This document shows positions 1-64,000 of a DNA stretch of 64,000 bases, piece after piece. How positions within the stretch are numbered: the first letter of the stretch is position 1; the number at the start of each line of letters is the position of its first letter. This stretch comes from Gammaproteobacteria bacterium (lineage in GTDB: Bacteria; Pseudomonadota; Gammaproteobacteria; Pseudomonadales; Azotimanducaceae): the NCBI GenBank assembly GCA_009837185.1, contig VXUA01000014.1, positions 1-64,000 of the forward strand, written 5' to 3'. A program made the position numbers and the translations under genes. The notes beneath the pieces were generated by a model. It was not told the origin of the DNA, made no database searches, and was given only the letters and a program-made list of their open reading frames with translations.

Positions 1-39
1 AGGTACTAACGATTAAATTATCCAACCCATACACGGAAT

Positions 40-2997
40 TTAGGACACACTCGTTCCATATATAAATTGCACTCCCCATACCCCGCGCCAGGAACCATCG
101 CTTCGTTGAGCTTTCCGTAGCCACGACTCGCCTCGAGAAATTGCAAGCTGTGCTTTTTCGTCAACGTCGCTTGGCAACCGTTGCCTACTCAAAGCGAGTG
201 CCGCCATGCACGAGGCCGTGCACTCGACGAACGATTTCTCAGTCATTGATTCGCCAAACATTTCGGCAGGATTCAGCCATTCGAGGCCATACGTCGAGCG
301 TCGTGCTTCATAACTCCCAAATCCTCCATCTTTATTTTGGCTTCGAAGCATGAATTCAATCGACTCTCGGAGCGCTTCATCGTTGAGAGCACTTGGTCGT
401 GTTTCAAGTAGTCCAAGTACGGCTTCCGCGGTGCAATCTGATACGGGCCAGCCGTGCCAACGGCCAGCGAAGCACCAACCGCCGTTTGGGTCGCTCCTGT
501 ACGCGGTTTGAAATCCATCGAAACTCTCGCGTATTTGCTGACTCGCTAAGAATTCGGTACCAAGATCGACCGCATGCTTGACTTCCGTACGGTCTGGTAA
601 TTCCGATAGCGCTTGTAGCGCGAATCCTGTATCCCACGAAGCGCTTCTTGCTCCCGTTATCCGCGTACCCTCGGCATCGTCCTCCCAAATCCAGCCTTCG
701 ATGCGGGCTAACGCCTTTCGACAATTCTCGTCCTCTGGATCTTGTAGCCACAAGGCGAGAATGTTGAGAAAACCACTGACTGGGGAGATGCTCGTGTGAT
801 CCGAATTTTGTAATTCCCAGCGAATCTGCTCGACAAGAGTCTGGACGCACTCGGCTCGGAAACTTTTGCCGTGGATTTTTTCAAAGATTCGTCCCAGTAA
901 AAAACCAAAACGAAGCCGAATCGTAGGTGGTTTAAAGACGTCCTCTTTGCGTAAGCGAGTACGCCCCTTAGCAAACTTGACTCGGTTGAAGTTATCCCCG
1001 AATAGCTCGGTTCGGAGAGCTGTGATCAACGGTGTAACCGGTGCTTGAAATCGACTCGAGTACACAACAGACATCGCCATGTAGATCAGTCGCGTATGGC
1101 AGTACCAGTTCGATGGATGTAGTGGAATCCGACTGGATAGACGCCACATCTCGGGGAGGACGGGGTTCAATCCCTTCCAATCGTAGAGATTCAAAAGAGC
1201 TAGCCAAAATTTACCCCAACTTGGGATTCCTAGTAAGTCTTCAGTTTGAAGAAACTGTCCAGCCTTAGCAATGAGTGGGTCGTCCTTGTCGACACCGAGC
1301 AAGCGTGCAGCAACGTACACGAGCGTAGTAACGAACAGGTATGGGTGCGAGTGTTCATGAAGTCCCCACAATCCGTCTGGTAATCTGGTGTGTTCGAACT
1401 GTCGCAGAACTAGAAGTCTTCGTCGAGGATCGAGCTTTTCGTCTAGTATGAAGCTCAAAATCACGTACTGCGCAGTGAGCATTGGACACCAAGCCATCTC
1501 GCCTTCCCAGCTCCCGTCTGCCCTCTGCATGTCAACGAGACGATCCGTTGCTCGTCGCATCGCGTCTCTTGTACTGCTGGGAGTCATAGAGTCTGCAGTG
1601 TTAGTCTTTCGAGACTCGCGTTCCTGAGGCTGTACAGAAGTCAACAAAGAACGGGACCAACTGGTCCAAAGGCGAGTGTTCTTGTCTAGGGGTGCTTTCG
1701 AAGTTAGTCTTAAATTCCGAATCGCGACCAGCAAGTGTCCAACTCGAGATAGCAATGCTTTAGTTACTTCACGTGCACGACGCCAAGCATCTAAATTGAG
1801 GGACTTCGGTAAAGTACTCGCTATTGCCCTAACCACGATACGAAAAGAAGTGAGTCCCAATCGAGTAAGCGACATGTCTTCGCAGGCTAGGAGTTTCATA
1901 GTCTGACCACGAACCTTGGAGCTTGACCTCCATCGACGGTAAGTTGCCTGTCTGATAGCAACGATTTCAGCTCTGTAGTCGGCGAACGTCTCGTAAAGGC
2001 AAAGAGCCAGTCGTTCAGGCATACGGACTGCTTCTATCCGCTTAGCCGTGAATACGCGAAAATCTGGTTGTGCCGCGAGAGTCAATGCATCACTGAACCC
2101 AAGCGTAAGGCCGATCGCGGTCAAAGGGTGGTAGTGTCCTGCAGCATCTCCAATAAGCACACGGCGAGAAGTCCCGTAGGTAGCCCGAAGCTGTAGTTCG
2201 TTGCCTGCAGCTTGAAACTCGCCGGCCTCAAGTGCTCGAACAAATGCTTCACGGACCGATTCTGGTAATAGATAGGCGTAGGACTCCGTCAGCATCGCAA
2301 CACGATCTCGTGGAGTCCAGTGATCAAGAGGCACGTCGACGATGATTCGAACTGTTTCATCGCCGAGACGGAATATTAGAATGGGACCAGGACCACCGAG
2401 AATCACGTGTCCGTACCCTTCGTGAGGCAGATCAATCCCTTCTGCGACGACGCCAATCATTCGTGAACACGTCAGGCGTTCCGGTGGTAAACCAAGGGAT
2501 TTGCGCACAATGGAGGCGCGGCCGTCCGCGCCAATTACCCTATCTGTTGCGAGTGAATTCTGCGTACCGTCAATCGAGTAAGTGATCCTGCCATTCTCGA
2601 TGTTCTGAACTCTTGCTCCCCGATAAAACTGAACTTGTGAATTATCTTCCATAGCATCATGAAGCGTGGATACCAGTTCAGAATGTTCGCAGGTCATGCC
2701 CAAGGCACCGCTTGAATAAGGAAGAACGATAGGTTCGGAACGATCATCCGGAAAAACCACGAACCCATTGCCTTCGCTGCTATGCGGACATGCATCTAAG
2801 GATATTCCGTTCTCCTGCAACATTCGTACAGCAGGAGGGTGCAGCCACTCCCCTGCTAGGCGACCAGCAGCCTTGGGATTAGCTTCAAGCAGGGCAACTC
2901 GTGCACCTTTTCGAGCATGTGCTAGAGCGCAAAGGCTACCGACGGGTCCCGCACCGACAATGGCAACGTCGTAGCTCGAATTAGTGGAGTCGGTCAA
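40..2997 (-). CDS. squalene epoxidase-oxidosqualene cyclase fusion, C-terminus cut short
   Basis: One continuous frame of 985 residues joins two consecutive steps of sterol synthesis. Residues 1-360 are an FAD monooxygenase like squalene epoxidase: GAGPVGS near 15-21, a DG motif (GADGR, 156-160), and GDAAG followed by HPLT (283-293). Residues 360-470 are a basic, poorly conserved linker. From about 475 it is an oxidosqualene cyclase, with QW-type repeats (MQRADGSW, SQNKDGGFG, AQRSDGSW) and the catalytic DCTAE at 854-858. A methionine at 471 could start a separate cyclase, but I see no ribosome site before it. The start is TTG, 4 bp after the CYP51 stop. The protein ends right after the conserved YGT (980-982), where lanosterol synthases continue about 130 residues. 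The frame holding an ...LNSVYGL stretch is open from there to the window edge, so a frameshift is likely. Epoxidase identity is by motif only; the cyclase call is firm. Confidence 0.85.
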   Translation of the reverse strand: MTDSTNSSYDVAIVGAGPVGSLCALAHARKGARVALLEANPKAAGRLAGEWLHPPAVRMLQENGISLDACPHSSEGNGFVVFPDDRSEPIVLPYSSGALGMTCEHSELVSTLHDAMEDNSQVQFYRGARVQNIENGRITYSIDGTQNSLATDRVIGADGRASIVRKSLGLPPERLTCSRMIGVVAEGIDLPHEGYGHVILGGPGPILIFRLGDETVRIIVDVPLDHWTPRDRVAMLTESYAYLLPESVREAFVRALEAGEFQAAGNELQLRATYGTSRRVLIGDAAGHYHPLTAIGLTLGFSDALTLAAQPDFRVFTAKRIEAVRMPERLALCLYETFADYRAEIVAIRQATYRRWRSSSKVRGQTMKLLACEDMSLTRLGLTSFRIVVRAIASTLPKSLNLDAWRRAREVTKALLSRVGHLLVAIRNLRLTSKAPLDKNTRLWTSWSRSLLTSVQPQERESRKTNTADSMTPSSTRDAMRRATDRLVDMQRADGSWEGEMAWCPMLTAQYVILSFILDEKLDPRRRLLVLRQFEHTRLPDGLWGLHEHSHPYLFVTTLVYVAARLLGVDKDDPLIAKAGQFLQTEDLLGIPSWGKFWLALLNLYDWKGLNPVLPEMWRLSSRIPLHPSNWYCHTRLIYMAMSVVYSSRFQAPVTPLITALRTELFGDNFNRVKFAKGRTRLRKEDVFKPPTIRLRFGFLLGRIFEKIHGKSFRAECVQTLVEQIRWELQNSDHTSISPVSGFLNILALWLQDPEDENCRKALARIEGWIWEDDAEGTRITGARSASWDTGFALQALSELPDRTEVKHAVDLGTEFLASQQIRESFDGFQTAYRSDPNGGWCFAGRWHGWPVSDCTAEAVLGLLETRPSALNDEALRESIEFMLRSQNKDGGFGSYEARRSTYGLEWLNPAEMFGESMTEKSFVECTASCMAALALSRQRLPSDVDEKAQLAISRGESWLRKAQRSDGSWRGVWGVQFIYGTSVS

Positions 2998-3001
2998 TGA
3001 A

Positions 3002-4387
3002 TCAATGAAAAACGGTCGGTTGCGATCTCTTTCGATAACGTAGAAGGCACGGTGCTTTCGGGCCAGTTACCCAACTCCCGTAGTTCGGTGCAGGAAAGGG
3101 CGCGTCAAGCTCAATTTCAAACCGATCTAGCAGCACGTTCCAGATTGCTTTAATTTGCAAGATGGCGAAGTTCTTGCCCATGCACCGGTGCTTACCCCCA
3201 CCAAATCCAATGAGTGCTTGTGTGTCTTCGTTTGTCGGCGAAGTGAATCGATCAGGTCGGAACTGACTTGATTCCGAGAACAATTGCTCAAGTCGATGCG
3301 ACACCGCGGGGGATACAACCGCCATCGTATTTGTCGGCACGACCATATTGCGATACTTCAAGGGTCTCATCACTTTGCGGATGAGCAGTATTAGAGGAGG
3401 ATGCAATCGTTCACACTCGCGCACGGCGTTCTCCAATACTGGCTGCTGTCTAAGACCCTCGAGACTGAGATTACTGTCTTTTTCGTAGATTTCCCCCATT
3501 TCCCGTCTAATTCGATTGAGGTACTTCTCGTCTCTGGCTAACTCTAGACCGGTCCATGTTGCGAGGATTGCACTAGTGTGCTGGCCAGCAAAGAGTGCCG
3601 TCAGCGTAATGCCGGTAATTTCATCGACGGTAAGTTCCCGGCCATCCTTGTAGCGAGCTTTCACAAGCGTCTGCATAAAGCTCTCGGACTCCGTTTCCAC
3701 TGGCTCTTGCTCCGTCAGAACGCGAGTGAATATTTCCGTGATTTTCTTCCTAGCTTGATCACGTCGCCGATGAGAAGGAATGGGGATTCTGGGGAAAAAG
3801 AACCCTATAGTGTTGATGCCGTTCTGAAGTTCGTGATAAGCCTCAGCGAATTCTGCATCCACTTCGCGCCGAATCTCCTCCCCTAGGAAACATCGACTTG
3901 CGATATTCACGGTGAGTTCGTTCATCGCGACAGGCAGATCCAACGTTCCTTCATCGCCCATGTGATCCGCAAAGACTCGCGCCTCGTCATACATGATCGC
4001 CACGTAGCTCCGCATGGCAGACTCTCTAAGAGCAGGAAAAAGAAATCCCAGTTGCTCCGTCATGATTTCCGGCGCGACGTCGTAAGCCACTCCACGTCCA
4101 AAAATCGGTACGGTAAACTGATAGACTGAGTTGGCATCAAGTTGATCGTCCGGTGCTTTGAAGTATGTCTCGTGCGCTTCTAACCCACTGAATAAGACGA
4201 ACTCGGCCGGACCAATCCGAAAGCGAAACAGGTCACCATGCTCCTGACATCCGCGCAAGAGCATTGAAACCGGGTCTCTCTGAAATTCCCTTAAATGACC
4301 AAGGATCGGCCACCCGCCCGAAAGCTCGGGAACTTCGTCACCGTCAAATTGACCGGTGAAATTTGCTTCTTGTAGCTGGTCAACCAT
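3002..4387 (-). CDS. sterol 14-alpha-demethylase, cytochrome P450 CYP51
   Basis: CYP51 oxidatively removes the C-14 methyl group of lanosterol-type sterols in three steps. The 461-residue protein has the CYP51 B-C loop (FGRGVAYD near 96-103), the I-helix AGQHTS (267-272) that is diagnostic of CYP51 (most P450s have AGxDT/ET), ExxR at 324-327, and the haem motif FGGGKHRCMG with the cysteine ligand at 402. There is no clear N-terminal membrane anchor, so it is probably soluble or peripheral, as in Methylococcus. It starts with ATG 8 bp after the C-14 reductase stop, and the epoxidase-cyclase follows after 4 bp, so it belongs to the sterol operon. Redox partners are not encoded in the window. 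Confidence 0.93.
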   Translation of the reverse strand: MVDQLQEANFTGQFDGDEVPELSGGWPILGHLREFQRDPVSMLLRGCQEHGDLFRFRIGPAEFVLFSGLEAHETYFKAPDDQLDANSVYQFTVPIFGRGVAYDVAPEIMTEQLGFLFPALRESAMRSYVAIMYDEARVFADHMGDEGTLDLPVAMNELTVNIASRCFLGEEIRREVDAEFAEAYHELQNGINTIGFFFPRIPIPSHRRRDQARKKITEIFTRVLTEQEPVETESESFMQTLVKARYKDGRELTVDEITGITLTALFAGQHTSAILATWTGLELARDEKYLNRIRREMGEIYEKDSNLSLEGLRQQPVLENAVRECERLHPPLILLIRKVMRPLKYRNMVVPTNTMAVVSPAVSHRLEQLFSESSQFRPDRFTSPTNEDTQALIGFGGGKHRCMGKNFAILQIKAIWNVLLDRFEIELDAPFPAPNYGSWVTGPKAPCLLRYRKRSQPTVFH

Positions 4388-4395
4388 GATGAGTC

Positions 4396-5466
4396 TTAGT
4401 GAACGAAAGGAATCATCGAGAAGCGCGCTCGCTCTACGTATCGATCCCAGAGTTCGCCGTACTTCTTACGACATCGTCGTTCGTCGCGCCACGACCGATG
4501 CCAAAGCAATCCTACTAACCAGACCAGCAACAAATAGGGAATCCAAGACTCGAATCCCACTGTAAGAACAAATGCTAAATAAACGCAAATCTCGCCTGTG
4601 TAGTTGAGATGCCGACCGATGCCCCAAAATCCCGAAACGAGCAATCGTCCGTCCAAAGTCTCGGCTGGACGTCCCCAAATCTTAGTGTTTTCATCCTGTT
4701 TGAAGCGGTGTTTCTGCTCATTAGCCCCTCGGAATAACCAGAAACCGAATACGAACAAAACGCCAAGAATGATCGCAAAGAGCAACGGCAAATCTCCTTT
4801 GGCGTGCACCAATGTCAAGCCAGCGATGCAATAGAAAAACGGAACGAGAACAAAATTTCCCCACACCAACATCCATCCGAATCGTTCGCTCACGATGTCC
4901 CAAGTATGGACCATCCCATACTCAAACTGAAAGTAATTGAATACGTATGCAAAGGTGAAGATCTGATATAGAATCATCGCAAGCGACAGTTCGCCGTAAA
5001 TCTCGTACTGTGCGACAGCGAACGAGACATTGAAAAGCGCAAGTGCGATCAATGACGGACGATAGCTGAAGAACTTCAGGTCCACTCCGAGTATTCCCGG
5101 ATTGAGCTCTCTTCCAAAGAAAAATCCGCGCAGGAATCCCTTTGAAGCATCTGGATCAGGGGAACCTCGCCAATATAACCAACCCGAGAGCGCAAACGCA
5201 AGAACGTTTGCACAAATGAGCAGCGCGATAAAGTGGTTGTACAGAAACGATAACGAAAACCAACCCATCGCCTGGCAGATACCTACTACGAGCGCAGTGG
5301 TGAGAAACAACGCTAGTCCATTCAATTTGAAGATGCGGGGAACACCTCCATCTTGCGCCCGTTCAATTCTTCGCCCTGGAAGTAGTATGGATCCAACAAT
5401 GAGAAAAGCGAGGAAACCGATGACCGCTAACACCGCTTGTAACATTGAACTGCTAGTTAGCTCCAT
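4396..5466 (-). CDS. sterol C-14 reductase (ERG24/ERG4 family)
   Basis: An integral membrane protein of about 355 residues with many hydrophobic segments, belonging to the sterol reductase family that reduces the C14=C15 double bond left by CYP51. The family signature is visible as LLVSGFWGIGRHLNYTGE and, at the C-terminus, HRSWRDERRCRKKYG followed by a YVERARFSMIPF tail; both bind NADPH and sterol in this family. The frame is open 43 codons further upstream, but that part lies inside sdmA and is hydrophilic. The start chosen is ATG at 5466, two bases after the sdmA stop. Position between sdmA and CYP51 fits the pathway. A C-14 rather than C-24 or C-7 reductase is inferred from CYP51 next door. 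Confidence 0.88.
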   Translation of the reverse strand: MELTSSSMLQAVLAVIGFLAFLIVGSILLPGRRIERAQDGGVPRIFKLNGLALFLTTALVVGICQAMGWFSLSFLYNHFIALLICANVLAFALSGWLYWRGSPDPDASKGFLRGFFFGRELNPGILGVDLKFFSYRPSLIALALFNVSFAVAQYEIYGELSLAMILYQIFTFAYVFNYFQFEYGMVHTWDIVSERFGWMLVWGNFVLVPFFYCIAGLTLVHAKGDLPLLFAIILGVLFVFGFWLFRGANEQKHRFKQDENTKIWGRPAETLDGRLLVSGFWGIGRHLNYTGEICVYLAFVLTVGFESWIPYLLLVWLVGLLWHRSWRDERRCRKKYGELWDRYVERARFSMIPFVH

Positions 5467-5468
5467 GA

Positions 5469-6578
5469 CTAGCCTCTGGATCGAACGATTGGTTCTGACT
5501 TCTGTTCTCGCTCTAGGCAATCGCGCCACTTCTGTACAGTGAGCTTCTGGAAAGCAATTACTGCTGGATTCAGTTCCACTAGCGGCGCGTCCCAATGTTG
5601 CTCGTATGCTATCTGCTCCGCTTCGACCGCGAATCGATCCTGATCAAGGAGTGGCCCGATCAGAAAGTGATTTGAAGTCTTCATAACGAATTTCATCGCA
5701 AAGCGCGGAATCCGTAAAGGCAGTAGTGGTATCTTCAGGGATTTGAAGTAGAACAAGAAAAAACATCGAGTGGTCCTTTCATCTATGGGGAGCAAGAACA
5801 ACCAGTGCTTGATCCAATCATCGGTATTGGACCATTGGTAGGGATATTCGTAGCAAAGCTCTATGTGACTGGTATTAATCTTGTCATGTTCGACAAACCG
5901 TCCCGAAATTCGTCCGCGACCGACGTTTGAATCGTAAGCCACGTGAACCCGGTCGTCAATCTTTTCGCATCGCGTCAAATCGGCACCATCAAAGGGTCGA
6001 TAACGTCTATGCAAGTGCGCGTGCGTAAAGTCACTGACATTGTCAATTACCATTGAGTGATGAGCCGACCAGGTGTACGCCAAAGGTACGCAGGTCCATG
6101 GTTTCGGGCTTTCGAGTTCGGGGATGTCCGGAATCTGTTGCTGTTCTGCCAGCTCGGGATCTCCCGGAAACAACCAAATCAAACCGTACCGTACCTTGAC
6201 AGGGTAAGTCTTCAGGGTGAGCTTCGGAAAGCTTCGACCAAATCGATCATGCGGAATTTCAACGCATCGACCACTACCGTCATATTTCCAACCGTGGTAC
6301 GCGCAAACTAGGCGACAATCTTCAACGCTACCTAGTGAAAGCTTTATCTGGCGATGGGCACAGCGATTCTCAACGGCGTGAAACTCACCGTTTTTGGTCC
6401 TAAAGAGTGCGATAGAGTGCTTCCAAAAGACTATTTCTACTACGGACCCTGGTTTGATGCGACGTACTTCCTCGACTGCAAACCAGTAATTCGGGTCCAT
6501 ACCCGAGGCACGCGCCTGTTGGCGTAATCGAGTCGCGTCTTCAAATTTGGGTGGAGGACGATTATTTCCGTTAATCAT
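5469..6578 (-). CDS. Rieske oxygenase for sterol C-4 demethylation (SdmA-like)
   Basis: A 369-residue Rieske non-haem iron oxygenase. The [2Fe-2S] ligands are C73/H75 (CAHR) and C92/H95 (CAYHGW). The mononuclear iron site is the stretch from N180 to H190 (NVSDFTHAHLH), with D183 and histidines 186-190 as ligands. In Methylococcus capsulatus SdmA oxidises one C-4 methyl of lanosterol-type sterols and works with the dehydrogenase SdmB; the neighbouring gene here is SdmB-like and overlaps it by four bases (ATGA). The assignment rests on this pairing and on the surrounding sterol genes, since Rieske oxygenases of other substrates share the same motifs. Its ferredoxin reductase partner is not in the window. 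Confidence 0.85.
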   Translation of the reverse strand: MINGNNRPPPKFEDATRLRQQARASGMDPNYWFAVEEVRRIKPGSVVEIVFWKHSIALFRTKNGEFHAVENRCAHRQIKLSLGSVEDCRLVCAYHGWKYDGSGRCVEIPHDRFGRSFPKLTLKTYPVKVRYGLIWLFPGDPELAEQQQIPDIPELESPKPWTCVPLAYTWSAHHSMVIDNVSDFTHAHLHRRYRPFDGADLTRCEKIDDRVHVAYDSNVGRGRISGRFVEHDKINTSHIELCYEYPYQWSNTDDWIKHWLFLLPIDERTTRCFFLFYFKSLKIPLLPLRIPRFAMKFVMKTSNHFLIGPLLDQDRFAVEAEQIAYEQHWDAPLVELNPAVIAFQKLTVQKWRDCLEREQKSEPIVRSRG

Positions 6579-7675
6579 GGAGTCTGTTTTCCATCCTTGG
6601 TTCGTATTTCATCCGTGGACTCGAGGCTAACTACGGGACGCTTAGCGCGGGGGTTCGTAATGGAACCGCGGGCGTAATGAAATGCATATGCTTCCTGCAC
6701 CGCGTCGCGAATACTCGTTGGTTGATAGCCGAGTTCCTGTTTTGCTCTGTCAATATTAGCGTGTCTTCTCTTTTTGAGTAGACGTATTGCTCCTGGAGTG
6801 AAGCGTTGCTGAAAATTGGGGTGAAAACGGCTCAGATAGAAGCTAGCTACTTCAGAAAAGACATACATTATAGGAGTAGGAATGCGACGGCGTGGTCGAG
6901 GTATACCCGACACCTCCTCGTATAAATCCAAAATATCGGAGATAGTTTTGTACTCTGATGCAAATATGTATTTATGCCCGGTACGACCTTTTTGCATGCA
7001 CAGCACATGTCCTTCGACAATGTCTCGAGCCGCAACAAATGCAAAGCCCCCGTCCACGTACGCGCGGACCTTACCACTGGTGTATTTGCAGAGCGTCGTG
7101 CCTAGTCTTGATGGTAGATAGTCCGCCCCACCTACAACCGCGCAACATGTCGCGATGACGACATCCTGACCGAGAGCGACCGCCTTTAGACATTCATGTT
7201 CTACGAGCACCTTGCTTCGTTCGTAAGGCATAGTTCGTTCCATGGGATAGAACTGCATAGTCTCGTCGCTCGGGGCAGAGGGATCGTCTAGGTCGTATCC
7301 AACTGCACTGAAGGACCCGGTCACAACCACCCTACCCGCATCGGTTTCCCGCGCGGCTTGAAGCACATTACGGGTCCCGAGAACATTGCATTCAAAGATT
7401 TCTCGCTTGTGAGCCAGATTCCCGTCAATCGTTGATATCTTCGCCGCACAATGATAGATCGATTGGCAGCCGGCCATCGCTTGTCGTGTCGAATCGAGGT
7501 CTCGGATATCTCCATAAGTTCGTTCAACGTCAAGTCCTTCCAAAGCCTCGTTTCTGAAGTCGCGTCGCAACAGGACCCGTACACTAGTTCCGTCCCGGAT
7601 GAGCCGACGCACAAGATTTGCGCCCACATGGCCAGATGAACCCGTTACAAGAACGGGTGTTGACGAAGACTCCAC
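6575..7675 (-). CDS. NAD(P)-dependent sterol dehydrogenase/decarboxylase (SdmB-like)
   Basis: An extended short-chain dehydrogenase/3-beta-hydroxysteroid dehydrogenase of 366 residues. The nucleotide-binding TGSSGHVG is at the N-terminus and the catalytic YERSK lies near residues 150-154. In bacteria with partial C-4 demethylation, SdmB oxidises the 3-hydroxyl and releases the C-4 carboxyl made by SdmA as carbon dioxide. It is the first gene of the five-gene sterol operon and overlaps sdmA by four bases. The start is GTG with AGGAG about ten bases upstream. The operon promoter must lie in the AT-rich stretch upstream. A general 3-beta-HSD role is the alternative. Confidence 0.85.
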   Translation of the reverse strand: MESSSTPVLVTGSSGHVGANLVRRLIRDGTSVRVLLRRDFRNEALEGLDVERTYGDIRDLDSTRQAMAGCQSIYHCAAKISTIDGNLAHKREIFECNVLGTRNVLQAARETDAGRVVVTGSFSAVGYDLDDPSAPSDETMQFYPMERTMPYERSKVLVEHECLKAVALGQDVVIATCCAVVGGADYLPSRLGTTLCKYTSGKVRAYVDGGFAFVAARDIVEGHVLCMQKGRTGHKYIFASEYKTISDILDLYEEVSGIPRPRRRIPTPIMYVFSEVASFYLSRFHPNFQQRFTPGAIRLLKKRRHANIDRAKQELGYQPTSIRDAVQEAYAFHYARGSITNPRAKRPVVSLESTDEIRTKDGKQTP

Positions 7676-8319
7676 CTAATCGCAGCTCCTATCCACTCGA
7701 CTCCAGTTTGTTTATCATCGAAATCACTAAGCGTTGGGGACAAGAGATCGATTTAGACTCAATACAAAATCTACTGATGCGATCGTCGTTGAAGAACGTC
7801 TCGTTCTAGTCATTGCTGAACGGTACCGGAATACCCACAACATCCTGATGAATATTCTCTCGGTGCGGCGGTTCGTGAAGATCAACTCGCTAAAACGAAC
7901 TCAGAAGTTCAACACTACTTTAAACATCAACGACGCGAGCTTGTCCATCAAAATTGAATCGTCCCAAAGACGTCTGTCTATCTTCGAAACGTTAGGTTAC
8001 TTCGTCTTCAAGGTTGAGTACACAATTCAAGAACTCAAACTTACCCAACATCGTTTTTTTCAAGACTGCGAATCCAGTAGGCGATTTGGCTATTTTATTC
8101 AAGTGCCGTACTTTCATAACAAGTGCTTAAACTCCGTCACATTTGCTAATTCGAGTGATTGCCATGAACCCAATCGTGAAACAAACCAAGTTATGACACA
8201 ACAGAAAAATTTTTACTTTCGATCCCTAGAATCAATGGAAACCAATCAATCCTAAAACAAACGACATCAAATTTAGTCCAAGTGATAGTGAAAACGCACA
8301 ATTCAACAAGTGAGGTTCT
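7676..8319. other. 644-bp AT-rich divergent intergenic region
   Basis: This separates the sterol operon (minus) from the hydrolase-methyltransferase pair (plus) and should hold both promoters. A 173-codon frame on the plus strand (7734-8255) gives a protein rich in Ser, Asn and Arg with no recognisable motif and no ribosome site, so I do not call it a gene. I found no convincing -35/-10 pair or hairpin. Confidence 0.5.
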
Positions 8320-9117
8320 ATGGGTCGCAAACTGAGACAGTTGGGGCGAGCCTTGGGTAAGCTTTATTTGCTGGTCTGTGCAGTCTTGTGGGGCATCCAA
8401 GGGCTTGTCATATACCGGCCCGTTACAGATGAAGACAGATTACCCGCCCGATCGTCGGTCGAGTATGAGATTGTTGTTGATGAAAAAAGAGGTATCAAGT
8501 CTCGAGGCTACATCGTCAATGAGTCTGCTCCAGGTCCTGTGATTCTCTTTTTCGCCGGCAGAATGGAGGATTCTTTGGGCTATACTCACGCGCTGGATCG
8601 ACTGAAGGTACCTGCCGTACTGCCAAACTATCGCGGGCACGGAAAAAGCGATGGCAGACCGACCGAGAAAACCGCTATCGCCGATGCCGAGATCACTCTT
8701 CAAATGGTGCGAGATCGATTTCCAGATCGTCCTATAGTATTAATGGGCGATAGTCTAGGAAGTGCGGTGGCTATACGAATCGTAGATTCGAACATTGCTG
8801 GCATGATTCTCATTAGCCCCTTTCGTTCCTTGGCGCACGTGGCGAATCGCAGTGTATTGCGAATGGTCCCCCTACGTTTTGTTGTACGACACAAGTATGA
8901 CACTCGAAAGAAACTCGACTCGCTTCCCGACAAAATTTTAGTTATCTACTCGACAACCGACACGATCATATATCCGAGAGAAACAGAACGCGTACTCGAA
9001 AAAATCCCTCAGGCGGAAGTCGTTACCGATGACTCAGAACACTATTTCGTCTTTGGCCGAAACCTGCACAAGATGAAGGATTGGCTGATCGAAAACTTCG
9101 ACGACATAGATTCGTAA
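8320..9117 (+). CDS. membrane-anchored alpha/beta hydrolase, Bem46/ABHD13-like
   Basis: A 265-residue serine hydrolase. A hydrophobic helix at about 10-30 followed by QGLVIYRP resembles the membrane-anchored Bem46/ABHD13 group. The nucleophile elbow is GDSLGS and an HG motif (YRGHGKSDG) precedes it. A late Asp (STTDT) and a His (DDSEHY) complete a plausible triad. The ATG has GAGG five bases upstream. It lies 64 bp before the sterol methyltransferase on the same strand, so the two are probably cotranscribed. A role in hydrolysing sterol or fatty acyl esters is a guess from context only; the substrate cannot be read from the sequence. Confidence 0.8.
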   Translation: MGRKLRQLGRALGKLYLLVCAVLWGIQGLVIYRPVTDEDRLPARSSVEYEIVVDEKRGIKSRGYIVNESAPGPVILFFAGRMEDSLGYTHALDRLKVPAVLPNYRGHGKSDGRPTEKTAIADAEITLQMVRDRFPDRPIVLMGDSLGSAVAIRIVDSNIAGMILISPFRSLAHVANRSVLRMVPLRFVVRHKYDTRKKLDSLPDKILVIYSTTDTIIYPRETERVLEKIPQAEVVTDDSEHYFVFGRNLHKMKDWLIENFDDIDS

Positions 9118-9181
9118 CCACTGAAGAATCCAAATATTTCCTTAGTTTGTTAAATCTAGTCGATTAATTAGTACCAATTCC

Positions 9182-10228
9182 TTGAAACCCTCCGACCTAC
9201 TAAAGCTTCCCAAGAACCTGCGTAAATCGTACGGGGATTTGAACGTTTCAGACAGTGTGAAACGATATGAAAGCTGGCTAGAACGTCGCGAACAAGCCAA
9301 GACACAGGATGACAAGTACGATCACACTGAGACCGTTAGCGAATACTACGATCTGTTTACCGAATTGATGCAATTCGGTTGGAACGAATCCTTGCACTTC
9401 GCTCCTATTGCACCAGATGAGACGTTAGAAGAAGCCATTGTCCGTCATCAAAGACACATGATCAAGAAGTTAGAGCTTCGAGAAGGCATGAACGTCATTG
9501 ATGTAGGATGCGGGTTGGGAGGCCCATTGCGAAGAGTTGCAAAAGAATCAGGTGCAAGAGTACTTGGCATTAATAACAACGAGCAACAACTAGAAAAAGC
9601 CAAACTAAAGACAACTGAGGCAGGACTCGACCACTTAACCGAATATCGCGAATGCAATTTCATGGACATGAGCTCTATTGAAGCTGGTTCTTACGATGCG
9701 GGATACGCGATCGAATCAACTTGCTATGCCCCCGATAAAGAACGTGCTTATGCAGAGATTTTTCGAGTATTGAAACCCGGAGCGTTGTTTTGGGGTCAGG
9801 AGATGTGTCTAACGAACGTTTTTGAGCTCGAAGACGAGCAGCATTGCGCAATCAGAGACGAGATTAAGTTCACTCTCGCTTTGAGCGACATCTTCAAGTT
9901 TGATGAGGTGAACCGCGCATTGGAAACCGTTGGATTTGAGATAGTTGAAGCGGGCGATCAAGAAGTGGAGAATGGTTCTAGTGTGTCTTGGTATCAGCCC
10001 ATGGAGGGTCTCACCTCCTCTCTTCGTTCATGGCTCAGAGTTCCAGGCGGTCGATCCACACTTGCTGGTGGAGTTCGTCTGGCTGAGGTCGTTGGTATGT
10101 TTCCGAAAGACAGTTGGCGTGTCATTGAGCTACTTGACAGACAGGCCGATGCTTATGTCGCTGGTGGTAAGTCGAGCATTTACACGCCGCTGTACTGTTT
10201 CCTTGCGAGAAAGCCAGAGTCCCGATAG
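9182..10228 (+). CDS. sterol C-24 methyltransferase (ERG6/SMT family)
   Basis: A 348-residue SAM-dependent methyltransferase that transfers methyl to C-24 of the sterol side chain. The order of motifs is that of fungal and plant SMTs: YYDLFTELMQFGWNESLHF, then motif I VIDVGCGLGGPLRRVA, GINNNEQQ, YAIESTCYAPD and FRVLKPG. The C-terminal region has the sterol-MT domain pattern, including SSVSWYQPMEG and the ending YTPLYCFLARKP, which nearly matches plant SMT1. This full-length similarity distinguishes it from general small-molecule methyltransferases. The start is TTG without a clear ribosome site; a start further in would remove the conserved YYDL region. Very few bacteria carry this gene, so it suggests C-24-alkylated sterols, which were long treated as eukaryotic. 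Confidence 0.92.
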   Translation: MKPSDLLKLPKNLRKSYGDLNVSDSVKRYESWLERREQAKTQDDKYDHTETVSEYYDLFTELMQFGWNESLHFAPIAPDETLEEAIVRHQRHMIKKLELREGMNVIDVGCGLGGPLRRVAKESGARVLGINNNEQQLEKAKLKTTEAGLDHLTEYRECNFMDMSSIEAGSYDAGYAIESTCYAPDKERAYAEIFRVLKPGALFWGQEMCLTNVFELEDEQHCAIRDEIKFTLALSDIFKFDEVNRALETVGFEIVEAGDQEVENGSSVSWYQPMEGLTSSLRSWLRVPGGRSTLAGGVRLAEVVGMFPKDSWRVIELLDRQADAYVAGGKSSIYTPLYCFLARKPESR

Positions 10229-10292
10229 AACCGAAGGTTCTAACTATTCGCGACCTGCAACGCTCTGACTTCGTTGGGAACTCGTAAAGTTC

Positions 10293-12302
10293 TCAAATTT
10301 TCGGAATCGGATGCTTCACCTTAGCGACGCGAATCTTCATCTTCTTACTTGGCGACAAGTTGGACAAAGGATTGATTCTCATCTTGTAGTTTGCTGGAAC
10401 TAACTCCAGTTCAAAGTGATAGGCAAGAAAGAGCAGATTTATGATCGCTTGTAGTTCAAGGTAGCGGTGCCCCAAACAATGGTGCGTTCCCAGACCGTAA
10501 GGAACATAGACGCTAGGTTGGAGGTGTTCCTCTCGTCCTGGAAGGAACCTGTCAATATCGAATTCAAGTGGATTCTCAAAATATTCCTCCATATAGTGGG
10601 TACCAGTGTGTCCAATCATAACTAGAGTCCTCGGTTCTAGCTCAACTCCTGCGACGATGCATCGATTCATTACCGTCCGAAGTTGCACGGGAATCACAGG
10701 ATAGAGACGTTCTGATTCGAGAAAAACTCGCCGAGTTACATCGACCTTATCGCCATCAAAGTCTTTCCCATCTGGGATTCGACCATCTCCAAACAACGCT
10801 TCACCTTCTTCTGCGACTCTTGCGTAAACATCGGGATGTTTGATCATGTTGTACATCGCAAATGCCAACGCATTGCCCATGTACAGGCTAGCGACAAGAC
10901 CTGCCGCGAAAGGAAACGCGAGGTCAGTCTCCGGCATATACCCTGGATCTTGACGATGGAGTTCCATGTACGCGTCAGCAATATCAATTGGTTTTCCTTC
11001 ACGCAACGCGGGTGTGTGAGCGGACTTTATAGAGTTGAGGAGCTTCGGTACAAGTTTCTGCGCACGCTTCATTTTTGGAGTACCAAGCGTCCACTTGGGT
11101 AGTGCTTTTTGAACATGCACCGTCAATGCTCGATCCTTATATGCCAATAAGTCGTCAACATACGACGCACAATCGACACCGATGAACAGATTGGAAACCT
11201 GCACACTCATGTAATTGCAGAACTTTTCAGCAGCAACATGGGCTTGGTTGTTGTCCCAAGAAGGCAATGTCTCACGAATTAATTGACACAATTCAGGTAA
11301 TAGTTGAATCAATGCGTTGCGAGAGTAAGCAGCACGTAGACACTTCCTAAGACGATAGTGTTCCGCCCCGTCCATACCTGGCATGACGCGCGCAGCTCCA
11401 AACACTCCCGCAAAGTCTGTAATGTAGTCTCTTGTCCTAAGGTAGAGCCGGCCGTATTTATTGACCCAACGATTTACTTCTGGTCCAGTGAGCAATATCG
11501 CACGCGACTTTCCAAATTTCACTGGGGTCTGAATCACTGGACCGAATTTCTTATGCACGCCGCACAATCCTAAGGGAAGATTGCCTCTATGAAAGCCTTT
11601 CTCGCGTAAGAGATCGCGCCATTTAACTTTAGGAATGGCCGCCATTCCTATTTTTGCTCGAGGACGGGGAAGAAGTGTAGTCTGTTGTATGGATTTAGCG
11701 ATGGATTGACCAATCAAATCTGCATCCGCAAGAAGTTCGATCCGCTCCAATTTCTCTTCATAGTCTTCTTCAGTGAGTAGCAACTTCAAAAATTGGCAGC
11801 TGTGCAACAACGAAATCAAAAGAACATCTCGAGGAGTCGGAATTTCGTCGTTCAGGATAACATTCAAGATTCTCGACTTTGCTTCTTGGAGACTCGCCCC
11901 TTCCTCGCTCTCATAAGAACGACTACTTGCTACCGAACTGGAAAGCTCCCAAAAACCACCGATTTCATACTGCAGAATGTCGTTCTCGACTAATCGTTCG
12001 AGCAGCTCTTCGACGACTCTTTCCGTTCTGCGTGTGTTTTTCTCGATCCAGTATTGAGTGTTGAATACTCGCTCTTCGGCCGCGATTTCACTTAACGTTT
12101 CGTCAAGAATTGAGTCGCCTGTCGGCGAACCGTCGATTAATTGCAGTTTTTCTAAATCGGTATCAATGCGGTAGGCCAAGGCTAAATCAGCGATCACTGA
12201 GCCCGCAACTACGCAAGCAAAATCCCAGCTATCGGAAAGCTCGATAAATCCACTCTGTTCATCGAGCACCAACAGCATAAGTTCTTCTGTCAGTCTGATA
12301 AT
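10293..12302 (-). CDS. GPP34 (GOLPH3-like) domain fused to a divergent cytochrome P450
   Basis: The N-terminal 200 residues are a GPP34 domain: LTEELMLLVLDEQSG, a central FACVVAGSVIADLAL helix, GSPTGDSILDE and a following VVEELLERLVENDIL. In GOLPH3 this fold binds phosphoinositides and membranes. The C-terminal 400 residues are a P450 with ExxR (ESERLYP) and the haem motif YGLGTHHCLG, where Tyr replaces the usual Phe. The I-helix reads AAGLVASLYM and lacks the acid-threonine pair used for oxygen activation. I place the start at ATT 12302, five bases after AAGGAGG, because the GPP34 core begins there. A GTG at 12479 would add 59 poorly structured residues. It converges on the sterol methyltransferase, so a sterol or side-chain substrate is plausible but unproven. 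Confidence 0.82.
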   Translation of the reverse strand: MIRLTEELMLLVLDEQSGFIELSDSWDFACVVAGSVIADLALAYRIDTDLEKLQLIDGSPTGDSILDETLSEIAAEERVFNTQYWIEKNTRRTERVVEELLERLVENDILQYEIGGFWELSSSVASSRSYESEEGASLQEAKSRILNVILNDEIPTPRDVLLISLLHSCQFLKLLLTEEDYEEKLERIELLADADLIGQSIAKSIQQTTLLPRPRAKIGMAAIPKVKWRDLLREKGFHRGNLPLGLCGVHKKFGPVIQTPVKFGKSRAILLTGPEVNRWVNKYGRLYLRTRDYITDFAGVFGAARVMPGMDGAEHYRLRKCLRAAYSRNALIQLLPELCQLIRETLPSWDNNQAHVAAEKFCNYMSVQVSNLFIGVDCASYVDDLLAYKDRALTVHVQKALPKWTLGTPKMKRAQKLVPKLLNSIKSAHTPALREGKPIDIADAYMELHRQDPGYMPETDLAFPFAAGLVASLYMGNALAFAMYNMIKHPDVYARVAEEGEALFGDGRIPDGKDFDGDKVDVTRRVFLESERLYPVIPVQLRTVMNRCIVAGVELEPRTLVMIGHTGTHYMEEYFENPLEFDIDRFLPGREEHLQPSVYVPYGLGTHHCLGHRYLELQAIINLLFLAYHFELELVPANYKMRINPLSNLSPSKKMKIRVAKVKHPIPKI

Positions 12303-12667
12303 GTCTGCCTCCTTGCAATCTCGTTGGAATCGACTAAACCGAACAAGATGCCAAAACGGGTTAACTGCGGAATTTTGAACCCAAACTCCATAATCACCTT
12401 GCAAATTCAGTGCTTTGCACTGAACAATTTTATTGTATGTACTTCTTGGATCTGTTTTGAAACAGTGGGATTGGCACACCCGGGAGAAAGGAAGTGTTTC
12501 TCGACATCTTTACTTGCCCTAGATATCGGTGAGACAGGTCTGCGATTTGTCGGACTACTTCAAGTTTGATCGTCATTTGCATCACAACCTGGTACTGAAA
12601 CCAAAGCAGGTTTCGGGAATGGTGGTACCGCTTCGGCAATGTGGGCGATTTACTCCATGGGATTCCG

Positions 12668-12790
12668 TCAATTCTGCAACGTCTGATCAGCTAGACCAAA
12701 TATCTGCGCCACCGACGTGATCGAACGCCCTGATTTCACTAACGCGACAATCTGTTCTCGATACTCCAAAGAGTAGTGTTTTCTTGCCAT
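12668..12790 (-). pseudogene. IS3-family transposase OrfA remnant
   Basis: Forty codons from ATG 12790 give MARKHYSLEYREQIVALV, a Ser-Val-Ala helix-turn-helix, then DQTLQN and a stop. IS3-type OrfA proteins continue ...TLRNW at this point, so the TGA may be a mutated Trp codon. No further OrfA or OrfB similarity follows. An IS3-like terminal repeat lies just upstream at 12820-12848. The fragment shows that an IS once inserted beside the sterol locus. Confidence 0.72.
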
Positions 12791-12819
12791 AATATGGACT
12801 CCTCAACATTTTCTAATTG

Positions 12820-12848
12820 TAGGTGTCCATCAAACTGAGGCAGCTTCA
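12820..12848 (-). repeat. IS3-family left terminal inverted repeat
   Basis: Read on the minus strand it begins TGAAGCTGCCTCAGTTTGAT and continues GGACACCTA, the TGA...CTG...TGGACACC pattern of IS3-family ends, about 30 bp before the OrfA start. I did not find a matching right end in the window. Confidence 0.55.
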
Positions 12849-13090
12849 CCCTAGTCCATTCTTTCCATTCAATGGAGTAGCATGCAGAACAAATACAAAA
12901 ACGACAAATAGAAAGAGCACGCTAAACATAGTGATCGCGCATTAAAACCTAAGAAAGAATAGCACCCTATTTATGCTCATCCGGCACCCGTGCGAGTAGC
13001 AAGAGCGGTACTACGATCCCGACAGAGTGAGTCCTAATAGGTTCATTTTTACTCTCGCTTTCAACCCTAACGTTTAATTCCAAGAAATTC

Positions 13091-13711
13091 TCAATACATC
13101 TGTTCAGAGCTTTTAAAACTGTGTCCCTCAGGGAGTAAGTAACGTTTTGGTTCCGCACACTCGACATCGGAGTATGTCTCACTCGTACGTTGAGTGAGTC
13201 TACCAACGAAAATTACCGATCCTGAAACTTCAAGACTTGACTCACTAACTCCGACGCATCCGCAGTCCTCAATGAACTCAAAGTCACATGTAATTCGAAT
13301 AGTGTCGACCCGGTAGAGGGGCCACTTGCGTATCGGTCTTTCAAGGTAAAACGACGCGTGTTTGAGGGTTCGATTGTCTCTGTCAATGGTGAGTTCCATT
13401 GCCCAGCGAATGTTCTTTTGAGCGCACCAAGCATCTAGGATTTCTTGCGGAGTATTCTTCAGACTGAGCTCCGTTTTCCAACGAAAGCGGAACGTGATAT
13501 CAGTCTTGTTCTGAGCAGATACGCTACCTCTTTTGAATGCAAATGGGAGCATGTCTGCAATGTAAAAAGGAGTCTTTGCCTCGGCAACATTGGTCTTACA
13601 TCCAGTATCCAAATTTTCAACGTATCCATTCTCGACCACTGCAAATTTAAACTTGCATTCCTCCAATTCTGAACCGGTCTGTTCGGTAACTTCGGTTCTT
13701 CCGAAAGACAC
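13091..13711 (-). CDS. hypothetical protein
   Basis: A 206-residue frame of unknown function. It has no signal peptide or membrane segment. The middle (90-160) alternates hydrophobic and polar residues in a beta-rich pattern (RWAMELTIDRD, FYLERPIRKW), which looks like a real folded protein. The GTG start at 13711 coincides exactly with the border of an IS30 remnant, so the native N-terminus may have been lost or altered by that insertion. It stands alone between IS debris. It could be a remnant or a spurious frame. Confidence 0.4.
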   Translation of the reverse strand: MSFGRTEVTEQTGSELEECKFKFAVVENGYVENLDTGCKTNVAEAKTPFYIADMLPFAFKRGSVSAQNKTDITFRFRWKTELSLKNTPQEILDAWCAQKNIRWAMELTIDRDNRTLKHASFYLERPIRKWPLYRVDTIRITCDFEFIEDCGCVGVSESSLEVSGSVIFVGRLTQRTSETYSDVECAEPKRYLLPEGHSFKSSEQMY

Positions 13712-13851
13712 AATCGTTCCGACAACTGACTCAAGAAGCCCTCGAACAGGAAGCGCAAGAACTCAATCACATGCCACGAAAGTGCCTAGGCTTCCGAACT
13801 CCTCAAGAAGTCTTCGATGCGATCCGCTCGCAAGCACCACCGAAAAAGTAA
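13711..13851 (+). pseudogene. IS30-family transposase C-terminal remnant
   Basis: Forty-six codons read LTQEALEQEAQELNHMPRKC followed by LGFRTPQEVF, then a stop. This is the characteristic C-terminus of IS30 transposases (LNxRPRKxLGxxTPxEVF). The DDE catalytic core upstream is missing, so only the 3' end of the element survives. Confidence 0.75.
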
Positions 13852-14299
13852 ACGAACACGAAACCCAATCTCCCTAAGCTCGTCGTCAACATCGACCTCG
13901 ACACCATACCACGCGTCTAAACACGCTATCTTCAAGGCCACACCTCGACCTTCTTGCTCCGATCTGCAAGAAATCCTAAAATTACCACTATGTTGTCGAG
14001 TACCCCAAAAAAACAGTACCTATTACTGTACTAGATTCGTTACTCAAAATGCAACGCCGATCACAAAAAGTGCACTTCATAATGGAATCTAGGTCTCGAC
14101 GAACCATTGAAAAACCAAGATCGACAACACTAAGAGTTACAACATATTCGTCAAGGTCGGATTGAGTAAACGATGAGCGAATGGAGTGTAAATATGTTAG
14201 CATCGATGTTGTAAATACCTAGTGGGAGTGGAATCGAGTACAACTAGCCAAGACCCGACTCCACGATTACGGGAGACTAACCCCAACCACGTTTTGTTG
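13852..14299. other. gene-free stretch within the IS debris
   Basis: No coding frame with recognisable similarity, no RNA gene and no clear repeat were found here. Short frames on both strands are full of low-complexity Ser/Thr runs. Confidence 0.4.
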
Positions 14300-14473
14300 C
14301 TAACTCAAAAGTGAGAACGGATCTGATGTCATTACAACGTTTTGCAGATCCGTAATTACAGGATAGGAGATCCCGGCTTCGCGGGCTAACTCTCCTGCCG
14401 CGGCTTCTTTACGAAGGAGCCGCAAGACGAGCTCGCCTCGCTCCGTTGTACTCAGTACAATTCGCTTGCTCAT
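14300..14473 (-). pseudogene. transposase-type helix-turn-helix fragment (IS3 OrfA-like)
   Basis: The 57-codon frame has STTERGELVLRLLRKE followed by LAREAGIS, the N-terminal HTH of IS3-type OrfA proteins (usually ...LAREHGVSEATLYRWRDEF). Similarity breaks off after GISY, and the frame ends 20 codons later. It is most likely a truncated transposase start. A small unrelated HTH protein is the alternative. Confidence 0.5.
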
Positions 14474-14482
14474 AGTTTTCAC

Positions 14483-14936
14483 CCCTCGATGATTCTATAG
14501 TAAATATGGTGTTATTTATTCCCATATTTAGCGAGCAAGACACAGTTTCTATAGTTTCTCCGCTCGAAATTTGTGCCATTTTGGAGATGAGCAAAGATGC
14601 TACAAACTGCTCGCTAAGCGGTAACACCCAGTTTTTCACGCCATATTTGTTACAAGTTAAGAAAAGACGGACAAATCCGAATCGCTTCGACTGTAGGCAG
14701 CAGTTTGCTTGCATAAGAGTACTCTCTTTTATGACATGTACGCGGGTGTGGCACTGACGCGTCGCTCCTAGTTAGAACACAGCACAGACGTATTTCGTAA
14801 GTTCACGAATAACGTTACCTGTCAGCAATAGAACCTGTGAACGCGCGAACGACCGACTCGAACAAACTTATAGTTCACACGATTGTCATATAAACTACAA
14901 TGCTGTAACTGAATTGCTAAGGTAGAATCTTTCAAA
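14483..14936. other. region upstream of the cus operon
   Basis: 454 bp without a credible gene. It should contain the promoter of the efflux operon. I could not identify a metal-responsive operator such as a CueR/CusR-type inverted repeat with confidence. Confidence 0.4.
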
Positions 14937-16226
14937 TTGCTGTTCTCCCATAACTCTTTGCTTCGCACAATAGCAATCACTACGGTTGTCCTCGCATGCT
15001 TGCAACTGGGATCTTCGCCTTCGATTTTGGTGCCTTCAGAATTATCTCTCGAGGAAGCTGAACAGTTAGCACTTGCTCGCGACCCAGATATCCAAGCCTT
15101 TCTCTCTCGAGCGGAAGCTTTCGAACATTTAGCCGCCTCGGTGACCGAGCTGCCAGACGTACAGGTTCGAGCAGGACTAATGAACTACCCGTTAGAACAT
15201 GGTAATTTTCGAACTGAAGGAATGACCCACTCGGTCATCGGCGTTAGACAGTCCATTCCACCACGTGGTCTTCGACCTGCACTATTCGATAAAAACGAAT
15301 ATTTAGCCCAAGAACAAGATTACTTGGGTGTGAATCACGCCCTCGAAATAACCCACAAGGTTCGACATGCGTGGTTAGACGCAAGTTACCATGAACGTAG
15401 ATTGGAACTGATCCTCAAATCACAGGGGTTGTTTGGTGACTTATTGCATTTAGCTCGAACACTGTACTCCACAGGAGACGGCAATCAAAGCGACATCCTA
15501 CAGATTGAACTCGAGCAATTCAAAATTGAAGACCGCATTCTCATAGCCGAGCAAGAACGAGACCACGCGTATATTTCTCTTAGGGAGTACGTTGGTGAAG
15601 ACCGTTTCGTCAAAGTGTCAACCACGTTGCCTAATTGGAAATCAGTTCCAAGTTTAGCTGAACTACGTCCTGCGCTCGCTGAACACCCAAAAATGATTGC
15701 ACTCACTGCCCAAGCTGATGCCACTGCCGCGCAACGTCGGGTGGAGGAATCTGGACTCAATCGTAAATGGATGATTGATCTCAGCTACGCGTATCGGGAC
15801 GGTGGGTTGTTGTCGAGTGAGTCTCGGTCCGATCTTATCTCTGCATCGATCTCCTTCAATCTCCCAATATGGGGACAGCAAAAGTATCGACAAAAAGTCG
15901 TGCAAGTATCGAAGATGCACAGTGCAATCTTGCTCAAACAACAAAGTACTCTTCGAGAACTTGAGACCAAGCTAGAATCGGCACTAGAGCACTGGACTAC
16001 GCTAACTTCGAGAGTCACTCTCTACGAAGAACAAATCTTGCCTAAAACGGAAGAACTCGTTACCGTTAATCTTGAATCTTACGAGAATCAAGCCAACAAT
16101 CTCTCCGATGTGGTGCAGAGCCACATAAGCCAAATTGACGCTGAACTGAAACATTTGGAGTTAACCATTAGTCGACTGAAGGCTTGGGCGGACATCGACA
16201 AGCTAGTACGTCTGGAGAACCTATGA
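14937..16226 (+). CDS. outer-membrane efflux protein, CusC/TolC type
   Basis: A 429-residue outer-membrane channel of the TolC family, the exit duct of the tripartite pump encoded with the next two genes. An N-terminal hydrophobic signal segment (about 8-25) precedes LSLEEAEQLALARDPDI, the typical first TolC repeat. Long amphipathic coiled-coil regions follow, with the second OEP repeat from LAELRPALAEHPKM. The start is TTG; a weak GGTAG lies 11 bases upstream. The stop overlaps the adaptor's ATG (ATGA), so translation is coupled. Cus-type channels of this group are shorter and more divergent than E. coli CusC. Confidence 0.85.
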   Translation: MLFSHNSLLRTIAITTVVLACLQLGSSPSILVPSELSLEEAEQLALARDPDIQAFLSRAEAFEHLAASVTELPDVQVRAGLMNYPLEHGNFRTEGMTHSVIGVRQSIPPRGLRPALFDKNEYLAQEQDYLGVNHALEITHKVRHAWLDASYHERRLELILKSQGLFGDLLHLARTLYSTGDGNQSDILQIELEQFKIEDRILIAEQERDHAYISLREYVGEDRFVKVSTTLPNWKSVPSLAELRPALAEHPKMIALTAQADATAAQRRVEESGLNRKWMIDLSYAYRDGGLLSSESRSDLISASISFNLPIWGQQKYRQKVVQVSKMHSAILLKQQSTLRELETKLESALEHWTTLTSRVTLYEEQILPKTEELVTVNLESYENQANNLSDVVQSHISQIDAELKHLELTISRLKAWADIDKLVRLENL

Positions 16227-17689
16227 AACGCACTTTTTTGATAATCGCACTGCTTGTAGTTGGCGTCGGGATTGGTTTCGCCGCTGCTTGGGTGTTGAAC
16301 AGTATGCAAGGCTCTGAAGGAACTGCCGAGAAATCCGATGAGAAAGAAATTCTGTATTGGGTCGCGCCCATGGATCCAAACTACCGACGTGATGGACCCG
16401 GTAAGTCTCCAATGGGAATGGATTTAGTGCCCGTATATGCAGGTGGTGAAGACCTATCCGAAGACGAGGTTCAAATCAATCCTCTCGTCGAGCAAAACAT
16501 GGGGATTCGAACCTCCGCCGTCAAGAAAGGAAAACTGGATCGAAAAATTCAGGCGGTGGGCTACGTCGAATACGACGAGAATGCCTTGCACCACATCCAT
16601 ACACGAGTCGAAGGATGGATCGAAAAACTGAGTGTCAAAGATACAGGAGATCCGGTTGAAGAAGGTCAAGTACTGTTTGAGATATATTCTCCAGAACTAG
16701 TCAATGCACAAGAAGAATATCTCTTAGCGAAGTCAAATAACAATCAAGACATGCTGGAGGCTGCTGCTGGTCGCTTAGAAGCACTCGGTCTTTCCTCCGA
16801 ACAGATACAAGAACTTAACGAATCGGAGAAGACTAGCCAACGGGTGCGCGTCTTCGCAAAATCAGACGGCGTGGTCGGGATGTTAGGCATTCGCGAAGGC
16901 GAACACGTGACTCCCGCTACCCACACAATGTCGATTGCCGAACTAGACAAGGTGTGGATTGTTGCAGAAATTTTGGAACGACAATCGAGCTATGTGGAGG
17001 TTGGGCAGAAGGTAGAGTTTGAGCTGGAAGCAAATCCTGGTCGAACCTATAAGGGGTCCGTCGACTACATCTATCCCGAACTTGATCCCACTACGCGAAG
17101 CTTGCAGGTTCGCATTATGTTCGATACCAACAATGAGGTATTACGGCCCAATATGTTCGCTAGAGTGACCATTCTGGTCGAGGGATCTGAATCGGTTCTT
17201 CACATACCATCCGAAGCAGTCATTCGAGGTGGTTTAACCGACAGGGTTGTGCTAGCTGCTGAAAGTAGTATCTATCGCTCCGTACCAGTAGTTGTAGGTA
17301 TGGAAGTCGATGCACGAGTTCACATACTGGACGGGCTAAAAGAAGGCGACTCTATAGTTACCTCCGGACAATTTCTTATTGACTCAGAGTCCAATATCGA
17401 AGTCGCGATCGCACGATATGAAGAAGAGAAAAAAGAAGCTGAGAAGCCAATCAACGTTACAGTCAGCGCTACAGTACGCGACTTCGACCACGAAGGCCAA
17501 CGTCTCCGCATCAAACATGGGAGAATTCCGGAATGGGGTTGGAAGTCCATGACGATGTTCTTAGACGTTGCAGAAGAATCACTATTTGATGGTTTGGAGA
17601 AAGGCCAGGAAGTCATTCTGGATCTCGAGCGGAAACCCGGTGAACGCGCCAAAATCATAGGTGTCCAACAAGTTTCCGAAGAACAGTAA
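16223..17689 (+). CDS. cusB: heavy-metal efflux RND periplasmic adaptor with CusF-like C-terminus (CusB)
   Basis: The membrane-fusion subunit of a Cus-type pump. From the ATG at 16223 there is an N-terminal membrane anchor (FLIIALLVVGVGIGFAAAWV). Next comes a heavy-metal-binding segment of the YWVAPMDPNYRRDGPG / SPMGMDLVP type, which lacks the Cys of the YTCPMHP version. HlyD-like lipoyl and barrel domains follow. The last 80 residues are a CusF-like metallochaperone domain with the copper/silver-binding pattern KHGRIPEWGW-KSMTM (His, Trp and two Met conserved). A fused CusF is known from SilB-type adaptors. Substrate is probably Cu(I)/Ag(I). Confidence 0.9.
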   Translation: MKRTFLIIALLVVGVGIGFAAAWVLNSMQGSEGTAEKSDEKEILYWVAPMDPNYRRDGPGKSPMGMDLVPVYAGGEDLSEDEVQINPLVEQNMGIRTSAVKKGKLDRKIQAVGYVEYDENALHHIHTRVEGWIEKLSVKDTGDPVEEGQVLFEIYSPELVNAQEEYLLAKSNNNQDMLEAAAGRLEALGLSSEQIQELNESEKTSQRVRVFAKSDGVVGMLGIREGEHVTPATHTMSIAELDKVWIVAEILERQSSYVEVGQKVEFELEANPGRTYKGSVDYIYPELDPTTRSLQVRIMFDTNNEVLRPNMFARVTILVEGSESVLHIPSEAVIRGGLTDRVVLAAESSIYRSVPVVVGMEVDARVHILDGLKEGDSIVTSGQFLIDSESNIEVAIARYEEEKKEAEKPINVTVSATVRDFDHEGQRLRIKHGRIPEWGWKSMTMFLDVAEESLFDGLEKGQEVILDLERKPGERAKIIGVQQVSEEQ

Positions 17690-17695
17690 ATCTCC

Positions 17696-20600
17696 ATGAT
17701 CGCGCGCATCATCGGTTGGTCAATCGACAATCGAAAACTCATTTTGATCGCGACGGTGTTTCTTATCGTCGGTGGTGTCATCAGCGTATTCCGCACCCCG
17801 ATTGATGCGATCCCCGACCTTTCCGACGTGCAAGTTATCGTCAAGACTACCTATCATGGGCAAGCCCCGCAAGTAGTCGAGAATCAGGTAACCTACCCGC
17901 TTTCCGTGGCGATGCTTTCCGTCCCGAAAGCGATTGACGTTCGCGGATATTCCTTTTTCGGCGATTCCTACGTGTATGTGATTTTCGAAGATGGTACTGA
18001 TCTCTATTGGGCGATCTCCCGCGTCACAGAGAATCTGATTCAAGCAAAGAACCAATTGCCAGAAGGGGTCGAACCTACCATAGGTCCAGACGCTACTGGT
18101 GTCGGTTGGGTTTACCAATACGCGCTTGTCGACCACAGCGGAAATCTAGATCTGAGCCAACTTAGAAGTCTGCAAGACTGGTTCTTGAAATACGAACTCA
18201 AGACAGTGCCCGGCGTTGCTGAAGTAGCGACCGTCGGTGGTATGGTTCGGCAGTATCAGGTAGTTGTCGATCCCGACAGACTCTATACCTATGGGCTAAC
18301 GCTCAAACAAATTCGAGAAGCAATAAAAGCGAATAATCGAGAAACCGGTGGTTCAGTCATTGAGATGGGAGAAGCTGAATACATGATTCGAGCCGGCGGA
18401 TACATCGAAGGATTGGAGGATCTTCAACAGATTCCTATTGGCTTAAATCCTCGCGGCACACCGATTCTTTTGTCAGACATTGCCGAAATTCGAATCGGTC
18501 CGCAGATGCGCCGCGGGATCGCAGAACTCGATGGCGAAGGTGAGGTCGTTGGTGGCATCGTGGTGATGCGTTCCGGCGAAAATGCACTCCGAACGATTAG
18601 TAACGTCAAAAAACGGCTGGAAGAACTGAAGCCGAGCTTACCCGAAGGCGTTGAAGTCGTACCCACCTATGATCGATCCAAACTCATCTCTAATTCAGTA
18701 CACAATCTGCGCGACACTCTGATCGAAGAATTTTTGATCGTCGCATTGGTCTGCGCCCTCTTCCTGTTCCACTTACGATCCTCACTCGTAATCATTTTGA
18801 GTCTACCCATCGCGATCTTAGGGGCATTTTTGGTGATGCGAGTGCAAGGTATTAATGCCAACATTATGTCCCTAGGAGGTATTGCGATCGCAATTGGTGC
18901 GATGGTCGATGGTGCCATCGTCATTGTTGAAAACGCGCATAAGAGAATCGAACATTACGCGCCGCCGGGTACGGTGATCTCTACCGAACTGCGCTGGAAA
19001 GCGATTCGCGAAGCTGCGACTCAACTTGGTCCTCCGATTTTCTTTTGTCTACTGATCATCACTCTGAGTTTCGTACCAGTGTTCACGCTTGAAGCGCAGG
19101 AGGGGCGGTTATTCAAACCTCTTGCATTCACCAAGACGTACTCAATGGCCGTCGCGGCTATCCTAGCAATCACATTGATCCCTGTATTAACAGGATACTT
19201 GGTACGAGGAAAGATTTTTTCCGAACAGAGAAATCCCTTTAACAAACTATTGGTCGCGGGATATCGCCCGATACTAGGTGTGATTCTTCGCTTCCCGAAG
19301 ACGACCATCATCGTGAGCGTGATTGTTCTCGCTTGTGGATTCTGGCCGATAACCAAGTTAGGTACGGAATTCATGCCGCCCTTAGACGAAGGCGATTTAA
19401 TGTACATGCCCACGACACATCCTGGAATTTCGGTCGACAAGGCGCGAGAATTGTTACAACAAACAGACAAACTCATTCGTGGCGTACCTGAGGTAGAGAA
19501 CGTTTTCGGGAAAGTCGGTCGAGCTGACACCGCGACCGACCCAGCGCCCTTAACGATGATCGAGACGTCTATACAGCTCAAACCTCGAGATGAATGGCGA
19601 CCCGGAGTTACCATGGACGACATTCGCGATGAATTGAACCAACGCGTGAATTTCCCTGGATTAAACAACGCATGGGTCATGCCTATTAAGACCCGTATTG
19701 ACATGCTCGCTACGGGCATAAAGACTCCTGTGGGAATTAAAGTTCTAGGTCCAGATTTGAAAGTTGTTCAGTCTATTGGCACCGCAATCGAAGAAGCATT
19801 AGCGAACGTACCGGGCACTGCTTCAGTTTTTGCGGAACGAGTTGCCGGAGGTCGATATCTGAGTGTCGATATTGATCGTTTACGAGCAGCTCGATACGGA
19901 CTCAATGTCAGTGATGTACAAGACATTGTGAGTACCGCAATAGGCGGGATGAATGTCGCAACCACTGTAGAGGGACTTGAAAGATATCCAATCAACATTC
20001 GTTATCCACAAAGAGTTCGAAGTTCGATCGAAAACTTAAAAAACTTACCCATTACCACTCCCAAGGGAGCAAGAGTTGCACTTGGAGACGTCGCCACAGT
20101 TGAAGTTACCGACGGCGCACCGATGATAAAGAGTGAAAACGCTCGACCTACCGGTTGGTTATTCATCGACATCGCAGGTCGCGATCTTGGTTCGTACGTC
20201 GCCGAAGCACAACAAGTCGTGCGCGAGCAAGTCGATCTTCCGCCGAATTACTCGCTCGAATGGTCTGGGCAGTACGAATATCTTGTACGAGCGCAACAAC
20301 GTCTAATGATCATGGGTCCTTTGACACTGGGAATCGTGCTGGTACTGCTATTCTTGAATTTTCGCCGCGCGACCGATGTTTTCCTCATAGTCACAACCGT
20401 CCCATTCGCTTTAGTTGGCGGGATTGTTTGTCTCTACCTTCTTGAGTATGACTTGTCTGTTGCAGTAGGTGTTGGCTTTATCGCGCTGGCTGGAGTAGCT
20501 GTGGAACTAGGGGTAGTTCTGCTCACCTATCTTAATCTCGCAATGGACCAAAAGCGCGAGCAAGCTGGAGAGGAACAACGAGCACTAGTATTGAAAGATG

Positions 20601-20857
20601 TTGTGGCGGCGATTGAAGAAGGCGCGATGTTACGTATCCGCCCCATCATGATGACAACGATGACTGTCTTTCTCGGACTATTGCCGATCATGTGGGCTTC
20701 GGGTTCAGGAGCTCAAATCATGCAACGTATCGCGGCACCAATGTTTGGTGGGATGATCAGTGCGATGATCCTAACTTTGATTGTGCTACCACCGTTGTTC
20801 TTGTTGTACAAGAAGTGGACGTTGATTGGCATAAGGAGCAAACCGACGAGTGCTTGA
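17696..20857 (+). CDS. cusA: heavy-metal efflux RND transporter (CusA/CzcA family)
   Basis: A full-length 1053-residue inner-membrane proton/metal antiporter with the twelve-helix RND plan and two large periplasmic loops. The N-terminus (MIARIIGWSIDNRKLILI, then RTPIDAIPDLSDVQVIV) and the conserved PLDEGDLMYMPTT are typical of HME-RND pumps. Methionines in DPAPLTMIE and in RIDMLATGIKTPVGIKV match regions that carry the copper-binding triad of CusA, so Cu/Ag is favoured over Zn/Co. Third gene of the cusCBA operon, 6 bp after cusB. Confidence 0.93.
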   Translation: MIARIIGWSIDNRKLILIATVFLIVGGVISVFRTPIDAIPDLSDVQVIVKTTYHGQAPQVVENQVTYPLSVAMLSVPKAIDVRGYSFFGDSYVYVIFEDGTDLYWAISRVTENLIQAKNQLPEGVEPTIGPDATGVGWVYQYALVDHSGNLDLSQLRSLQDWFLKYELKTVPGVAEVATVGGMVRQYQVVVDPDRLYTYGLTLKQIREAIKANNRETGGSVIEMGEAEYMIRAGGYIEGLEDLQQIPIGLNPRGTPILLSDIAEIRIGPQMRRGIAELDGEGEVVGGIVVMRSGENALRTISNVKKRLEELKPSLPEGVEVVPTYDRSKLISNSVHNLRDTLIEEFLIVALVCALFLFHLRSSLVIILSLPIAILGAFLVMRVQGINANIMSLGGIAIAIGAMVDGAIVIVENAHKRIEHYAPPGTVISTELRWKAIREAATQLGPPIFFCLLIITLSFVPVFTLEAQEGRLFKPLAFTKTYSMAVAAILAITLIPVLTGYLVRGKIFSEQRNPFNKLLVAGYRPILGVILRFPKTTIIVSVIVLACGFWPITKLGTEFMPPLDEGDLMYMPTTHPGISVDKARELLQQTDKLIRGVPEVENVFGKVGRADTATDPAPLTMIETSIQLKPRDEWRPGVTMDDIRDELNQRVNFPGLNNAWVMPIKTRIDMLATGIKTPVGIKVLGPDLKVVQSIGTAIEEALANVPGTASVFAERVAGGRYLSVDIDRLRAARYGLNVSDVQDIVSTAIGGMNVATTVEGLERYPINIRYPQRVRSSIENLKNLPITTPKGARVALGDVATVEVTDGAPMIKSENARPTGWLFIDIAGRDLGSYVAEAQQVVREQVDLPPNYSLEWSGQYEYLVRAQQRLMIMGPLTLGIVLVLLFLNFRRATDVFLIVTTVPFALVGGIVCLYLLEYDLSVAVGVGFIALAGVAVELGVVLLTYLNLAMDQKREQAGEEQRALVLKDVVAAIEEGAMLRIRPIMMTTMTVFLGLLPIMWASGSGAQIMQRIAAPMFGGMISAMILTLIVLPPLFLLYKKWTLIGIRSKPTSA

Positions 20858-20908
20858 CCATGTTCGACAGAACTGGGAATAATTTAAATCGTTCCGATGT
20901 GTGAGAAA

Positions 20909-20936
20909 TTCAGTTCCTTTACGAAGCGGAACTGAA
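20909..20936 (+). terminator. possible terminator of the cus operon
   Basis: TTCAGTTCC and GGAACTGAA form a perfect 9-bp stem with a 10-nt loop, about 50 bp after the cusA stop. There is no T-run after it, so intrinsic termination is uncertain. Confidence 0.45.
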
Positions 20937-21001
20937 ATCCAGCTTAAGTAAGACAGATTTCGGACTCACGAGAGACCGAGCCATCATTGACGCGACCTAG
21001 A

Positions 21002-22600
21002 TTATTCCGTGGCTCCAGCGATCTTCAACATACCAATGATGTGTTCATTACCAGATTCCTGTGCTACCTCAAGAATCGAGTTTTCGTCTCGATCATCCGG
21101 CTCGTTCGGGTCTGCCCCTGCTTCTAAAAGTAATCTCACAATTTCAACACGTTCGGACTTCACGGCACGTCGCAAAAAATCAGGTCTCATTCCCTTGTAG
21201 AGCAAGAACTCGACCATGTGAACATGACCGTAATTTACTGGAATGACCAGTTCCCAAGGTCCTCGTTCAATGCCTAGTGTCCACAATACCTCTAAGGCTG
21301 CGTTCAATCCTCGGACGCACGCAATTTTCCCGTACCAACTGAGCGCTGGCTCGTATACGTCAAGTCCCGACTCCGCGAACCGTCGAAAATTGTCGACGTC
21401 CCCATTCTTAAGCGTAAGAACTGCCGGGTCTTCCATATAGCTTCTTCCACGGTAGGTGTTTGGATCCGCACCCGCATCGAAAAATGCTGTGATGATCTTT
21501 GGGTTGTACTTATATCTGTGGTGGGCGTCTAAGATGTCTCCAAATCCAGTGGGTCGAGCACCATCCTCTATCAATCTAACCACGGCTTCATAGTCTCGCA
21601 CTTTCGCTGCGCTATAGAGTCGCCTTGCCAGATGAATGCCTTCATCATCGACTGAAACAGATGTCGCCGCACCATGCTTTATCAGCAGTTTTGCGATCGA
21701 CGCATCGCCAGAATTTAGTAAATCCGTTGCAACTTGTAGCACTGTTGGCCAAAATTGTCTACTCGAGGAATTCTTTTGTAGAGTCACTGCATTTGGTGAG
21801 ACATTGGGATCCGCACCGTTCTCCAATAATAACTCGACTAACTCGCGCGACTGGCTGAGTACTGCATGGTGAAGTGGCGACAGATACTCCATCATGTATC
21901 GTTTTGGAATATCAAATTCGAGGTCGAATCTCTCTAAGTGTCGTCGAGTCAGTTCATTTGGGTCAGCGCCCGCGTCCAATAGTAGTTTAGCGACATCCAC
22001 CTGTCCGTGAAGACTAGCAATTCCTAGCCCCTCAGGTTTCGCTCCGTGTTGCAGAAGCAGCTTAATTGCTTCAGTGTGCCCAGTTCGCGCAGCCTTTTCT
22101 GTACTGAGATCGTCCTCCCCATAACTAAGCAACAAGTTCAACATTTGCAGATTTCCAACTTCGGCTGCTAGAGATGCTCCTTGAGGTTCAACACCGAGAT
22201 TCAACATTTCTTCTAGTATCAGCACGTTTTCGTGTTGAACAGCCAACTGAGTATTCAATCCTGCACCTGCCTCAACCATCAAGCTAGCAATGTCGTCTCT
22301 ACCAAGTTCGAGCGCATAGTCTAGCAAGTAATGACTTAAGAAGTCTTTGGTCGCTCGTGTCGTATCGGACAGATATTCCCGTACTGATTTCGCATCGTCT
22401 CTTTCGATGGCATCATAGAAGTCTGCAGTTGTCCACTCCGGGATTTCAAGTTCTTCAATCGTGTTGCAAGCCTGGACCGAAAGACTGGAAATTGCAACCC
22501 ATCCAATCCAAACCGCTCTTAGAATGTTCGACCTCCGGTCAGTCCCCGGCGCTGTCATGGGATTACGTTCGTGAGTAGCGTCTCGAGTATCTTCGTTCAT
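21002..22600 (-). CDS. exported ankyrin-repeat protein, copy B
   Basis: A 532-residue ankyrin-repeat protein. A hydrophobic export signal (VWIGWVAISSLSVQAC) suggests secretion; the VQAC end resembles a lipobox, though Gln at -2 is unusual. Repeats of the type LLLDAGADPNE and LLLENGADPNVS recur through the chain (for example ahead of the HLERFD segment and at the C-terminus, LLLEAGADPNEPDDRDENSI). It starts 14 bp after the upstream paralogue stops, so the two are one operon. The N-terminal 100 residues match the neighbour almost position for position (WTTADFYDAIERDDAKSV versus WTTEDFYAAIDKDDVKSV). Function and ligand are unknown; a protein-binding surface in the periplasm or outside is likely. 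Confidence 0.75.
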   Translation of the reverse strand: MNEDTRDATHERNPMTAPGTDRRSNILRAVWIGWVAISSLSVQACNTIEELEIPEWTTADFYDAIERDDAKSVREYLSDTTRATKDFLSHYLLDYALELGRDDIASLMVEAGAGLNTQLAVQHENVLILEEMLNLGVEPQGASLAAEVGNLQMLNLLLSYGEDDLSTEKAARTGHTEAIKLLLQHGAKPEGLGIASLHGQVDVAKLLLDAGADPNELTRRHLERFDLEFDIPKRYMMEYLSPLHHAVLSQSRELVELLLENGADPNVSPNAVTLQKNSSSRQFWPTVLQVATDLLNSGDASIAKLLIKHGAATSVSVDDEGIHLARRLYSAAKVRDYEAVVRLIEDGARPTGFGDILDAHHRYKYNPKIITAFFDAGADPNTYRGRSYMEDPAVLTLKNGDVDNFRRFAESGLDVYEPALSWYGKIACVRGLNAALEVLWTLGIERGPWELVIPVNYGHVHMVEFLLYKGMRPDFLRRAVKSERVEIVRLLLEAGADPNEPDDRDENSILEVAQESGNEHIIGMLKIAGATE

Positions 22601-22614
22601 CGAAATCTACCGTA

Positions 22615-24147
22615 CTAATCCTCCGCATCGGCCTGTTCTAGTAAATTCACGATAACTTCGTTATCCAGTTCCATCGCTATTTCAAGGATAGTTCGCTCAT
22701 CGCGTTCCGATGGTTGATTCGGATCCGCACCAGCTTCTAATAGTAACTTCACTTCAAGCTCGCGTCCTCTCCCTACTGCGGTTCGCAACCCCACGGGTCG
22801 AGCTCCCTTAGCAAGCATGGCTTCGACATCGTGAAGAAGGGCGAGATCGAATGGGGCTCGATAGTATTCGTACTGCCGGTCATGACCAATCTTCCAAAGA
22901 ATTTCTATTGCTTCACTTAGTCCCGGGCTATGGGCAATTTTCATGTACCAACCAAACAGAGTCTCACTAATCTCAGCACCCGCTTCAACAAATCGCTTAA
23001 AGTTCTCTATATCTCCGTTCCAAAGCGTTAATGCTGTAGGTGTGTACATAGGACCGCCAGCAAGTAAATCGAAGACGTTAGGGTCAGCACCAGCTTCAAC
23101 GAAGGCTTGTATGATTTTAGGATCGTATCGTTCTGACATCTCGTAGAAGAAACTTCCAAATCCGGTTGGTGTTGCGCCTAATTTCAACAACCGAGCGACC
23201 TCTTCATAGTTCCATGCTTCAGCCGCGTCATAAAGATCCAACACTAACTTCGCGTCCTCATCATCATTTGATACATCTAAGATCGCACCGTTTTTCTTCA
23301 GTATCTGCGTGATAGCCTTGTCTCCCCACTCGGGGTCTTGTGCTGTTTGAAGTACAGTAGGCCAAGCGTCATCGGAAAAACTGTGTTCACGCAATACATT
23401 CGCACTCGGGAATATATTGGGATCTGCTCCTGCTTCTAACAGCGCGTTCACCAAATCTAACGATTTGATAAGGACCGCATAATGTAGAGGGGACAGATAT
23501 TCGAGTGTGTACTCTGATGGAAAGTCGATTTGACGCCAAACGTCTCCACTAAATCGAGTTAACTCGTTGGGATTCGCACCTGAGTCTAAGAGAAGTTGTG
23601 CCACAGCTTTATGTCCGAGAGCGATGGCTGTTACTAACCCAGCTGGTTCCGCGCCATGGTCAAGAAGTAATTTCACCGCATCTAGGTGCCCATTTCGGAC
23701 TGCTCCTTCGGTATTTAGGTCACCCTCTCCATGATCCAACAACATGACCACTAGGTCAGTGTTGCCTCTTTCAGCTGCAAGCGACGCTCCTAAAGGTGGT
23801 ATTCCTCGTTTCAACATCTCTTCAAGTATCGGTACGTTTTCGTACTTAACGGCTGAAAAGGTATCGACTCCAGCTCCGGCTTCGATCATTAGTTGTGCAA
23901 TTTGATTCCTCTCATGTTCGAGAGCATAGTCGAGCAAGTAATAGCTTAGAAATTCTTTTGTGGCACGCTTGGTATCCGATAGATACTCTTGAACAGATTT
24001 CACGTCGTCTTTGTCGATAGCGGCGTAAAAGTCTTCAGTCGTCCATTGGGGTATTTCAAGGTCTAGATTCGTGTCGCTCGCCTGGGGCTGAAGAGTTGTA
24101 GCTGCTATACATGCAAACCCAAGTAAAGCTCGTGATAACGGTCTCAT
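22615..24147 (-). CDS. exported ankyrin-repeat protein, copy A
   Basis: A 510-residue paralogue of the next gene. The ATG at 24147 is chosen because GAGGAGGAG lies just upstream and a clean signal peptide follows (MRPLSRALLGFACIAATT, cleavage near QASD). An in-frame ATG 44 codons earlier lacks both. Ankyrin units such as LLLDHGAEPAG, LLLDSGANPNEL and LLLEAGADPNQPSERDERT are spaced irregularly, suggesting degenerate repeats between clear ones. As first gene of the pair it carries the better ribosome site. Tandem duplication with divergence may give binding to different partners. No enzyme domain is visible. Confidence 0.8.
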   Translation of the reverse strand: MRPLSRALLGFACIAATTLQPQASDTNLDLEIPQWTTEDFYAAIDKDDVKSVQEYLSDTKRATKEFLSYYLLDYALEHERNQIAQLMIEAGAGVDTFSAVKYENVPILEEMLKRGIPPLGASLAAERGNTDLVVMLLDHGEGDLNTEGAVRNGHLDAVKLLLDHGAEPAGLVTAIALGHKAVAQLLLDSGANPNELTRFSGDVWRQIDFPSEYTLEYLSPLHYAVLIKSLDLVNALLEAGADPNIFPSANVLREHSFSDDAWPTVLQTAQDPEWGDKAITQILKKNGAILDVSNDDEDAKLVLDLYDAAEAWNYEEVARLLKLGATPTGFGSFFYEMSERYDPKIIQAFVEAGADPNVFDLLAGGPMYTPTALTLWNGDIENFKRFVEAGAEISETLFGWYMKIAHSPGLSEAIEILWKIGHDRQYEYYRAPFDLALLHDVEAMLAKGARPVGLRTAVGRGRELEVKLLLEAGADPNQPSERDERTILEIAMELDNEVIVNLLEQADAED

Positions 24148-24633
24148 AAAGCTCCTCCTCGTAGCGAAGGCTTTTTTGAAATGCGAGTGTTGAAGAGTTG
24201 CGTTTTGCGCGTGGTTGTTCATAGCGCCGTGATTGATTGCGCTCGTGAATTGCATTTTCTCAAAGAAATCTGAAAACACAGTCTATATAGCTAAATTTCT
24301 GTACGTTTTTGGTTGACCAAAGAACGTATCCAAGAAACCTGCCATGTCCCACAAAGAGTAGATCTATAGTCATTAGATGCACCAAAGCATGTACTAGACA
24401 CTGAAGATGCACCGAACTCCACGAATCGACGATATCGAAGCGAAATCACGACACGTCTGTTTGATTGTACAAGATTGAACAAGTAATGCTCCTTGACTCA
24501 GTGTCCGCAAAAACACAATCCAAAGTGCCCAAAGTAAAAGCGAGTACAAAAAACTAAACCTTTTAAGCGTACGCAGCGGACAATTTTTGTATAAAATATC
24601 CTCTTATATTTAAATACAGATTTTAAATTTAGG
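24148..24633. other. divergent intergenic region
   Basis: 486 bp between the ankyrin operon (minus) and the DUF4143 ATPase (plus). The right 100 bp are very AT-rich (ttttaagc...tataaaatatcctc), suitable for a promoter of the ATPase. I saw no gene or strong repeat. Confidence 0.4.
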
Positions 24634-25827
24634 ATGTTTATACCTCGCCTAGCATACAAAAATCTGATCGACTCCTTAAACAGTCAAGCGTGTGTCGCGT
24701 TAATTGGTCCACGTCAGGTTGGTAAAACCACGCTCGCTGTTCAAATCGCAGAACAAACAGCGTCACGATACCTCGATCTCGAACGACAAAGTGATCGTCT
24801 AGTGCTGGAAGATCCGGACTTCTTTTTCGCACAGAACCGAGATAAATTGGTTATTCTTGATGAAATACATCGATCTCCTGAAATATTCTCCCAATTACGA
24901 GGAGAGATCGACCGAGCACGACTTGAGGGTATACGCAACGGTATGTATTTAGTCTTGGGATCTGCTTCAATGGACTTGCTGCGACAAAGTAGCGAAAGCT
25001 TAGCCGGCAGAATCACCTACGTGGAACTCGAACCCATCAACATCGTTGAAGCGCATCAGAGTGGAATCGACCTAACCAATTTGTGGCTACGTGGAGGATT
25101 TCCTGACAGCTTAACAGCGATGTCCGATGCAAAGAGCTTTAGGTGGCGCACAGATTTCATCAAAACATACCTTGATCGGGATTTAAAAGTGTTTTCTGAA
25201 CGGACTCCAACCGCTTTGATCGAACAACTTTGGACCATGTTGGCTTATTCACAAGGATCGACTGTCAACTACTCTTCGCTTGCTAAATCGCTGGGAGTAT
25301 CCTCACCAACAATCCGTAATTACATCGAACTACTGGATCAGTTGTTACTACTAAGAGTCCTTAGACCTTTGCGCACTAATGTCTCTAAACAATACGTAAA
25401 AAGCCCTAAAGTTTATGTTCGCGACAGCGGGCTGATGCACGCCTTATTAGGGATGCAAACCGATATGCAGCTATTCGGACATCCGACGGTGGGTCAAAGT
25501 TGGGAAGGATTTGTCGTAGAAAACATTCTGAGCGTAGTACCACATGGAACTCAAGCTAATTTCTATCGAACGGCTAAGGGGGCTGAAATCGATTTAATAC
25601 TGCAGTTTCCAGGTCTTCAAACAAGATGGGCTATTGAGATCAAAAGGAATATCGCAGCACGTAGAAAGAAGGGCTTTTACATCGCAAAGAAAGACGTTGA
25701 CGCAGACAGATGTTTCGTGGTGTACACGGGCAGTGATCGAGTAGCTCTGAGTGCTGACACAGAAGCCGTCAGTCTTCTTGAGATTTGCACCGAAATTCAG
25801 GACTTGTTCAAAACGACAGTTCCTTAG
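24634..25827 (+). CDS. AAA ATPase with DUF4143 nuclease-like C-terminus
   Basis: A 397-residue protein of the AAA_14/DUF4143 family. The Walker A motif is GPRQVGKT (25-32), Walker B is LVILDEIHRSPEIF, and SASMDLLRQSSESLAGR is the usual sensor region. A winged-helix segment (YSSLAKSLGVSSPTIRNYIELL) follows. The C-terminus has the family's PD-(D/E)XK-like pattern, GAEIDLILQF then WAIEIKRN. Such genes are widespread in accessory regions and have no settled function. It is a single-gene unit; the ATG follows an AT-rich leader with only a weak AGG close by. Confidence 0.88.
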   Translation: MFIPRLAYKNLIDSLNSQACVALIGPRQVGKTTLAVQIAEQTASRYLDLERQSDRLVLEDPDFFFAQNRDKLVILDEIHRSPEIFSQLRGEIDRARLEGIRNGMYLVLGSASMDLLRQSSESLAGRITYVELEPINIVEAHQSGIDLTNLWLRGGFPDSLTAMSDAKSFRWRTDFIKTYLDRDLKVFSERTPTALIEQLWTMLAYSQGSTVNYSSLAKSLGVSSPTIRNYIELLDQLLLLRVLRPLRTNVSKQYVKSPKVYVRDSGLMHALLGMQTDMQLFGHPTVGQSWEGFVVENILSVVPHGTQANFYRTAKGAEIDLILQFPGLQTRWAIEIKRNIAARRKKGFYIAKKDVDADRCFVVYTGSDRVALSADTEAVSLLEICTEIQDLFKTTVP

Positions 25828-25898
25828 TTTGGTGTTACCTAAGTGTAGCCGTTACGCATTTCACATCATCAAAACGTGAGACGTACAGGAAAGATCGA

Positions 25899-26621
25899 CT
25901 AGTTAAGTGTTGGGTGCAGGATTTTGTGTTCTTCCGTTTCAAGCACATCCGAGGTCTGTGGCGCTGGTATCCCGTGTTTTTCTAACAATTCATTAACTAG
26001 TTTTAAACGTTTCCGTAAACTCATCGATTTAACATCCCAGGACTCCTCCGGCTCTATGGGTTTTATCTTGCCTACGAATCCTTCAGCAGTCTGGTAGATG
26101 GACATAATGTCAATTCTTTTTAGTTCCTCGGTGTCGTGTTCGAATGAAAATCTCACTGGTGAGCGTACTTTGGTCTGGTCGTCTTGATCTCGAGCATCGA
26201 AGTTGTATGTCAACCGGTGTCCCCAACGTCTAGCAAGTGGATGACTCCTTGGCAAGGGAAATCCGATAAAACTGATCACTGCTTCATCGAAGTCAATTGC
26301 TACACTACTGTCGTCATCCTCTAAGTCTTCTTCTCTTTGAAAGGTCACGTGAAATTCGATAATGTCCTCTGTTGGTCCGACAATGTCAAGTTTGAAGACT
26401 CTTTCAGTCAAGGTTCCATCTTTGTGTTCGTGCGAAAATTTCACTAAATGCTCTTCGGCGTCGATTAACTTTTCCTTGTTACCATAGTTCTCAAACAAAT
26501 CTAGCCGATGTAGGTACTCTGGCATGGTACCACTATACACGACAGACGATGTAAATTGGGCATGTGCGACCCCTCCAAGCAGGAGTAAGACAAGAACCGT
26601 TGTGTAAGTCAGAGTTTTCAT
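25899..26621 (-). CDS. exported protein of unknown function
   Basis: A 240-residue protein from ATG 26621 with a textbook signal peptide (TLTYTTVLVLLLLGGVAHAQ). An ATG five codons earlier is possible but has a poorer ribosome site. The mature part is acidic and beta-rich (KFSHEHKDGTLTERVFKLD, EFHVTFQREEDL), with no cysteine pair, repeat or motif I can name. It may be a periplasmic or outer-membrane-facing domain. It converges with the ATPase and diverges from the transferase gene. Confidence 0.7.
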   Translation of the reverse strand: MKTLTYTTVLVLLLLGGVAHAQFTSSVVYSGTMPEYLHRLDLFENYGNKEKLIDAEEHLVKFSHEHKDGTLTERVFKLDIVGPTEDIIEFHVTFQREEDLEDDDSSVAIDFDEAVISFIGFPLPRSHPLARRWGHRLTYNFDARDQDDQTKVRSPVRFSFEHDTEELKRIDIMSIYQTAEGFVGKIKPIEPEESWDVKSMSLRKRLKLVNELLEKHGIPAPQTSDVLETEEHKILHPTLN

Positions 26622-26742
26622 TTGAAAGAACCTCAAGTCCGAAGGACCAGTAGCAGTCTTTTAGGTCACTCGAAGCGTGCCGTTATTGCTTTCTTACCAC
26701 TATTGCAATTAAGAGTATTTAGAATTGTAGCCAAGCTCGATT

Positions 26743-28365
26743 TTGGTTAAAAAAGTTTTTTCAAATATCTCCGTGAAACTAGATTTTCCGACAATTTTTC
26801 AGGAACAATGGAACCTGCGAAAACCTGCAGTTACCAGCTCTAACGGGGTTGTTGCAACACAACACTATCTCGCATCGAAGGTGGGGGCTTCTGTTCTCTC
26901 CCGGGGTGGTAATGCAATCGACGCGGCAGTCGCAAGTGGATTAGCACTAGGGTGCGTTGAACCGTGGATGAGTGGCATTGGTGGCGGCGGATTTATGACG
27001 CTTTACGATGCGAAGAATGATCGAGTTTCGGTCGTAGAGTTCGGTATGCGTGCTCCTTTACGAGCAGATCCTAATGACTATCCATTAACTGGAAATGCTA
27101 CCGGCGCATCATCGTTTCATTGGCCAGAGGTCTTTGAAGACAGAAACGTCCATGGACCGTTTGCTATCGCAACTCCAGGCTACTTAAAAGGAGTCTCACT
27201 AGCCCTAGAGAAGTTTGGTACTTGGGATTGGTGTGACGTGATAGAACCAGCTTGTCAGCTAGCTGAATGGGGCTTGCCTACTCATTGGTATACGCAACTG
27301 CAGATTCTGCGTGGTGCGCGAACCATGCGGCGATATAACGAAGTTGAACGAGTCTATTTGCCTGACGGTCTCCCTCCAGACACCGAAGATGACGCAGGAG
27401 CCACGAATCGCATCCAATTAGGAAATTTGCCTAATACTCTGCGAGTGTTGCAACGAGAGGGACCGAACGCATTCTACTCTGGTGCATTAGCGGAAAAAAT
27501 CTCCGCTGACTTAGCAGGAGCTGGGTCCAAGATTCAATTGGAAGACTTGGAGCAATATGAAGCGTTCATCACCACACCGATGAAGCACAACTATCGAGGA
27601 CACGAAGTCTTTGCTCCTTCACGACGGTCAGCTGGACCGTCGTTAGTGCAAGCCCTAACGACGCTAGAAGAACGAATGTCAATCAACGACAAGAAGTACC
27701 CAAACGCTTCCGATTATGAGATCTTCGCAAATACGCTTCTCGATTCTTATGAGTATCGGCTAAAGCACCTAGGAGACGGATCAAACGAAAGTACTTCCAC
27801 TGGGGCGACATCACATCTCTGTGTTGTAGATCGAGACGGGAACATGGTGTCTTTAACTCAAACGCTTATGTCAGTTTTTGGATCCCTTGTAATGCTCCCG
27901 AAGACTGGAGTCCTCTTGAACAACGGCATGATGTGGTTTGATCCGAGACCCAATACTCCAAACTCTGTCGCGCCCGGTCGCAGACCACTAAGCAACATGT
28001 GCCCGGTGATTGGAAAAACGCAAGATGGAAGAAAATTCGCTTTAGGTACTTATGGCGGAAGACAGATTTTTCCTGCAGTATTTCAAATTCTGTCCTATCT
28101 CTGCGATTATGGTATGGATACGACGGATGCGTTACACCAAGCTAGAGTTGATGTTTCTGGAACAGATTTGATAACGATCATGGACAACATGGACGCCGAT
28201 GCCATCGACAATTTGCAAGCGAAATTCTCAAACACAAGGGTGAGACGCAACGTTGTTGCACCTGGACTTTTCGGTGTTCCACAGTTGGTTGTAATGGAAT
28301 CATCGGGTTCGATGACCGGTGGGTGTTTTATTCCGTCTCCAGTGTCTCAGACGATTGGAGTATGA
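26743..28365 (+). CDS. gamma-glutamyltransferase family protein
   Basis: An N-terminal nucleophile hydrolase of up to 540 residues. The family signature includes RKPAVTSSNGVVATQH, GGNAIDAAVASGLALGCVEP and MSGIGGGGFM. The autoprocessing site is GATSHLCVVDRDGN, so Thr 356 should become the nucleophile of the small subunit. GQ/GGRQIFPAVFQIL near the end matches the usual GGxxIP region. There is no signal peptide, so unlike E. coli Ggt it is probably cytoplasmic and may act as an acylase or in glutathione-like compound turnover. The start is uncertain: TTG 26743 has no ribosome site, and a GTG ten codons later is possible. Confidence 0.85.
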   Translation: MVKKVFSNISVKLDFPTIFQEQWNLRKPAVTSSNGVVATQHYLASKVGASVLSRGGNAIDAAVASGLALGCVEPWMSGIGGGGFMTLYDAKNDRVSVVEFGMRAPLRADPNDYPLTGNATGASSFHWPEVFEDRNVHGPFAIATPGYLKGVSLALEKFGTWDWCDVIEPACQLAEWGLPTHWYTQLQILRGARTMRRYNEVERVYLPDGLPPDTEDDAGATNRIQLGNLPNTLRVLQREGPNAFYSGALAEKISADLAGAGSKIQLEDLEQYEAFITTPMKHNYRGHEVFAPSRRSAGPSLVQALTTLEERMSINDKKYPNASDYEIFANTLLDSYEYRLKHLGDGSNESTSTGATSHLCVVDRDGNMVSLTQTLMSVFGSLVMLPKTGVLLNNGMMWFDPRPNTPNSVAPGRRPLSNMCPVIGKTQDGRKFALGTYGGRQIFPAVFQILSYLCDYGMDTTDALHQARVDVSGTDLITIMDNMDADAIDNLQAKFSNTRVRRNVVAPGLFGVPQLVVMESSGSMTGGCFIPSPVSQTIGV

Positions 28366-28482
28366 CCCCTGTTTGAGTACATCTTCTTCAGGGCAGTTTG
28401 GTACATATTCTGAAAGTTTTTTTGACTCAATTGAAGAAACATAGAAGTACCCACTATCAATGTTCCTCCCCATTCAGATGTT

Positions 28483-29523
28483 CTAGTCCAGCAGTTGTAG
28501 CATGGATCGATGGATTTCGCGCCAATCCTGAGCAAGATCAATACTTCGGGCTTTAATCGAAAATCCCTCTAACCAAAGATCTACAGACACAGGATCGGAA
28601 ACTGTTGGATATAGCAAAATACCTTCATGCGCTGAATCGGCAGGTCTGGTTGCTTCGCGATTTCGTAAGTAAGCTGTTAGCTGGTAGAGATGTGCTGACT
28701 GCAACTTTTTCGTTTCGTACCATTCACTCAGAGCTTCTAGGTAATACTTAGCGTCCAAAATTATGCGACGATCAGAACCTTCGAGTATAACATCTGCCTC
28801 CATTCCAGGGAGTTTATTCAAGTGTTTTGTCTGCGATCCTTCGTGATTCCATTCAATCTTCCTGGATCGATTAACTTTAAAGTGGTTTTGCTCTCGACGA
28901 TAAAACTCAATCACAAATCGTTCAAACAGTCTCGCCATTCGTTCATCCTGCAGTTCCTTAAACGTATGATGCCCTGTCTCTTCGTCAATCAATAGTTGTT
29001 CATAGATGAGCCGACAAACTGTCAATAACATCCGATAATATCTACGGTTACGATCTAGATGAACCTGATTGAACATTCGAAGACTGAGATTCACAGAGCT
29101 GACACCTGCCAGCTTTCCGTACGCTTGAGTGACGCGCGAACGAATTCTGCCATCTAGTGATGGTAGACGAAGTAAATTCTTGAGGGTCGTACGCAGAATT
29201 CTGTTGTGAAGTATATCGTGAGACAATTCTTGAAATTCACAACACACACGACCTTTGGACCGGAGAGCGCGTTTCATAGTTTCAGATGAGTCTATTTTTC
29301 CGCGAACACCCACAAGATCTTCTCGCTTGTCTAAATATCCTCGATCTAGACCTGCACGTACCAGACGAAAGACTCCTTCCGCAAGCAATAACCCCAATAG
29401 GTCGTGAACTGCCTCGAGCTTATCCAGTTCGGCTAGCCGGAGGAGATCTTTTTCTTCAGCATGCTGCCATGCGTAGCAGAAGAGGTAGTAAACATTGGCA
29501 ATCGGGATCTTCTGTTTATTCAC
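28483..29523 (-). CDS. mcrC: McrC endonuclease subunit of McrBC-type restriction
   Basis: A 346-residue McrC. The N-terminus (KIPIANVYYLFCYAWQH) is the family signature. The PD-(D/E)XK nuclease core is visible as MEADVILEG followed by IILDAKYY. It starts inside the end of mcrB (four-base overlap), so the two are translationally coupled. McrC is recruited by the McrB GTPase ring and cuts DNA containing modified bases. Confidence 0.92.
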   Translation of the reverse strand: MNKQKIPIANVYYLFCYAWQHAEEKDLLRLAELDKLEAVHDLLGLLLAEGVFRLVRAGLDRGYLDKREDLVGVRGKIDSSETMKRALRSKGRVCCEFQELSHDILHNRILRTTLKNLLRLPSLDGRIRSRVTQAYGKLAGVSSVNLSLRMFNQVHLDRNRRYYRMLLTVCRLIYEQLLIDEETGHHTFKELQDERMARLFERFVIEFYRREQNHFKVNRSRKIEWNHEGSQTKHLNKLPGMEADVILEGSDRRIILDAKYYLEALSEWYETKKLQSAHLYQLTAYLRNREATRPADSAHEGILLYPTVSDPVSVDLWLEGFSIKARSIDLAQDWREIHRSMLQLLD

Positions 29524-31745
29524 AATTTCAGTGATTCAATAGTACGTTCTACTTCCTCGGGGCGATCAAACCAGTATTCCTCCAAGAGCGGAGCGATCTG
29601 GGATTCCAGTACGTTTTGGTACCAGACTTCGTCTGCCTCTTCCTCGGGTACAAAATAGCTGTGCCCAATTTGAAAACCAGCGCCAAGATCTTTGTCTTCG
29701 CAGATCTTTGCATTGAGTTGAGTGAAGTTAGAGGTGATTCGATCTACTAGTAGCGGATCGACTTCCGTTTCAAGCAGGTATTCTCTAAACTCTCGTTTAT
29801 CAAATGCTGGATGGAGTGTTGCAAAAGCAAACCTTCTTCGTAACGCGTAGTCGACCAACGCTAAGGAACGATCAGCGGTATTCATCAGACCAAGAATGTA
29901 AAGATTGTCAGGGACACTAAAGGTGTTGTCAGGATCTCCATATGTCAGAGTCACACCATATTCCGGTCCTCGTTTATCTGATTCAATGAGCATAAGTAGC
30001 TCCCCGAAAATCCGTGACAAATTTCCACGATTTATCTCATCAATAATCAGTACGAATCGCTTATCAGGATGTGCTGTGGCCCGACGGCAAAAATTCAAAA
30101 ACACACCATCTCGTAAGATGAACCCACCTGAATCCGTTGGTCTCCATCCTTGGACGAAGTCCTCGTATGTATAGGACTGATGGAATTGCACCAATTTAAC
30201 ACACCTTGGATCTTTTTTTCCCATCAAACAGTACGCTATTCGTTTCGCAATGAAAGTTTTTCCTACGCCAGGTGGTCCTTGAAGTATCAAGTTTTTTCGA
30301 GACGCTAAGGCATCAAGAATGCGTTGAAATTTAGATTGATCGAGAAATAGAGCTTCTAATGCTTGGTCTATACCATAATCGTCGCCTGTATCGTCGATCA
30401 CTGGCATTATTCTCTTTGTTCCTTCTTTATCCATCAAACCAAACGCGAGTCGCAGCCAGCTATTCCACATTGGTCGCGATGCTAGAGTTAACGTCTTAAT
30501 TGCAACGTTCTGTTCGGTTTGAATTGGCTTGGCCAGTGCATACCATTCAGCTTTACGGGTATGCCGGCAATCCAAATGGTCAGAATCAAAGAGATATTCG
30601 CCAGTGACTTTGCCATACCCTAGAAGCTTTTTTTGCCCTTGTTTTGCCAATAAGAAATCACCGTTTTTAATTTCATGACAAAATTGCCAAAGTGCCAGTG
30701 AACTATTGAAAGGGTTTTTACCTGCCCCGTATTCAATTAGCTTTTGGTGAACTTCTTCCCTTGATTTGAACTCTCGAAGATCACCGATCCGCGGATCATA
30801 CGCAATACGCACATTTCCCGCTTTCAGAAATTCAGTCCAGTACAGCGCGCCACCACCGGGAGCAATGACCCACACATTTGCATCTCCGAAACGATCCTTA
30901 TACCACGCTTCATCACTACCTTCGTCCTGACTAGTGTCCCTCCCTGGGTGCCATTGTTCGCGGAAGGGTGTATCGTAATAGTCGATTTCTTGCTTCCCGT
31001 GCTGTTGTTGTAGTCGTTGTGTAATCGACAGAAGCTCTTTGTCGACTTCTATCAAATCCATTTCGTCAACGTCGGATGGGTCTAAAGAGTCCTCGTTCAG
31101 TTCTTTGACGATTAATCGTTTGTGATTTTGAGACATACATGGTATAAACGACTCAGGAAACAGTAAATACAGAAGAACGTGTCTGAACAATCGACTCGAT
31201 CCATTTGGCTGGGACTGCACCCATCTCGCAAATCTCCACGGATCTTCAAGTAGAGTAGCTTGTTCGTTTGCGGACAGTTCTGTCCAATTACACATCAAAA
31301 CGACTATAAACTCAAATTCAAACCACTGCTGAGCCAAGTAATAAGTACCTGGAATAACTGTTCCTGCTTCTAAAACTTCTCCGAGTGCCCAATGGTCGTC
31401 GGGGAAGGCTTCACCGGACCAATGCCAGGGTGTTTTGATCCGATCAAGTTTTCGAGTGGGTCCAACCATTGCTTTGGAAACAATTAAATAGTACAACCAG
31501 GTGATTTCGGCCCAAAGACACTGAATTATTGGAGATGCTCCATCGAGTTGATCCTTCAGTTTTTCGTCGAAACTACGGTCGCCAAAATCTGGCTTGTCAA
31601 TTACTGTTTTACGAAGTTCGGTGAAATTGTTGTGTGTCCATAGTAGTTGCTCGCTCAACATCGATCCACTGTTAGTAAAGCAGCGTTCTTTCCAGGAATT
31701 TGCTGCTTTGAGGACAAGTGAATAGTCTTCAGTTTCGTTCATCAA
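29520..31745 (-). CDS. mcrB: McrB-type GTPase with EVE-like DNA-reader domain
   Basis: A 741-residue AAA+ motor of a McrBC system. Residues 1-280 are a conserved but unnamed N-terminal region. Residues 288-405 form an EVE/PUA-like domain (VWVIAPGGG, NGDFLLAKQGQKKLLGYGKV, HTRKAEWYAL), a fold that reads modified cytosine or other bases. Then come GPPGVGKT (490-497), LIIDEINRGN (566-575), and the McrB GTPase signature MNTADRS (621-627) with ALRRRF. Classic E. coli McrB uses a different N-terminal reader, so this subtype may recognise another modification. It protects against modified phage or incoming DNA. Confidence 0.9.
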   Translation of the reverse strand: MMNETEDYSLVLKAANSWKERCFTNSGSMLSEQLLWTHNNFTELRKTVIDKPDFGDRSFDEKLKDQLDGASPIIQCLWAEITWLYYLIVSKAMVGPTRKLDRIKTPWHWSGEAFPDDHWALGEVLEAGTVIPGTYYLAQQWFEFEFIVVLMCNWTELSANEQATLLEDPWRFARWVQSQPNGSSRLFRHVLLYLLFPESFIPCMSQNHKRLIVKELNEDSLDPSDVDEMDLIEVDKELLSITQRLQQQHGKQEIDYYDTPFREQWHPGRDTSQDEGSDEAWYKDRFGDANVWVIAPGGGALYWTEFLKAGNVRIAYDPRIGDLREFKSREEVHQKLIEYGAGKNPFNSSLALWQFCHEIKNGDFLLAKQGQKKLLGYGKVTGEYLFDSDHLDCRHTRKAEWYALAKPIQTEQNVAIKTLTLASRPMWNSWLRLAFGLMDKEGTKRIMPVIDDTGDDYGIDQALEALFLDQSKFQRILDALASRKNLILQGPPGVGKTFIAKRIAYCLMGKKDPRCVKLVQFHQSYTYEDFVQGWRPTDSGGFILRDGVFLNFCRRATAHPDKRFVLIIDEINRGNLSRIFGELLMLIESDKRGPEYGVTLTYGDPDNTFSVPDNLYILGLMNTADRSLALVDYALRRRFAFATLHPAFDKREFREYLLETEVDPLLVDRITSNFTQLNAKICEDKDLGAGFQIGHSYFVPEEEADEVWYQNVLESQIAPLLEEYWFDRPEEVERTIESLKL

Positions 31746-31911
31746 TTGGCCTAGTTTAAGTTCACGTAAAGGGAAGAAAGCAATTCTGAAGGAGCGGATT
31801 TTATTGCTTGTTCTTAATCCATCTTAAGGGAAGAGATTGTTACCAGGTGACTTATTCGCCATACGTCCCCTTAGACCCTCCCCCAACTCAATCACTACGA
31901 GTTTGTTATTG

Positions 31912-33015
31912 TCATTCCACTACTAATGAATAACTCGTACTACGACCACCAGCCGAATCTCTTTTTAATGCCCCACGTTTGATCAGATCCTGTATATCCC
32001 TAGTTGCCGTATCTTGAGAACATTTAGCTATCTTCGCCCACTTTGAACTGGTTAGCTTTCCTCTAAAATCGTCGAGGAATTTGTTCATTACTTTGATTTG
32101 GCGTGGATTTAACGACTGTTGCGCGAATCGAGTCCAAAAACGAGCCTTTGTTAAGACGGTGTTGAGAATCTCATCGCTCTGATTTATTGCACGTTGTAAA
32201 CAACAGAGAAACCAATTCATCCAACCAGTGATGTCAACGGAACCTCGCTGCGTAATTTCTAGGATGTTGTAGTAATCATTTCGTTCCGCACATATCTGTG
32301 CCGACATGCTATAGTAGCGTTGCATAAATTGTTCTGAACGGGCAAGTGCCAAATCGGTTATCGCTCGAGCAATACGGCCGTTTCCATCTTCGAAAGGATG
32401 TATAGTGATAAACCAAAGATGTGCGAGACCGGCAACGAACAAAGAATGTAAATCTCCGGGATCTTCAAACCATTGCAGAAAAACTGACATTTCTTCTTCA
32501 ATTCGATTTGCTGGTACTGCTTGAAAATGAACTGTTTCCTGACCGATTGGACCTGAAATCACTTGCATCGGACCCTTCCGATCATCTCTCCAACATCCTA
32601 CTTTGAGTGTGTCCGAGTCAACGACACGAGTTGGAAATAGGGCCAAGTGCCAAGTGAATAGTCTTTCTGAACTCAATATCGTATCGTAGTTCTCGGTAGC
32701 ATCGAGCATCATTTCGACTACGCCTTCAACTCTTTCACTAGCTTGGACAATACCGCCTACTTCTAAACCCAGTCTCCTTGCTACAGAGGATCGAACTTCG
32801 GTGTAGTCAAGTGTTACCCCTTCAATCTCGCTAGATTTGATTACGTCTTCCGTTTTGGTGACAAGATGTGCTTCATTGCGTAAATCAATACCCAAAGTCT
32901 CCATTTTGCCTTGTACACGACCTTGTTCATGCGAAATTGATGCAATCAGTCTGTATAGGTAGTGTTCATCCCATGTTAGATGTGGCCACTCCTTATGTTC
33001 CCATAAATATCGCAC
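31912..33015 (-). CDS. Fic-domain protein with N-terminal inhibitory motif and winged helix
   Basis: A protein of about 367 residues. The Fic active site HPFEDGNGRIAR is complete, so AMP or another nucleotide transfer is expected. SSEIEG near 61-66 is the (S/T)xxxE(G/N) inhibitory motif, placed N-terminally (class II). The N-terminus is DUF4172-like (RYLWEHKEWPHLTWDE), and the C-terminus is a winged-helix HTH (SSKWAKIAKCSQDTATRDIQDLI). The GTG at 33015 has GGAG seven bases upstream and starts the conserved domain directly; a GTG at 33030 would lie inside an operator palindrome. The HTH and the operator array upstream suggest autoregulation. Confidence 0.88.
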   Translation of the reverse strand: MRYLWEHKEWPHLTWDEHYLYRLIASISHEQGRVQGKMETLGIDLRNEAHLVTKTEDVIKSSEIEGVTLDYTEVRSSVARRLGLEVGGIVQASERVEGVVEMMLDATENYDTILSSERLFTWHLALFPTRVVDSDTLKVGCWRDDRKGPMQVISGPIGQETVHFQAVPANRIEEEMSVFLQWFEDPGDLHSLFVAGLAHLWFITIHPFEDGNGRIARAITDLALARSEQFMQRYYSMSAQICAERNDYYNILEITQRGSVDITGWMNWFLCCLQRAINQSDEILNTVLTKARFWTRFAQQSLNPRQIKVMNKFLDDFRGKLTSSKWAKIAKCSQDTATRDIQDLIKRGALKRDSAGGRSTSYSLVVE

Positions 33016-33024
33016 TGGTTTTCT

Positions 33025-33107
33025 CCGCACTATATGCGGATATTATACCTATTAATCTCCGCAATATATGCGTAGTTTATCATTAACATTCTCCGCAAAT
33101 TACGTGA
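33025..33107. promoter_or_regulatory. three-site palindromic operator array of fic
   Basis: Three copies of a 15-bp site start at 33025, 33059 and 33093, exactly 34 bp apart. The first is CCGCACTATATGCGG (a perfect CCGCA/TGCGG inverted repeat), the second CCGCAATATATGCGT, and the third degenerates to CCGCAAATTACGTGA. A perfect TATAAT on the minus strand (33047-33042) sits between sites 1 and 2, and site 1 reaches the ribosome site of fic. A regulator bound here would block the promoter. Confidence 0.75.
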
Positions 33108-33367
33108 GACCTAATCCGAGCAAATTCGCTTACCAGTCCATCAATGAAACTGGTTTGAACACCAACATACTTCCCAAACATACGGTGCCCCAAGTTGCGA
33201 GACTGGGATCTCAATCACTCAACGAAAACGCACAGTTTTCCGAAAGTGAATCGAAGTTTCGGGAAGCAGAATCCGGTACGCACAACATCCTATCCAAGCT
33301 TTACTTTGAGACTTTCAAATAGCGTTGGAGCAACGTTTCTAATTACAAAAATTTAAAAACAGTAACA

Positions 33368-33404
33368 AAAAGAGCCGTGTCCACAGCGTGGACACGGCTC
33401 TTTT
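33368..33404 (-). terminator. bidirectional intrinsic terminator
   Basis: A perfect 17-bp stem (AAAAGAGCCGTGTCCAC) with loop AGC, flanked by T-runs on both strands. It ends the broken M16 peptidase gene; there is no clear gene on the other side. Confidence 0.92.
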
Positions 33405-33431
33405 CTTTTAGTTGTTTAGTGAAAGAAAGGA

Positions 33432-36262
33432 CTACTCACCTGTGGGTTCGGTTTCTTCCTCCGCGGTAGCTTCTAAAGCTCTCTTTGCAGCAGCTTCAAA
33501 ATCTCCAGCCGTGACAATCGTAAATTTTTCGACAGATACGTACTTTCGAAAGGCTTCATTCACGTGCTCAGTGGTCATTGATGCGATGTTATCATCAATT
33601 TCTTGAAAGTGCGACAGTTCGCGATTGAAAAACATTGTATGGTGAAGCCGACTCGAAATCGAACCATCGTTCGCTCGAGTACGTTTGCGACTATCAACAA
33701 TTCCGCTAACAGCCTCAGTTACTTCTTCCTCAGTGAAGCCCTCTTCAATAGCCCTAATCACTTCTTCTTTAAATGCCTGAACAACTTTCTGAGCGTTGTC
33801 GGGTGAACTTGACGCACTAAAGAAAACACTACCCCTGTTATCGAGTGGATGAGTGCCAAATCCTGCCCCAACACCGTAGGACAGTCCATCGTTTTGACGA
33901 ATTCGAACTGCCACTCGAGAATTTAAGAACCCTCCGCCAAAAATGCGAAAGGCAACGATCATAGCTTCGTAGTCTGGATTTTCATCGGTAAATGGAAAAT
34001 CGTACGAAGCGTAGACAACCGCGTTCTCCTTATCAGGGGTGTTTATTTCAAATACGGCAGCTTCGTGCGACTGAGCATTCGAATAGATCCGTTCGTAAGG
34101 AGCACTAGACGTCCAGTTCCCAAAAGAATCTTCAAGCCAACCCATGACTTCATCAGGATCAAAATCTCCAACGATCGTAATGGTCGTACTCTCACTTAAA
34201 CCAGCATACTCGTCATAAAAAGCCTTAATTTCATCCAGTGTTACATTCGAGAAACCCTCAATGTCTTCTTCAATTGAAGACACGTAGTTCGGATGCCCTT
34301 CCGGATATCGAGACAGATGTTTTGACAACGCAATAGAAGCAAGCGTGCCAGGATTGGATCTACTAGCTTCTAAGCTCGTAAGTCTGCTCTTCTTTAAAAG
34401 TTCAAACTCTTCTTCGTCAAATGCTGGTTCTTGCGCGATTTCAGCGACCAACTTAATAGACTCTTCAAGATTTTGTCTGACGGTGCTTACCGAGAAACCG
34501 CCGGTAGTCAGGCCGACGTTCGCACCACCACCCAATCGAAGACGAGTAAATTCATCAGCTAACTCCTTTCGAGTTTTATTGACAGTGCCTCGACCCATCA
34601 TACCACTTGTGAAGGAAGCAATGTACGACTTGTGCATCAGAGAGTCCTCTGTGCCCCAGCGCATCGTTGCATTTATGCTCACAGTATCTCCACGATTTTC
34701 TTTCGGCACCAGTGCAACTCGGGCTCCGTTCGACATAGTTCGGTACTCAGTACGATCTGCAATATTTGCGGGGGTATAGTCGAAGTCTTCCCCGGCCGCG
34801 ACTGCCTCACGTCCTTCATATCCTTCTACTAATTCAGCAATGTCTGGATTCAACGGGACTTGCGCGCGTGGGGGAGCTTCTTCTACAGGATGGAAGTATC
34901 CCTTCGTTCTATTTGACGAAATCAAATACTTTTGTGCTACTCGTTGGACATCGTCTAGAGTTACTGTTTCTGCACGGTCCCGAGTAATGAAGTACAGTCG
35001 CCAATCTCCCCGAGCTGACCATTCACTCAATCCACTTGCTATACCCATAACATTGGATGCTGCATTTTTGTAAGAGTTTGAAACCGCCAACTTATATCTG
35101 TTCAGTTCTTCCTCGGTCGGAGGATTATCTTTCATTTCTTCGACTGTAGCGAGAATTGCTTCTTCCGCCTCTTCAAGAGAACCATCTAAGGGAACGCCGG
35201 CACTGATCCGGAACAATCCTGGAAACTTAAACCGTTCAGGGAATGCGGACGCGCTTGTAGCGAGTTTGGTTTCCACCACATTCTTGTACAGTCGACTATT
35301 CACGCCAGACCCCACCCCATTATGAAAGCGAGAGCTGAAAGAGCGGCATGATCTGGAGATGAAATCGAAGGAATATGGTGAACCATGAGAAATATCTGCA
35401 TGTCGCCAACACGCTCTAGAACGACCGTGCGCTCGCCGTCTTGGGTTGGTTCGTGCGAATAATTATCAAAAATCTTCATTGCCCCAGTTCTATCAGGACG
35501 AGGAATCGAACCAAATTTCTCTACCACAAGATCCAACGCTTCATCCACGTCAATTTTTCCTGCAATAATCAACACAGCATTATCTGGTTGGTAGAACTTG
35601 CGATAAAAATTCACAAGGCGCTCTCTAGGTACGTTTGCAATGTCTGCTTCGGCTCCAATCGTAGAATTCGCGTAGTTGTGCCAGTTAAATGCAACTGAAC
35701 TAACCCGCTGCGACAGGACCCGTCCCGGAACATTTTCGCCCCTTCCCCACTCATCGAGAATGATGGTGCGTTCCGATTCGAACTCTTCTGGTGAAATAGT
35801 GGAGTTAATCATGCGATCTGCTTCTAAATCCAATATCCACTCAAGATAACCAGGCTTTGCAACTAAGGACTGATAGTAGTTGGTCCGATCGTACCAAGTT
35901 GATCCATTCACACCAGCGCCATGCTCAGTCAACTCGTCCATGATGGTAGTTCCCGGTCGCTTAGCAGTACCTTTGAAGACCATATGCTCAAGATAGTGAG
36001 TCATTCCTGTCTCCCCGTATGCCTCGTCTGCAGAACCAACCAAGTAGGTAATGTTTACATAGAAATTTTCTTGGCTTGGATCAGGCAACAATAGTATTCG
36101 CAATCCATTATCTAGTTGCCATTCCGAAACACCTTCAACGGTGGTGATGTATTTTGCTTCCGGTGCATCCTGTTCTTCTTGTGCCCAAGATACGGAACCC
36201 GTTAGTAAAAAAGCAAATACAAAAAGTGTAAGGTACGAGGAAAGCCTCTTTAATGTTGTCAT
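33432..36262 (-). pseudogene. exported M16 zinc peptidase, frameshifted copy
   Basis: A paralogue of the intact peptidase next to it, split into two frames. The first (36262-35300) has a signal peptide ending GSVSWAQ and the zinc motif HYLEH. It runs off frame at ALSALAFIMGWGLA. The second (35315-33432) resumes at GSGVNSRLYK and continues without break to the end. The border reads AT-GGGGT-GGGGT-CTGG, with a doubled pentamer. Everything else looks intact, so the break is recent, is a programmed or phase-variable shift, or is an assembly error in the G-rich run. Without the second half the first polypeptide keeps the zinc site but lacks most of the four-domain M16 fold. Confidence 0.85.
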
Positions 36263-36577
36263 TTGATACACCTTTAAGTTTGGTTGTCGTTAAAAACTTA
36301 CGTTTTCAGTAACCGGTCTCTCTCCTAGAACCAGGAAACTTGTGACGACGTAAGGATTATTGTTTCAGTCGATGCGGACAGTATCCCAAGTCTTGTCGAA
36401 GGAAACCATCGACAAAACAAACTGTCTCACTCCTCAAATTTTACAAATCGGCGAAGACAGCGAAAACGCGTTAATCACCCAAAGCTACATGGCAAAAAGT
36501 ATTCCCAAGCTCGCAAATCGTCTGTGGTCGTGGCAGGATGGAGTTTATGATTAAGTAATTGCCAAACAAGCGAAACA
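36263..36577. other. upstream region of the frameshifted peptidase, with duplicated motif
   Basis: Next to the gene, blocks AAGTTTGGTTGTCG, AAAAACTTACGT and ACGACGTAAGGAT (ending 36357) recur in the same order upstream of the intact copy, so promoter and leader were duplicated. The rest holds a 60-codon plus-strand frame (36375-36554) that I cannot support as a gene. Confidence 0.6.
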
Positions 36578-36581
36578 TAAA

Positions 36582-36608
36582 AGCCGTGCCCACGATGTGA
36601 GCACGGCT
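36582..36608 (-). terminator. intrinsic terminator of the intact M16 gene
   Basis: AGCCGTGC-C-CAC / GTG-A-GCACGGCT forms a 12-bp stem with one mismatch and loop GAT, bounded by A and T runs. It is the paralogue of the hairpin at 33368. Confidence 0.85.
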
Positions 36609-36640
36609 CTTTTCTGTTCTGTGTTCAGTTAACCAATCGA

Positions 36641-39457
36641 CTATTCACCCGCTGGCTCGGCTGACTCAGCTGGCTCAGCGACCTCATCTTTTTCAAGATC
36701 ACCAGCAACCACGATTGTGAATTTTTCAACGCTTACGTACTTTCGAAAAGCATCGTTCACTTCTTCCACGGTTACCGAAGCAAATCTGTCGTCGACCTCT
36801 TGGTAATGAGACAAATCGCGATTGAAAAACATAGTGTGATGTAGCATACCGGATATTACTCCGTCGGAACCTCTACGTCCCTTTCTTGAGTCTAAGATAC
36901 TGTTGATCGCTAAGGTGACCTCTTCTGCACTGAATCCTTCTTCAACAGCTCGAATCACTTCCTCTTTAAACGACTGTACTAACTGATCCATGTTCTTCGG
37001 ATCAACAGTCGCTGATGCCCCGACGTATCCTCGTTTGTCAATTGGGTGTGTGGAAAATCCGGCTCCTACACTATAGGACAAACCTTCTTGCACTCGAATT
37101 CGCTGTGCTAATCGTGAATTCAAGAACCCGCCACCAAATATTTGAAAAGCAACTACAAGCGGTTCGTAATCAGGATCTTCATCAGTGAAGGGAAAGTCGA
37201 AAGCCGCTCGCATTAGCGCATTGGTCTTGTCAGGAGTGTTAACTTCGAAGAATCGAGCCTCTTGAGACTGAGCATCACGACCAATCCGTTCGTATCGAGC
37301 AGAAGAAATCCAATCTCCAAAAGACTCTTCCAACCAAGTAAAAACTTCGTCAGGATCAAAGTCTCCGACAACAGTGATAGTCGTGCTGTCGCTGAGGCCG
37401 GCTACTTCGTCGTAATAATCCTTAACTTGGTCTAAAGTCACGCTACCGTACCCTTCTATGTCTTCCTCAAAAGTCGACGTATAGCTCGGATGGCCTTTTG
37501 GAAACTGCATTAAGTGTTGAAACAGCTTGATACTTGCTAGCGATCCAGGCTCGGAGCGCTGTGCTTCCAAATTAGTAAGCTGACTTTTCTTCAACAACTC
37601 GAATTCAGCTTCATCAAATGCAGGTTCGCGAGCAATCTCCGCGACAAGTCGAATTGATTCTTCTAAGTTTTCACGAACTGTACTCACGCTAAAACCACCA
37701 CCGGTCAATCCAACGTTAGCACCACCGTTAAGTCGAAGACGACGAAATTCGTCAGATAGTTCGTTTCTAGTTTTGTTCACGGTGCCGCGGCCCATCATAC
37801 TACTGGTGAAACCGGCAATGTAGCCTTTATGCATCACGGTGTCAAGGGTGCCCCATCGCATTTGGGCATTGATTTGTACTGTGTCACCAGTATTGTCTTT
37901 TGCCAACATTGCCACTCGCGCACCATTAGACAGTGTTCGATACTCCGTTCGGTCCGCGATATTCGCAGGTGTAGCGTCAAACATTTCACCTTTAGCTACG
38001 GCTTCACGTCCTTGATAACCTTCTACTAATGACTCAATATCCGGATTCGACCCTACTACAGCTCGAGGGGGTGTTTCTTGCACCGGTTTAAAGTACCCTT
38101 TGGACCTATTTGAGGTTATGAGATACTTCTTTGCTACACGTTGTACGTCTTCAACCTTTATTGCTTCAACACGGTCCCTGACGATGAAGAACAATCGCCA
38201 ATCACCACGGGCGGACCATTCGCTGAGTTGCCGTGCGACGCCCATAACCGAGTTTGACATATTTGTGTAGGCGTTTTCGATTGTTAATTTATACCGGGCG
38301 AGTTCTTCCGCGGTTGGGGGATTTTGTTTCACATCCTCGATAGTTGCCTCAATCGCTGCTTCAGCTTCTTCTAACGATCCGTCCAAAGGAACAGTTGCAC
38401 CTGTCCAAAAGAATCCAGGATATTTAAATCCCTCTGCAAACCCATATGCACCTGTAGCTATTTTTGTTTCAACCAGAGCTTTATACAACCGACTGTTCAC
38501 TCCAGAACCAGAGAGAATATGGCCCAGAGCCGACAAAGCAGGATGATCAGGAGACGACACTGATGGAATCCTATACCCTGCGCGGAATAACTGTATATCT
38601 CCTACCCGGTTTAACACAATCGAGCGCTCGCCATCTTGCGGAGCTTCGTACGAATAGTTATCGTAGATTGTCATCGATCCCGTACGTTCAGGACGAGGAA
38701 TTCCGCCGTAGACGTCAATTACCAAATCCAATGCTTCTTTTTCGTCAAATCTACCAGCGATAATGAGTGTAGCGTTATCTGGCTGATAGAACTTTCGGTA
38801 AAAGTTGTAGAGTTGTTCCCTTGTTACCCCTAGGATGTCTGAACGGTGTCCTATGGTCGAATTTCGATAGCTATGCAAGTCCATTGCTATCGAACGTACG
38901 CGTTTAGCCAGCACCTCGCCAGGAGGGTTCTCTCCGATATCCCACTCGTTCGCGACGACCCCTTGTTCTGTCTTCAGTTCATCCGCGTCGATCAGAGAAT
39001 TCAACATGCGGTCAGCTTCATGCTCCAAAGCCCATCGAAATTTGTCTTTATCCGCTACGACAGTGACGAAATAATTAGTTCGGTCTAACCAAGTCGTTCC
39101 ATTAGCACTAATCGAATTTTCCGTTGTTTCATCCAGCATCTGTTCACTGGTTCGAGTCGTCGTACCTTTAAATATCATGTGTTCTAACAAATGGACCATG
39201 CCTACTTCACCGTAGCCCTCATGTGCTGAACCGACTTTATAAGTAATGTTGACGTAAATGTTTTCCTCGCTTGGATCGGGTAATAGGAGAACGCTAAGTC
39301 CGTTGTCAAGCAGGTATTCGGTGACTCCTTCAACACTAGAAAGCTTGGTCACACCTGATGTTCCCGTTTCGTCTTGTGCCCAGGATACAGATCCAGCAAG
39401 CACCAACGAAAGAGTTAGAACAGTTAGATAAGAGGCGGTCCTCTTGAATGTAGTCAT
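36641..39457 (-). CDS. exported M16 family zinc peptidase, intact copy
   Basis: A 938-residue insulinase-like peptidase made of two N/C M16 pairs. The signal peptide is MTTFKRTASYLTVLTLSLVL with cleavage after SWA. The inverted zinc motif HLLEH (89-93) and a downstream Glu in the ELKTEQGVVANEWD region are complete in the first half. The second half (from about 530) lacks HxxEH, as is usual for the non-catalytic pair. It probably works in the periplasm or outside on peptides. It and its neighbour share about two-thirds of positions by eye, with an acidic C-terminal tail that differs (AEPAESAEPAGE versus TAEEETEPTGE). Confidence 0.9.
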   Translation of the reverse strand: MTTFKRTASYLTVLTLSLVLAGSVSWAQDETGTSGVTKLSSVEGVTEYLLDNGLSVLLLPDPSEENIYVNITYKVGSAHEGYGEVGMVHLLEHMIFKGTTTRTSEQMLDETTENSISANGTTWLDRTNYFVTVVADKDKFRWALEHEADRMLNSLIDADELKTEQGVVANEWDIGENPPGEVLAKRVRSIAMDLHSYRNSTIGHRSDILGVTREQLYNFYRKFYQPDNATLIIAGRFDEKEALDLVIDVYGGIPRPERTGSMTIYDNYSYEAPQDGERSIVLNRVGDIQLFRAGYRIPSVSSPDHPALSALGHILSGSGVNSRLYKALVETKIATGAYGFAEGFKYPGFFWTGATVPLDGSLEEAEAAIEATIEDVKQNPPTAEELARYKLTIENAYTNMSNSVMGVARQLSEWSARGDWRLFFIVRDRVEAIKVEDVQRVAKKYLITSNRSKGYFKPVQETPPRAVVGSNPDIESLVEGYQGREAVAKGEMFDATPANIADRTEYRTLSNGARVAMLAKDNTGDTVQINAQMRWGTLDTVMHKGYIAGFTSSMMGRGTVNKTRNELSDEFRRLRLNGGANVGLTGGGFSVSTVRENLEESIRLVAEIAREPAFDEAEFELLKKSQLTNLEAQRSEPGSLASIKLFQHLMQFPKGHPSYTSTFEEDIEGYGSVTLDQVKDYYDEVAGLSDSTTITVVGDFDPDEVFTWLEESFGDWISSARYERIGRDAQSQEARFFEVNTPDKTNALMRAAFDFPFTDEDPDYEPLVVAFQIFGGGFLNSRLAQRIRVQEGLSYSVGAGFSTHPIDKRGYVGASATVDPKNMDQLVQSFKEEVIRAVEEGFSAEEVTLAINSILDSRKGRRGSDGVISGMLHHTMFFNRDLSHYQEVDDRFASVTVEEVNDAFRKYVSVEKFTIVVAGDLEKDEVAEPAESAEPAGE

Positions 39458-39549
39458 TTGATATCCCTGAAGTTTGGTTGTCGAAAAACTTACGTACGTG
39501 GGCTTTGATCCCTCTCCACGGACCTAGCAACTCGGAACGACGTAAGGAT
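39458..39549 (-). promoter_or_regulatory. duplicated upstream region of the intact M16 gene
   Basis: Contains AAGTTTGGTTGTCG, AAAAACTTACGT and ACGACGTAAGGAT in the same order and spacing as upstream of the frameshifted copy (36263-36357), while the sequence between them has diverged. Conservation of only these blocks suggests functional elements (promoter, leader or regulator site). Confidence 0.6.
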
Positions 39550-39693
39550 AGTGTTTGCAGGTGAAATGGGCAAAAAGTATCGTATCGATGACAACAACCA
39601 TCGATATAACATAGCGTCTCTCACCTCACTGTAAGTGTACAATTTTACTAACTTGAGCACATCGCGACTGAGTGTCAACTGACCAACTAATGA

Positions 39694-40176
39694 ATGCAAA
39701 AGAAAGCTCGACATAACAAAGCTGGGAGAGGTACCAATCCTAATGATCTTCTTTCAGAGTTGAGGAGGTTTGTAGACCGTGTCGGTGGGTTGATGCATGC
39801 CTTGAATTGGCTCAAAGGAGAGTATGGATATATAGATTCTTCTTGGATTCCGACGATAGCCGAAGCGTTCAACATTAGTCAAGCTGAAGTTAGAGGAGTG
39901 ATAAGCTTTTATCACGATTTCAAGCTTAAACCCCCTGCTGTTCACACAATAAAAATCTGTCAAGCGGAAGCCTGTCAATCTCTAGGCGCGAGGCAGCTCA
40001 CAAAAGACATTGAAGCGAAATTCGGTACGAGTCTTGGCACACGAACTCCTGACAATCGAGTTGAACTTGAAGCTATATATTGTTTGGGCTTATGTGCAGT
40101 GGGTCCCTCGGTACAAGTTGACCATAAACTCATTGCACGAGCAACTTCCGATTCAATTTCCCTAAGTACCGAATGA
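39694..40176 (+). CDS. fdsG: NAD-dependent formate dehydrogenase gamma subunit (FdsG, NuoE-like)
   Basis: A 160-residue thioredoxin-fold [2Fe-2S] protein. The four ligands are C89, C94, C130 and C134 (CQAEAC and CLGLC). The N-terminal helical part (SWIPTIAEAFNISQAEVRGVISFYHDF) matches NuoE. It passes electrons in a soluble NAD+-reducing formate dehydrogenase. Its stop overlaps the ATG of fdsB by four bases. Confidence 0.92.
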   Translation: MQKKARHNKAGRGTNPNDLLSELRRFVDRVGGLMHALNWLKGEYGYIDSSWIPTIAEAFNISQAEVRGVISFYHDFKLKPPAVHTIKICQAEACQSLGARQLTKDIEAKFGTSLGTRTPDNRVELEAIYCLGLCAVGPSVQVDHKLIARATSDSISLSTE

Positions 40177-41702
40177 AGTTACAAATTTCCGATGACTCAT
40201 TCGCACGTGCAATGGGTTCAGAGAGTGTGGAATTCGCGTTTAAGACTCATGGTGTCGAACCGACGCGCAACGGGTCGTTAGGACTTGCATGGCTTGAACC
40301 CATAGTTCAACTCCTTAACGGTGATCAAGAGATCGTATCTGAGTTCACGAACGTAGGAGTAGAAGAGGTTCCAAAGATTGTGGCGAATTTACAGTCAATG
40401 CTCGATCAAGACAACGGAAACCCGAATGTGCAGGAGACGCATACCTCGGTGACTTCTACTCATCCGTTTTTGACGCAACAACACCGACTCGTCTTCGATC
40501 GTGCTGGTATTCGGCCACCACTTGAAATACCTCCATTCAAGCTCTTGGAAAACCTACTTGGTCAAGACCCTAATCAAATCATCGCTGGCATGGAAACTTC
40601 TGGACTACGCGGTCGTGGCGGAGCAGGCTTTCCAGCGTTCATCAAATGGCGTACTGTAGCGGATACTCCTGCGGACCAAAAATACATCGTTTGTAACGCA
40701 GATGAGGGTGATTCTGGAACTTTCTCTGATCGCATGCTCATGGAAGGTGATCCCTTCAAACTCATTGAAGGAATGATTATTTCAGGTTACGCAACAGGTG
40801 CTACTCAGGGTTACATTTATCTGCGATCAGAATATCCCATCGCAAAGGAATACCTTGATCAAGCACTAGAAAATGCTTACTCTGCTGGACTGCTCGGTAA
40901 GAACGTCTTGAACTCAGACTTTTCGTTCGATATCGACATGCTCATCGGAGCTGGAGCTTATATCTGTGGAGAAGAGACCTCGTTACTAGAGAGCTTGGAA
41001 GGTAAGCGTGGTCAAATAAAAGTAAAGCCTCCAGTACCCGCGATTGCAGGGCTCTTTGAAAAGCCCACCTTGGTACACAACGTCATCAGTCTCGCTTCGG
41101 TACCTGGAATATTTGAGATCGGTCCAGAGTCGTACGCAGAGTTGGGTGTCGGAAAATCCACAGGCACGATGCCTTTTCAATTGTCCGGAAACGTCAAGCA
41201 CGGAGGTCTCATCGAACTACCTTTTGGTCCCACCGTGAATGAATTGATTTACAATTATGGTAATGGAACACTTTCCGGTCGTCCGATCCGTACGGTGCAG
41301 ATCGGCGGTCCACTAGGTGCCTATCTCTCGGAATCTGAGTTTGATACGCCGCTAACGTATGAAGCGATGGCTGAAATAGGTGCCGGTATCGGGCATGGCG
41401 GCTTGGTGGTATTCGACGACACCGTCAATTTGAAAGAACAGGCCGAGTACGCGTTTGAGTTCTGCGAGATCGAATCTTGTGGAAAATGTACTCCTTGCCG
41501 CATTGGTTCTGTACGCGGAAAAGAAGCTTTGCGACAGTTTGATTCCAATACTGTCGACGCTAGAACATTGGTGGTTATAGAAGATTTGTGTGAAGTTATG
41601 GAAAAAGCTAGCTTGTGCCAAATGGGTGGAATGACCCCTATTCCAGTACGTAGTGCTATCCAAAAATTTCCGGAGGACTTTATCTCGGAGCAAACAACAT
41701 GA
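40173..41702 (+). CDS. fdsB: NAD-dependent formate dehydrogenase beta subunit (FdsB, NuoF-like)
   Basis: A 509-residue flavoprotein that reduces NAD+. It has the NADH-binding GRGGAGFPAFIKW, the FMN-binding CNADEGDSGTFSDR region, GAGAYICGEETSLLESLEG, and the [4Fe-4S] site ESCGKCTPCRIG. The first 130 residues form an extra N-terminal domain like that of FdsB/HoxF-type fusions. It overlaps fdsA by four bases. Confidence 0.93.
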   Translation: MKLQISDDSFARAMGSESVEFAFKTHGVEPTRNGSLGLAWLEPIVQLLNGDQEIVSEFTNVGVEEVPKIVANLQSMLDQDNGNPNVQETHTSVTSTHPFLTQQHRLVFDRAGIRPPLEIPPFKLLENLLGQDPNQIIAGMETSGLRGRGGAGFPAFIKWRTVADTPADQKYIVCNADEGDSGTFSDRMLMEGDPFKLIEGMIISGYATGATQGYIYLRSEYPIAKEYLDQALENAYSAGLLGKNVLNSDFSFDIDMLIGAGAYICGEETSLLESLEGKRGQIKVKPPVPAIAGLFEKPTLVHNVISLASVPGIFEIGPESYAELGVGKSTGTMPFQLSGNVKHGGLIELPFGPTVNELIYNYGNGTLSGRPIRTVQIGGPLGAYLSESEFDTPLTYEAMAEIGAGIGHGGLVVFDDTVNLKEQAEYAFEFCEIESCGKCTPCRIGSVRGKEALRQFDSNTVDARTLVVIEDLCEVMEKASLCQMGGMTPIPVRSAIQKFPEDFISEQTT

Positions 41703-44542
41703 GACTCTTAGAAACGGATTACGGCACTCCTGCAATTCGTTCTAATGGCAAACCCGAGCAGAAAGTACCTGTCAGTATAGACGGGAATAACGTCTTGGTA
41801 GACGAAGGAACTTCGATTCTACGGGCATCCGTACTAGCTGGAATTCCTATACCGAAGCTGTGTGCGTCTGATAACTTGGAAGCGTTCGGATCTTGTAGAT
41901 TGTGTTTGGTCGAAGTCGAAGGCAGAGGAAATCTCGTCGCGTCCTGCACCGAACCTGTTCGCGCGGACATGCGCGTTCGCACCCAAACACCACAACTAGA
42001 AAAGATTCGACGCGGTGTCATGGAACTCTACATATCCGACCATCCGTTAGATTGCCTTACGTGTTCTGCTAACGGTGACTGTGAACTGCAGGACATGGCC
42101 GGCGCTGTTGGGTTGCGGGAAGTTCGGTATGCCGAAGGCGACAATCACTTGCTCGAAGAAGTTGACAGCTCAAATCCCTACTTCGCTTTTGACCCTTCGA
42201 AGTGTATCGTCTGTTCGCGCTGCGTTCGCGCATGCGAAGAAGTGCAAGGAACATATGCTCTGACGATAGACGGCAGAAGTTTTGCTTCAAAAGTTGCGAC
42301 CTCCGCTGATAACTTTTTCGACTCAGAGTGTGTGTCTTGTGGCGCGTGCGTGCAAACGTGCCCCACAGCAACGTTAATGGAAAAAACAGTAATCGAGCAC
42401 GGCGTACCGGACCGTACGGTACTCACTACATGTGCCTATTGTGGCGTGGGATGTTCCTTTAAGGCCGAAGTCAAAGGCGATCAAGTCGTACGCATGGTTC
42501 CCTACAAAGAAGGAAAGGCAAACCACGGGCATTCTTGCGTTAAAGGGCGATTTGCTTGGGGCTATACCGCACATCCAGACCGAATCACCGAACCGATGAT
42601 TCGAAATTCCATTGATGATCCATGGGAAGTCGTTGATTGGGATACAGCAATTAAAGCCACTGCAAATCGGTTCAAAGCCATTCAGGCCAAACATGGTCGT
42701 AAATCAATCGGCGGAATCAGTTCGTCGAGAACTACCATTGAAGACATCTACATAGTCCAAAAGCTCGTCCGGACCGCTTTTCACAATAACAACGTTGACA
42801 CTTGTGCACGAGTATGCCATTCACCAACCGGTTATGGTTTGAAACAAACCTTCGGTACTTCCGCCGGTACCCAAAACTTTGACTCTGTTTTAGATGCCGA
42901 TGTGATCATGCTTATTGGTGCTAACCCCACCGAAGGTCATCCTGTGTTTGCTTCTCAAATGAAACGTCGATTGCGTGAGGGTGCGGAAATCATCGTAATC
43001 GACCCAAGAAAAATTGACATTATCCGATCGCCGCACGTAGAAGCCGCAATCCACCTTCCAATTCGTCCGGGGACAAACGTGCCCATTATTAATTCGATCG
43101 CCCATGTGGTCTTGAAGGAAGGATTAATGGACGAGGCTTACATAACAGAAAGATGTGATCTCGCATCCTATACCGAATGGCGTGATATGATTCTTCAGGA
43201 CGAATATAACCCCGAAACTGTCGGTAACATCGCCGACGTAGATGCGGACTTGATTATCGAAGCAGCTCGACTGTACGCCAAGGCACGTAATTCGGCCATC
43301 TACTATGGATTAGGCGTGACCGAGCATAGCCAAGGTTCAACCATGGTAATGGGCATGGCTAATCTAGCCATGGCTACAGGTAATGTCGGTCGTAGTGGCG
43401 TTGGTGTGAACCCGTTACGAGGTCAAAACAATGTCCAAGGTGCTGTAGACGTAGGTTCGTTCCCACACGAACTACCAGGATACCAACAAATCATAGACGA
43501 AAAAGCTCGGGCGACGTTTGCGAAAGCGTGGGATGTGGAAATTGATCCTGAACCAGGTTATCGCATTCCAAATATGTTTGACGAAGCATGCGCGGGGAAC
43601 TTCAAGGGCATGTTCATCCAGGGCGAAGATTTCATGCAATCCGACCCCAACACCAAACATGTCGAAAAAGCCCTACGTTCAATGGATTGCGTGGTGGTAC
43701 AAGATTTGTTCTTGACCGAGACAGCCAAACTTGCGCATGTATTCCTTCCCGGAACTTCGTTCTTAGAGAAGGACGGCGCCTTTATCAACGCAGAACGTCG
43801 TATCAATCGCGTTCGCCCTGTAATGCCACCCGTGACCGGTCGCGAAGAATGGCAAGTGATTCAGCAGCTTGCCAACGAAATGGGCTACGCCATGAATTTC
43901 TCATCCGCTGCAGACATCATGGATGAACTTGCACAACTCGCACCCATGTTTGCAAACGTGTCTTTCGAATTTCTCGACAAAGTCAACAGCGTTCAATGGC
44001 CATGCAACGATGACGCACCTTTAGGCACAGAAATAATGCATATCGGTTCGTTCGTTCGCGGTAAAGGCAACTTTGTTCGAACTGATTACGAACCCACAAA
44101 AGAGCGTACGAATCGAAAGTTTCCATTGTTATTGACCACTGGTCGCAAGTTAGAACAGTACAACGTTGGTACACAAACCAGGCGAACTTCTAATAACATG
44201 TGGCTGGAGGATGATCGCTTGGAAATTCATCCAGCCGATGCTGAAAGCCGCGGTATTCGTACCGGGGACCTGCTCTCCATTCGCAGTCGTATGGGCGAAA
44301 TCACACTCAAGGCTGAAGTTACTGACCGAGTAAATCCTGGTGTTGTTTATACAACCTTCCACCATCCTGCTACTGGCACCAATGTGATTACGACCGAATT
44401 GTCTGATTGGGCTACGAACTGTCCTGAGTACAAAGTAACAGCAGTCGAGGTCATGCCTGCGAATCACTTGTCTGATTGGTACGCTGAGTTTCACGAACAA
44501 GAAGCGCGACAACGCACGCTTCTACCAGCTGGCGGCGGGTAA
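41699..44542 (+). CDS. fdsA: formate dehydrogenase alpha subunit, molybdenum type
   Basis: A 947-residue catalytic subunit oxidising formate to carbon dioxide. The N-terminus is NuoG-like: a [2Fe-2S] ferredoxin (CASDNLEAFGSCRLCLVEVE), a Cys/His cluster and two [4Fe-4S] sites (CIVCSRCVRACEE, CVSCGACVQTCP). The molybdopterin part begins with CAYCGVGCSFKAEV. The active-site residue is C373 in CARVCHSPT, so it is the cysteine and not the selenocysteine form. The C-terminal molydop-binding domain contains the FPLLLTTGRKLEQYNVGTQ pattern. Tungsten instead of molybdenum cannot be excluded. Confidence 0.94.
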   Translation: MRLLETDYGTPAIRSNGKPEQKVPVSIDGNNVLVDEGTSILRASVLAGIPIPKLCASDNLEAFGSCRLCLVEVEGRGNLVASCTEPVRADMRVRTQTPQLEKIRRGVMELYISDHPLDCLTCSANGDCELQDMAGAVGLREVRYAEGDNHLLEEVDSSNPYFAFDPSKCIVCSRCVRACEEVQGTYALTIDGRSFASKVATSADNFFDSECVSCGACVQTCPTATLMEKTVIEHGVPDRTVLTTCAYCGVGCSFKAEVKGDQVVRMVPYKEGKANHGHSCVKGRFAWGYTAHPDRITEPMIRNSIDDPWEVVDWDTAIKATANRFKAIQAKHGRKSIGGISSSRTTIEDIYIVQKLVRTAFHNNNVDTCARVCHSPTGYGLKQTFGTSAGTQNFDSVLDADVIMLIGANPTEGHPVFASQMKRRLREGAEIIVIDPRKIDIIRSPHVEAAIHLPIRPGTNVPIINSIAHVVLKEGLMDEAYITERCDLASYTEWRDMILQDEYNPETVGNIADVDADLIIEAARLYAKARNSAIYYGLGVTEHSQGSTMVMGMANLAMATGNVGRSGVGVNPLRGQNNVQGAVDVGSFPHELPGYQQIIDEKARATFAKAWDVEIDPEPGYRIPNMFDEACAGNFKGMFIQGEDFMQSDPNTKHVEKALRSMDCVVVQDLFLTETAKLAHVFLPGTSFLEKDGAFINAERRINRVRPVMPPVTGREEWQVIQQLANEMGYAMNFSSAADIMDELAQLAPMFANVSFEFLDKVNSVQWPCNDDAPLGTEIMHIGSFVRGKGNFVRTDYEPTKERTNRKFPLLLTTGRKLEQYNVGTQTRRTSNNMWLEDDRLEIHPADAESRGIRTGDLLSIRSRMGEITLKAEVTDRVNPGVVYTTFHHPATGTNVITTELSDWATNCPEYKVTAVEVMPANHLSDWYAEFHEQEARQRTLLPAGGG

Positions 44543-44563
44543 TACCGCAGGTAACCTCATTCC

Positions 44564-45373
44564 TTGCGGCATCGAGACTACCGCATACGTCGAGTAAATC
44601 ATACCTCTGCGGTGTGTGAAGACTCTGTCTCCGTTGAAGAGCCACTAGAGTTTAAAGTCGAACACTGGGTCGCTGACTCATACCAGCTATATAGTCTTGC
44701 GGTCACAATGCGAACTCCAGGCGACGATGCCGATCTCGCCTGCGGTTTCTTGTTGAGCGAGGGAATCATTTCTGGTTTTTGCCAGATTGATGAAGTCCGC
44801 TCGGACGGACCAAATACCATTACCGTTCGTCTTGCCGAAGACGTCTATTTCGATCCCGAGTCTTTGCTTCGTCATTTCTACACCACGTCTAGTTGCGGAG
44901 TCTGCGGTAAGACCTCCCTAGCGGCGGTCAAAGTACATGTCGATAAGAAACTAGTTTCAAATTTTTTCATTTCAGCAGATGTCTTGAAAGTTTTACCGAC
45001 GCGATTGCAACAACATCAGAGTGAATTTCAAAAAACAGGTGGTCTTCACGCTAGTGCTCTCTTTAACGTTGACGGGCAAATCCAAGCACTTCGTGAAGAT
45101 GTAGGACGTCACAATGCTCTTGATAAGCTAATCGGTTCGCTTCGAAACACGAAAATTTATGAACCTCAAGATTGCGGGCTATTGTTGAGCGGACGTGCAA
45201 GTTTCGAACTCATGCAAAAAAGTGCTATCGCTGGATTTCCTTTAATCGCCTCCATTGGTCCTCCATCTTCCCTAGCTATCGACTTGGCACAAGAACAAGA
45301 TATGACGCTCATCGGATTCTTACGTCCTAACGGTTTTAATGTGTACCACGGCTCCAGAGTAAGTGGCAATTAA
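44564..45373 (+). CDS. fdhD: formate dehydrogenase accessory sulfurtransferase FdhD
   Basis: A 269-residue protein that carries sulfur from IscS to the molybdenum cofactor of formate dehydrogenase. The CxxC is C111-C114 (SSCGVCGK). GGLHASALFN and EDVGRHNALDKLIG are family hallmarks. The start is TTG, 21 bp after fdsA. Its end overlaps mobA. Confidence 0.92.
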   Translation: MRHRDYRIRRVNHTSAVCEDSVSVEEPLEFKVEHWVADSYQLYSLAVTMRTPGDDADLACGFLLSEGIISGFCQIDEVRSDGPNTITVRLAEDVYFDPESLLRHFYTTSSCGVCGKTSLAAVKVHVDKKLVSNFFISADVLKVLPTRLQQHQSEFQKTGGLHASALFNVDGQIQALREDVGRHNALDKLIGSLRNTKIYEPQDCGLLLSGRASFELMQKSAIAGFPLIASIGPPSSLAIDLAQEQDMTLIGFLRPNGFNVYHGSRVSGN

Positions 45374-45959
45374 GCGTGAAGACATTACTGCAGTCGTCCT
45401 CTGCGGTGGACAGGGGGCGCGCTTGCACGGTCAAGACAAACCGCTGATTTCAGTGGAATCGCGCCGCATAATCGACTACATACTGGAGCGGCTTGAACCG
45501 CAAGTAGGACAAGTCTTCCTATCTTGTTCTCGAAATGTTGCACTCTACGAAGCGATCGGCCACCCAGTGGTCGTAGACAGTGAACCAGCAAGAGGACCAC
45601 TTGCGGGTATTGTTGAAGCAATGCAGTCTATTACGTCGCCTTGGATGCTCGCCGTACCCGGAGACGTACCCTTCCTCCCCAATACATTGGTGAGTAGATT
45701 GAGCATCGATGCGGAACAACACGGCGTCGCCGTACCGATAGTTGATGGCCAAAGAGAAAACCTATTTCTCTTGGCAAATCTCGCTCGGCGGCAGGAGTTA
45801 GCTGAGTTTTACGAGGACGGGGGAATTGCCGTGAAATATTGGTTGGACCAGATTGCTATACAACCAACTGACCTATCAGATATAGCGTCATGCTTTCTGA
45901 ACGTGAATACTCCGGCAAATCTGAATGAACTGAAACAAATCATTGAGTCAAGTGCATAA
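45363..45959 (+). CDS. mobA: molybdenum cofactor guanylyltransferase MobA
   Basis: A 198-residue nucleotidyltransferase that attaches GMP to molybdopterin. The N-terminal VVLCGGQGARLHGQDKP is the LxGGxxxRxxGxDK motif; PGDVPFLP is the metal-binding region. It starts with GTG inside the end of fdhD. Its presence supports a bis-MGD cofactor for the enzyme encoded upstream. Confidence 0.9.
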   Translation: MAIKREDITAVVLCGGQGARLHGQDKPLISVESRRIIDYILERLEPQVGQVFLSCSRNVALYEAIGHPVVVDSEPARGPLAGIVEAMQSITSPWMLAVPGDVPFLPNTLVSRLSIDAEQHGVAVPIVDGQRENLFLLANLARRQELAEFYEDGGIAVKYWLDQIAIQPTDLSDIASCFLNVNTPANLNELKQIIESSA

Positions 45960-46164
45960 TACCTTTATGTTTCGATTCACTGTGCAATCGTCGAGACGCT
46001 TGAATCAGACGCAGGAGTGAGCGCGGGTAACACGTAAACCGAGGGGTTAGTCACTTTGTTACCACAATATCTATAATTCCTTTCCTAAGTTCTGGGAAAC
46101 ACCCTTGCGCTTCGGCACGACTTTAAGTTTACATCGAAACATTTGACACTGTTGGAGAACTCAG

Positions 46165-46518
46165 ATTAACGCAACATCACTACAAATTGATTCGGCCCGA
46201 GAAGGAGAAGTATTAACCGTCTCGGTTACTGGAAGAATCGACGGTATGACTGCCAGCGATTTTGAAAAAGAAATTCGAGAATTGTTTGTCGAAGACGACG
46301 ATGGAGTTATTGTCGATTTAAGTGGCGTTACCTACCTCAGTAGTGCCGGGTTAAGATCCATGTTGTTGATTGCAAAGACTCTCAATAAGATGCAGTCAAA
46401 ATTTGCCCTGTGCGCTGTTCCGAATACCATTCTGGAAATCATCAAAATTGCTGGGTTTGATCGAATCATTGATGTTGTACCCAGTCACGCGGACGCGCTA
46501 GCGAAGTTCGGGAACTAA
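46165..46518 (+). CDS. STAS-domain anti-sigma-factor antagonist, predicted ATT start
   Basis: A 117-residue RsbV/SpoIIAA-like protein. The first ATG (46246) would remove the first STAS strand (VLTVSVTGRIDG). In frame upstream there is no ATG, GTG or TTG before the stop at 46144; the only well-placed codon is ATT 46165, seven bases after GGAG. The phosphoserine should be S60 in YLSSAGLR. It would be bound or phosphorylated by the RsbW-like kinase encoded at 49936 and dephosphorylated by the PP2C protein at 50358. It converges with the kinase gene, overlapping it by four bases. Confidence 0.82.
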   Translation: MNATSLQIDSAREGEVLTVSVTGRIDGMTASDFEKEIRELFVEDDDGVIVDLSGVTYLSSAGLRSMLLIAKTLNKMQSKFALCAVPNTILEIIKIAGFDRIIDVVPSHADALAKFGN

Positions 46519-48683
46519 ACTTCCATAAACATCGCCGGATCTTCCGGCAAATCAATCACCATCTCAGTATATTCTCCATCCTCGGAGAATACCCTCATCT
46601 CGCCACCGTGCGTGCGCACAATATCGTTACACAGGGATAAGCCTAAGCCTGTACCTTGGTCCGTAGGTTTCGTAGTGAAGAAAGGATTAAAAATCTTTTC
46701 GATTGCATCCTGCGGAATACCAGTTCCGTTATCCTTGAAGGTGAGGATTATTTGATCTCCCATTCTTTGTGTCTTGATGCTCAAAGTGGGGACATAATCT
46801 GAATTTGGGTCTTCTGCAAGCAGCGTTTTTAGCTTTTCGTTGCAAGCATAACCAGAGTTGGCAACTAAGTTTATAAATAAACGTCCCATATCTTGTGGTA
46901 CAACTTTCACGTCACCGACAGTGTTATCTAAGTCGTATTGAATGTCAAGCTGAAACTCGATGTCTTGAGCGCGAGCACTGTGAAAAGCTAAACGAGCATG
47001 TTCATCTAATAGTTCGTTGAGATCTGTTGGCTGAAATTCCTGTGTATCTCGGCCCATCTTCAACATGTCATCGATGATTCGATTCGCGCGTGTGGTGTGT
47101 TGCCTAATGCGCTTAAGATTGGAAACTAGATCTTCCGAAATTTCTTCTATGAGTCCCATGTCCATCTCGGAACCGGGTGGATCTCGTTTATCAGGCTCAG
47201 AAATTTCTTCAATCATTTCTTCGAGTAGATCTTCAGAAGATTCAGAGAAGTTCTTGATGAAGTTCATGGGATTTCTGATTTCATGCGCTACTCCAGCAGT
47301 GAGTTCCCCCAGAGCTGCAAGCTTTTCACGCATGACGATCTGACCTTGAGCGTGTTTCAGTTCGACGTTCGCAGACTCGAGATCTTCATTTTTCTTCGAT
47401 AGTTCCTCGGCGAGCGTTTCGACCAAATTCAATCTCTGGGCTTCTAAAGAATTTCGGCGGAAGACTTCGAGAGCCTCTTGCATATCAGCGATTTCGTCCT
47501 TGCCGTCGACTTCGATCTTCTCTTCAAAATCACCCTTGGCCATTACACGCATGTGTCGAGACAGAAGGTCTAAGCGTTTCAAAATCTTGGGATTGATATA
47601 CGTAACAGCGATTAACACGGCTCCAACGGCAGTGATTACGACAAGTACTACCAAGATGACTTGTCCTTGCGTGACGACATTAGCACTAGACGTGGTAGCA
47701 GTGTCAGCGTCAGTTTTAGCTTTGGTTACGACCTCCTCAATAGTGCTAACAACTGACTCCCCTAATTCTCGATTGGACGTAAACAGGTTTTCAATCTGTA
47801 CTTCGATTTGGATTAGTCGGGACTTTACCGGAAATATCCCTTCCTCGGACAGGCCGACATCCAACAGAGTACCGAATATCGGTTCCACTTTCTCATATAT
47901 CTTATCGTCTTCTAAGTACTTGAGAGCTCTGTGGATGCTGAATTCACTAGATTCGAATTGATCTTTCAGCGTTTCGAGGTTTGGGGTATCGTTTACGTTC
48001 AACGCTTGTGATAGCAACTGTCCAGAAATGTTCGCATTCCGACGCAACTCAATGAGATATCGGTATCGATTAAACTCAGCCTGGTTAAAGTGTTCACTTC
48101 GTGCTACGGGTGCTTGACCCAACTCCGAGTACCCCATTGAGAAGAACAAAGTTTGTTCATCAATTTCAGTCGCCAAGTCTTGTCTTATCTTCTCTTCAAT
48201 GTTGCCGAATTCATTGCTAAGTTCAGCCAACTTTTCATCAAAAGTAAACCGTTCTTCGACAAGATTCTCTACTGTGTCAATATTGGCGAGTAGAGCTTCG
48301 GCATTTGAATTCAACTCATCTTGACTTTCTTCACTCAAACCGATCCGTCCGACTTCACGCAAGTGATTGCGAAAGGTCTCTTGTTCCACGTCTATTTGAG
48401 ACTTAAGTGTCTCTAACGCCTCTATATCCGAAACAGCAGTGAGACTCGGAACTGCATTGACTATCTGTCCCCCCTCAAGCGATACGTTGAACGCAGATTC
48501 CATATTGGGCACAGCTTCTTCGTTAACGACCTTTTGAAATCGTTGAATACTCTGAAAGTAGAAATTACTCACAAAGGTCGCAACGAGAGTCAGGAATACC
48601 GCCCCCAATAAGAGCGCTCCTAGACGGAAGGAAATCCGGGTCCAACGTCGTGGAGTTACGTCCGGTGTTGGTTGAGAAGTCAT
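46515..48683 (-). CDS. membrane sensor histidine kinase
   Basis: A 722-residue kinase. TM1 lies at about 18-40 and TM2 at about 342-362, enclosing a 300-residue helical periplasmic sensor like those of TorS-type kinases. A HAMP domain (369-420) and a coiled coil follow. The phosphoacceptor is H467 in AGVAHEIRNP. The N, G1 and G2 boxes are INLVANSGYAC, FKDNGTGIP and GTGLGLSLCNDIV. It has no receiver domain. It begins 5 bp after the periplasmic binding protein gene, which suggests that protein is its ligand sensor, and the likely partner is the receiver-PP2C at the head of the operon. Confidence 0.9.
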   Translation of the reverse strand: MTSQPTPDVTPRRWTRISFRLGALLLGAVFLTLVATFVSNFYFQSIQRFQKVVNEEAVPNMESAFNVSLEGGQIVNAVPSLTAVSDIEALETLKSQIDVEQETFRNHLREVGRIGLSEESQDELNSNAEALLANIDTVENLVEERFTFDEKLAELSNEFGNIEEKIRQDLATEIDEQTLFFSMGYSELGQAPVARSEHFNQAEFNRYRYLIELRRNANISGQLLSQALNVNDTPNLETLKDQFESSEFSIHRALKYLEDDKIYEKVEPIFGTLLDVGLSEEGIFPVKSRLIQIEVQIENLFTSNRELGESVVSTIEEVVTKAKTDADTATTSSANVVTQGQVILVVLVVITAVGAVLIAVTYINPKILKRLDLLSRHMRVMAKGDFEEKIEVDGKDEIADMQEALEVFRRNSLEAQRLNLVETLAEELSKKNEDLESANVELKHAQGQIVMREKLAALGELTAGVAHEIRNPMNFIKNFSESSEDLLEEMIEEISEPDKRDPPGSEMDMGLIEEISEDLVSNLKRIRQHTTRANRIIDDMLKMGRDTQEFQPTDLNELLDEHARLAFHSARAQDIEFQLDIQYDLDNTVGDVKVVPQDMGRLFINLVANSGYACNEKLKTLLAEDPNSDYVPTLSIKTQRMGDQIILTFKDNGTGIPQDAIEKIFNPFFTTKPTDQGTGLGLSLCNDIVRTHGGEMRVFSEDGEYTEMVIDLPEDPAMFMEV

Positions 48684-48688
48684 CGCCT

Positions 48689-49939
48689 CTAAGGCAGACT
48701 CATGTCCTGTATGGATTCAACATCGCGGCACGATCCATCTGCTGCCAACACAGTGATGAATACGCTGTCTGAGCCCTGGTTATCATCACCAAAGTCAAGC
48801 AGATATCCCTCCAAATCAACGTTTTCAAGTGATCGGATCTCCTCTAAGAAAGACTCGCGCGTTACGTCTGCGCCCGCGCGTTCTAAACCCAACAACGCAA
48901 GTCGTCCAACAAGATAACCTTCGTATGAAAAGAACTCAGGCGAGAGATCTGGGTCGAGAGCCTTCAACGCGGCTTGATAGTTCTTGGTGATGTCTAGAGA
49001 TTTGCTCATCGGAAATGGTACGACCTGAGTAACTAGTACACCTTCACTACTAGAGCCCAGTTCTTCGGCTAGTGCATTGATATTTACAAACGAAATATTG
49101 ACAAATATCGCATCCATTCCCACTTTCTTCGACCATTTAATGAATTCAGCCGAAGGTTCATAACTGCCTATCATGATGATAGCGTCAGGATCTGCTTCAG
49201 AAATGTCCAATACAGCAGTTCGTACGTCCAGAGTATTCCGTCGGTAATTTCCAGAACTGACGAATTCTAGACCACGTTTTTCCATCGCGGCCAGAGTACC
49301 GTTGTACCCCGCCCGTCCGTAGCTATCGTCTTGGTAAAAAATCGCGATCTTGTCGGTACCTACTTCCTGAGTAAGAAATTTCACCATTTCTTCGGTTTCT
49401 TGAGCGTACGACGCACGTAAATTTATCACTACATCTTGTTCTTCGCGTAAGAACGCTGCCCCAGTAAGCGGTCCGATGTATGGAACGTTGTGTTCTTGAC
49501 AAAAGGGAACGGCCACACGAGATGTTGGAGTTCCGACCGCGCCGATAAGTGCAAACACCTGCTCTTCAAGGATGAGCTTTCTGGAGTTTTCAATGGTTAG
49601 TACCGGTTCATACCCATCGTCTAGGGTGATCAGTTCAATCATGCGCCCGTGAATTCCACCATTTTCATTCGCTTGTTGAAAGGCTGCTTGAAGTCCAAGA
49701 CGCATGCCTACGCCAGATGCCGCGTTTCGTCCGGTCAACGCGCAGGACTGTCCAAACTTTACTCGATCTGGGTAGATACCCGGTGAACTACTTGCATCAA
49801 CTGAGCTTTCGGTACTGGGAGTCGCTTGGTCTTCGACCTCAGTCTCTGACTCTTGAGATTCAAGCTCTTGCGCTAGAACAAAAGCTCCGAAGCCTACAAC
49901 AACACCGACAGCGACTAATCGGTGAAATATTTTTCTCAA
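48689..49939 (-). CDS. periplasmic ligand-binding protein, LivK/Peripla_BP_6 family
   Basis: A 416-residue binding protein with a signal peptide (LVAVGVVVGFGAFVLAQ) and an acidic Ser/Thr linker before the lobe starting VKFGQSCALTGRNAASG. LITLDDGYEPV, GAVGTPTSRVAVPF and FYQDDSYGRAGYNG fit the branched-chain amino acid/amide-binding type I fold. There are no permease or ATPase genes nearby. It overlaps the anti-sigma kinase gene by four bases, so it appears to serve signalling and not transport. Confidence 0.88.
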   Translation of the reverse strand: MRKIFHRLVAVGVVVGFGAFVLAQELESQESETEVEDQATPSTESSVDASSSPGIYPDRVKFGQSCALTGRNAASGVGMRLGLQAAFQQANENGGIHGRMIELITLDDGYEPVLTIENSRKLILEEQVFALIGAVGTPTSRVAVPFCQEHNVPYIGPLTGAAFLREEQDVVINLRASYAQETEEMVKFLTQEVGTDKIAIFYQDDSYGRAGYNGTLAAMEKRGLEFVSSGNYRRNTLDVRTAVLDISEADPDAIIMIGSYEPSAEFIKWSKKVGMDAIFVNISFVNINALAEELGSSSEGVLVTQVVPFPMSKSLDITKNYQAALKALDPDLSPEFFSYEGYLVGRLALLGLERAGADVTRESFLEEIRSLENVDLEGYLLDFGDDNQGSDSVFITVLAADGSCRDVESIQDMSLP

Positions 49940-50358
49940 TTTTCGAACTTTTTGACTAGACGGAGCCGATTGTAGTCCCCATCACGGACATAAGTGACTT
50001 CAGACATTAACGATTTAACTAGGTGAATCCCTACACCGCCAATTTTGCGTTCTTCGACACTCAAGTCCAAGTTCACGTCTGGTGCATCATCGAGTGGATT
50101 AAACGGTTTGGCATCATCAACAATCTCGATGCGGACTTCTTCCTGAGTCACATCGATAACAAACTTAACAATGTGAGTCTCCGAGTCGTCGTAGCCGTAA
50201 GAGACGATATTTGTAAAGAGTTCGTCTACCGAGAGTTGTATCGCGTAGATGACCTCGTCATTTAAGTTTTGAAAGCGCGCAAAATCCATGAATGCAGATT
50301 CGAACCGCTGAAATTCTTCGAGGCGATTTTCAAGTTGGATTCGACAGGTCGCTTTCAT
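49936..50358 (-). CDS. RsbW-like anti-sigma/serine kinase (HATPase)
   Basis: A 140-residue GHKL ATPase. The N box is LSVDELFTNIVSYGY, the G1 region is EIVDDAKPFNP, and GGVGIHLVKSLMSEVTY is the G2/ATP lid. Such proteins phosphorylate a STAS antagonist and hold a sigma factor or another target. The start overlaps the phosphatase stop by one base (TAATG). No sigma factor gene is in the window. Confidence 0.88.
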   Translation of the reverse strand: MKATCRIQLENRLEEFQRFESAFMDFARFQNLNDEVIYAIQLSVDELFTNIVSYGYDDSETHIVKFVIDVTQEEVRIEIVDDAKPFNPLDDAPDVNLDLSVEERKIGGVGIHLVKSLMSEVTYVRDGDYNRLRLVKKFEN

Positions 50359-51524
50359 TATTCCTTAACACAAAGAGCTAAACACGTAATGTCATCCGAG
50401 GCAACATTACCCTCGACAAATTCACTGACTCGAGAAAATACTTGTTGGGTAACCTCGGTTGGGTCATTTGGCGGCGGTTGTCCGTCGAAAACTTGCTCCA
50501 ACCTTTCCATTCCAAAGAGTGCTTCATCGGCGCGCTCGGCCTCATTGACACCGTCGGTATACATTAGCAAGAGATCGCCTTTGGATAAACGAACGCTCTG
50601 ATCCTCAAAATCACAGCCGGGATGGACACCAAGCGCGATTCCAGGTACGGCGTCGATCTCCGATACAGATCCATCCGCCTTAAAGAGTAACGGACGATTG
50701 TGTCCGCCATTGGCGTAGCTGAAGAGGTTGGTAGCCGGATCATAAACGCCGTATAGCAAAGTAACGAACATCATGGAATCGTTACTCTCTTCGAGTAAAT
50801 TGTTAACTTCTGCAAGTACTTTGCTGGGTAGTGGGTGACCAATACTCGCACCGCTCATCCAAGTACGCGCCGACATCATGAACATTGCCGCGGGAATCCC
50901 TTTACCGCTCACGTCGGCGATGCACAGCCCCACTCTATTGTCTGGAAGTCGAATTACATCGAAGAAATCGCCGCCGACTTCCCTAGCCGGTTCCATGTTG
51001 CCAAAAATCTGGTATTGATCGTTGCTGGGAAACGAACGCGGAAGAATGGATTGTTGCATGCTTGCGGCCGTCGCGAGCTCGGATTGAATACTGATCAATT
51101 TCTCTCGATTTTGATGGAGTTCGCGCTCGATCCGAAAACGTTCCGAGGTCCGATTTATCGTGATCCGAAGATCTTCAAAATCGACTGGTTTGGTGATAAA
51201 GTCAAACGCGCCGCGGTTCATTGCTTGCCGAATGTTCTTCATGTCGCCGTAGGCGGAGATCATCACGGTCTTCAGCTTATCGTTAATCGAAGGAATATTC
51301 TCCAACATGGTCAGTCCGTCCATGACGGGCATATTTATGTCCGACAACACGATTTCGATATCGCTGTTTTGTCTCAATATGTCGAGCGCTTCCCGACCGT
51401 TTTGAGCGAAACTCAGTGTTACTGCTCCCTTTCGAACCTCTCGACGCATGCGCTGCCGCATGAGTTCTTCTAAATCAGGCTCGTCATCGACAACAAGAAT
51501 ATGACTCGCAACAAATTCGCTCAT
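50358..51524 (-). CDS. response regulator with PP2C (RsbU/SpoIIE-type) phosphatase
   Basis: A 388-residue protein. The N-terminal receiver domain has the acidic pocket DDEPD and the phospho-acceptor D62 (LSDINMPVMDG). A coiled coil (about 130-160) leads into the phosphatase with VGGDFFDV (D186, D189), IADVSGKGIPAAMFM, GGHNRPLLF and SDDITCLAL. It should dephosphorylate the STAS protein on receipt of a phosphoryl group from the sensor kinase two genes later. First gene of the four-gene operon. Confidence 0.92.
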   Translation of the reverse strand: MSEFVASHILVVDDEPDLEELMRQRMRREVRKGAVTLSFAQNGREALDILRQNSDIEIVLSDINMPVMDGLTMLENIPSINDKLKTVMISAYGDMKNIRQAMNRGAFDFITKPVDFEDLRITINRTSERFRIERELHQNREKLISIQSELATAASMQQSILPRSFPSNDQYQIFGNMEPAREVGGDFFDVIRLPDNRVGLCIADVSGKGIPAAMFMMSARTWMSGASIGHPLPSKVLAEVNNLLEESNDSMMFVTLLYGVYDPATNLFSYANGGHNRPLLFKADGSVSEIDAVPGIALGVHPGCDFEDQSVRLSKGDLLLMYTDGVNEAERADEALFGMERLEQVFDGQPPPNDPTEVTQQVFSRVSEFVEGNVASDDITCLALCVKE

Positions 51525-51634
51525 AGTTCGTATTCTCTCTTGTACAACTGGTTCGTTGCACGATAGGTTTCATCCATTGCGGTAAATTCTAGGGATTTAC
51601 CTGATTGTTCGAGAACGAGGTCGATCTCAACCTA

Positions 51635-52528
51635 CTATTGCCGAAACACCATGACGCTGACATCCATTACAGCCTCGCCCTCACCGAAGGTGATCCCACG
51701 TATAGGAGGTACGTCCCGATAGTCGCGTCCATAAGCAACGGTTACGCGTGTCTCTGGAGCACCCTGAGGATTGGTTGGATCGAAAGTACACCACCCCTTC
51801 GACGGTAAATAGCACTCTACCCAAGCGTGCGTTGCATTATCTACGAGTCGCCTTGTCGCGTTCGGAGCTACATAGAGGTAACCCGAGACGTAGCGCGCCG
51901 GAATTCCCTTCGATCTCGCAATCGCGATCATGAGTTGAGATATGTCTTGGCACACTCCCTCGTGGTGCCGTAACAAGTCGTCTACGGTCGAGTCAATAGA
52001 AGTTGCACCAGGACGATAACGTATGACTTCGGAAAGACGTTGTTCCAGAGACTTCAAAAAAAGCCAAGGACTTGACTTGTCGATTCCCCCTTGATGATCA
52101 GTCCAACGGTCGAGGTCGCTCTTGGTACGAGTCAAATCTGTGGGTAGCAGAAAATCCCAGAAATCTAATTTAGTATGAAGCTTCGCTAAAGCACTCCAAT
52201 CATCATGATCAGCTACGTCGCCCGCTTCATTGAAATGGGATCGGACACGTGCGTTGCTGGTTACCGTGAGTTTGTTATGCGGCCGGTGAATGTCAAAGAA
52301 ATGTCGAGTATTACCGAACGGGTCAACGTCGATGTCTATCATACTCTCGGGTGTGGTCGCCAATTGATAATGATCAAGAAATTGCCATGAAGTTGCTTTC
52401 GGTTGCATACATACAGTCATAACACTCGAACGCTTCTTGTGTTCGTAACTGTAAGTCGTTTGATGCACGATTTCGTACGAAACAAATTTTTGTTTTGAGT
52501 CAAAATCGAACACTGTCATCCACTTCAT
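51635..52528 (-). CDS. transglutaminase-like protein
   Basis: A protein of up to 297 residues of the transglutaminase family that accompanies alpha-E and ATP-grasp genes. The N-terminal YEIVHQTTYSYEH is typical. The triad is Cys in HEGVCQDISQLM, His in THAWVECYLP and Asp in TFDPTNPQG. The start is uncertain: ATG 52528, ATG 52519 and GTG 52513 all overlap the end of the alpha-E gene. The reaction may be peptide cleavage or crosslinking; the substrate is unknown. Confidence 0.88.
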   Translation of the reverse strand: MKWMTVFDFDSKQKFVSYEIVHQTTYSYEHKKRSSVMTVCMQPKATSWQFLDHYQLATTPESMIDIDVDPFGNTRHFFDIHRPHNKLTVTSNARVRSHFNEAGDVADHDDWSALAKLHTKLDFWDFLLPTDLTRTKSDLDRWTDHQGGIDKSSPWLFLKSLEQRLSEVIRYRPGATSIDSTVDDLLRHHEGVCQDISQLMIAIARSKGIPARYVSGYLYVAPNATRRLVDNATHAWVECYLPSKGWCTFDPTNPQGAPETRVTVAYGRDYRDVPPIRGITFGEGEAVMDVSVMVFRQ

Positions 52529-53480
52529 AGTTAAACCAAGCCGCAGCTATGTGCTCGTGCAACTTCAAGGCGAGACTCTCGGCCAACGTTAGCATGCGCG
52601 TCTTGTTCTCCGCATCCGGCCACTCGAACCGTACTAAGGCGACAAGTCGCCCTATAAAACGATTGGCCATTGCTCCGTGCCGGTTTGCAGGAGCTTCTCC
52701 GAGCGCAGACAACCGATCCGCAATCTGATTCAACGAAAAGTCAATCGAATTCGGCAATAGCTGGTCTGCAACCAACATATTCATCACGTGCTCTGGATGG
52801 ATTTTCGCGCCAAAGTAATGTTGATAAGCTTCATCAGCTTGAAAGCAATGTAGCAAACTCCACCAGTCATAATGCTCCAGATCTTCGAATTCAACGCTGT
52901 CAGTGGATTTATTCTGAAATGACATGAGTGCTAGCATCAACTGTGCATGTTCGATTAAGCGACCGATCTGTAAGAACTCCCAACGTTCGTCTCGGTACAG
53001 TGTCGCTGCACAAACTCCCATGAACGTATTTACGTCCTGTACTCGATTTGCATAAAACTGCATCGGATCTTTGGTCCAAATGTCTTCTATGCTCAAATCC
53101 CGAATTTCAAAATACGCTTTGTTCAAGCAGATCCACATTTCCGAACTAATGCAATGGCGCATTTGACGCGCATTTTCACGTCCCATTGTGAAACAACTGA
53201 GAATCGAGGACTCGTTTTCCATAACAAACGACAATTCGTCGGCGAGTGCGAACGAGTCGGTCAACCCCCAGGAATCACCATGTTCTTCCCAATTGACCAA
53301 TTCTTCGTTATGCGGTGCTGTTTTTAGATGTCTGAAGAGTCTCAGCCAACCGAAATGAATTTGATCCCAAGTGCAGTCCACCAGCGCGTTCATCTGTAAT
53401 TCCATCAAACGGCTCGTGTGTTCGACGCGTTTTAGATAACGACCTATCCAATACAGCCCATGCGCGCTACGGGCAAGCAT
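52500..53480 (-). CDS. alpha-E domain protein (DUF403)
   Basis: A 326-residue all-helical protein. LARSAHGLYWIGRYLKRVEHTSRLM is the alpha-E signature (positions 2-26), and the rest is helical with ARQMRHCISSEMW in the middle. The start overlaps the ATP-grasp stop by one base. It usually cooperates with the ATP-grasp enzyme next to it in building an unidentified peptide or conjugate. Confidence 0.9.
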   Translation of the reverse strand: MLARSAHGLYWIGRYLKRVEHTSRLMELQMNALVDCTWDQIHFGWLRLFRHLKTAPHNEELVNWEEHGDSWGLTDSFALADELSFVMENESSILSCFTMGRENARQMRHCISSEMWICLNKAYFEIRDLSIEDIWTKDPMQFYANRVQDVNTFMGVCAATLYRDERWEFLQIGRLIEHAQLMLALMSFQNKSTDSVEFEDLEHYDWWSLLHCFQADEAYQHYFGAKIHPEHVMNMLVADQLLPNSIDFSLNQIADRLSALGEAPANRHGAMANRFIGRLVALVRFEWPDAENKTRMLTLAESLALKLHEHIAAAWFNYEVDDSVRF

Positions 53481-54913
53481 TAGTTTTTCACCACCCAGAG
53501 GTCTTTAGCACCGCCTCCTTGGCTCGAATTTACTACGAGACTTCCCCTCGGTAGTGCGATGCGACAAAATGCACCACCTACTAGCCGCGACTCCTTTCCG
53601 GTCAAAATGAACGGGCGAAGATCAACACAACGAGGTTCAATGTTGCGTTCAATCCAACAGGGTGCTCGTGATATCGCCAGTATCGGTTGGGCAATGTAAT
53701 TCTCCGGATCTTCGCGTAACTGCTTGCTGAATTCGTCTCGTTCTGCTGTAGTCTTGTCCGCACCGATGAAAAGGCCATAGCCTCCTGAACCACCGACTGG
53801 TTTGACGACTAATTGCTCTAAGTTGTCTAACGTGTATTCCAAATCTTCGGGCTCTCGACAAAGATAGGTTTCGACGTTCCGTAGGATAGGATCTTCCGAT
53901 AGGTAGTACCTGATCATGTCTGGAACGTATGCATAGATCGATTTATCGTCAGCAATTCCTGTTCCAGGTGCATTAACAAGTGCAACATTGCCTTTTCGGT
54001 AGGCATGCATGAGACCCGGAACTCCAAGTATGGAGTCTCGCCGATAAAACAGAGGATCCAGGAAATCGTCGTCAACTCGTCGATAGATCACATCGACTTT
54101 TCGTAATCCGGAAGTCGTACGCATGTACACAAAACCGTCATTAACGAGAAGATCGCGCCCCTCGACCAACTCGGCTCCAATTTCATCTGCAAGAAACATG
54201 TGCTCGTAAAACGCGGCGTTGAATACGCCAGGTGTAAGTAATACGATACAGGGATCGGTGGAGCCGTTTGGATCAAATTCACGTAAGGTTTCGTAGAGCA
54301 ACGTACCGTATTTTTCTACATCGCGTACTCGATACTTTCGGTACAGTTCCCGAAAGTTAGTCTTTGTCGCCTGACGATTGGCGATCATGTAGGATACACC
54401 CGAAGGTACACGTAGATTATCCTCCAGCACTCGAAAACCTTCACCCACTCGTACTAAGTCGGTGCCACAAATCCCAACGGGAACATCTAGCGGAATTGAC
54501 ACACCTTGCATCTCTATTCGGTACTGTGGACAGCCACGCACATGATCAATTGGAATTACTCCATCAGCCAGAATATGGGCAGATCCGTAAACGTCGACTA
54601 TAAACTTGTTGAGTGCCGCAATGCGTTGAATCAATCCTGCTTCGAGTACATCCCATTCTGACGAAGGAATTATTCGAGGGATACAGTCGATGGGAATGAT
54701 GCGCTCTGTAGCTTCATCTTCACCGTAGAGCGTGAATGAGATCGACTGACTAGAGAATGTTCGAGTAACGCGCTCTTGAATACTCTCTAGTTCTTCAACG
54801 GATGTGGCAGTTAGGTGTTTGTGTAGATGATGGTTGTGAGGATGTGGCGAGCCATCTTCCGCAAAGAGTTCGTCAAAGAATTTGTCGTCTAAATCATATT
54901 GATCAAAGTTGAT
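53480..54913 (-). CDS. circularly permuted ATP-grasp type 2 protein, predicted ATC start
   Basis: A 477-residue member of the CP-ATP-grasp 2 family (DUF404/DUF407). The conserved N-terminal stretch FFDELFAEDGSPHPH, ISFTLYGEDEATERIIPID and IPRIIPSSEWDVLEAGLIQR is all in frame upstream of the first conventional start (TTG 54634). The frame is closed by TAG TAG just before GAG TGT CCA ATC. ATC 54913 sits six bases after AGGAG and is the only plausible start. Later motifs include GVIPIDHVRGCPQYRIEMQG-type and KPVGGSGGYGLFIG. First gene of the triad. Confidence 0.87.
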   Translation of the reverse strand: MNFDQYDLDDKFFDELFAEDGSPHPHNHHLHKHLTATSVEELESIQERVTRTFSSQSISFTLYGEDEATERIIPIDCIPRIIPSSEWDVLEAGLIQRIAALNKFIVDVYGSAHILADGVIPIDHVRGCPQYRIEMQGVSIPLDVPVGICGTDLVRVGEGFRVLEDNLRVPSGVSYMIANRQATKTNFRELYRKYRVRDVEKYGTLLYETLREFDPNGSTDPCIVLLTPGVFNAAFYEHMFLADEIGAELVEGRDLLVNDGFVYMRTTSGLRKVDVIYRRVDDDFLDPLFYRRDSILGVPGLMHAYRKGNVALVNAPGTGIADDKSIYAYVPDMIRYYLSEDPILRNVETYLCREPEDLEYTLDNLEQLVVKPVGGSGGYGLFIGADKTTAERDEFSKQLREDPENYIAQPILAISRAPCWIERNIEPRCVDLRPFILTGKESRLVGGAFCRIALPRGSLVVNSSQGGGAKDLWVVKN

Positions 54914-55706
54914 TGGACACTCCTACTACCACGTTGTCGAATCTTCAGGAAGTGTAACCATTATTTTATTTTAGCCTTGACACTCGGCCATTCCGAGTTC
55001 GAATTCACGAAGGGAACAGATGCTTAAGATAAAGTGAGCCGACTCGGTTAGAGACCGTATGAACAGTGGTATCGCAGTACGACCCAAATTGTAGCGTAGT
55101 CCTTCACGCATTCGGCGTGCTTCACTGATGGCGCAAGAGCGGTGCTCATGGTTCGGTTCTTACGACCTCGCATAGAAGAATGGTTTATATACTTGCGTCA
55201 CTCGAGCACATTCTCTCGAAAAAATTTTTTCTGGAAAAAAATTGTGCAAACAGAGCTATGTCGCTAGAACCCATTGACCGTCTGCTATTTCCCATGTACG
55301 GGTGTTGAGTTGGGCACGAAAGAGCCGTACGGTGCGATCGCGGAAGACGCGGTAGCAGATAGTGTGTCCTCAATTTCGTCTATGGGTTGGACAATTCAAA
55401 CGTTAGTACATAGCGACTGTTGTCGCCAGACTTGGACTTTAAAGGAGTCTCAATCAGCCAACCACGATTAAGATTTGACTAATGGATCGCTGAATTTTGG
55501 AATCAAACGGGTTTTGAAGGATCTTCTCGTCGTTCTTGAACAAAAGCCCCTCGAATAGTTGGTTGCTTTCCGAGAGACTCGTGCTATTGTAGTACCTTTA
55601 CCAGCACTGTAAAAATCCATTAGTGCATTCTCCTAAATTTCTCACCGGGCGAATGCCGTGAGGCTATAATCACTTTCAAACACAACAACAATTTAGACGA
55701 TTGAGC
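54914..55706. other. gene-poor stretch upstream of the ATP-grasp operon
   Basis: 793 bp without a recognisable gene. A 50-codon Arg/Ser-rich minus-strand frame (55620-55468) is too weak to call. CTCACCGGGC/GCCGTGAG around 55642-55663 can form an imperfect hairpin. The promoter of the minus-strand operon should be near 54930-55000. Confidence 0.4.
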
Positions 55707-55871
55707 ATGGCAGACAAACTTTTTGCTGTTGTTTTAGACGAGCCGAATGAGGAAGTCCTGAAGCGACTAAAAGAGAAACACGACAACACATACTGTCACA
55801 CTTCCACTTTTTTCGTTGTTCCTGTCCGTCAAAATGTCACCACGTCTCCTCGAGGACCGTTCCGGTGTTGA
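55707..55871 (+). CDS. small hypothetical protein
   Basis: A 54-codon frame from ATG. The first 40 residues look like a real protein: MADKLFAVVLDEPNEEVLKR, then LKEKHDN and a hydrophobic strand TFFVVPV. After that the sequence becomes arbitrary and stops, so it may be the front of a longer frameshifted gene. No homologue recognised. Confidence 0.35.
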   Translation: MADKLFAVVLDEPNEEVLKRLKEKHDNTYCHTSTFFVVPVRQNVTTSPRGPFRC

Positions 55872-56114
55872 TTGATGATGATCTCAGCGTTTCCTTTCTG
55901 AGCTGTGTGTTCGTCATACACCTCATCGCGCGCGATCGGTAAAGAGAATAAAAGACACAAAACGGCTCAATCAATCGCTCAATTCCAATTCATAAAATGG
56001 CGAACTTCACCCATACGGCTTCCATACTCTTTGTTATCAACCATAGTGGGTTCGTACAGCTAGCTAAACAGGAGTTTGGACAATTTAATCTTAAATCCAC
56101 ATCGAAGACCAACT

Positions 56115-56723
56115 ATGAGCATACCTGAAATACAAGCGCTAGAAAAACAAATCGGAGAACTTACCACTAAGCTGAAGGAACTTCAAATCGCAAACGAAGC
56201 AGCGTCCGAACCCGTACCGAATTACACGTTTGAAACAGAATTCGGGAACGTAACGCTCAACGACCTGTTCGGTAATAAAGACACACTATTCGTTATTCAT
56301 AACATGGGAGATGGGTGCCGGTACTGCACTATTTGGGCAGACGGTATAAACGGTTTCTTACCCCATCTCGAAACTGCCATGTCAGTTGTTTTGGTATCAA
56401 AGAACGATCCTGACACACAGAGACGATTTGCAAACTCCCGAGGTTGGCGTTTCAATGTCGCATCGCATAGAAACTGCGATTACGCAAAAGATCACACCAC
56501 CTTAGGTGAGTACGGCAATGTCCCGGGAGGGGCGGTGTACGTCCGTAAAGGCGATCAAATTTTCAAGAAAAACGCTTGTATGTTTGGACCCGGTGATGTG
56601 TATTGTGCTATGTGGCACATATTTGCCTTGGCTGGAATTAAAGAAGACAAGTGGACACCACAATTCCGCTATTGGTCTCGTCCCGAAAAGATGGAAGACG
56701 GCGGGCAAGGCGTTATCGACTAG
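56115..56723 (+). CDS. DUF899 thioredoxin-like protein
   Basis: A 202-residue protein from ATG 56115; a TTG 13 codons earlier is possible. An N-terminal helix (MSIPEIQALEKQIGEL) leads into a thioredoxin-like fold with GDGCRYCTIWADG, where the CxxC lies at the usual active-site place. SKNDPDTQRRFANSRGWRF and FMFGPGDVYCAMWHIFAL-type segments fit the DUF899 family. Its role is not established. It converges with tRNA-Pro. Confidence 0.82.
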   Translation: MSIPEIQALEKQIGELTTKLKELQIANEAASEPVPNYTFETEFGNVTLNDLFGNKDTLFVIHNMGDGCRYCTIWADGINGFLPHLETAMSVVLVSKNDPDTQRRFANSRGWRFNVASHRNCDYAKDHTTLGEYGNVPGGAVYVRKGDQIFKKNACMFGPGDVYCAMWHIFALAGIKEDKWTPQFRYWSRPEKMEDGGQGVID

Positions 56724-56748
56724 TTGATACACGCCCTAAGTTTGATGG

Positions 56749-56825
56749 TGGTCGGGACGGCCGGATTTGAACCGGCGACCACATGACCCCCAGTCATGTG
56801 CGCTACCAAACTGCGCCACGTCCCG
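56749..56825 (-). tRNA. tRNA-Pro (GGG anticodon), CCA encoded
   Basis: A 77-nt cloverleaf on the minus strand. The acceptor arm is CGGGACG/CGTCCCG with discriminator A and an encoded CCA. The anticodon arm is CATGA-CTGGGGG-TCATG with anticodon GGG. The T arm is GCCGGTTCAAATCCGGC. It follows the ihfA-merR pair, as in Pseudomonas. Confidence 0.97.
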
Positions 56826-56874
56826 ATGTCTCGACTTAAATATCTACAGAGTATTTGACCCTTCTAAGTAGATA

Positions 56875-57243
56875 TTACTCGAATGAAATTTCCTTCAAGA
56901 TCTGCTTAGCGTCTTGCAAGTCTGTGATCGCAGACTTTATCGTAGACTGCGATTCTTCAGTTAGATCTTTCGTCTCGGGTTCTTTTGTTCGCGTCGCTAA
57001 GTGCTTTTGCGCGCCGCTGATCGTGAACCCTCGTGTGTAGAGCAACTCTTTTAGTTCATGGATAAAGTCAATGTCACTCTTGGTGTAATATCGGCGGCCG
57101 TTTAAACGTGTCAACTTTTGCAGTTGTTCAAATTGTGTCTCCCAGTAACGGAGCACATGTTGTTTTACGTCACATAACGAGCTAACGTCGCCGATCGTGT
57201 AGTAGCGATCTTGAGAGGTCTTACTCGATTCCTGGTCCCGCAT
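56875..57243 (-). CDS. MerR-type regulator downstream of ihfA
   Basis: A 122-residue protein. The winged HTH is RYYTIGDVSSLCDVKQHVLR with YWETQF, followed by RRYYTKSDIDFIHELKELL. A short C-terminal coiled coil (75-120) would dimerise it; no metal-binding cysteines are seen. It overlaps the end of ihfA by 23 bp. This position beside ihfA is common in gammaproteobacteria, but the target is not known. Confidence 0.9.
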   Translation of the reverse strand: MRDQESSKTSQDRYYTIGDVSSLCDVKQHVLRYWETQFEQLQKLTRLNGRRYYTKSDIDFIHELKELLYTRGFTISGAQKHLATRTKEPETKDLTEESQSTIKSAITDLQDAKQILKEISFE

Positions 57244-57538
57244 ACTTCGCGATCCGTTTTGTTAACGTCCGACTTGGTTTGAAGTGAACTTTAGCACTCG
57301 GTTCAATTTTGACCGTCTCGCCAGTTTTGATGTTTCGGCCCAAACGCCCTTTCCACTCACGTACTTCGAACTTCCCGAAACCCTTAAGCTGTACCGAGTC
57401 CCTCGTTTCTAGTCCGTAAGTAATCGCTTCGAAAAAGTCATCCACGATAGAGCTTGCTTCGGTAAAAGGAATACCCAGCTCATCATGTATTCGCTGCGCC
57501 AGCGCTGCTCGAGTTATTACTTCCTTCTTCGCGGTCAA
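57221..57538 (-). CDS. ihfA: integration host factor alpha subunit
   Basis: A 105-residue DNA-bending protein of the HU/IHF family. ALAQRIHDELGIPFTEASSI and VQLKGFGKFEVREWKGRLGR-NIKTGE are characteristic, with the intercalating Pro region KIEPSAKVHFKPS. IhfA and not HupA is indicated by position after pheT. Start is TTG at 57538, 20 bp after the pheT stop. Confidence 0.95.
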   Translation of the reverse strand: MTAKKEVITRAALAQRIHDELGIPFTEASSIVDDFFEAITYGLETRDSVQLKGFGKFEVREWKGRLGRNIKTGETVKIEPSAKVHFKPSRTLTKRIAKYAGPGIE

Positions 57539-57558
57539 TTTAATACCATCGAATTAAT

Positions 57559-59973
57559 CTAGGTTCTTAATTTTGCATGAAATTGAGTCGTAATTTTGTC
57601 CACAACTTCATTCATTAAGTCGTTTACTTCTTCGTCTTGCAGAGTTCTGGATTGATGGCGCAAAGTAATACCAATACCGATACTGTGTTGATTGTCTGCA
57701 AACTGAGAACCTCCGAAGACGTCGAAAACAACAAAATCCCATAGTAGACTGTTCAAAGTATCTCTCACCACAGTTTCAATTTCTCGAATTGTCACCGACT
57801 TGTCTAGAACGAATGCTAAATCTCGCCGGACCGAAGGAAATGGACTAAATTCTGCGAAGCTTGCATATTCCGATCTAAGCAGTAATGTCGCGTCAAGTTC
57901 GAACGCATACACATCCTGTTCAAGCTCAAACTGATGTCTGATGTTCTGTTTTACTCTACCGACTACTCCAACAATTTGATCCTTCACTTTCACGCTTGCG
58001 CTATGGCCAGACTGAAGCCACTTGCAATCGACCGAGTCGAAGTCAACCTTGGTGTAGCACAACAACGACTCTAAATCGGCTTTAATGTCGTAAAAATCGA
58101 TACTCTCTCGACCACTCGCCCAACCCTCTGGATGTCTCGTTCCTACCAACACGCCAGCAACCTTATCTCGTTGATGAAGTTCACCCGATACGTCATACTC
58201 AAAACACTGACCATATTCAAACAGACGAAGGGTGGTTTCCTGACGGGCGGTGTTGTACGCGACTGCAGAAAGGAGACCTGGAATAATCGAACATCTCATA
58301 ACCGATCTATCAACAGATATAGGATTAGCTAATTCAGGTATTTTCTTGTAATTACTGAACATTTCATTCGCGTTCTCGTGAATGAAACTATAGGTCATAG
58401 CCTCGTTATAGCCCAACGCGCTCAAACTTGCTCGAAGTTCGCGAGAGTCTCCCCGAATTCGTTTCGAACCTTGTAGGTGTACTGTAGCTTGTAAAGGCTG
58501 ACTTGGGATGTTGTCGTACCCGTAAATTCGACAAATTTCCTCTACAAAATCTTCAGCAATTTCGATATCGTATCGGTGCGGAGGGGGCGTGATCCACCAA
58601 CCTTTGTCATCTTGTCTGAAGCTGAACTCCAGTCCTTCAAACATCTGGTTCATTTTGTCCGCGTCTAGCGCATATCCGATCCGCTGCTTAGGAAACTCAT
58701 TCGGGAGAAAAATCTCAGGTCGCGGGGGTAGATGACTTTCTGAGACCACACTTACCACCGGACCGAATTGTGGTGCATTGTCCTTTTCTGAAGAACTCGA
58801 AGGTGCCTCAGCCGCCAATCTCCGGCAGGCGCGACGAAGAGCTTGTGATTGTATAGAGAAATCCACGCCTCGTTCAAAACGCAAGGAAGCTTCCGATTGA
58901 ACACCGTACTTTCTTGCTGTTCCCCGCACCGCTTCAGGAGTGAAATAGGCAACTTCTAGCAGAATGTCTTTCGTATCGTCTGTGACCGCACTATCCAGAC
59001 TTCCCATGACTCCTGCGATTGCGACGGGTCGATCTCCACTAGCGATTACCAGTGTTGATGAATCGAGAGTTACATCAGTACCGTCCAGAAGCAGAATTTT
59101 CTCCCCTGCTCGTGCGAACCGCACAACGATCCCATCCTTCACTTTTTCTAGATCAAACGCGTGGGTTGGTTGACCCGTTTCAAGTAGTTCGAAATTTAGA
59201 CAATCAACCACATAGTTCACCGGTCGTAAACCGCAGCAAGTCAAGTCTTTTCGAAGCCGATATAAGTTAGACGTGTCTTGTGGCACGTTCTTTACTACGA
59301 TACCGTGATATATTGGACACGCTTCGGGAGCTTGAACTTCAATTGACACTCGATCGGAGTGCGTCGCTGGTAACGAATCGGAATCATTTGTGAGTGGATT
59401 TTCATAGTCCGTATTGGCAACTAACGCGAGTTCTCGTGCTAATCCCACAACTGAAAAACAGTCTCCGCGATTGGGTGTTAGATCCAAATCCAAAACACTG
59501 TCGTTCCAAAGCAAAGCCTCGCCCGGGCACTCGCCGATTTGACCTTGATTGCTACTCATGCGCCAAACGGTTTCGTGTACTGACGAAATGGCTAGTTCTC
59601 GTCCCGAACACAACATGCCATTGGACTCGACTCCATGAATCTTGGTTTTCTTTATGACTCTTCCATCAGGAAGTTTGGCTCCGTCTTGAGCTAGTACTAC
59701 TCTTTCCTCTAATTTCAACGTCAGGTCCCCGCATACAACTTGGACCGTTTCGTTGCGCTCACTATCGGCAAGAACAGTGCAGACCAACAAATCTTCACGA
59801 TCCGGATGTGCTTCCAATTGTTCTACACGCCCAACAATAACGCCTGAAAAAGGAACTGGTGCTTTGTAGACTGCATCTACTTCAAGTCCGAGAGAATTGA
59901 AATGGTTCACCAACTCCGCATCGTCGCAGTCGTGCTTTATCAGTCGAGTTAGCCAGCTAGTCGTAATCTTCAA
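57559..59973 (-). CDS. pheT: phenylalanyl-tRNA synthetase beta subunit
   Basis: An 804-residue subunit with the expected order: B1/EMAP tRNA-binding domain (GVIVGRVEQLEAHPDREDLLVCTV), B3/B4 editing domain, B5 (PNEFPKQRIGYALD), and a C-terminal ferredoxin-like anticodon-binding domain (FSPFPSVRRDLAFVLDKS). It starts with ATG 9 bp after pheS. Confidence 0.97.
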   Translation of the reverse strand: MKITTSWLTRLIKHDCDDAELVNHFNSLGLEVDAVYKAPVPFSGVIVGRVEQLEAHPDREDLLVCTVLADSERNETVQVVCGDLTLKLEERVVLAQDGAKLPDGRVIKKTKIHGVESNGMLCSGRELAISSVHETVWRMSSNQGQIGECPGEALLWNDSVLDLDLTPNRGDCFSVVGLARELALVANTDYENPLTNDSDSLPATHSDRVSIEVQAPEACPIYHGIVVKNVPQDTSNLYRLRKDLTCCGLRPVNYVVDCLNFELLETGQPTHAFDLEKVKDGIVVRFARAGEKILLLDGTDVTLDSSTLVIASGDRPVAIAGVMGSLDSAVTDDTKDILLEVAYFTPEAVRGTARKYGVQSEASLRFERGVDFSIQSQALRRACRRLAAEAPSSSSEKDNAPQFGPVVSVVSESHLPPRPEIFLPNEFPKQRIGYALDADKMNQMFEGLEFSFRQDDKGWWITPPPHRYDIEIAEDFVEEICRIYGYDNIPSQPLQATVHLQGSKRIRGDSRELRASLSALGYNEAMTYSFIHENANEMFSNYKKIPELANPISVDRSVMRCSIIPGLLSAVAYNTARQETTLRLFEYGQCFEYDVSGELHQRDKVAGVLVGTRHPEGWASGRESIDFYDIKADLESLLCYTKVDFDSVDCKWLQSGHSASVKVKDQIVGVVGRVKQNIRHQFELEQDVYAFELDATLLLRSEYASFAEFSPFPSVRRDLAFVLDKSVTIREIETVVRDTLNSLLWDFVVFDVFGGSQFADNQHSIGIGITLRHQSRTLQDEEVNDLMNEVVDKITTQFHAKLRT

Positions 59974-59982
59974 TTTCTCACC

Positions 59983-61008
<1,026 letters not shown>

Positions 61009-61070
61009 CTACGTCCAGCAATATAGTAAGGACGAAGCGGAAGATGCGCTGCGCGAATCAATCGCAACGA

Positions 61071-61430
61071 TTAGTTTGCGACTGCTTTTTTCGCTAGCGA
61101 AACTAAGTGGGTAAACGACGCAGATTCGTGATATGCGAGATCTGCTAACACCTTCCTATCTAAATTGATATTTGCTTTCTTAAGTCCGTGCATGAACTGC
61201 CCATAGGTCATGCCATTTTCGCGTGCAGCCGCGTTAATGCGGATGATCCACAAAGAACGAAATTGTCTTTTACGTTGTCGTCGATCGCGATAAGCGTATT
61301 GACCAGCTTTGATTACTGCTTGCTTCGCAACTTTGAACGATCTGCTGCGCGCGCCATAGTAGCCACGGGATTGCCGTAAGACTTTCTTGCGTCGAGCTCG
61401 CGACGCTACACTGTTTGTTGCTCTAGTCAC
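61071..61430 (-). CDS. rplT: 50S ribosomal protein L20
   Basis: 119 residues matching L20 closely ([40 protein letters not shown]). L20 organises 23S rRNA and represses its own operon in E. coli. The start is GTG, 15 bp after rpmI. Confidence 0.97.
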
Positions 61431-61445
61431 CGATACTCCTCGGGC

Positions 61446-61646
61446 TTATCTCGCGTCGTAAGGAAGTAAATCATCGACCTTAGCGACATCACTCTCTGAA
61501 AGATTCTTAAAACCGCGTAATTGACGTTTACGTTGTTGCGACTTCTTGGAAAGAAGATGATTCTTTCCAGTGCGCTTGTGTTTGTACCCGTTTGCAGTAC
61601 GCCGAAAACGTTTGGCGGCTCCTCGGTGGGTTTTGATCTTTGGCAT
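61446..61646 (-). CDS. rpmI: 50S ribosomal protein L35
   Basis: 66 residues of L35 ([20 protein letters not shown], then [13 protein letters not shown]). Five bases after the infC stop. Confidence 0.97.
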
Positions 61647-61651
61647 TATTT

Positions 61652-62200
61652 TTATCTTTTCTTTTTCGTACTTACAGGTGCGAACACCATTACAAGTTGA
61701 GTCCCTTCAAACTTCGGTTGTTGCTCAACAGTTGCTTTCTCACTCAAGTCGTCTTGCAACCGCTCCAGAACCTTAAGCCCGATCTCTGGGTGTAAGCTCT
61801 CACGCCCTTTGAATCGTAAACTGACCTTAGCTTTGTCTCCGTCATTCAGAAAACGTTCAATGTTACGTGTCTTTGTTTGGTAGTCTCTATCTCCGGTATT
61901 TACGCGAAACCTTACTTCCTTGATTTGTGTATTTCTCTGCTTTTTCTTGTTTGCAGAGATATATTTCTTTTGCTCAAAGAGATGTTTGCTGTAGTCAAGT
62001 ACCTTTACGACCGGTGGATTTGATTGTGGTGCGATTAACACCAAATCAAGCCCATCTTTTTTCGCTTCTGCTAAGGCTCGTGATCGTGGCACGATACCTA
62101 CTTGCTCACCGTCCTTGTCAATCAAACGCACCTGTGGAGCGTCTATGTCCTCATTAAGAGTCGCACGCTCAAATTTAGAGCCTGCAGGTGTTTTGCTGAT
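61652..62200 (-). CDS. infC: translation initiation factor IF-3, ATC start
   Basis: The protein is 182 residues from an ATC codon at 62200, five bases after AGGAG. The conserved N-domain ([20 protein letters not shown], then [16 protein letters not shown]) begins there, while a TAA lies six codons upstream and no ATG, GTG or TTG exists before it. The next conventional start (GTG 62131) would delete part of the N-domain. A non-canonical AUU/AUC/AUA start is a known autoregulation device of infC because IF-3 rejects it. The C-domain includes [10 protein letters not shown] and the Lys-rich end. thrS, which often precedes infC, is absent. Confidence 0.95.
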
Positions 62201-62566
62201 GTGTTCTCCTCGCGGGCGTTAGCTCAATTTGTACTTGGTCTCTTTTGGATCGATACAGTCTCTCGGCTTTGGCTCAAACTCAAGGGTGAAAGGTTTTGTA
62301 GCATAAAAACTCCAGTTGTGATCGTTCCAAACAAACGATAAATTTTACCGCATGTTTACGGGTGTGCAAGTTAATTGCACGAAAATTGTCTTACTGTGCA
62401 AAACGAATTACTGCGACGCAGATTCTTCCATCCTAGCTGGATGAAGTTTTGAACGTCTCGCAATATCCAAATAAAGTCGTAGTTCCGGTCTCTCTTGAGC
62501 AGACACACTAGATTTGTTCGACTTGCTCGTAAAGTAGCCTGGCGACTGTCGAATCTGTGGTGCACG
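62201..62566. other. promoter region upstream of infC
   Basis: 366 bp between the restriction locus and infC, with no credible gene; short frames here have no motif. ATCGTTCCAAACAAACGAT around 62321-62339 contains an imperfect inverted repeat (ATCGTT/AACGAT). Confidence 0.4.
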
Positions 62567-63345
62567 TTATCGATGATCGAACAACTCTTGAAGTTTTGGT
62601 CTCACCTTCGATCCAGCCCGTTCAAATATTGCTACAAGTTCTTCAAACGCATCAGCACCAGCTACGAAATTCCAAAACTCTTCACCCACCAGTAGTTGCC
62701 CCCCATCAATATCAAAAATCTTGTCGATATCAAATCTCAGGTAAGGTTCAGGATGGTAAGGGTTATACGGCATCGCGTTCGCCATTCTTGAACTGCTCCT
62801 GCCGGTGCGACCATGGGTTCGTACCATTACGGTGGATAACGAACTGGAATTTGCCGCTTGTAATCGAGAATACCACTCTTATTCGGTTTGACTGTCTTTA
62901 AGTCTATTAAGTACAAGTCTCGACCACGACGTAGGAACAGGTCTACCATAACGGTGTTACGTTCAATACTGTCGGACAAGGACATGGTCGAGTTCCGAAG
63001 AACTTTGTACTCATCGACTGCACTCGGGTCGACTCGTTTATTCCTCAAGTCGCCTATCATGTTTGAGACCTTATCACTCGCGCGTTTAGACAACGTCTTG
63101 TTCAGTTTAAATTGCGAGATCACTTCATCAAAATTGTCTCGCGCGACTAAACATGCAACCTTCTCAAACACCGACATTCCAAATGTGGTAAGAATACTTC
63201 GAACAATTTGATGAGTTAACAGTGTTCCTGTGCCCAGTAGCGGTGTGTAAAACGGTTTGTACGAAACTTTGGTCTGATCTAAACTCCTGATTTTGGACTC
63301 GATAACTTGACAAAGAAGTTCCTCTATCTCACGAGCCGGAAGCAC
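62567..63345 (-). pseudogene. TdeIII-like type II restriction endonuclease, frameshifted
   Basis: The first frame (63345-62827) has PFYTPLLGTGTLLTHQIVRS, FGMSVFEKVACLVA and the PD-(D/E)XK core VDLFLRRGRDLYLIDLKT followed by KPNKSGILDYKRQ. It stops at IPVRYPP. Family members continue through an AIPYNPY.PEPY block and a VGEEFW...EELVAIF tail; both exist in another frame (62827-62567: MPYNPYHPEPY, LLVGEEFWNFVAGADAFEEL). About 24 codons separate the halves, so one or two indels broke the gene, unless the assembly is wrong. It starts inside the end of the methyltransferase. Confidence 0.7.
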
Positions 63346-64000
63346 ACGTACTCCCTCTTAAGTGAAATATTGATTCCAAGTACTTACCTTTTATGCCCTC
63401 TGCTCGATTCAAAACCGGTCGTTTAAATTCGTTCACGAGTGAATAACCCGCTTTCTCGGCAATTTTGGGATACAGACCGAATCGGTCGTTCGCCACAATG
63501 AAGACATTAAAGTCTTCAGCTAAGTAAGGTTTAACGTTCTTAAACACTTCTGCAATCTCGTCCACGTACTGTTCTCTAGCTTCTTTTCGCTGACCGTTGG
63601 ACAATGACCCTATCTCGAATTCATCCCTTCTTGGGAGTTCAAGAATCTCATATGCATAAGCGTGTTGATCATGGTAGTCGATAAGACCGACGTAAGGTGG
63701 CGAAGTGAAAATTCCTTGAAATTTTTGCTCCGATATTTTTTTTGTGAATTGTTTATTGCTTAGTCTGTTGAGGAAATCTAAATTCTTGGAGTCACCCACT
63801 ACACATTCTTGAAATGTATCCGTTCGAAGTGATTTGAACTCAACCAATCTCCGAGCAGTGTCTTCAAGATATCGTTTCCACCAGCCGTGCAACGTTATCT
63901 TTGGTGTGCAAATCTTATAGTGTTTTGAGCAGTAGTACGGTCTTTGAATCGGTTGAATTAGAGTGGCAAGGTCATAGTGCTTTGTGGCTCGAACCGATCT
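63329..64000 (-). CDS. DNA methyltransferase of a type II R-M system, partial
   Basis: At least 223 residues are visible and the frame is open to the window edge, so the N-terminus is missing. HYDLATLIQPIQRPYYC is followed by the amino-methyltransferase catalytic motif IV TSPPY (in FTSPPYVGLIDYHDQHAY), which makes N4-cytosine or N6-adenine methylation likely. RREEF-like and NDRFGLYPKIAEKAGY segments complete the domain. It overlaps the endonuclease by 17 bp, as in paired R-M genes. It presumably protects the endonuclease site. Confidence 0.82.
   Translation of the reverse strand, partial: RSVRATKHYDLATLIQPIQRPYYCSKHYKICTPKITLHGWWKRYLEDTARRLVEFKSLRTDTFQECVVGDSKNLDFLNRLSNKQFTKKISEQKFQGIFTSPPYVGLIDYHDQHAYAYEILELPRRDEFEIGSLSNGQRKEAREQYVDEIAEVFKNVKPYLAEDFNVFIVANDRFGLYPKIAEKAGYSLVNEFKRPVLNRAEGIKGKYLESIFHLRGSTCASGS

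Follow-up and report, generated by a model that had tools for sequence, protein, structure and literature searches.

Clusters of sterol genes have been described in symbionts of Ircinia sponges: 115 of 537 MAGs were reported to carry ERG24-CYP51-ERG7 with, on the flanks, a DFR-type gene, a hypothetical gene and either SMT1/ERG6 or FDFT1 (Kelly et al. 2022, PMC9531527). C-24 methylation by bacterial sterol methyltransferases (SMTs), several of them clustered with sdmA/sdmB, has been demonstrated in vitro (Brown et al. 2023, PMC10070321), and an SMT from a Chlamydiae MAG that has no other sterol genes is described there as making 24-isopropyl sterols. The initial annotation of the DNA described here had remarked that sterol C-24 methylation was long regarded as eukaryotic; after that 2023 report the bacterial reaction is not new.

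The DNA analysed is a stretch of 64,000 nt (the window), whose base 1 is also base 1 of contig C70. It comes from a draft MAG assembly of 2.77 Mb, 95.3% complete and with 0.5% contamination, and the contig is bacterial, as the annotation had supposed. The source gammaproteobacterium lies near MAGs of apparent sponge association and is probably kin of sponge symbionts. The window would contain the nearer half of a horizontally spreading type of bacterial sterol cluster, and its cyclase gene is interrupted in the assembly. The reading favored here, on sequence evidence, is that ring synthesis has probably been lost on repeated occasions, with retention of side-chain methylation, the substrates of which are probably acquired sterols. 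What looks new is the evolution of the cluster, since the cluster itself, bacterial C-24 methylation and fused SMO/OSC proteins are already published. In the open PMC literature, judged by title and the start of the abstract, no paper was found on a symbiont sterol cyclase broken by an insertion or on a GPP34-P450 sterol protein.

Sterol genes of the window

Table 1. Features at the beginning of the window, with coordinates, strand and basis
Feature	Position	Strand	Basis or remark
Insertion element end (terminal repeat core 26-47; shared GAGTG 48-52)	1..52	-	cuts cyclase gene; repeat copies in genome
Squalene epoxidase-oxidosqualene cyclase fusion, cyclase truncated	40..2997	-	FAD_binding_3, SE, SQHop_cyclase_N domains
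CYP51-like sterol 14-alpha-demethylase	3002..4387	-	p450 domain, solved-structure matches
ERG24-type sterol reductase, likely start ATG 5466	4396..5466	-	PF01222 4.1e-68
SdmA-like Rieske oxygenase	5469..6578	-	Rieske domain; NF052579 413 bits
SdmB-like NAD(P)-dependent reductase	6575..7675	-	Epimerase domain; NF052578 300 bits
Stretch continuing in cluster-less relative G133	8019..8330	+	92-94% identity to G133 from 8019 on
Alpha/beta hydrolase	8320..9117	+	domain match
SMT1, sterol C-24 methyltransferase family protein	9182..10228	+	Sterol_MT_C, motifs, tree
GPP34 domain fused to cytochrome P450	10293..12329	-	ORF open to 12479

Positions 40-7675 contain five minus-strand ORFs in a row, and a methyltransferase ORF lies on the plus strand at 9182-10228, 1.5 kb away from where SdmB starts. 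These ORFs are present as first annotated, and the sterol-type enzymes named there have domain matches far past chance in a profile search of the ORFs. The domains for epoxidation and cyclisation are both found, but they belong to one fused ORF (40-2997) with an incomplete cyclase. The gene overlap noted between the ERG24 ORF and SdmA arises solely from the first TTG, and from the ATG at 5466 there is none. To call the pathway near-complete was an overstatement, as a search of 18 genomes of the genus for an ERG2-type C-8 isomerase gave no match (control genomes were also without one).

The epoxidase half shows the domains of a squalene epoxidase (FAD_binding_3, PF01494, 4.7e-26; SE, PF08491, 1.8e-20), an assignment for which the fold of a relative's domain was also examined in support, and the cyclase half matches SQHop_cyclase_N (1.7e-44). 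The CYP51-like protein (p450, 3.5e-54) has Methylococcus CYP51 (6mcw) as its top solved-structure match at E 5e-110; chains not named sterol 14-demethylase begin at 1e-27, with the exception of 9wat (“Cytochrome P450”, 1.4e-62). CYP51 proteins have characteristic motif patterns, and GQHTS, ECER and GFGGGKHRC are found in the translation, including the ExxR and the heme Cys. The reductase matches ERG4_ERG24 (PF01222), and the two remaining proteins match Rieske (2.4e-22) and Epimerase (2.8e-33). NF052579 and NF052578 are their respective best NCBIfam matches, yet at 413.2 and 299.7 bits both fall below the curated cut-off of 600 for Methylococcus-type equivalogs, and thus they are termed SdmA-like and SdmB-like. 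ERG24, CYP51 and ERG7 adjoin on one strand, as in the Ircinia CSGs, with the ERG7 part truncated.

From homology, the ancestral fused protein would convert squalene to oxidosqualene and then to protosterol, CYP51 and the ERG24-type reductase would remove the C-14 methyl, the SdmA/SdmB-like pair one or both C-4 methyls, and SMT2, the methyltransferase usual in the cluster, would alkylate the side chain. The epoxidase-cyclase fusion was considered as a novelty and set aside: both halves lie in one frame in 79 of 80 named loci, a count biased toward fusions because the query is itself a fusion, and fused SMO/OSC homologues are mentioned in the 2023 report (PMC10070321).

Ring genes and methyltransferases across the genus

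The ring genes tested (cyclase, ERG24 and SdmA) are found in the same 11 of 18 genomes of the genus and are absent from the other seven. An SMT is found in 17 of the 18, and five of the seven genomes devoid of ring genes keep SMT1/SMT3-type genes, with purifying selection in the three tested; the SMT3 of G133 has six stops and looks broken. On the PheT tree, G151, which has no ring genes, is the sister of the window's genome (99/96). G151 and G133 branch among cluster-bearing genomes, and G152, another without the cluster, branches outside them. The fused-cyclase tree (94 loci entered, 89 past the motif filter and 81 after identical sequences were dropped; L196 was not entered) agrees with PheT for the main groups within the genus.

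At the cluster-less site of G133 the flanking sequences are those of the window, with position 8019 as one edge of the missing block, and the junction carries the 6-bp sequence TACACA, which taken alone does not decide between deletion and insertion. In G152 the alignment covers only the final 73-78 bp ahead of the hydrolase, apart from patchy longer alignments, so its breakpoint may differ or the sequence may have diverged. The G151 contig stops about 190 bp upstream of the hydrolase. A search of these stretches of G133, G152 and G151 for ring-gene remnants, with E values allowed up to 1, gave nothing but weak short matches.

An unlikely but credible alternative is that in some genomes the ring cluster reached its place beside SMT1 through insertion or recombinational exchange, so that its absence from G133, G151 and G152 is the original state. 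Horizontal spread of the cluster is reported in sponge symbionts (PMC9531527), the GC content of the ring cluster is 0.507 against 0.464 in the remaining window, TACACA would also suit a duplication made on insertion, and G152 branches outside the cluster-bearing genomes. Among the window's genome, G146 and G113 the ring genes have dS values of 0.14-0.39, with 0.52 in a single short segment, and PheT has 0.38-0.50. That the ring-gene values are mostly the lower ones would likewise be compatible with exchange between strains. However, the nested position of G151 and G133 and the agreement of the cyclase tree with PheT argue against it. Repeated loss is the preferred reading: ring synthesis would be decaying in the lineage, with an element in the cyclase here, a one-base shift in a close relative and no cluster in others. 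Intact clusters persist in other genomes of the genus.

The interrupted cyclase gene

In the window the fusion reads for 985 aa, the final few within the element, compared with about 1159 aa in the intact relative G113. Its cyclase aligns to positions 2-508 of the 634 in TIGR03463, with 509-634 missing, and the match to human lanosterol synthase stops at residue 589 of 732. The DCTAE catalytic motif is present, but the oxidosqualene cyclase domain, complete in relatives, is not complete here, because the window begins at the contig end and its initial bases, about 52 of them, belong to the terminus of a repeated element. Contig C69, which terminates in the same element, carries SMT2 and the remaining 134 cyclase profile positions, and the gene order of C69 and C70 together is that of G113. 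A mobile element thus appears to have cut the cyclase gene. The stop at window position 40 was also considered as a simple frameshift; this was rejected, as relatives read through this point and both contig ends bear the same repeat terminus.

The 22-base terminal core has 11 copies in the genome (8 exact, 3 with two mismatches), compared with none for a reversed control, and bases beside the core are shared at 5 left and 6 right ends of element copies. TATGGA is on either side of the element at the cyclase site, where the right-hand copy of the repeated target bases has 3 bases different from relatives. The element is recognised by its ends, its interior being absent from the assembly, and an uninterrupted allele may coexist. 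No IS256-type transposase (PF00872) was found in the window's own genome, from whose assembly the interior is missing. IS3-like reading frames, which may or may not belong to the element, were seen by eye beside one diverged copy, on C55.

No other or uninterrupted cyclase copy was found in the assembly, and therefore the window's genome is probably unable to cyclise oxidosqualene at present. The initial annotation had the bacterium making its own C-24-alkylated sterols; with the cyclase interrupted and no second one found, current de novo production is unsupported for this genome. In the close relative G146 the cyclase has a one-base shift (a G6-to-G5 run), which could be a sequencing error, and G113, G081 and other relatives have intact fusions.

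It is unlikely, on this evidence, that de novo C-24-alkylated, C-4-demethylated sterols are still made and that the interruption affects part of the population or is an effect of assembly. Besides the intact fusions of relatives, this explanation has in its favor that every other ring gene is open and constrained (dN/dS 0.06-0.18 between the window's genome and G113), as is the cyclase C-terminus on C69 (0.07 vs G113, 124 codons). Because the rest of the cluster is still constrained, the interruption should be recent and may be polymorphic. Against continued synthesis are the lack of an uninterrupted copy in the assembly, the shared terminus of both contigs, which lies at contig ends in 8 of its 11 copies, and the exact 8-base repeat CTACGAAA that flanks another pair of element ends (C78/C47), as a real transposing element would leave.

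SMT1, its neighbor and related systems

In SMT1 the domain Sterol_MT_C (PF08498) follows a SAM methyltransferase domain and scores 52.4 bits (E 5.9e-14), with a cut-off of 21.7; the scores of SMT2 and SMT3 are 71.7 and 37.7 bits. The signature regions of SMTs are a sterol-binding YEFGWGxSFHF-like segment, GCGxGG and a YAIEATCHAP-like segment, and the FGWNESLHFAP, DVGCGLGG and YAIESTCYA of SMT1 are similar to these, not identical. The domain and motifs uphold the earlier assignment to the sterol type, but the gene is not the usual cluster SMT, which is SMT2 on C69. Kinship with other bacterial SMT-family proteins is seen in a tree confined to bacterial members of that family, built from matches with at least about 240 aligned residues and with non-identical cores; there SMT1 forms a clade apart from SMT2.

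The dN/dS of SMT1 is 0.06-0.08 in five comparisons with the window and 0.08 between G133 and G151, both without ring genes; these values are rough because dS is near or above 1 in most pairs. SMT1 matches of G156, G124, G007, G063 and G140 had been flagged for internal stops, but their open frames are full length, and the stops are thus at match edges. The alpha/beta hydrolase adjoins SMT1 also in G146, G113, G133, G151 and G152. SMT1 is usually near the GPP34-P450 fusion protein, which in G146 and G113 has an in-frame stop upstream of the GPP34 domain. A CYP46A1-type cholesterol 24-hydroxylase was considered as its identity, and in a fold search of the P450 part many P450s tied. Against 72,556 plasmid records the fusion gave 262 matches, none covering 80% of it.

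It is rather improbable that SMT1 is a paralogue whose substrate is some non-sterol lipid or isoprenoid and that lies close to the ring cluster in this subclade by accident. Besides the window, G113 and G146 are the only ones of 80 named loci where SMT1-type genes adjoin the ring cluster, and SMT1-like proteins also occur outside the genus, in 11 genomes that gave no match for a cyclase. By sequence, the closest solved structure is 3bus (listed as “Methyltransferase”, E 2.3e-23), which is no SMT and which we take to be RebM; the sterol methyltransferase chain 6f5z, a short construct, gives 1.4e-8. Weighing against a non-sterol role are the Sterol_MT_C score, the SMT-like motifs and the GPP34-P450 neighbor, whose relatives flank ring clusters in other phyla. 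Highly improbable is a chimeric contig or bin with C69 or the ring part from another organism, despite the higher GC of the cluster, since the C69-C70 gene order is found on single contigs in G113 and G146 (475 and 152 kb) and the ring proteins are 92-98% identical to theirs.

Retained side-chain methylation is thus the reading adopted, in which SMT1, with the neighboring GPP34-P450, is kept under constraint. Most likely SMT1 would add methyl groups to the side chains of sterols acquired from host or diet, plus any home-made ones. A more tentative proposal is that the two form a sterol-salvage module, by which foreign sterols would be taken up, alkylated and oxidised by a membrane-tethered P450 in family members that gave up ring synthesis or never had it. 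If so, bacterial 24-alkyl sterols could come from cyclase-less genomes, and cyclase presence would be no marker of bacterial sterane sources. Genome-based reading of 24-alkyl sterane sources leans on cyclase-plus-SMT clusters; the window's genome would pass at a quick reading for a near-complete producer, yet its cyclase is interrupted, and in its relatives sterol-type methyltransferases persist where ring genes are absent. Should SMT1 act on acquired sterols, side-chain alkylation in sponges could join host rings with bacterial methylation, and the recurring GPP34-P450 is a candidate for an unstudied sterol-modifying enzyme.

With respect to human squalene epoxidase and lanosterol synthase (PDB 6c6n, 1w6k), the window has a single bacterial polypeptide whose cyclase half ends at the human position given above. 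The SdmA/SdmB-like pair is a Rieske oxygenase with an NAD(P)-dependent reductase, as described for Methylococcus and for the Calothrix and Enhygromyxa versions (PMC10202945), but unlike the Methylococcus type it scores below the equivalog cut-offs, and removal of one methyl is not distinguishable from removal of both. SMTs beside sdmA/sdmB and other sterol genes in uncultured bacteria, including sponge symbionts, and fused SMO/OSC homologues, the latter in the methods, are shared with the account of Brown et al. (PMC10070321). As in the Ircinia CSGs (as described in PMC9531527), the order is ERG24-CYP51-ERG7; the DFR-type gene and the hypothetical protein that lie upstream in the same orientation fit SdmB and SdmA, and the place of SMT1/ERG6 or FDFT1, encoded on the other strand at the 3′ end, is taken here by SMT2 on C69. 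In contrast to those clusters, the window has a cyclase interrupted by an insertion element and an extra SMT1 and GPP34-P450 on the other side, and the cluster is absent in close relatives.

The sterol genes of the window and the interrupted cyclase

Contig C70 (VXUA01000014.1) has 95,050 bases, of which the window covers 1-64000, and belongs to draft genome G000 (2.77 Mb, completeness 95.3%, contamination 0.5%). Open reading frames and domain and profile matches in the window show that the sterol-type genes were read correctly in the initial annotation; this gene family is already known. The ring genes encode a squalene epoxidase-cyclase fusion, CYP51, an ERG24-type reductase and SdmA- and SdmB-like proteins. 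The GC content of the ring part is 0.507, versus 0.464 in the window from base 8001 on. Three types of sterol-methyltransferase-family protein are distinguished, SMT1, SMT2 and SMT3, with SMT1 found in the window.

Coordinates and strands of features in the window
Feature	Position	Strand
Squalene epoxidase then oxidosqualene cyclase, single frame	2997 to 40	minus
CYP51-like	4387-3002	minus
ERG24-type reductase	5466-4396	minus
SdmA-like	6578-5469	minus
SdmB-like	7675-6575	minus
Hydrolase	8320-9117	plus
SMT1	9182-10228	plus
GPP34-P450 fusion (GOLPH3-type GPP34 domain and cytochrome P450)	about 12329 to 10293	minus
Two tandem ankyrin-type proteins	21002-24279	minus
McrBC-type restriction pair (AAA NTPase and McrC-like protein)	28483-31745	minus
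Fic protein	31912-33030	

In a profile search the match of the window cyclase to TIGR03463 stops at position 508 of 634, and contig C69 (4865 bases) supplies the match to positions 501-634; C69 also bears SMT2 on the opposite strand, past the cyclase end. The end of C69 and the start of C70 carry the same terminal repeat, with the core TGTCCTAAATTCCGTGTATGGG. This core has 11 copies in the genome (8 exact and 3 with two mismatches; the reversed control gave 0). Of the 11, 8 are located at the end of a contig, where copies of a multi-copy element that halts an assembler would be expected. Beside the core, GAGTG is common to five left ends and GGGA to six right ends. Both cyclase ends are flanked by TATGGA, followed by differing bases, and the exact 8-base repeat CTACGAAA flanks one end pair, C78/C47, where C47 has a two-mismatch copy. 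In the relatives G146, G113 and G081 the cyclase sequence continues through the interruption point.

Because it is without the part corresponding to residues 590-732 of human lanosterol synthase, the truncated protein would probably be inactive. The dN/dS of the ring genes between the window and relative G113 is 0.06-0.18, and therefore the interruption is probably recent. A search of the assembly found no second cyclase. With its cyclase cut, G000 gives no support to the earlier proposal that this bacterium makes alkylated sterols. The cyclase half of the fusion in relative G146 (C2, locus L019/L048/L196) displays a one-base shift, from a G6 to a G5 run, which is either another lesion, independent of the one in G000, or an error in sequencing. 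A standalone cyclase is found besides the fused one in another genome (G156:C114:269324-270841).

Distribution of the ring genes in the genus

The cyclase (E up to 1e-40), ERG24 (over cut-off) and SdmA (E up to 1e-30) share one distribution over the 18 genus genomes: 11 have all three and 7 have none. Of these 7, G097, G133, G151 and G152 are at least 90% complete. Squalene/phytoene synthase is found in 16 of the 18 and a sterol-methyltransferase-family gene (E up to 1e-30) in 17; five of the seven ring-less genomes carry the SMT1/SMT3 type. In the tree of PheT, ring-less G151 is the sister of G000 (99/96), ring-less G133 falls in the same set of five, and G152 branches next. The two flanks abut each other in G133, where the junction carries TACACA; the missing block begins ~130 bp upstream of SMT2 and ends at window position 8019.

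Absence of the ring genes by losses is the simpler reading. That the cluster was instead inserted, or exchanged by recombination, is rather unlikely. Ring-gene dS is 0.14-0.39, with one short segment at 0.52, and is mostly lower than that of PheT (0.38-0.50), which would fit some exchange; the fused-cyclase tree (FastTree) largely preserves the genus groups, with one other-genus row, G130, falling inside.

Genes near SMT1 and in the rest of the window

Gene order in G113 and G146 is MFP-RND-X-SMT2-fusion-CYP51-ERG24-SdmA-SdmB-hydrolase-SMT1-GPP34-P450, where X is an AAA gene in G113 and a small ORF in G146; their RND/MFP pair is a separate one, across the ring cluster from SMT1. Elsewhere in the family, in other genera, an AcrB-type RND transporter adjoins SMT1 (L029, 6182-9391; L031, 10659-13862), and in L029 it is located between SMT1 and GPP34-P450. 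These transporters may serve lipid export or uptake.

Of 11 SMT1 loci fetched with long flanks, 10 have GPP34-P450 no more than 5 kb from SMT1 (the window, L019, L021, L029-L032, L203, L204 and L206; it is absent in L025), and 1 of 6 SMT3 loci has it equally close to SMT3. Among 80 named loci, 14 have it no more than 10 kb from the ring cluster; leaving aside G113 and G146, the other 12 include Nitrospirota, Binatota and Alphaproteobacteria. The heme Cys and ExxR are invariant across 13 sequences. An acid-Thr pair in the I-helix is a usual P450 feature; by eye, it is seemingly absent from the GPP34-P450 sequences. In sequence, CYP46A1 is the closest solved match (E 5.4e-21), and many P450s tie in a fold search with the model (pLDDT 71). 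In a search of 72,556 plasmid records, no record reached 80% coverage of the window GPP34-P450. From its gene neighbours we infer a sterol-modifying role.

Further along the window, the ankyrin-type proteins, assigned from a domain scan of one of them, are about 50% identical to each other, and the Fic protein adjoins the McrBC-type pair. Eukaryotic-like proteins are described as a trait of sponge symbionts (PMC9531527).

Two kinds of sterol-methyltransferase-family protein

In a tree of 81 methyltransferases, constructed without eukaryotes, SMT1 and SMT3 form one group of 30 rows (100/100), every row from this bacterial family. The cluster methyltransferases, of the SMT2 type, are in the other group, whose 51 rows span several phyla and include one G150 row labelled SMT1 by best match. 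On sequence grounds, SMT1 is thus a methyltransferase different from the cluster type. The SMT2 type was not found in G133, G151 and G152 and is therefore missing there together with the ring genes; the exception is ring-less G153 (78% complete), which retains an SMT2-labelled gene.

SMT1-like genes (56-63% identity) are present in 11 other-genus genomes among 150 family genomes sampled; 7 of the 11 are represented in the tree. A cyclase match was found in 18 of 206 genomes, and none of these 11, one of which is only 64% complete, is among the 18. For SMT1, the five window comparisons give a dN/dS of 0.06-0.08, G133-G151 gives 0.08 and G113-G133 gives 0.12; these ratios are rough, since most of the pairs have a dS close to or over 1. 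In ring-less G133 an SMT3-type gene (C3:44859-45872, locus L024) has six in-frame stops and a raised dN/dS (0.22-0.37).

Of more interest than the near-complete bacterial sterol pathway with C-24 methylation claimed initially is this pattern, in which ring synthesis is repeatedly absent and a conserved, separate methyltransferase is present.
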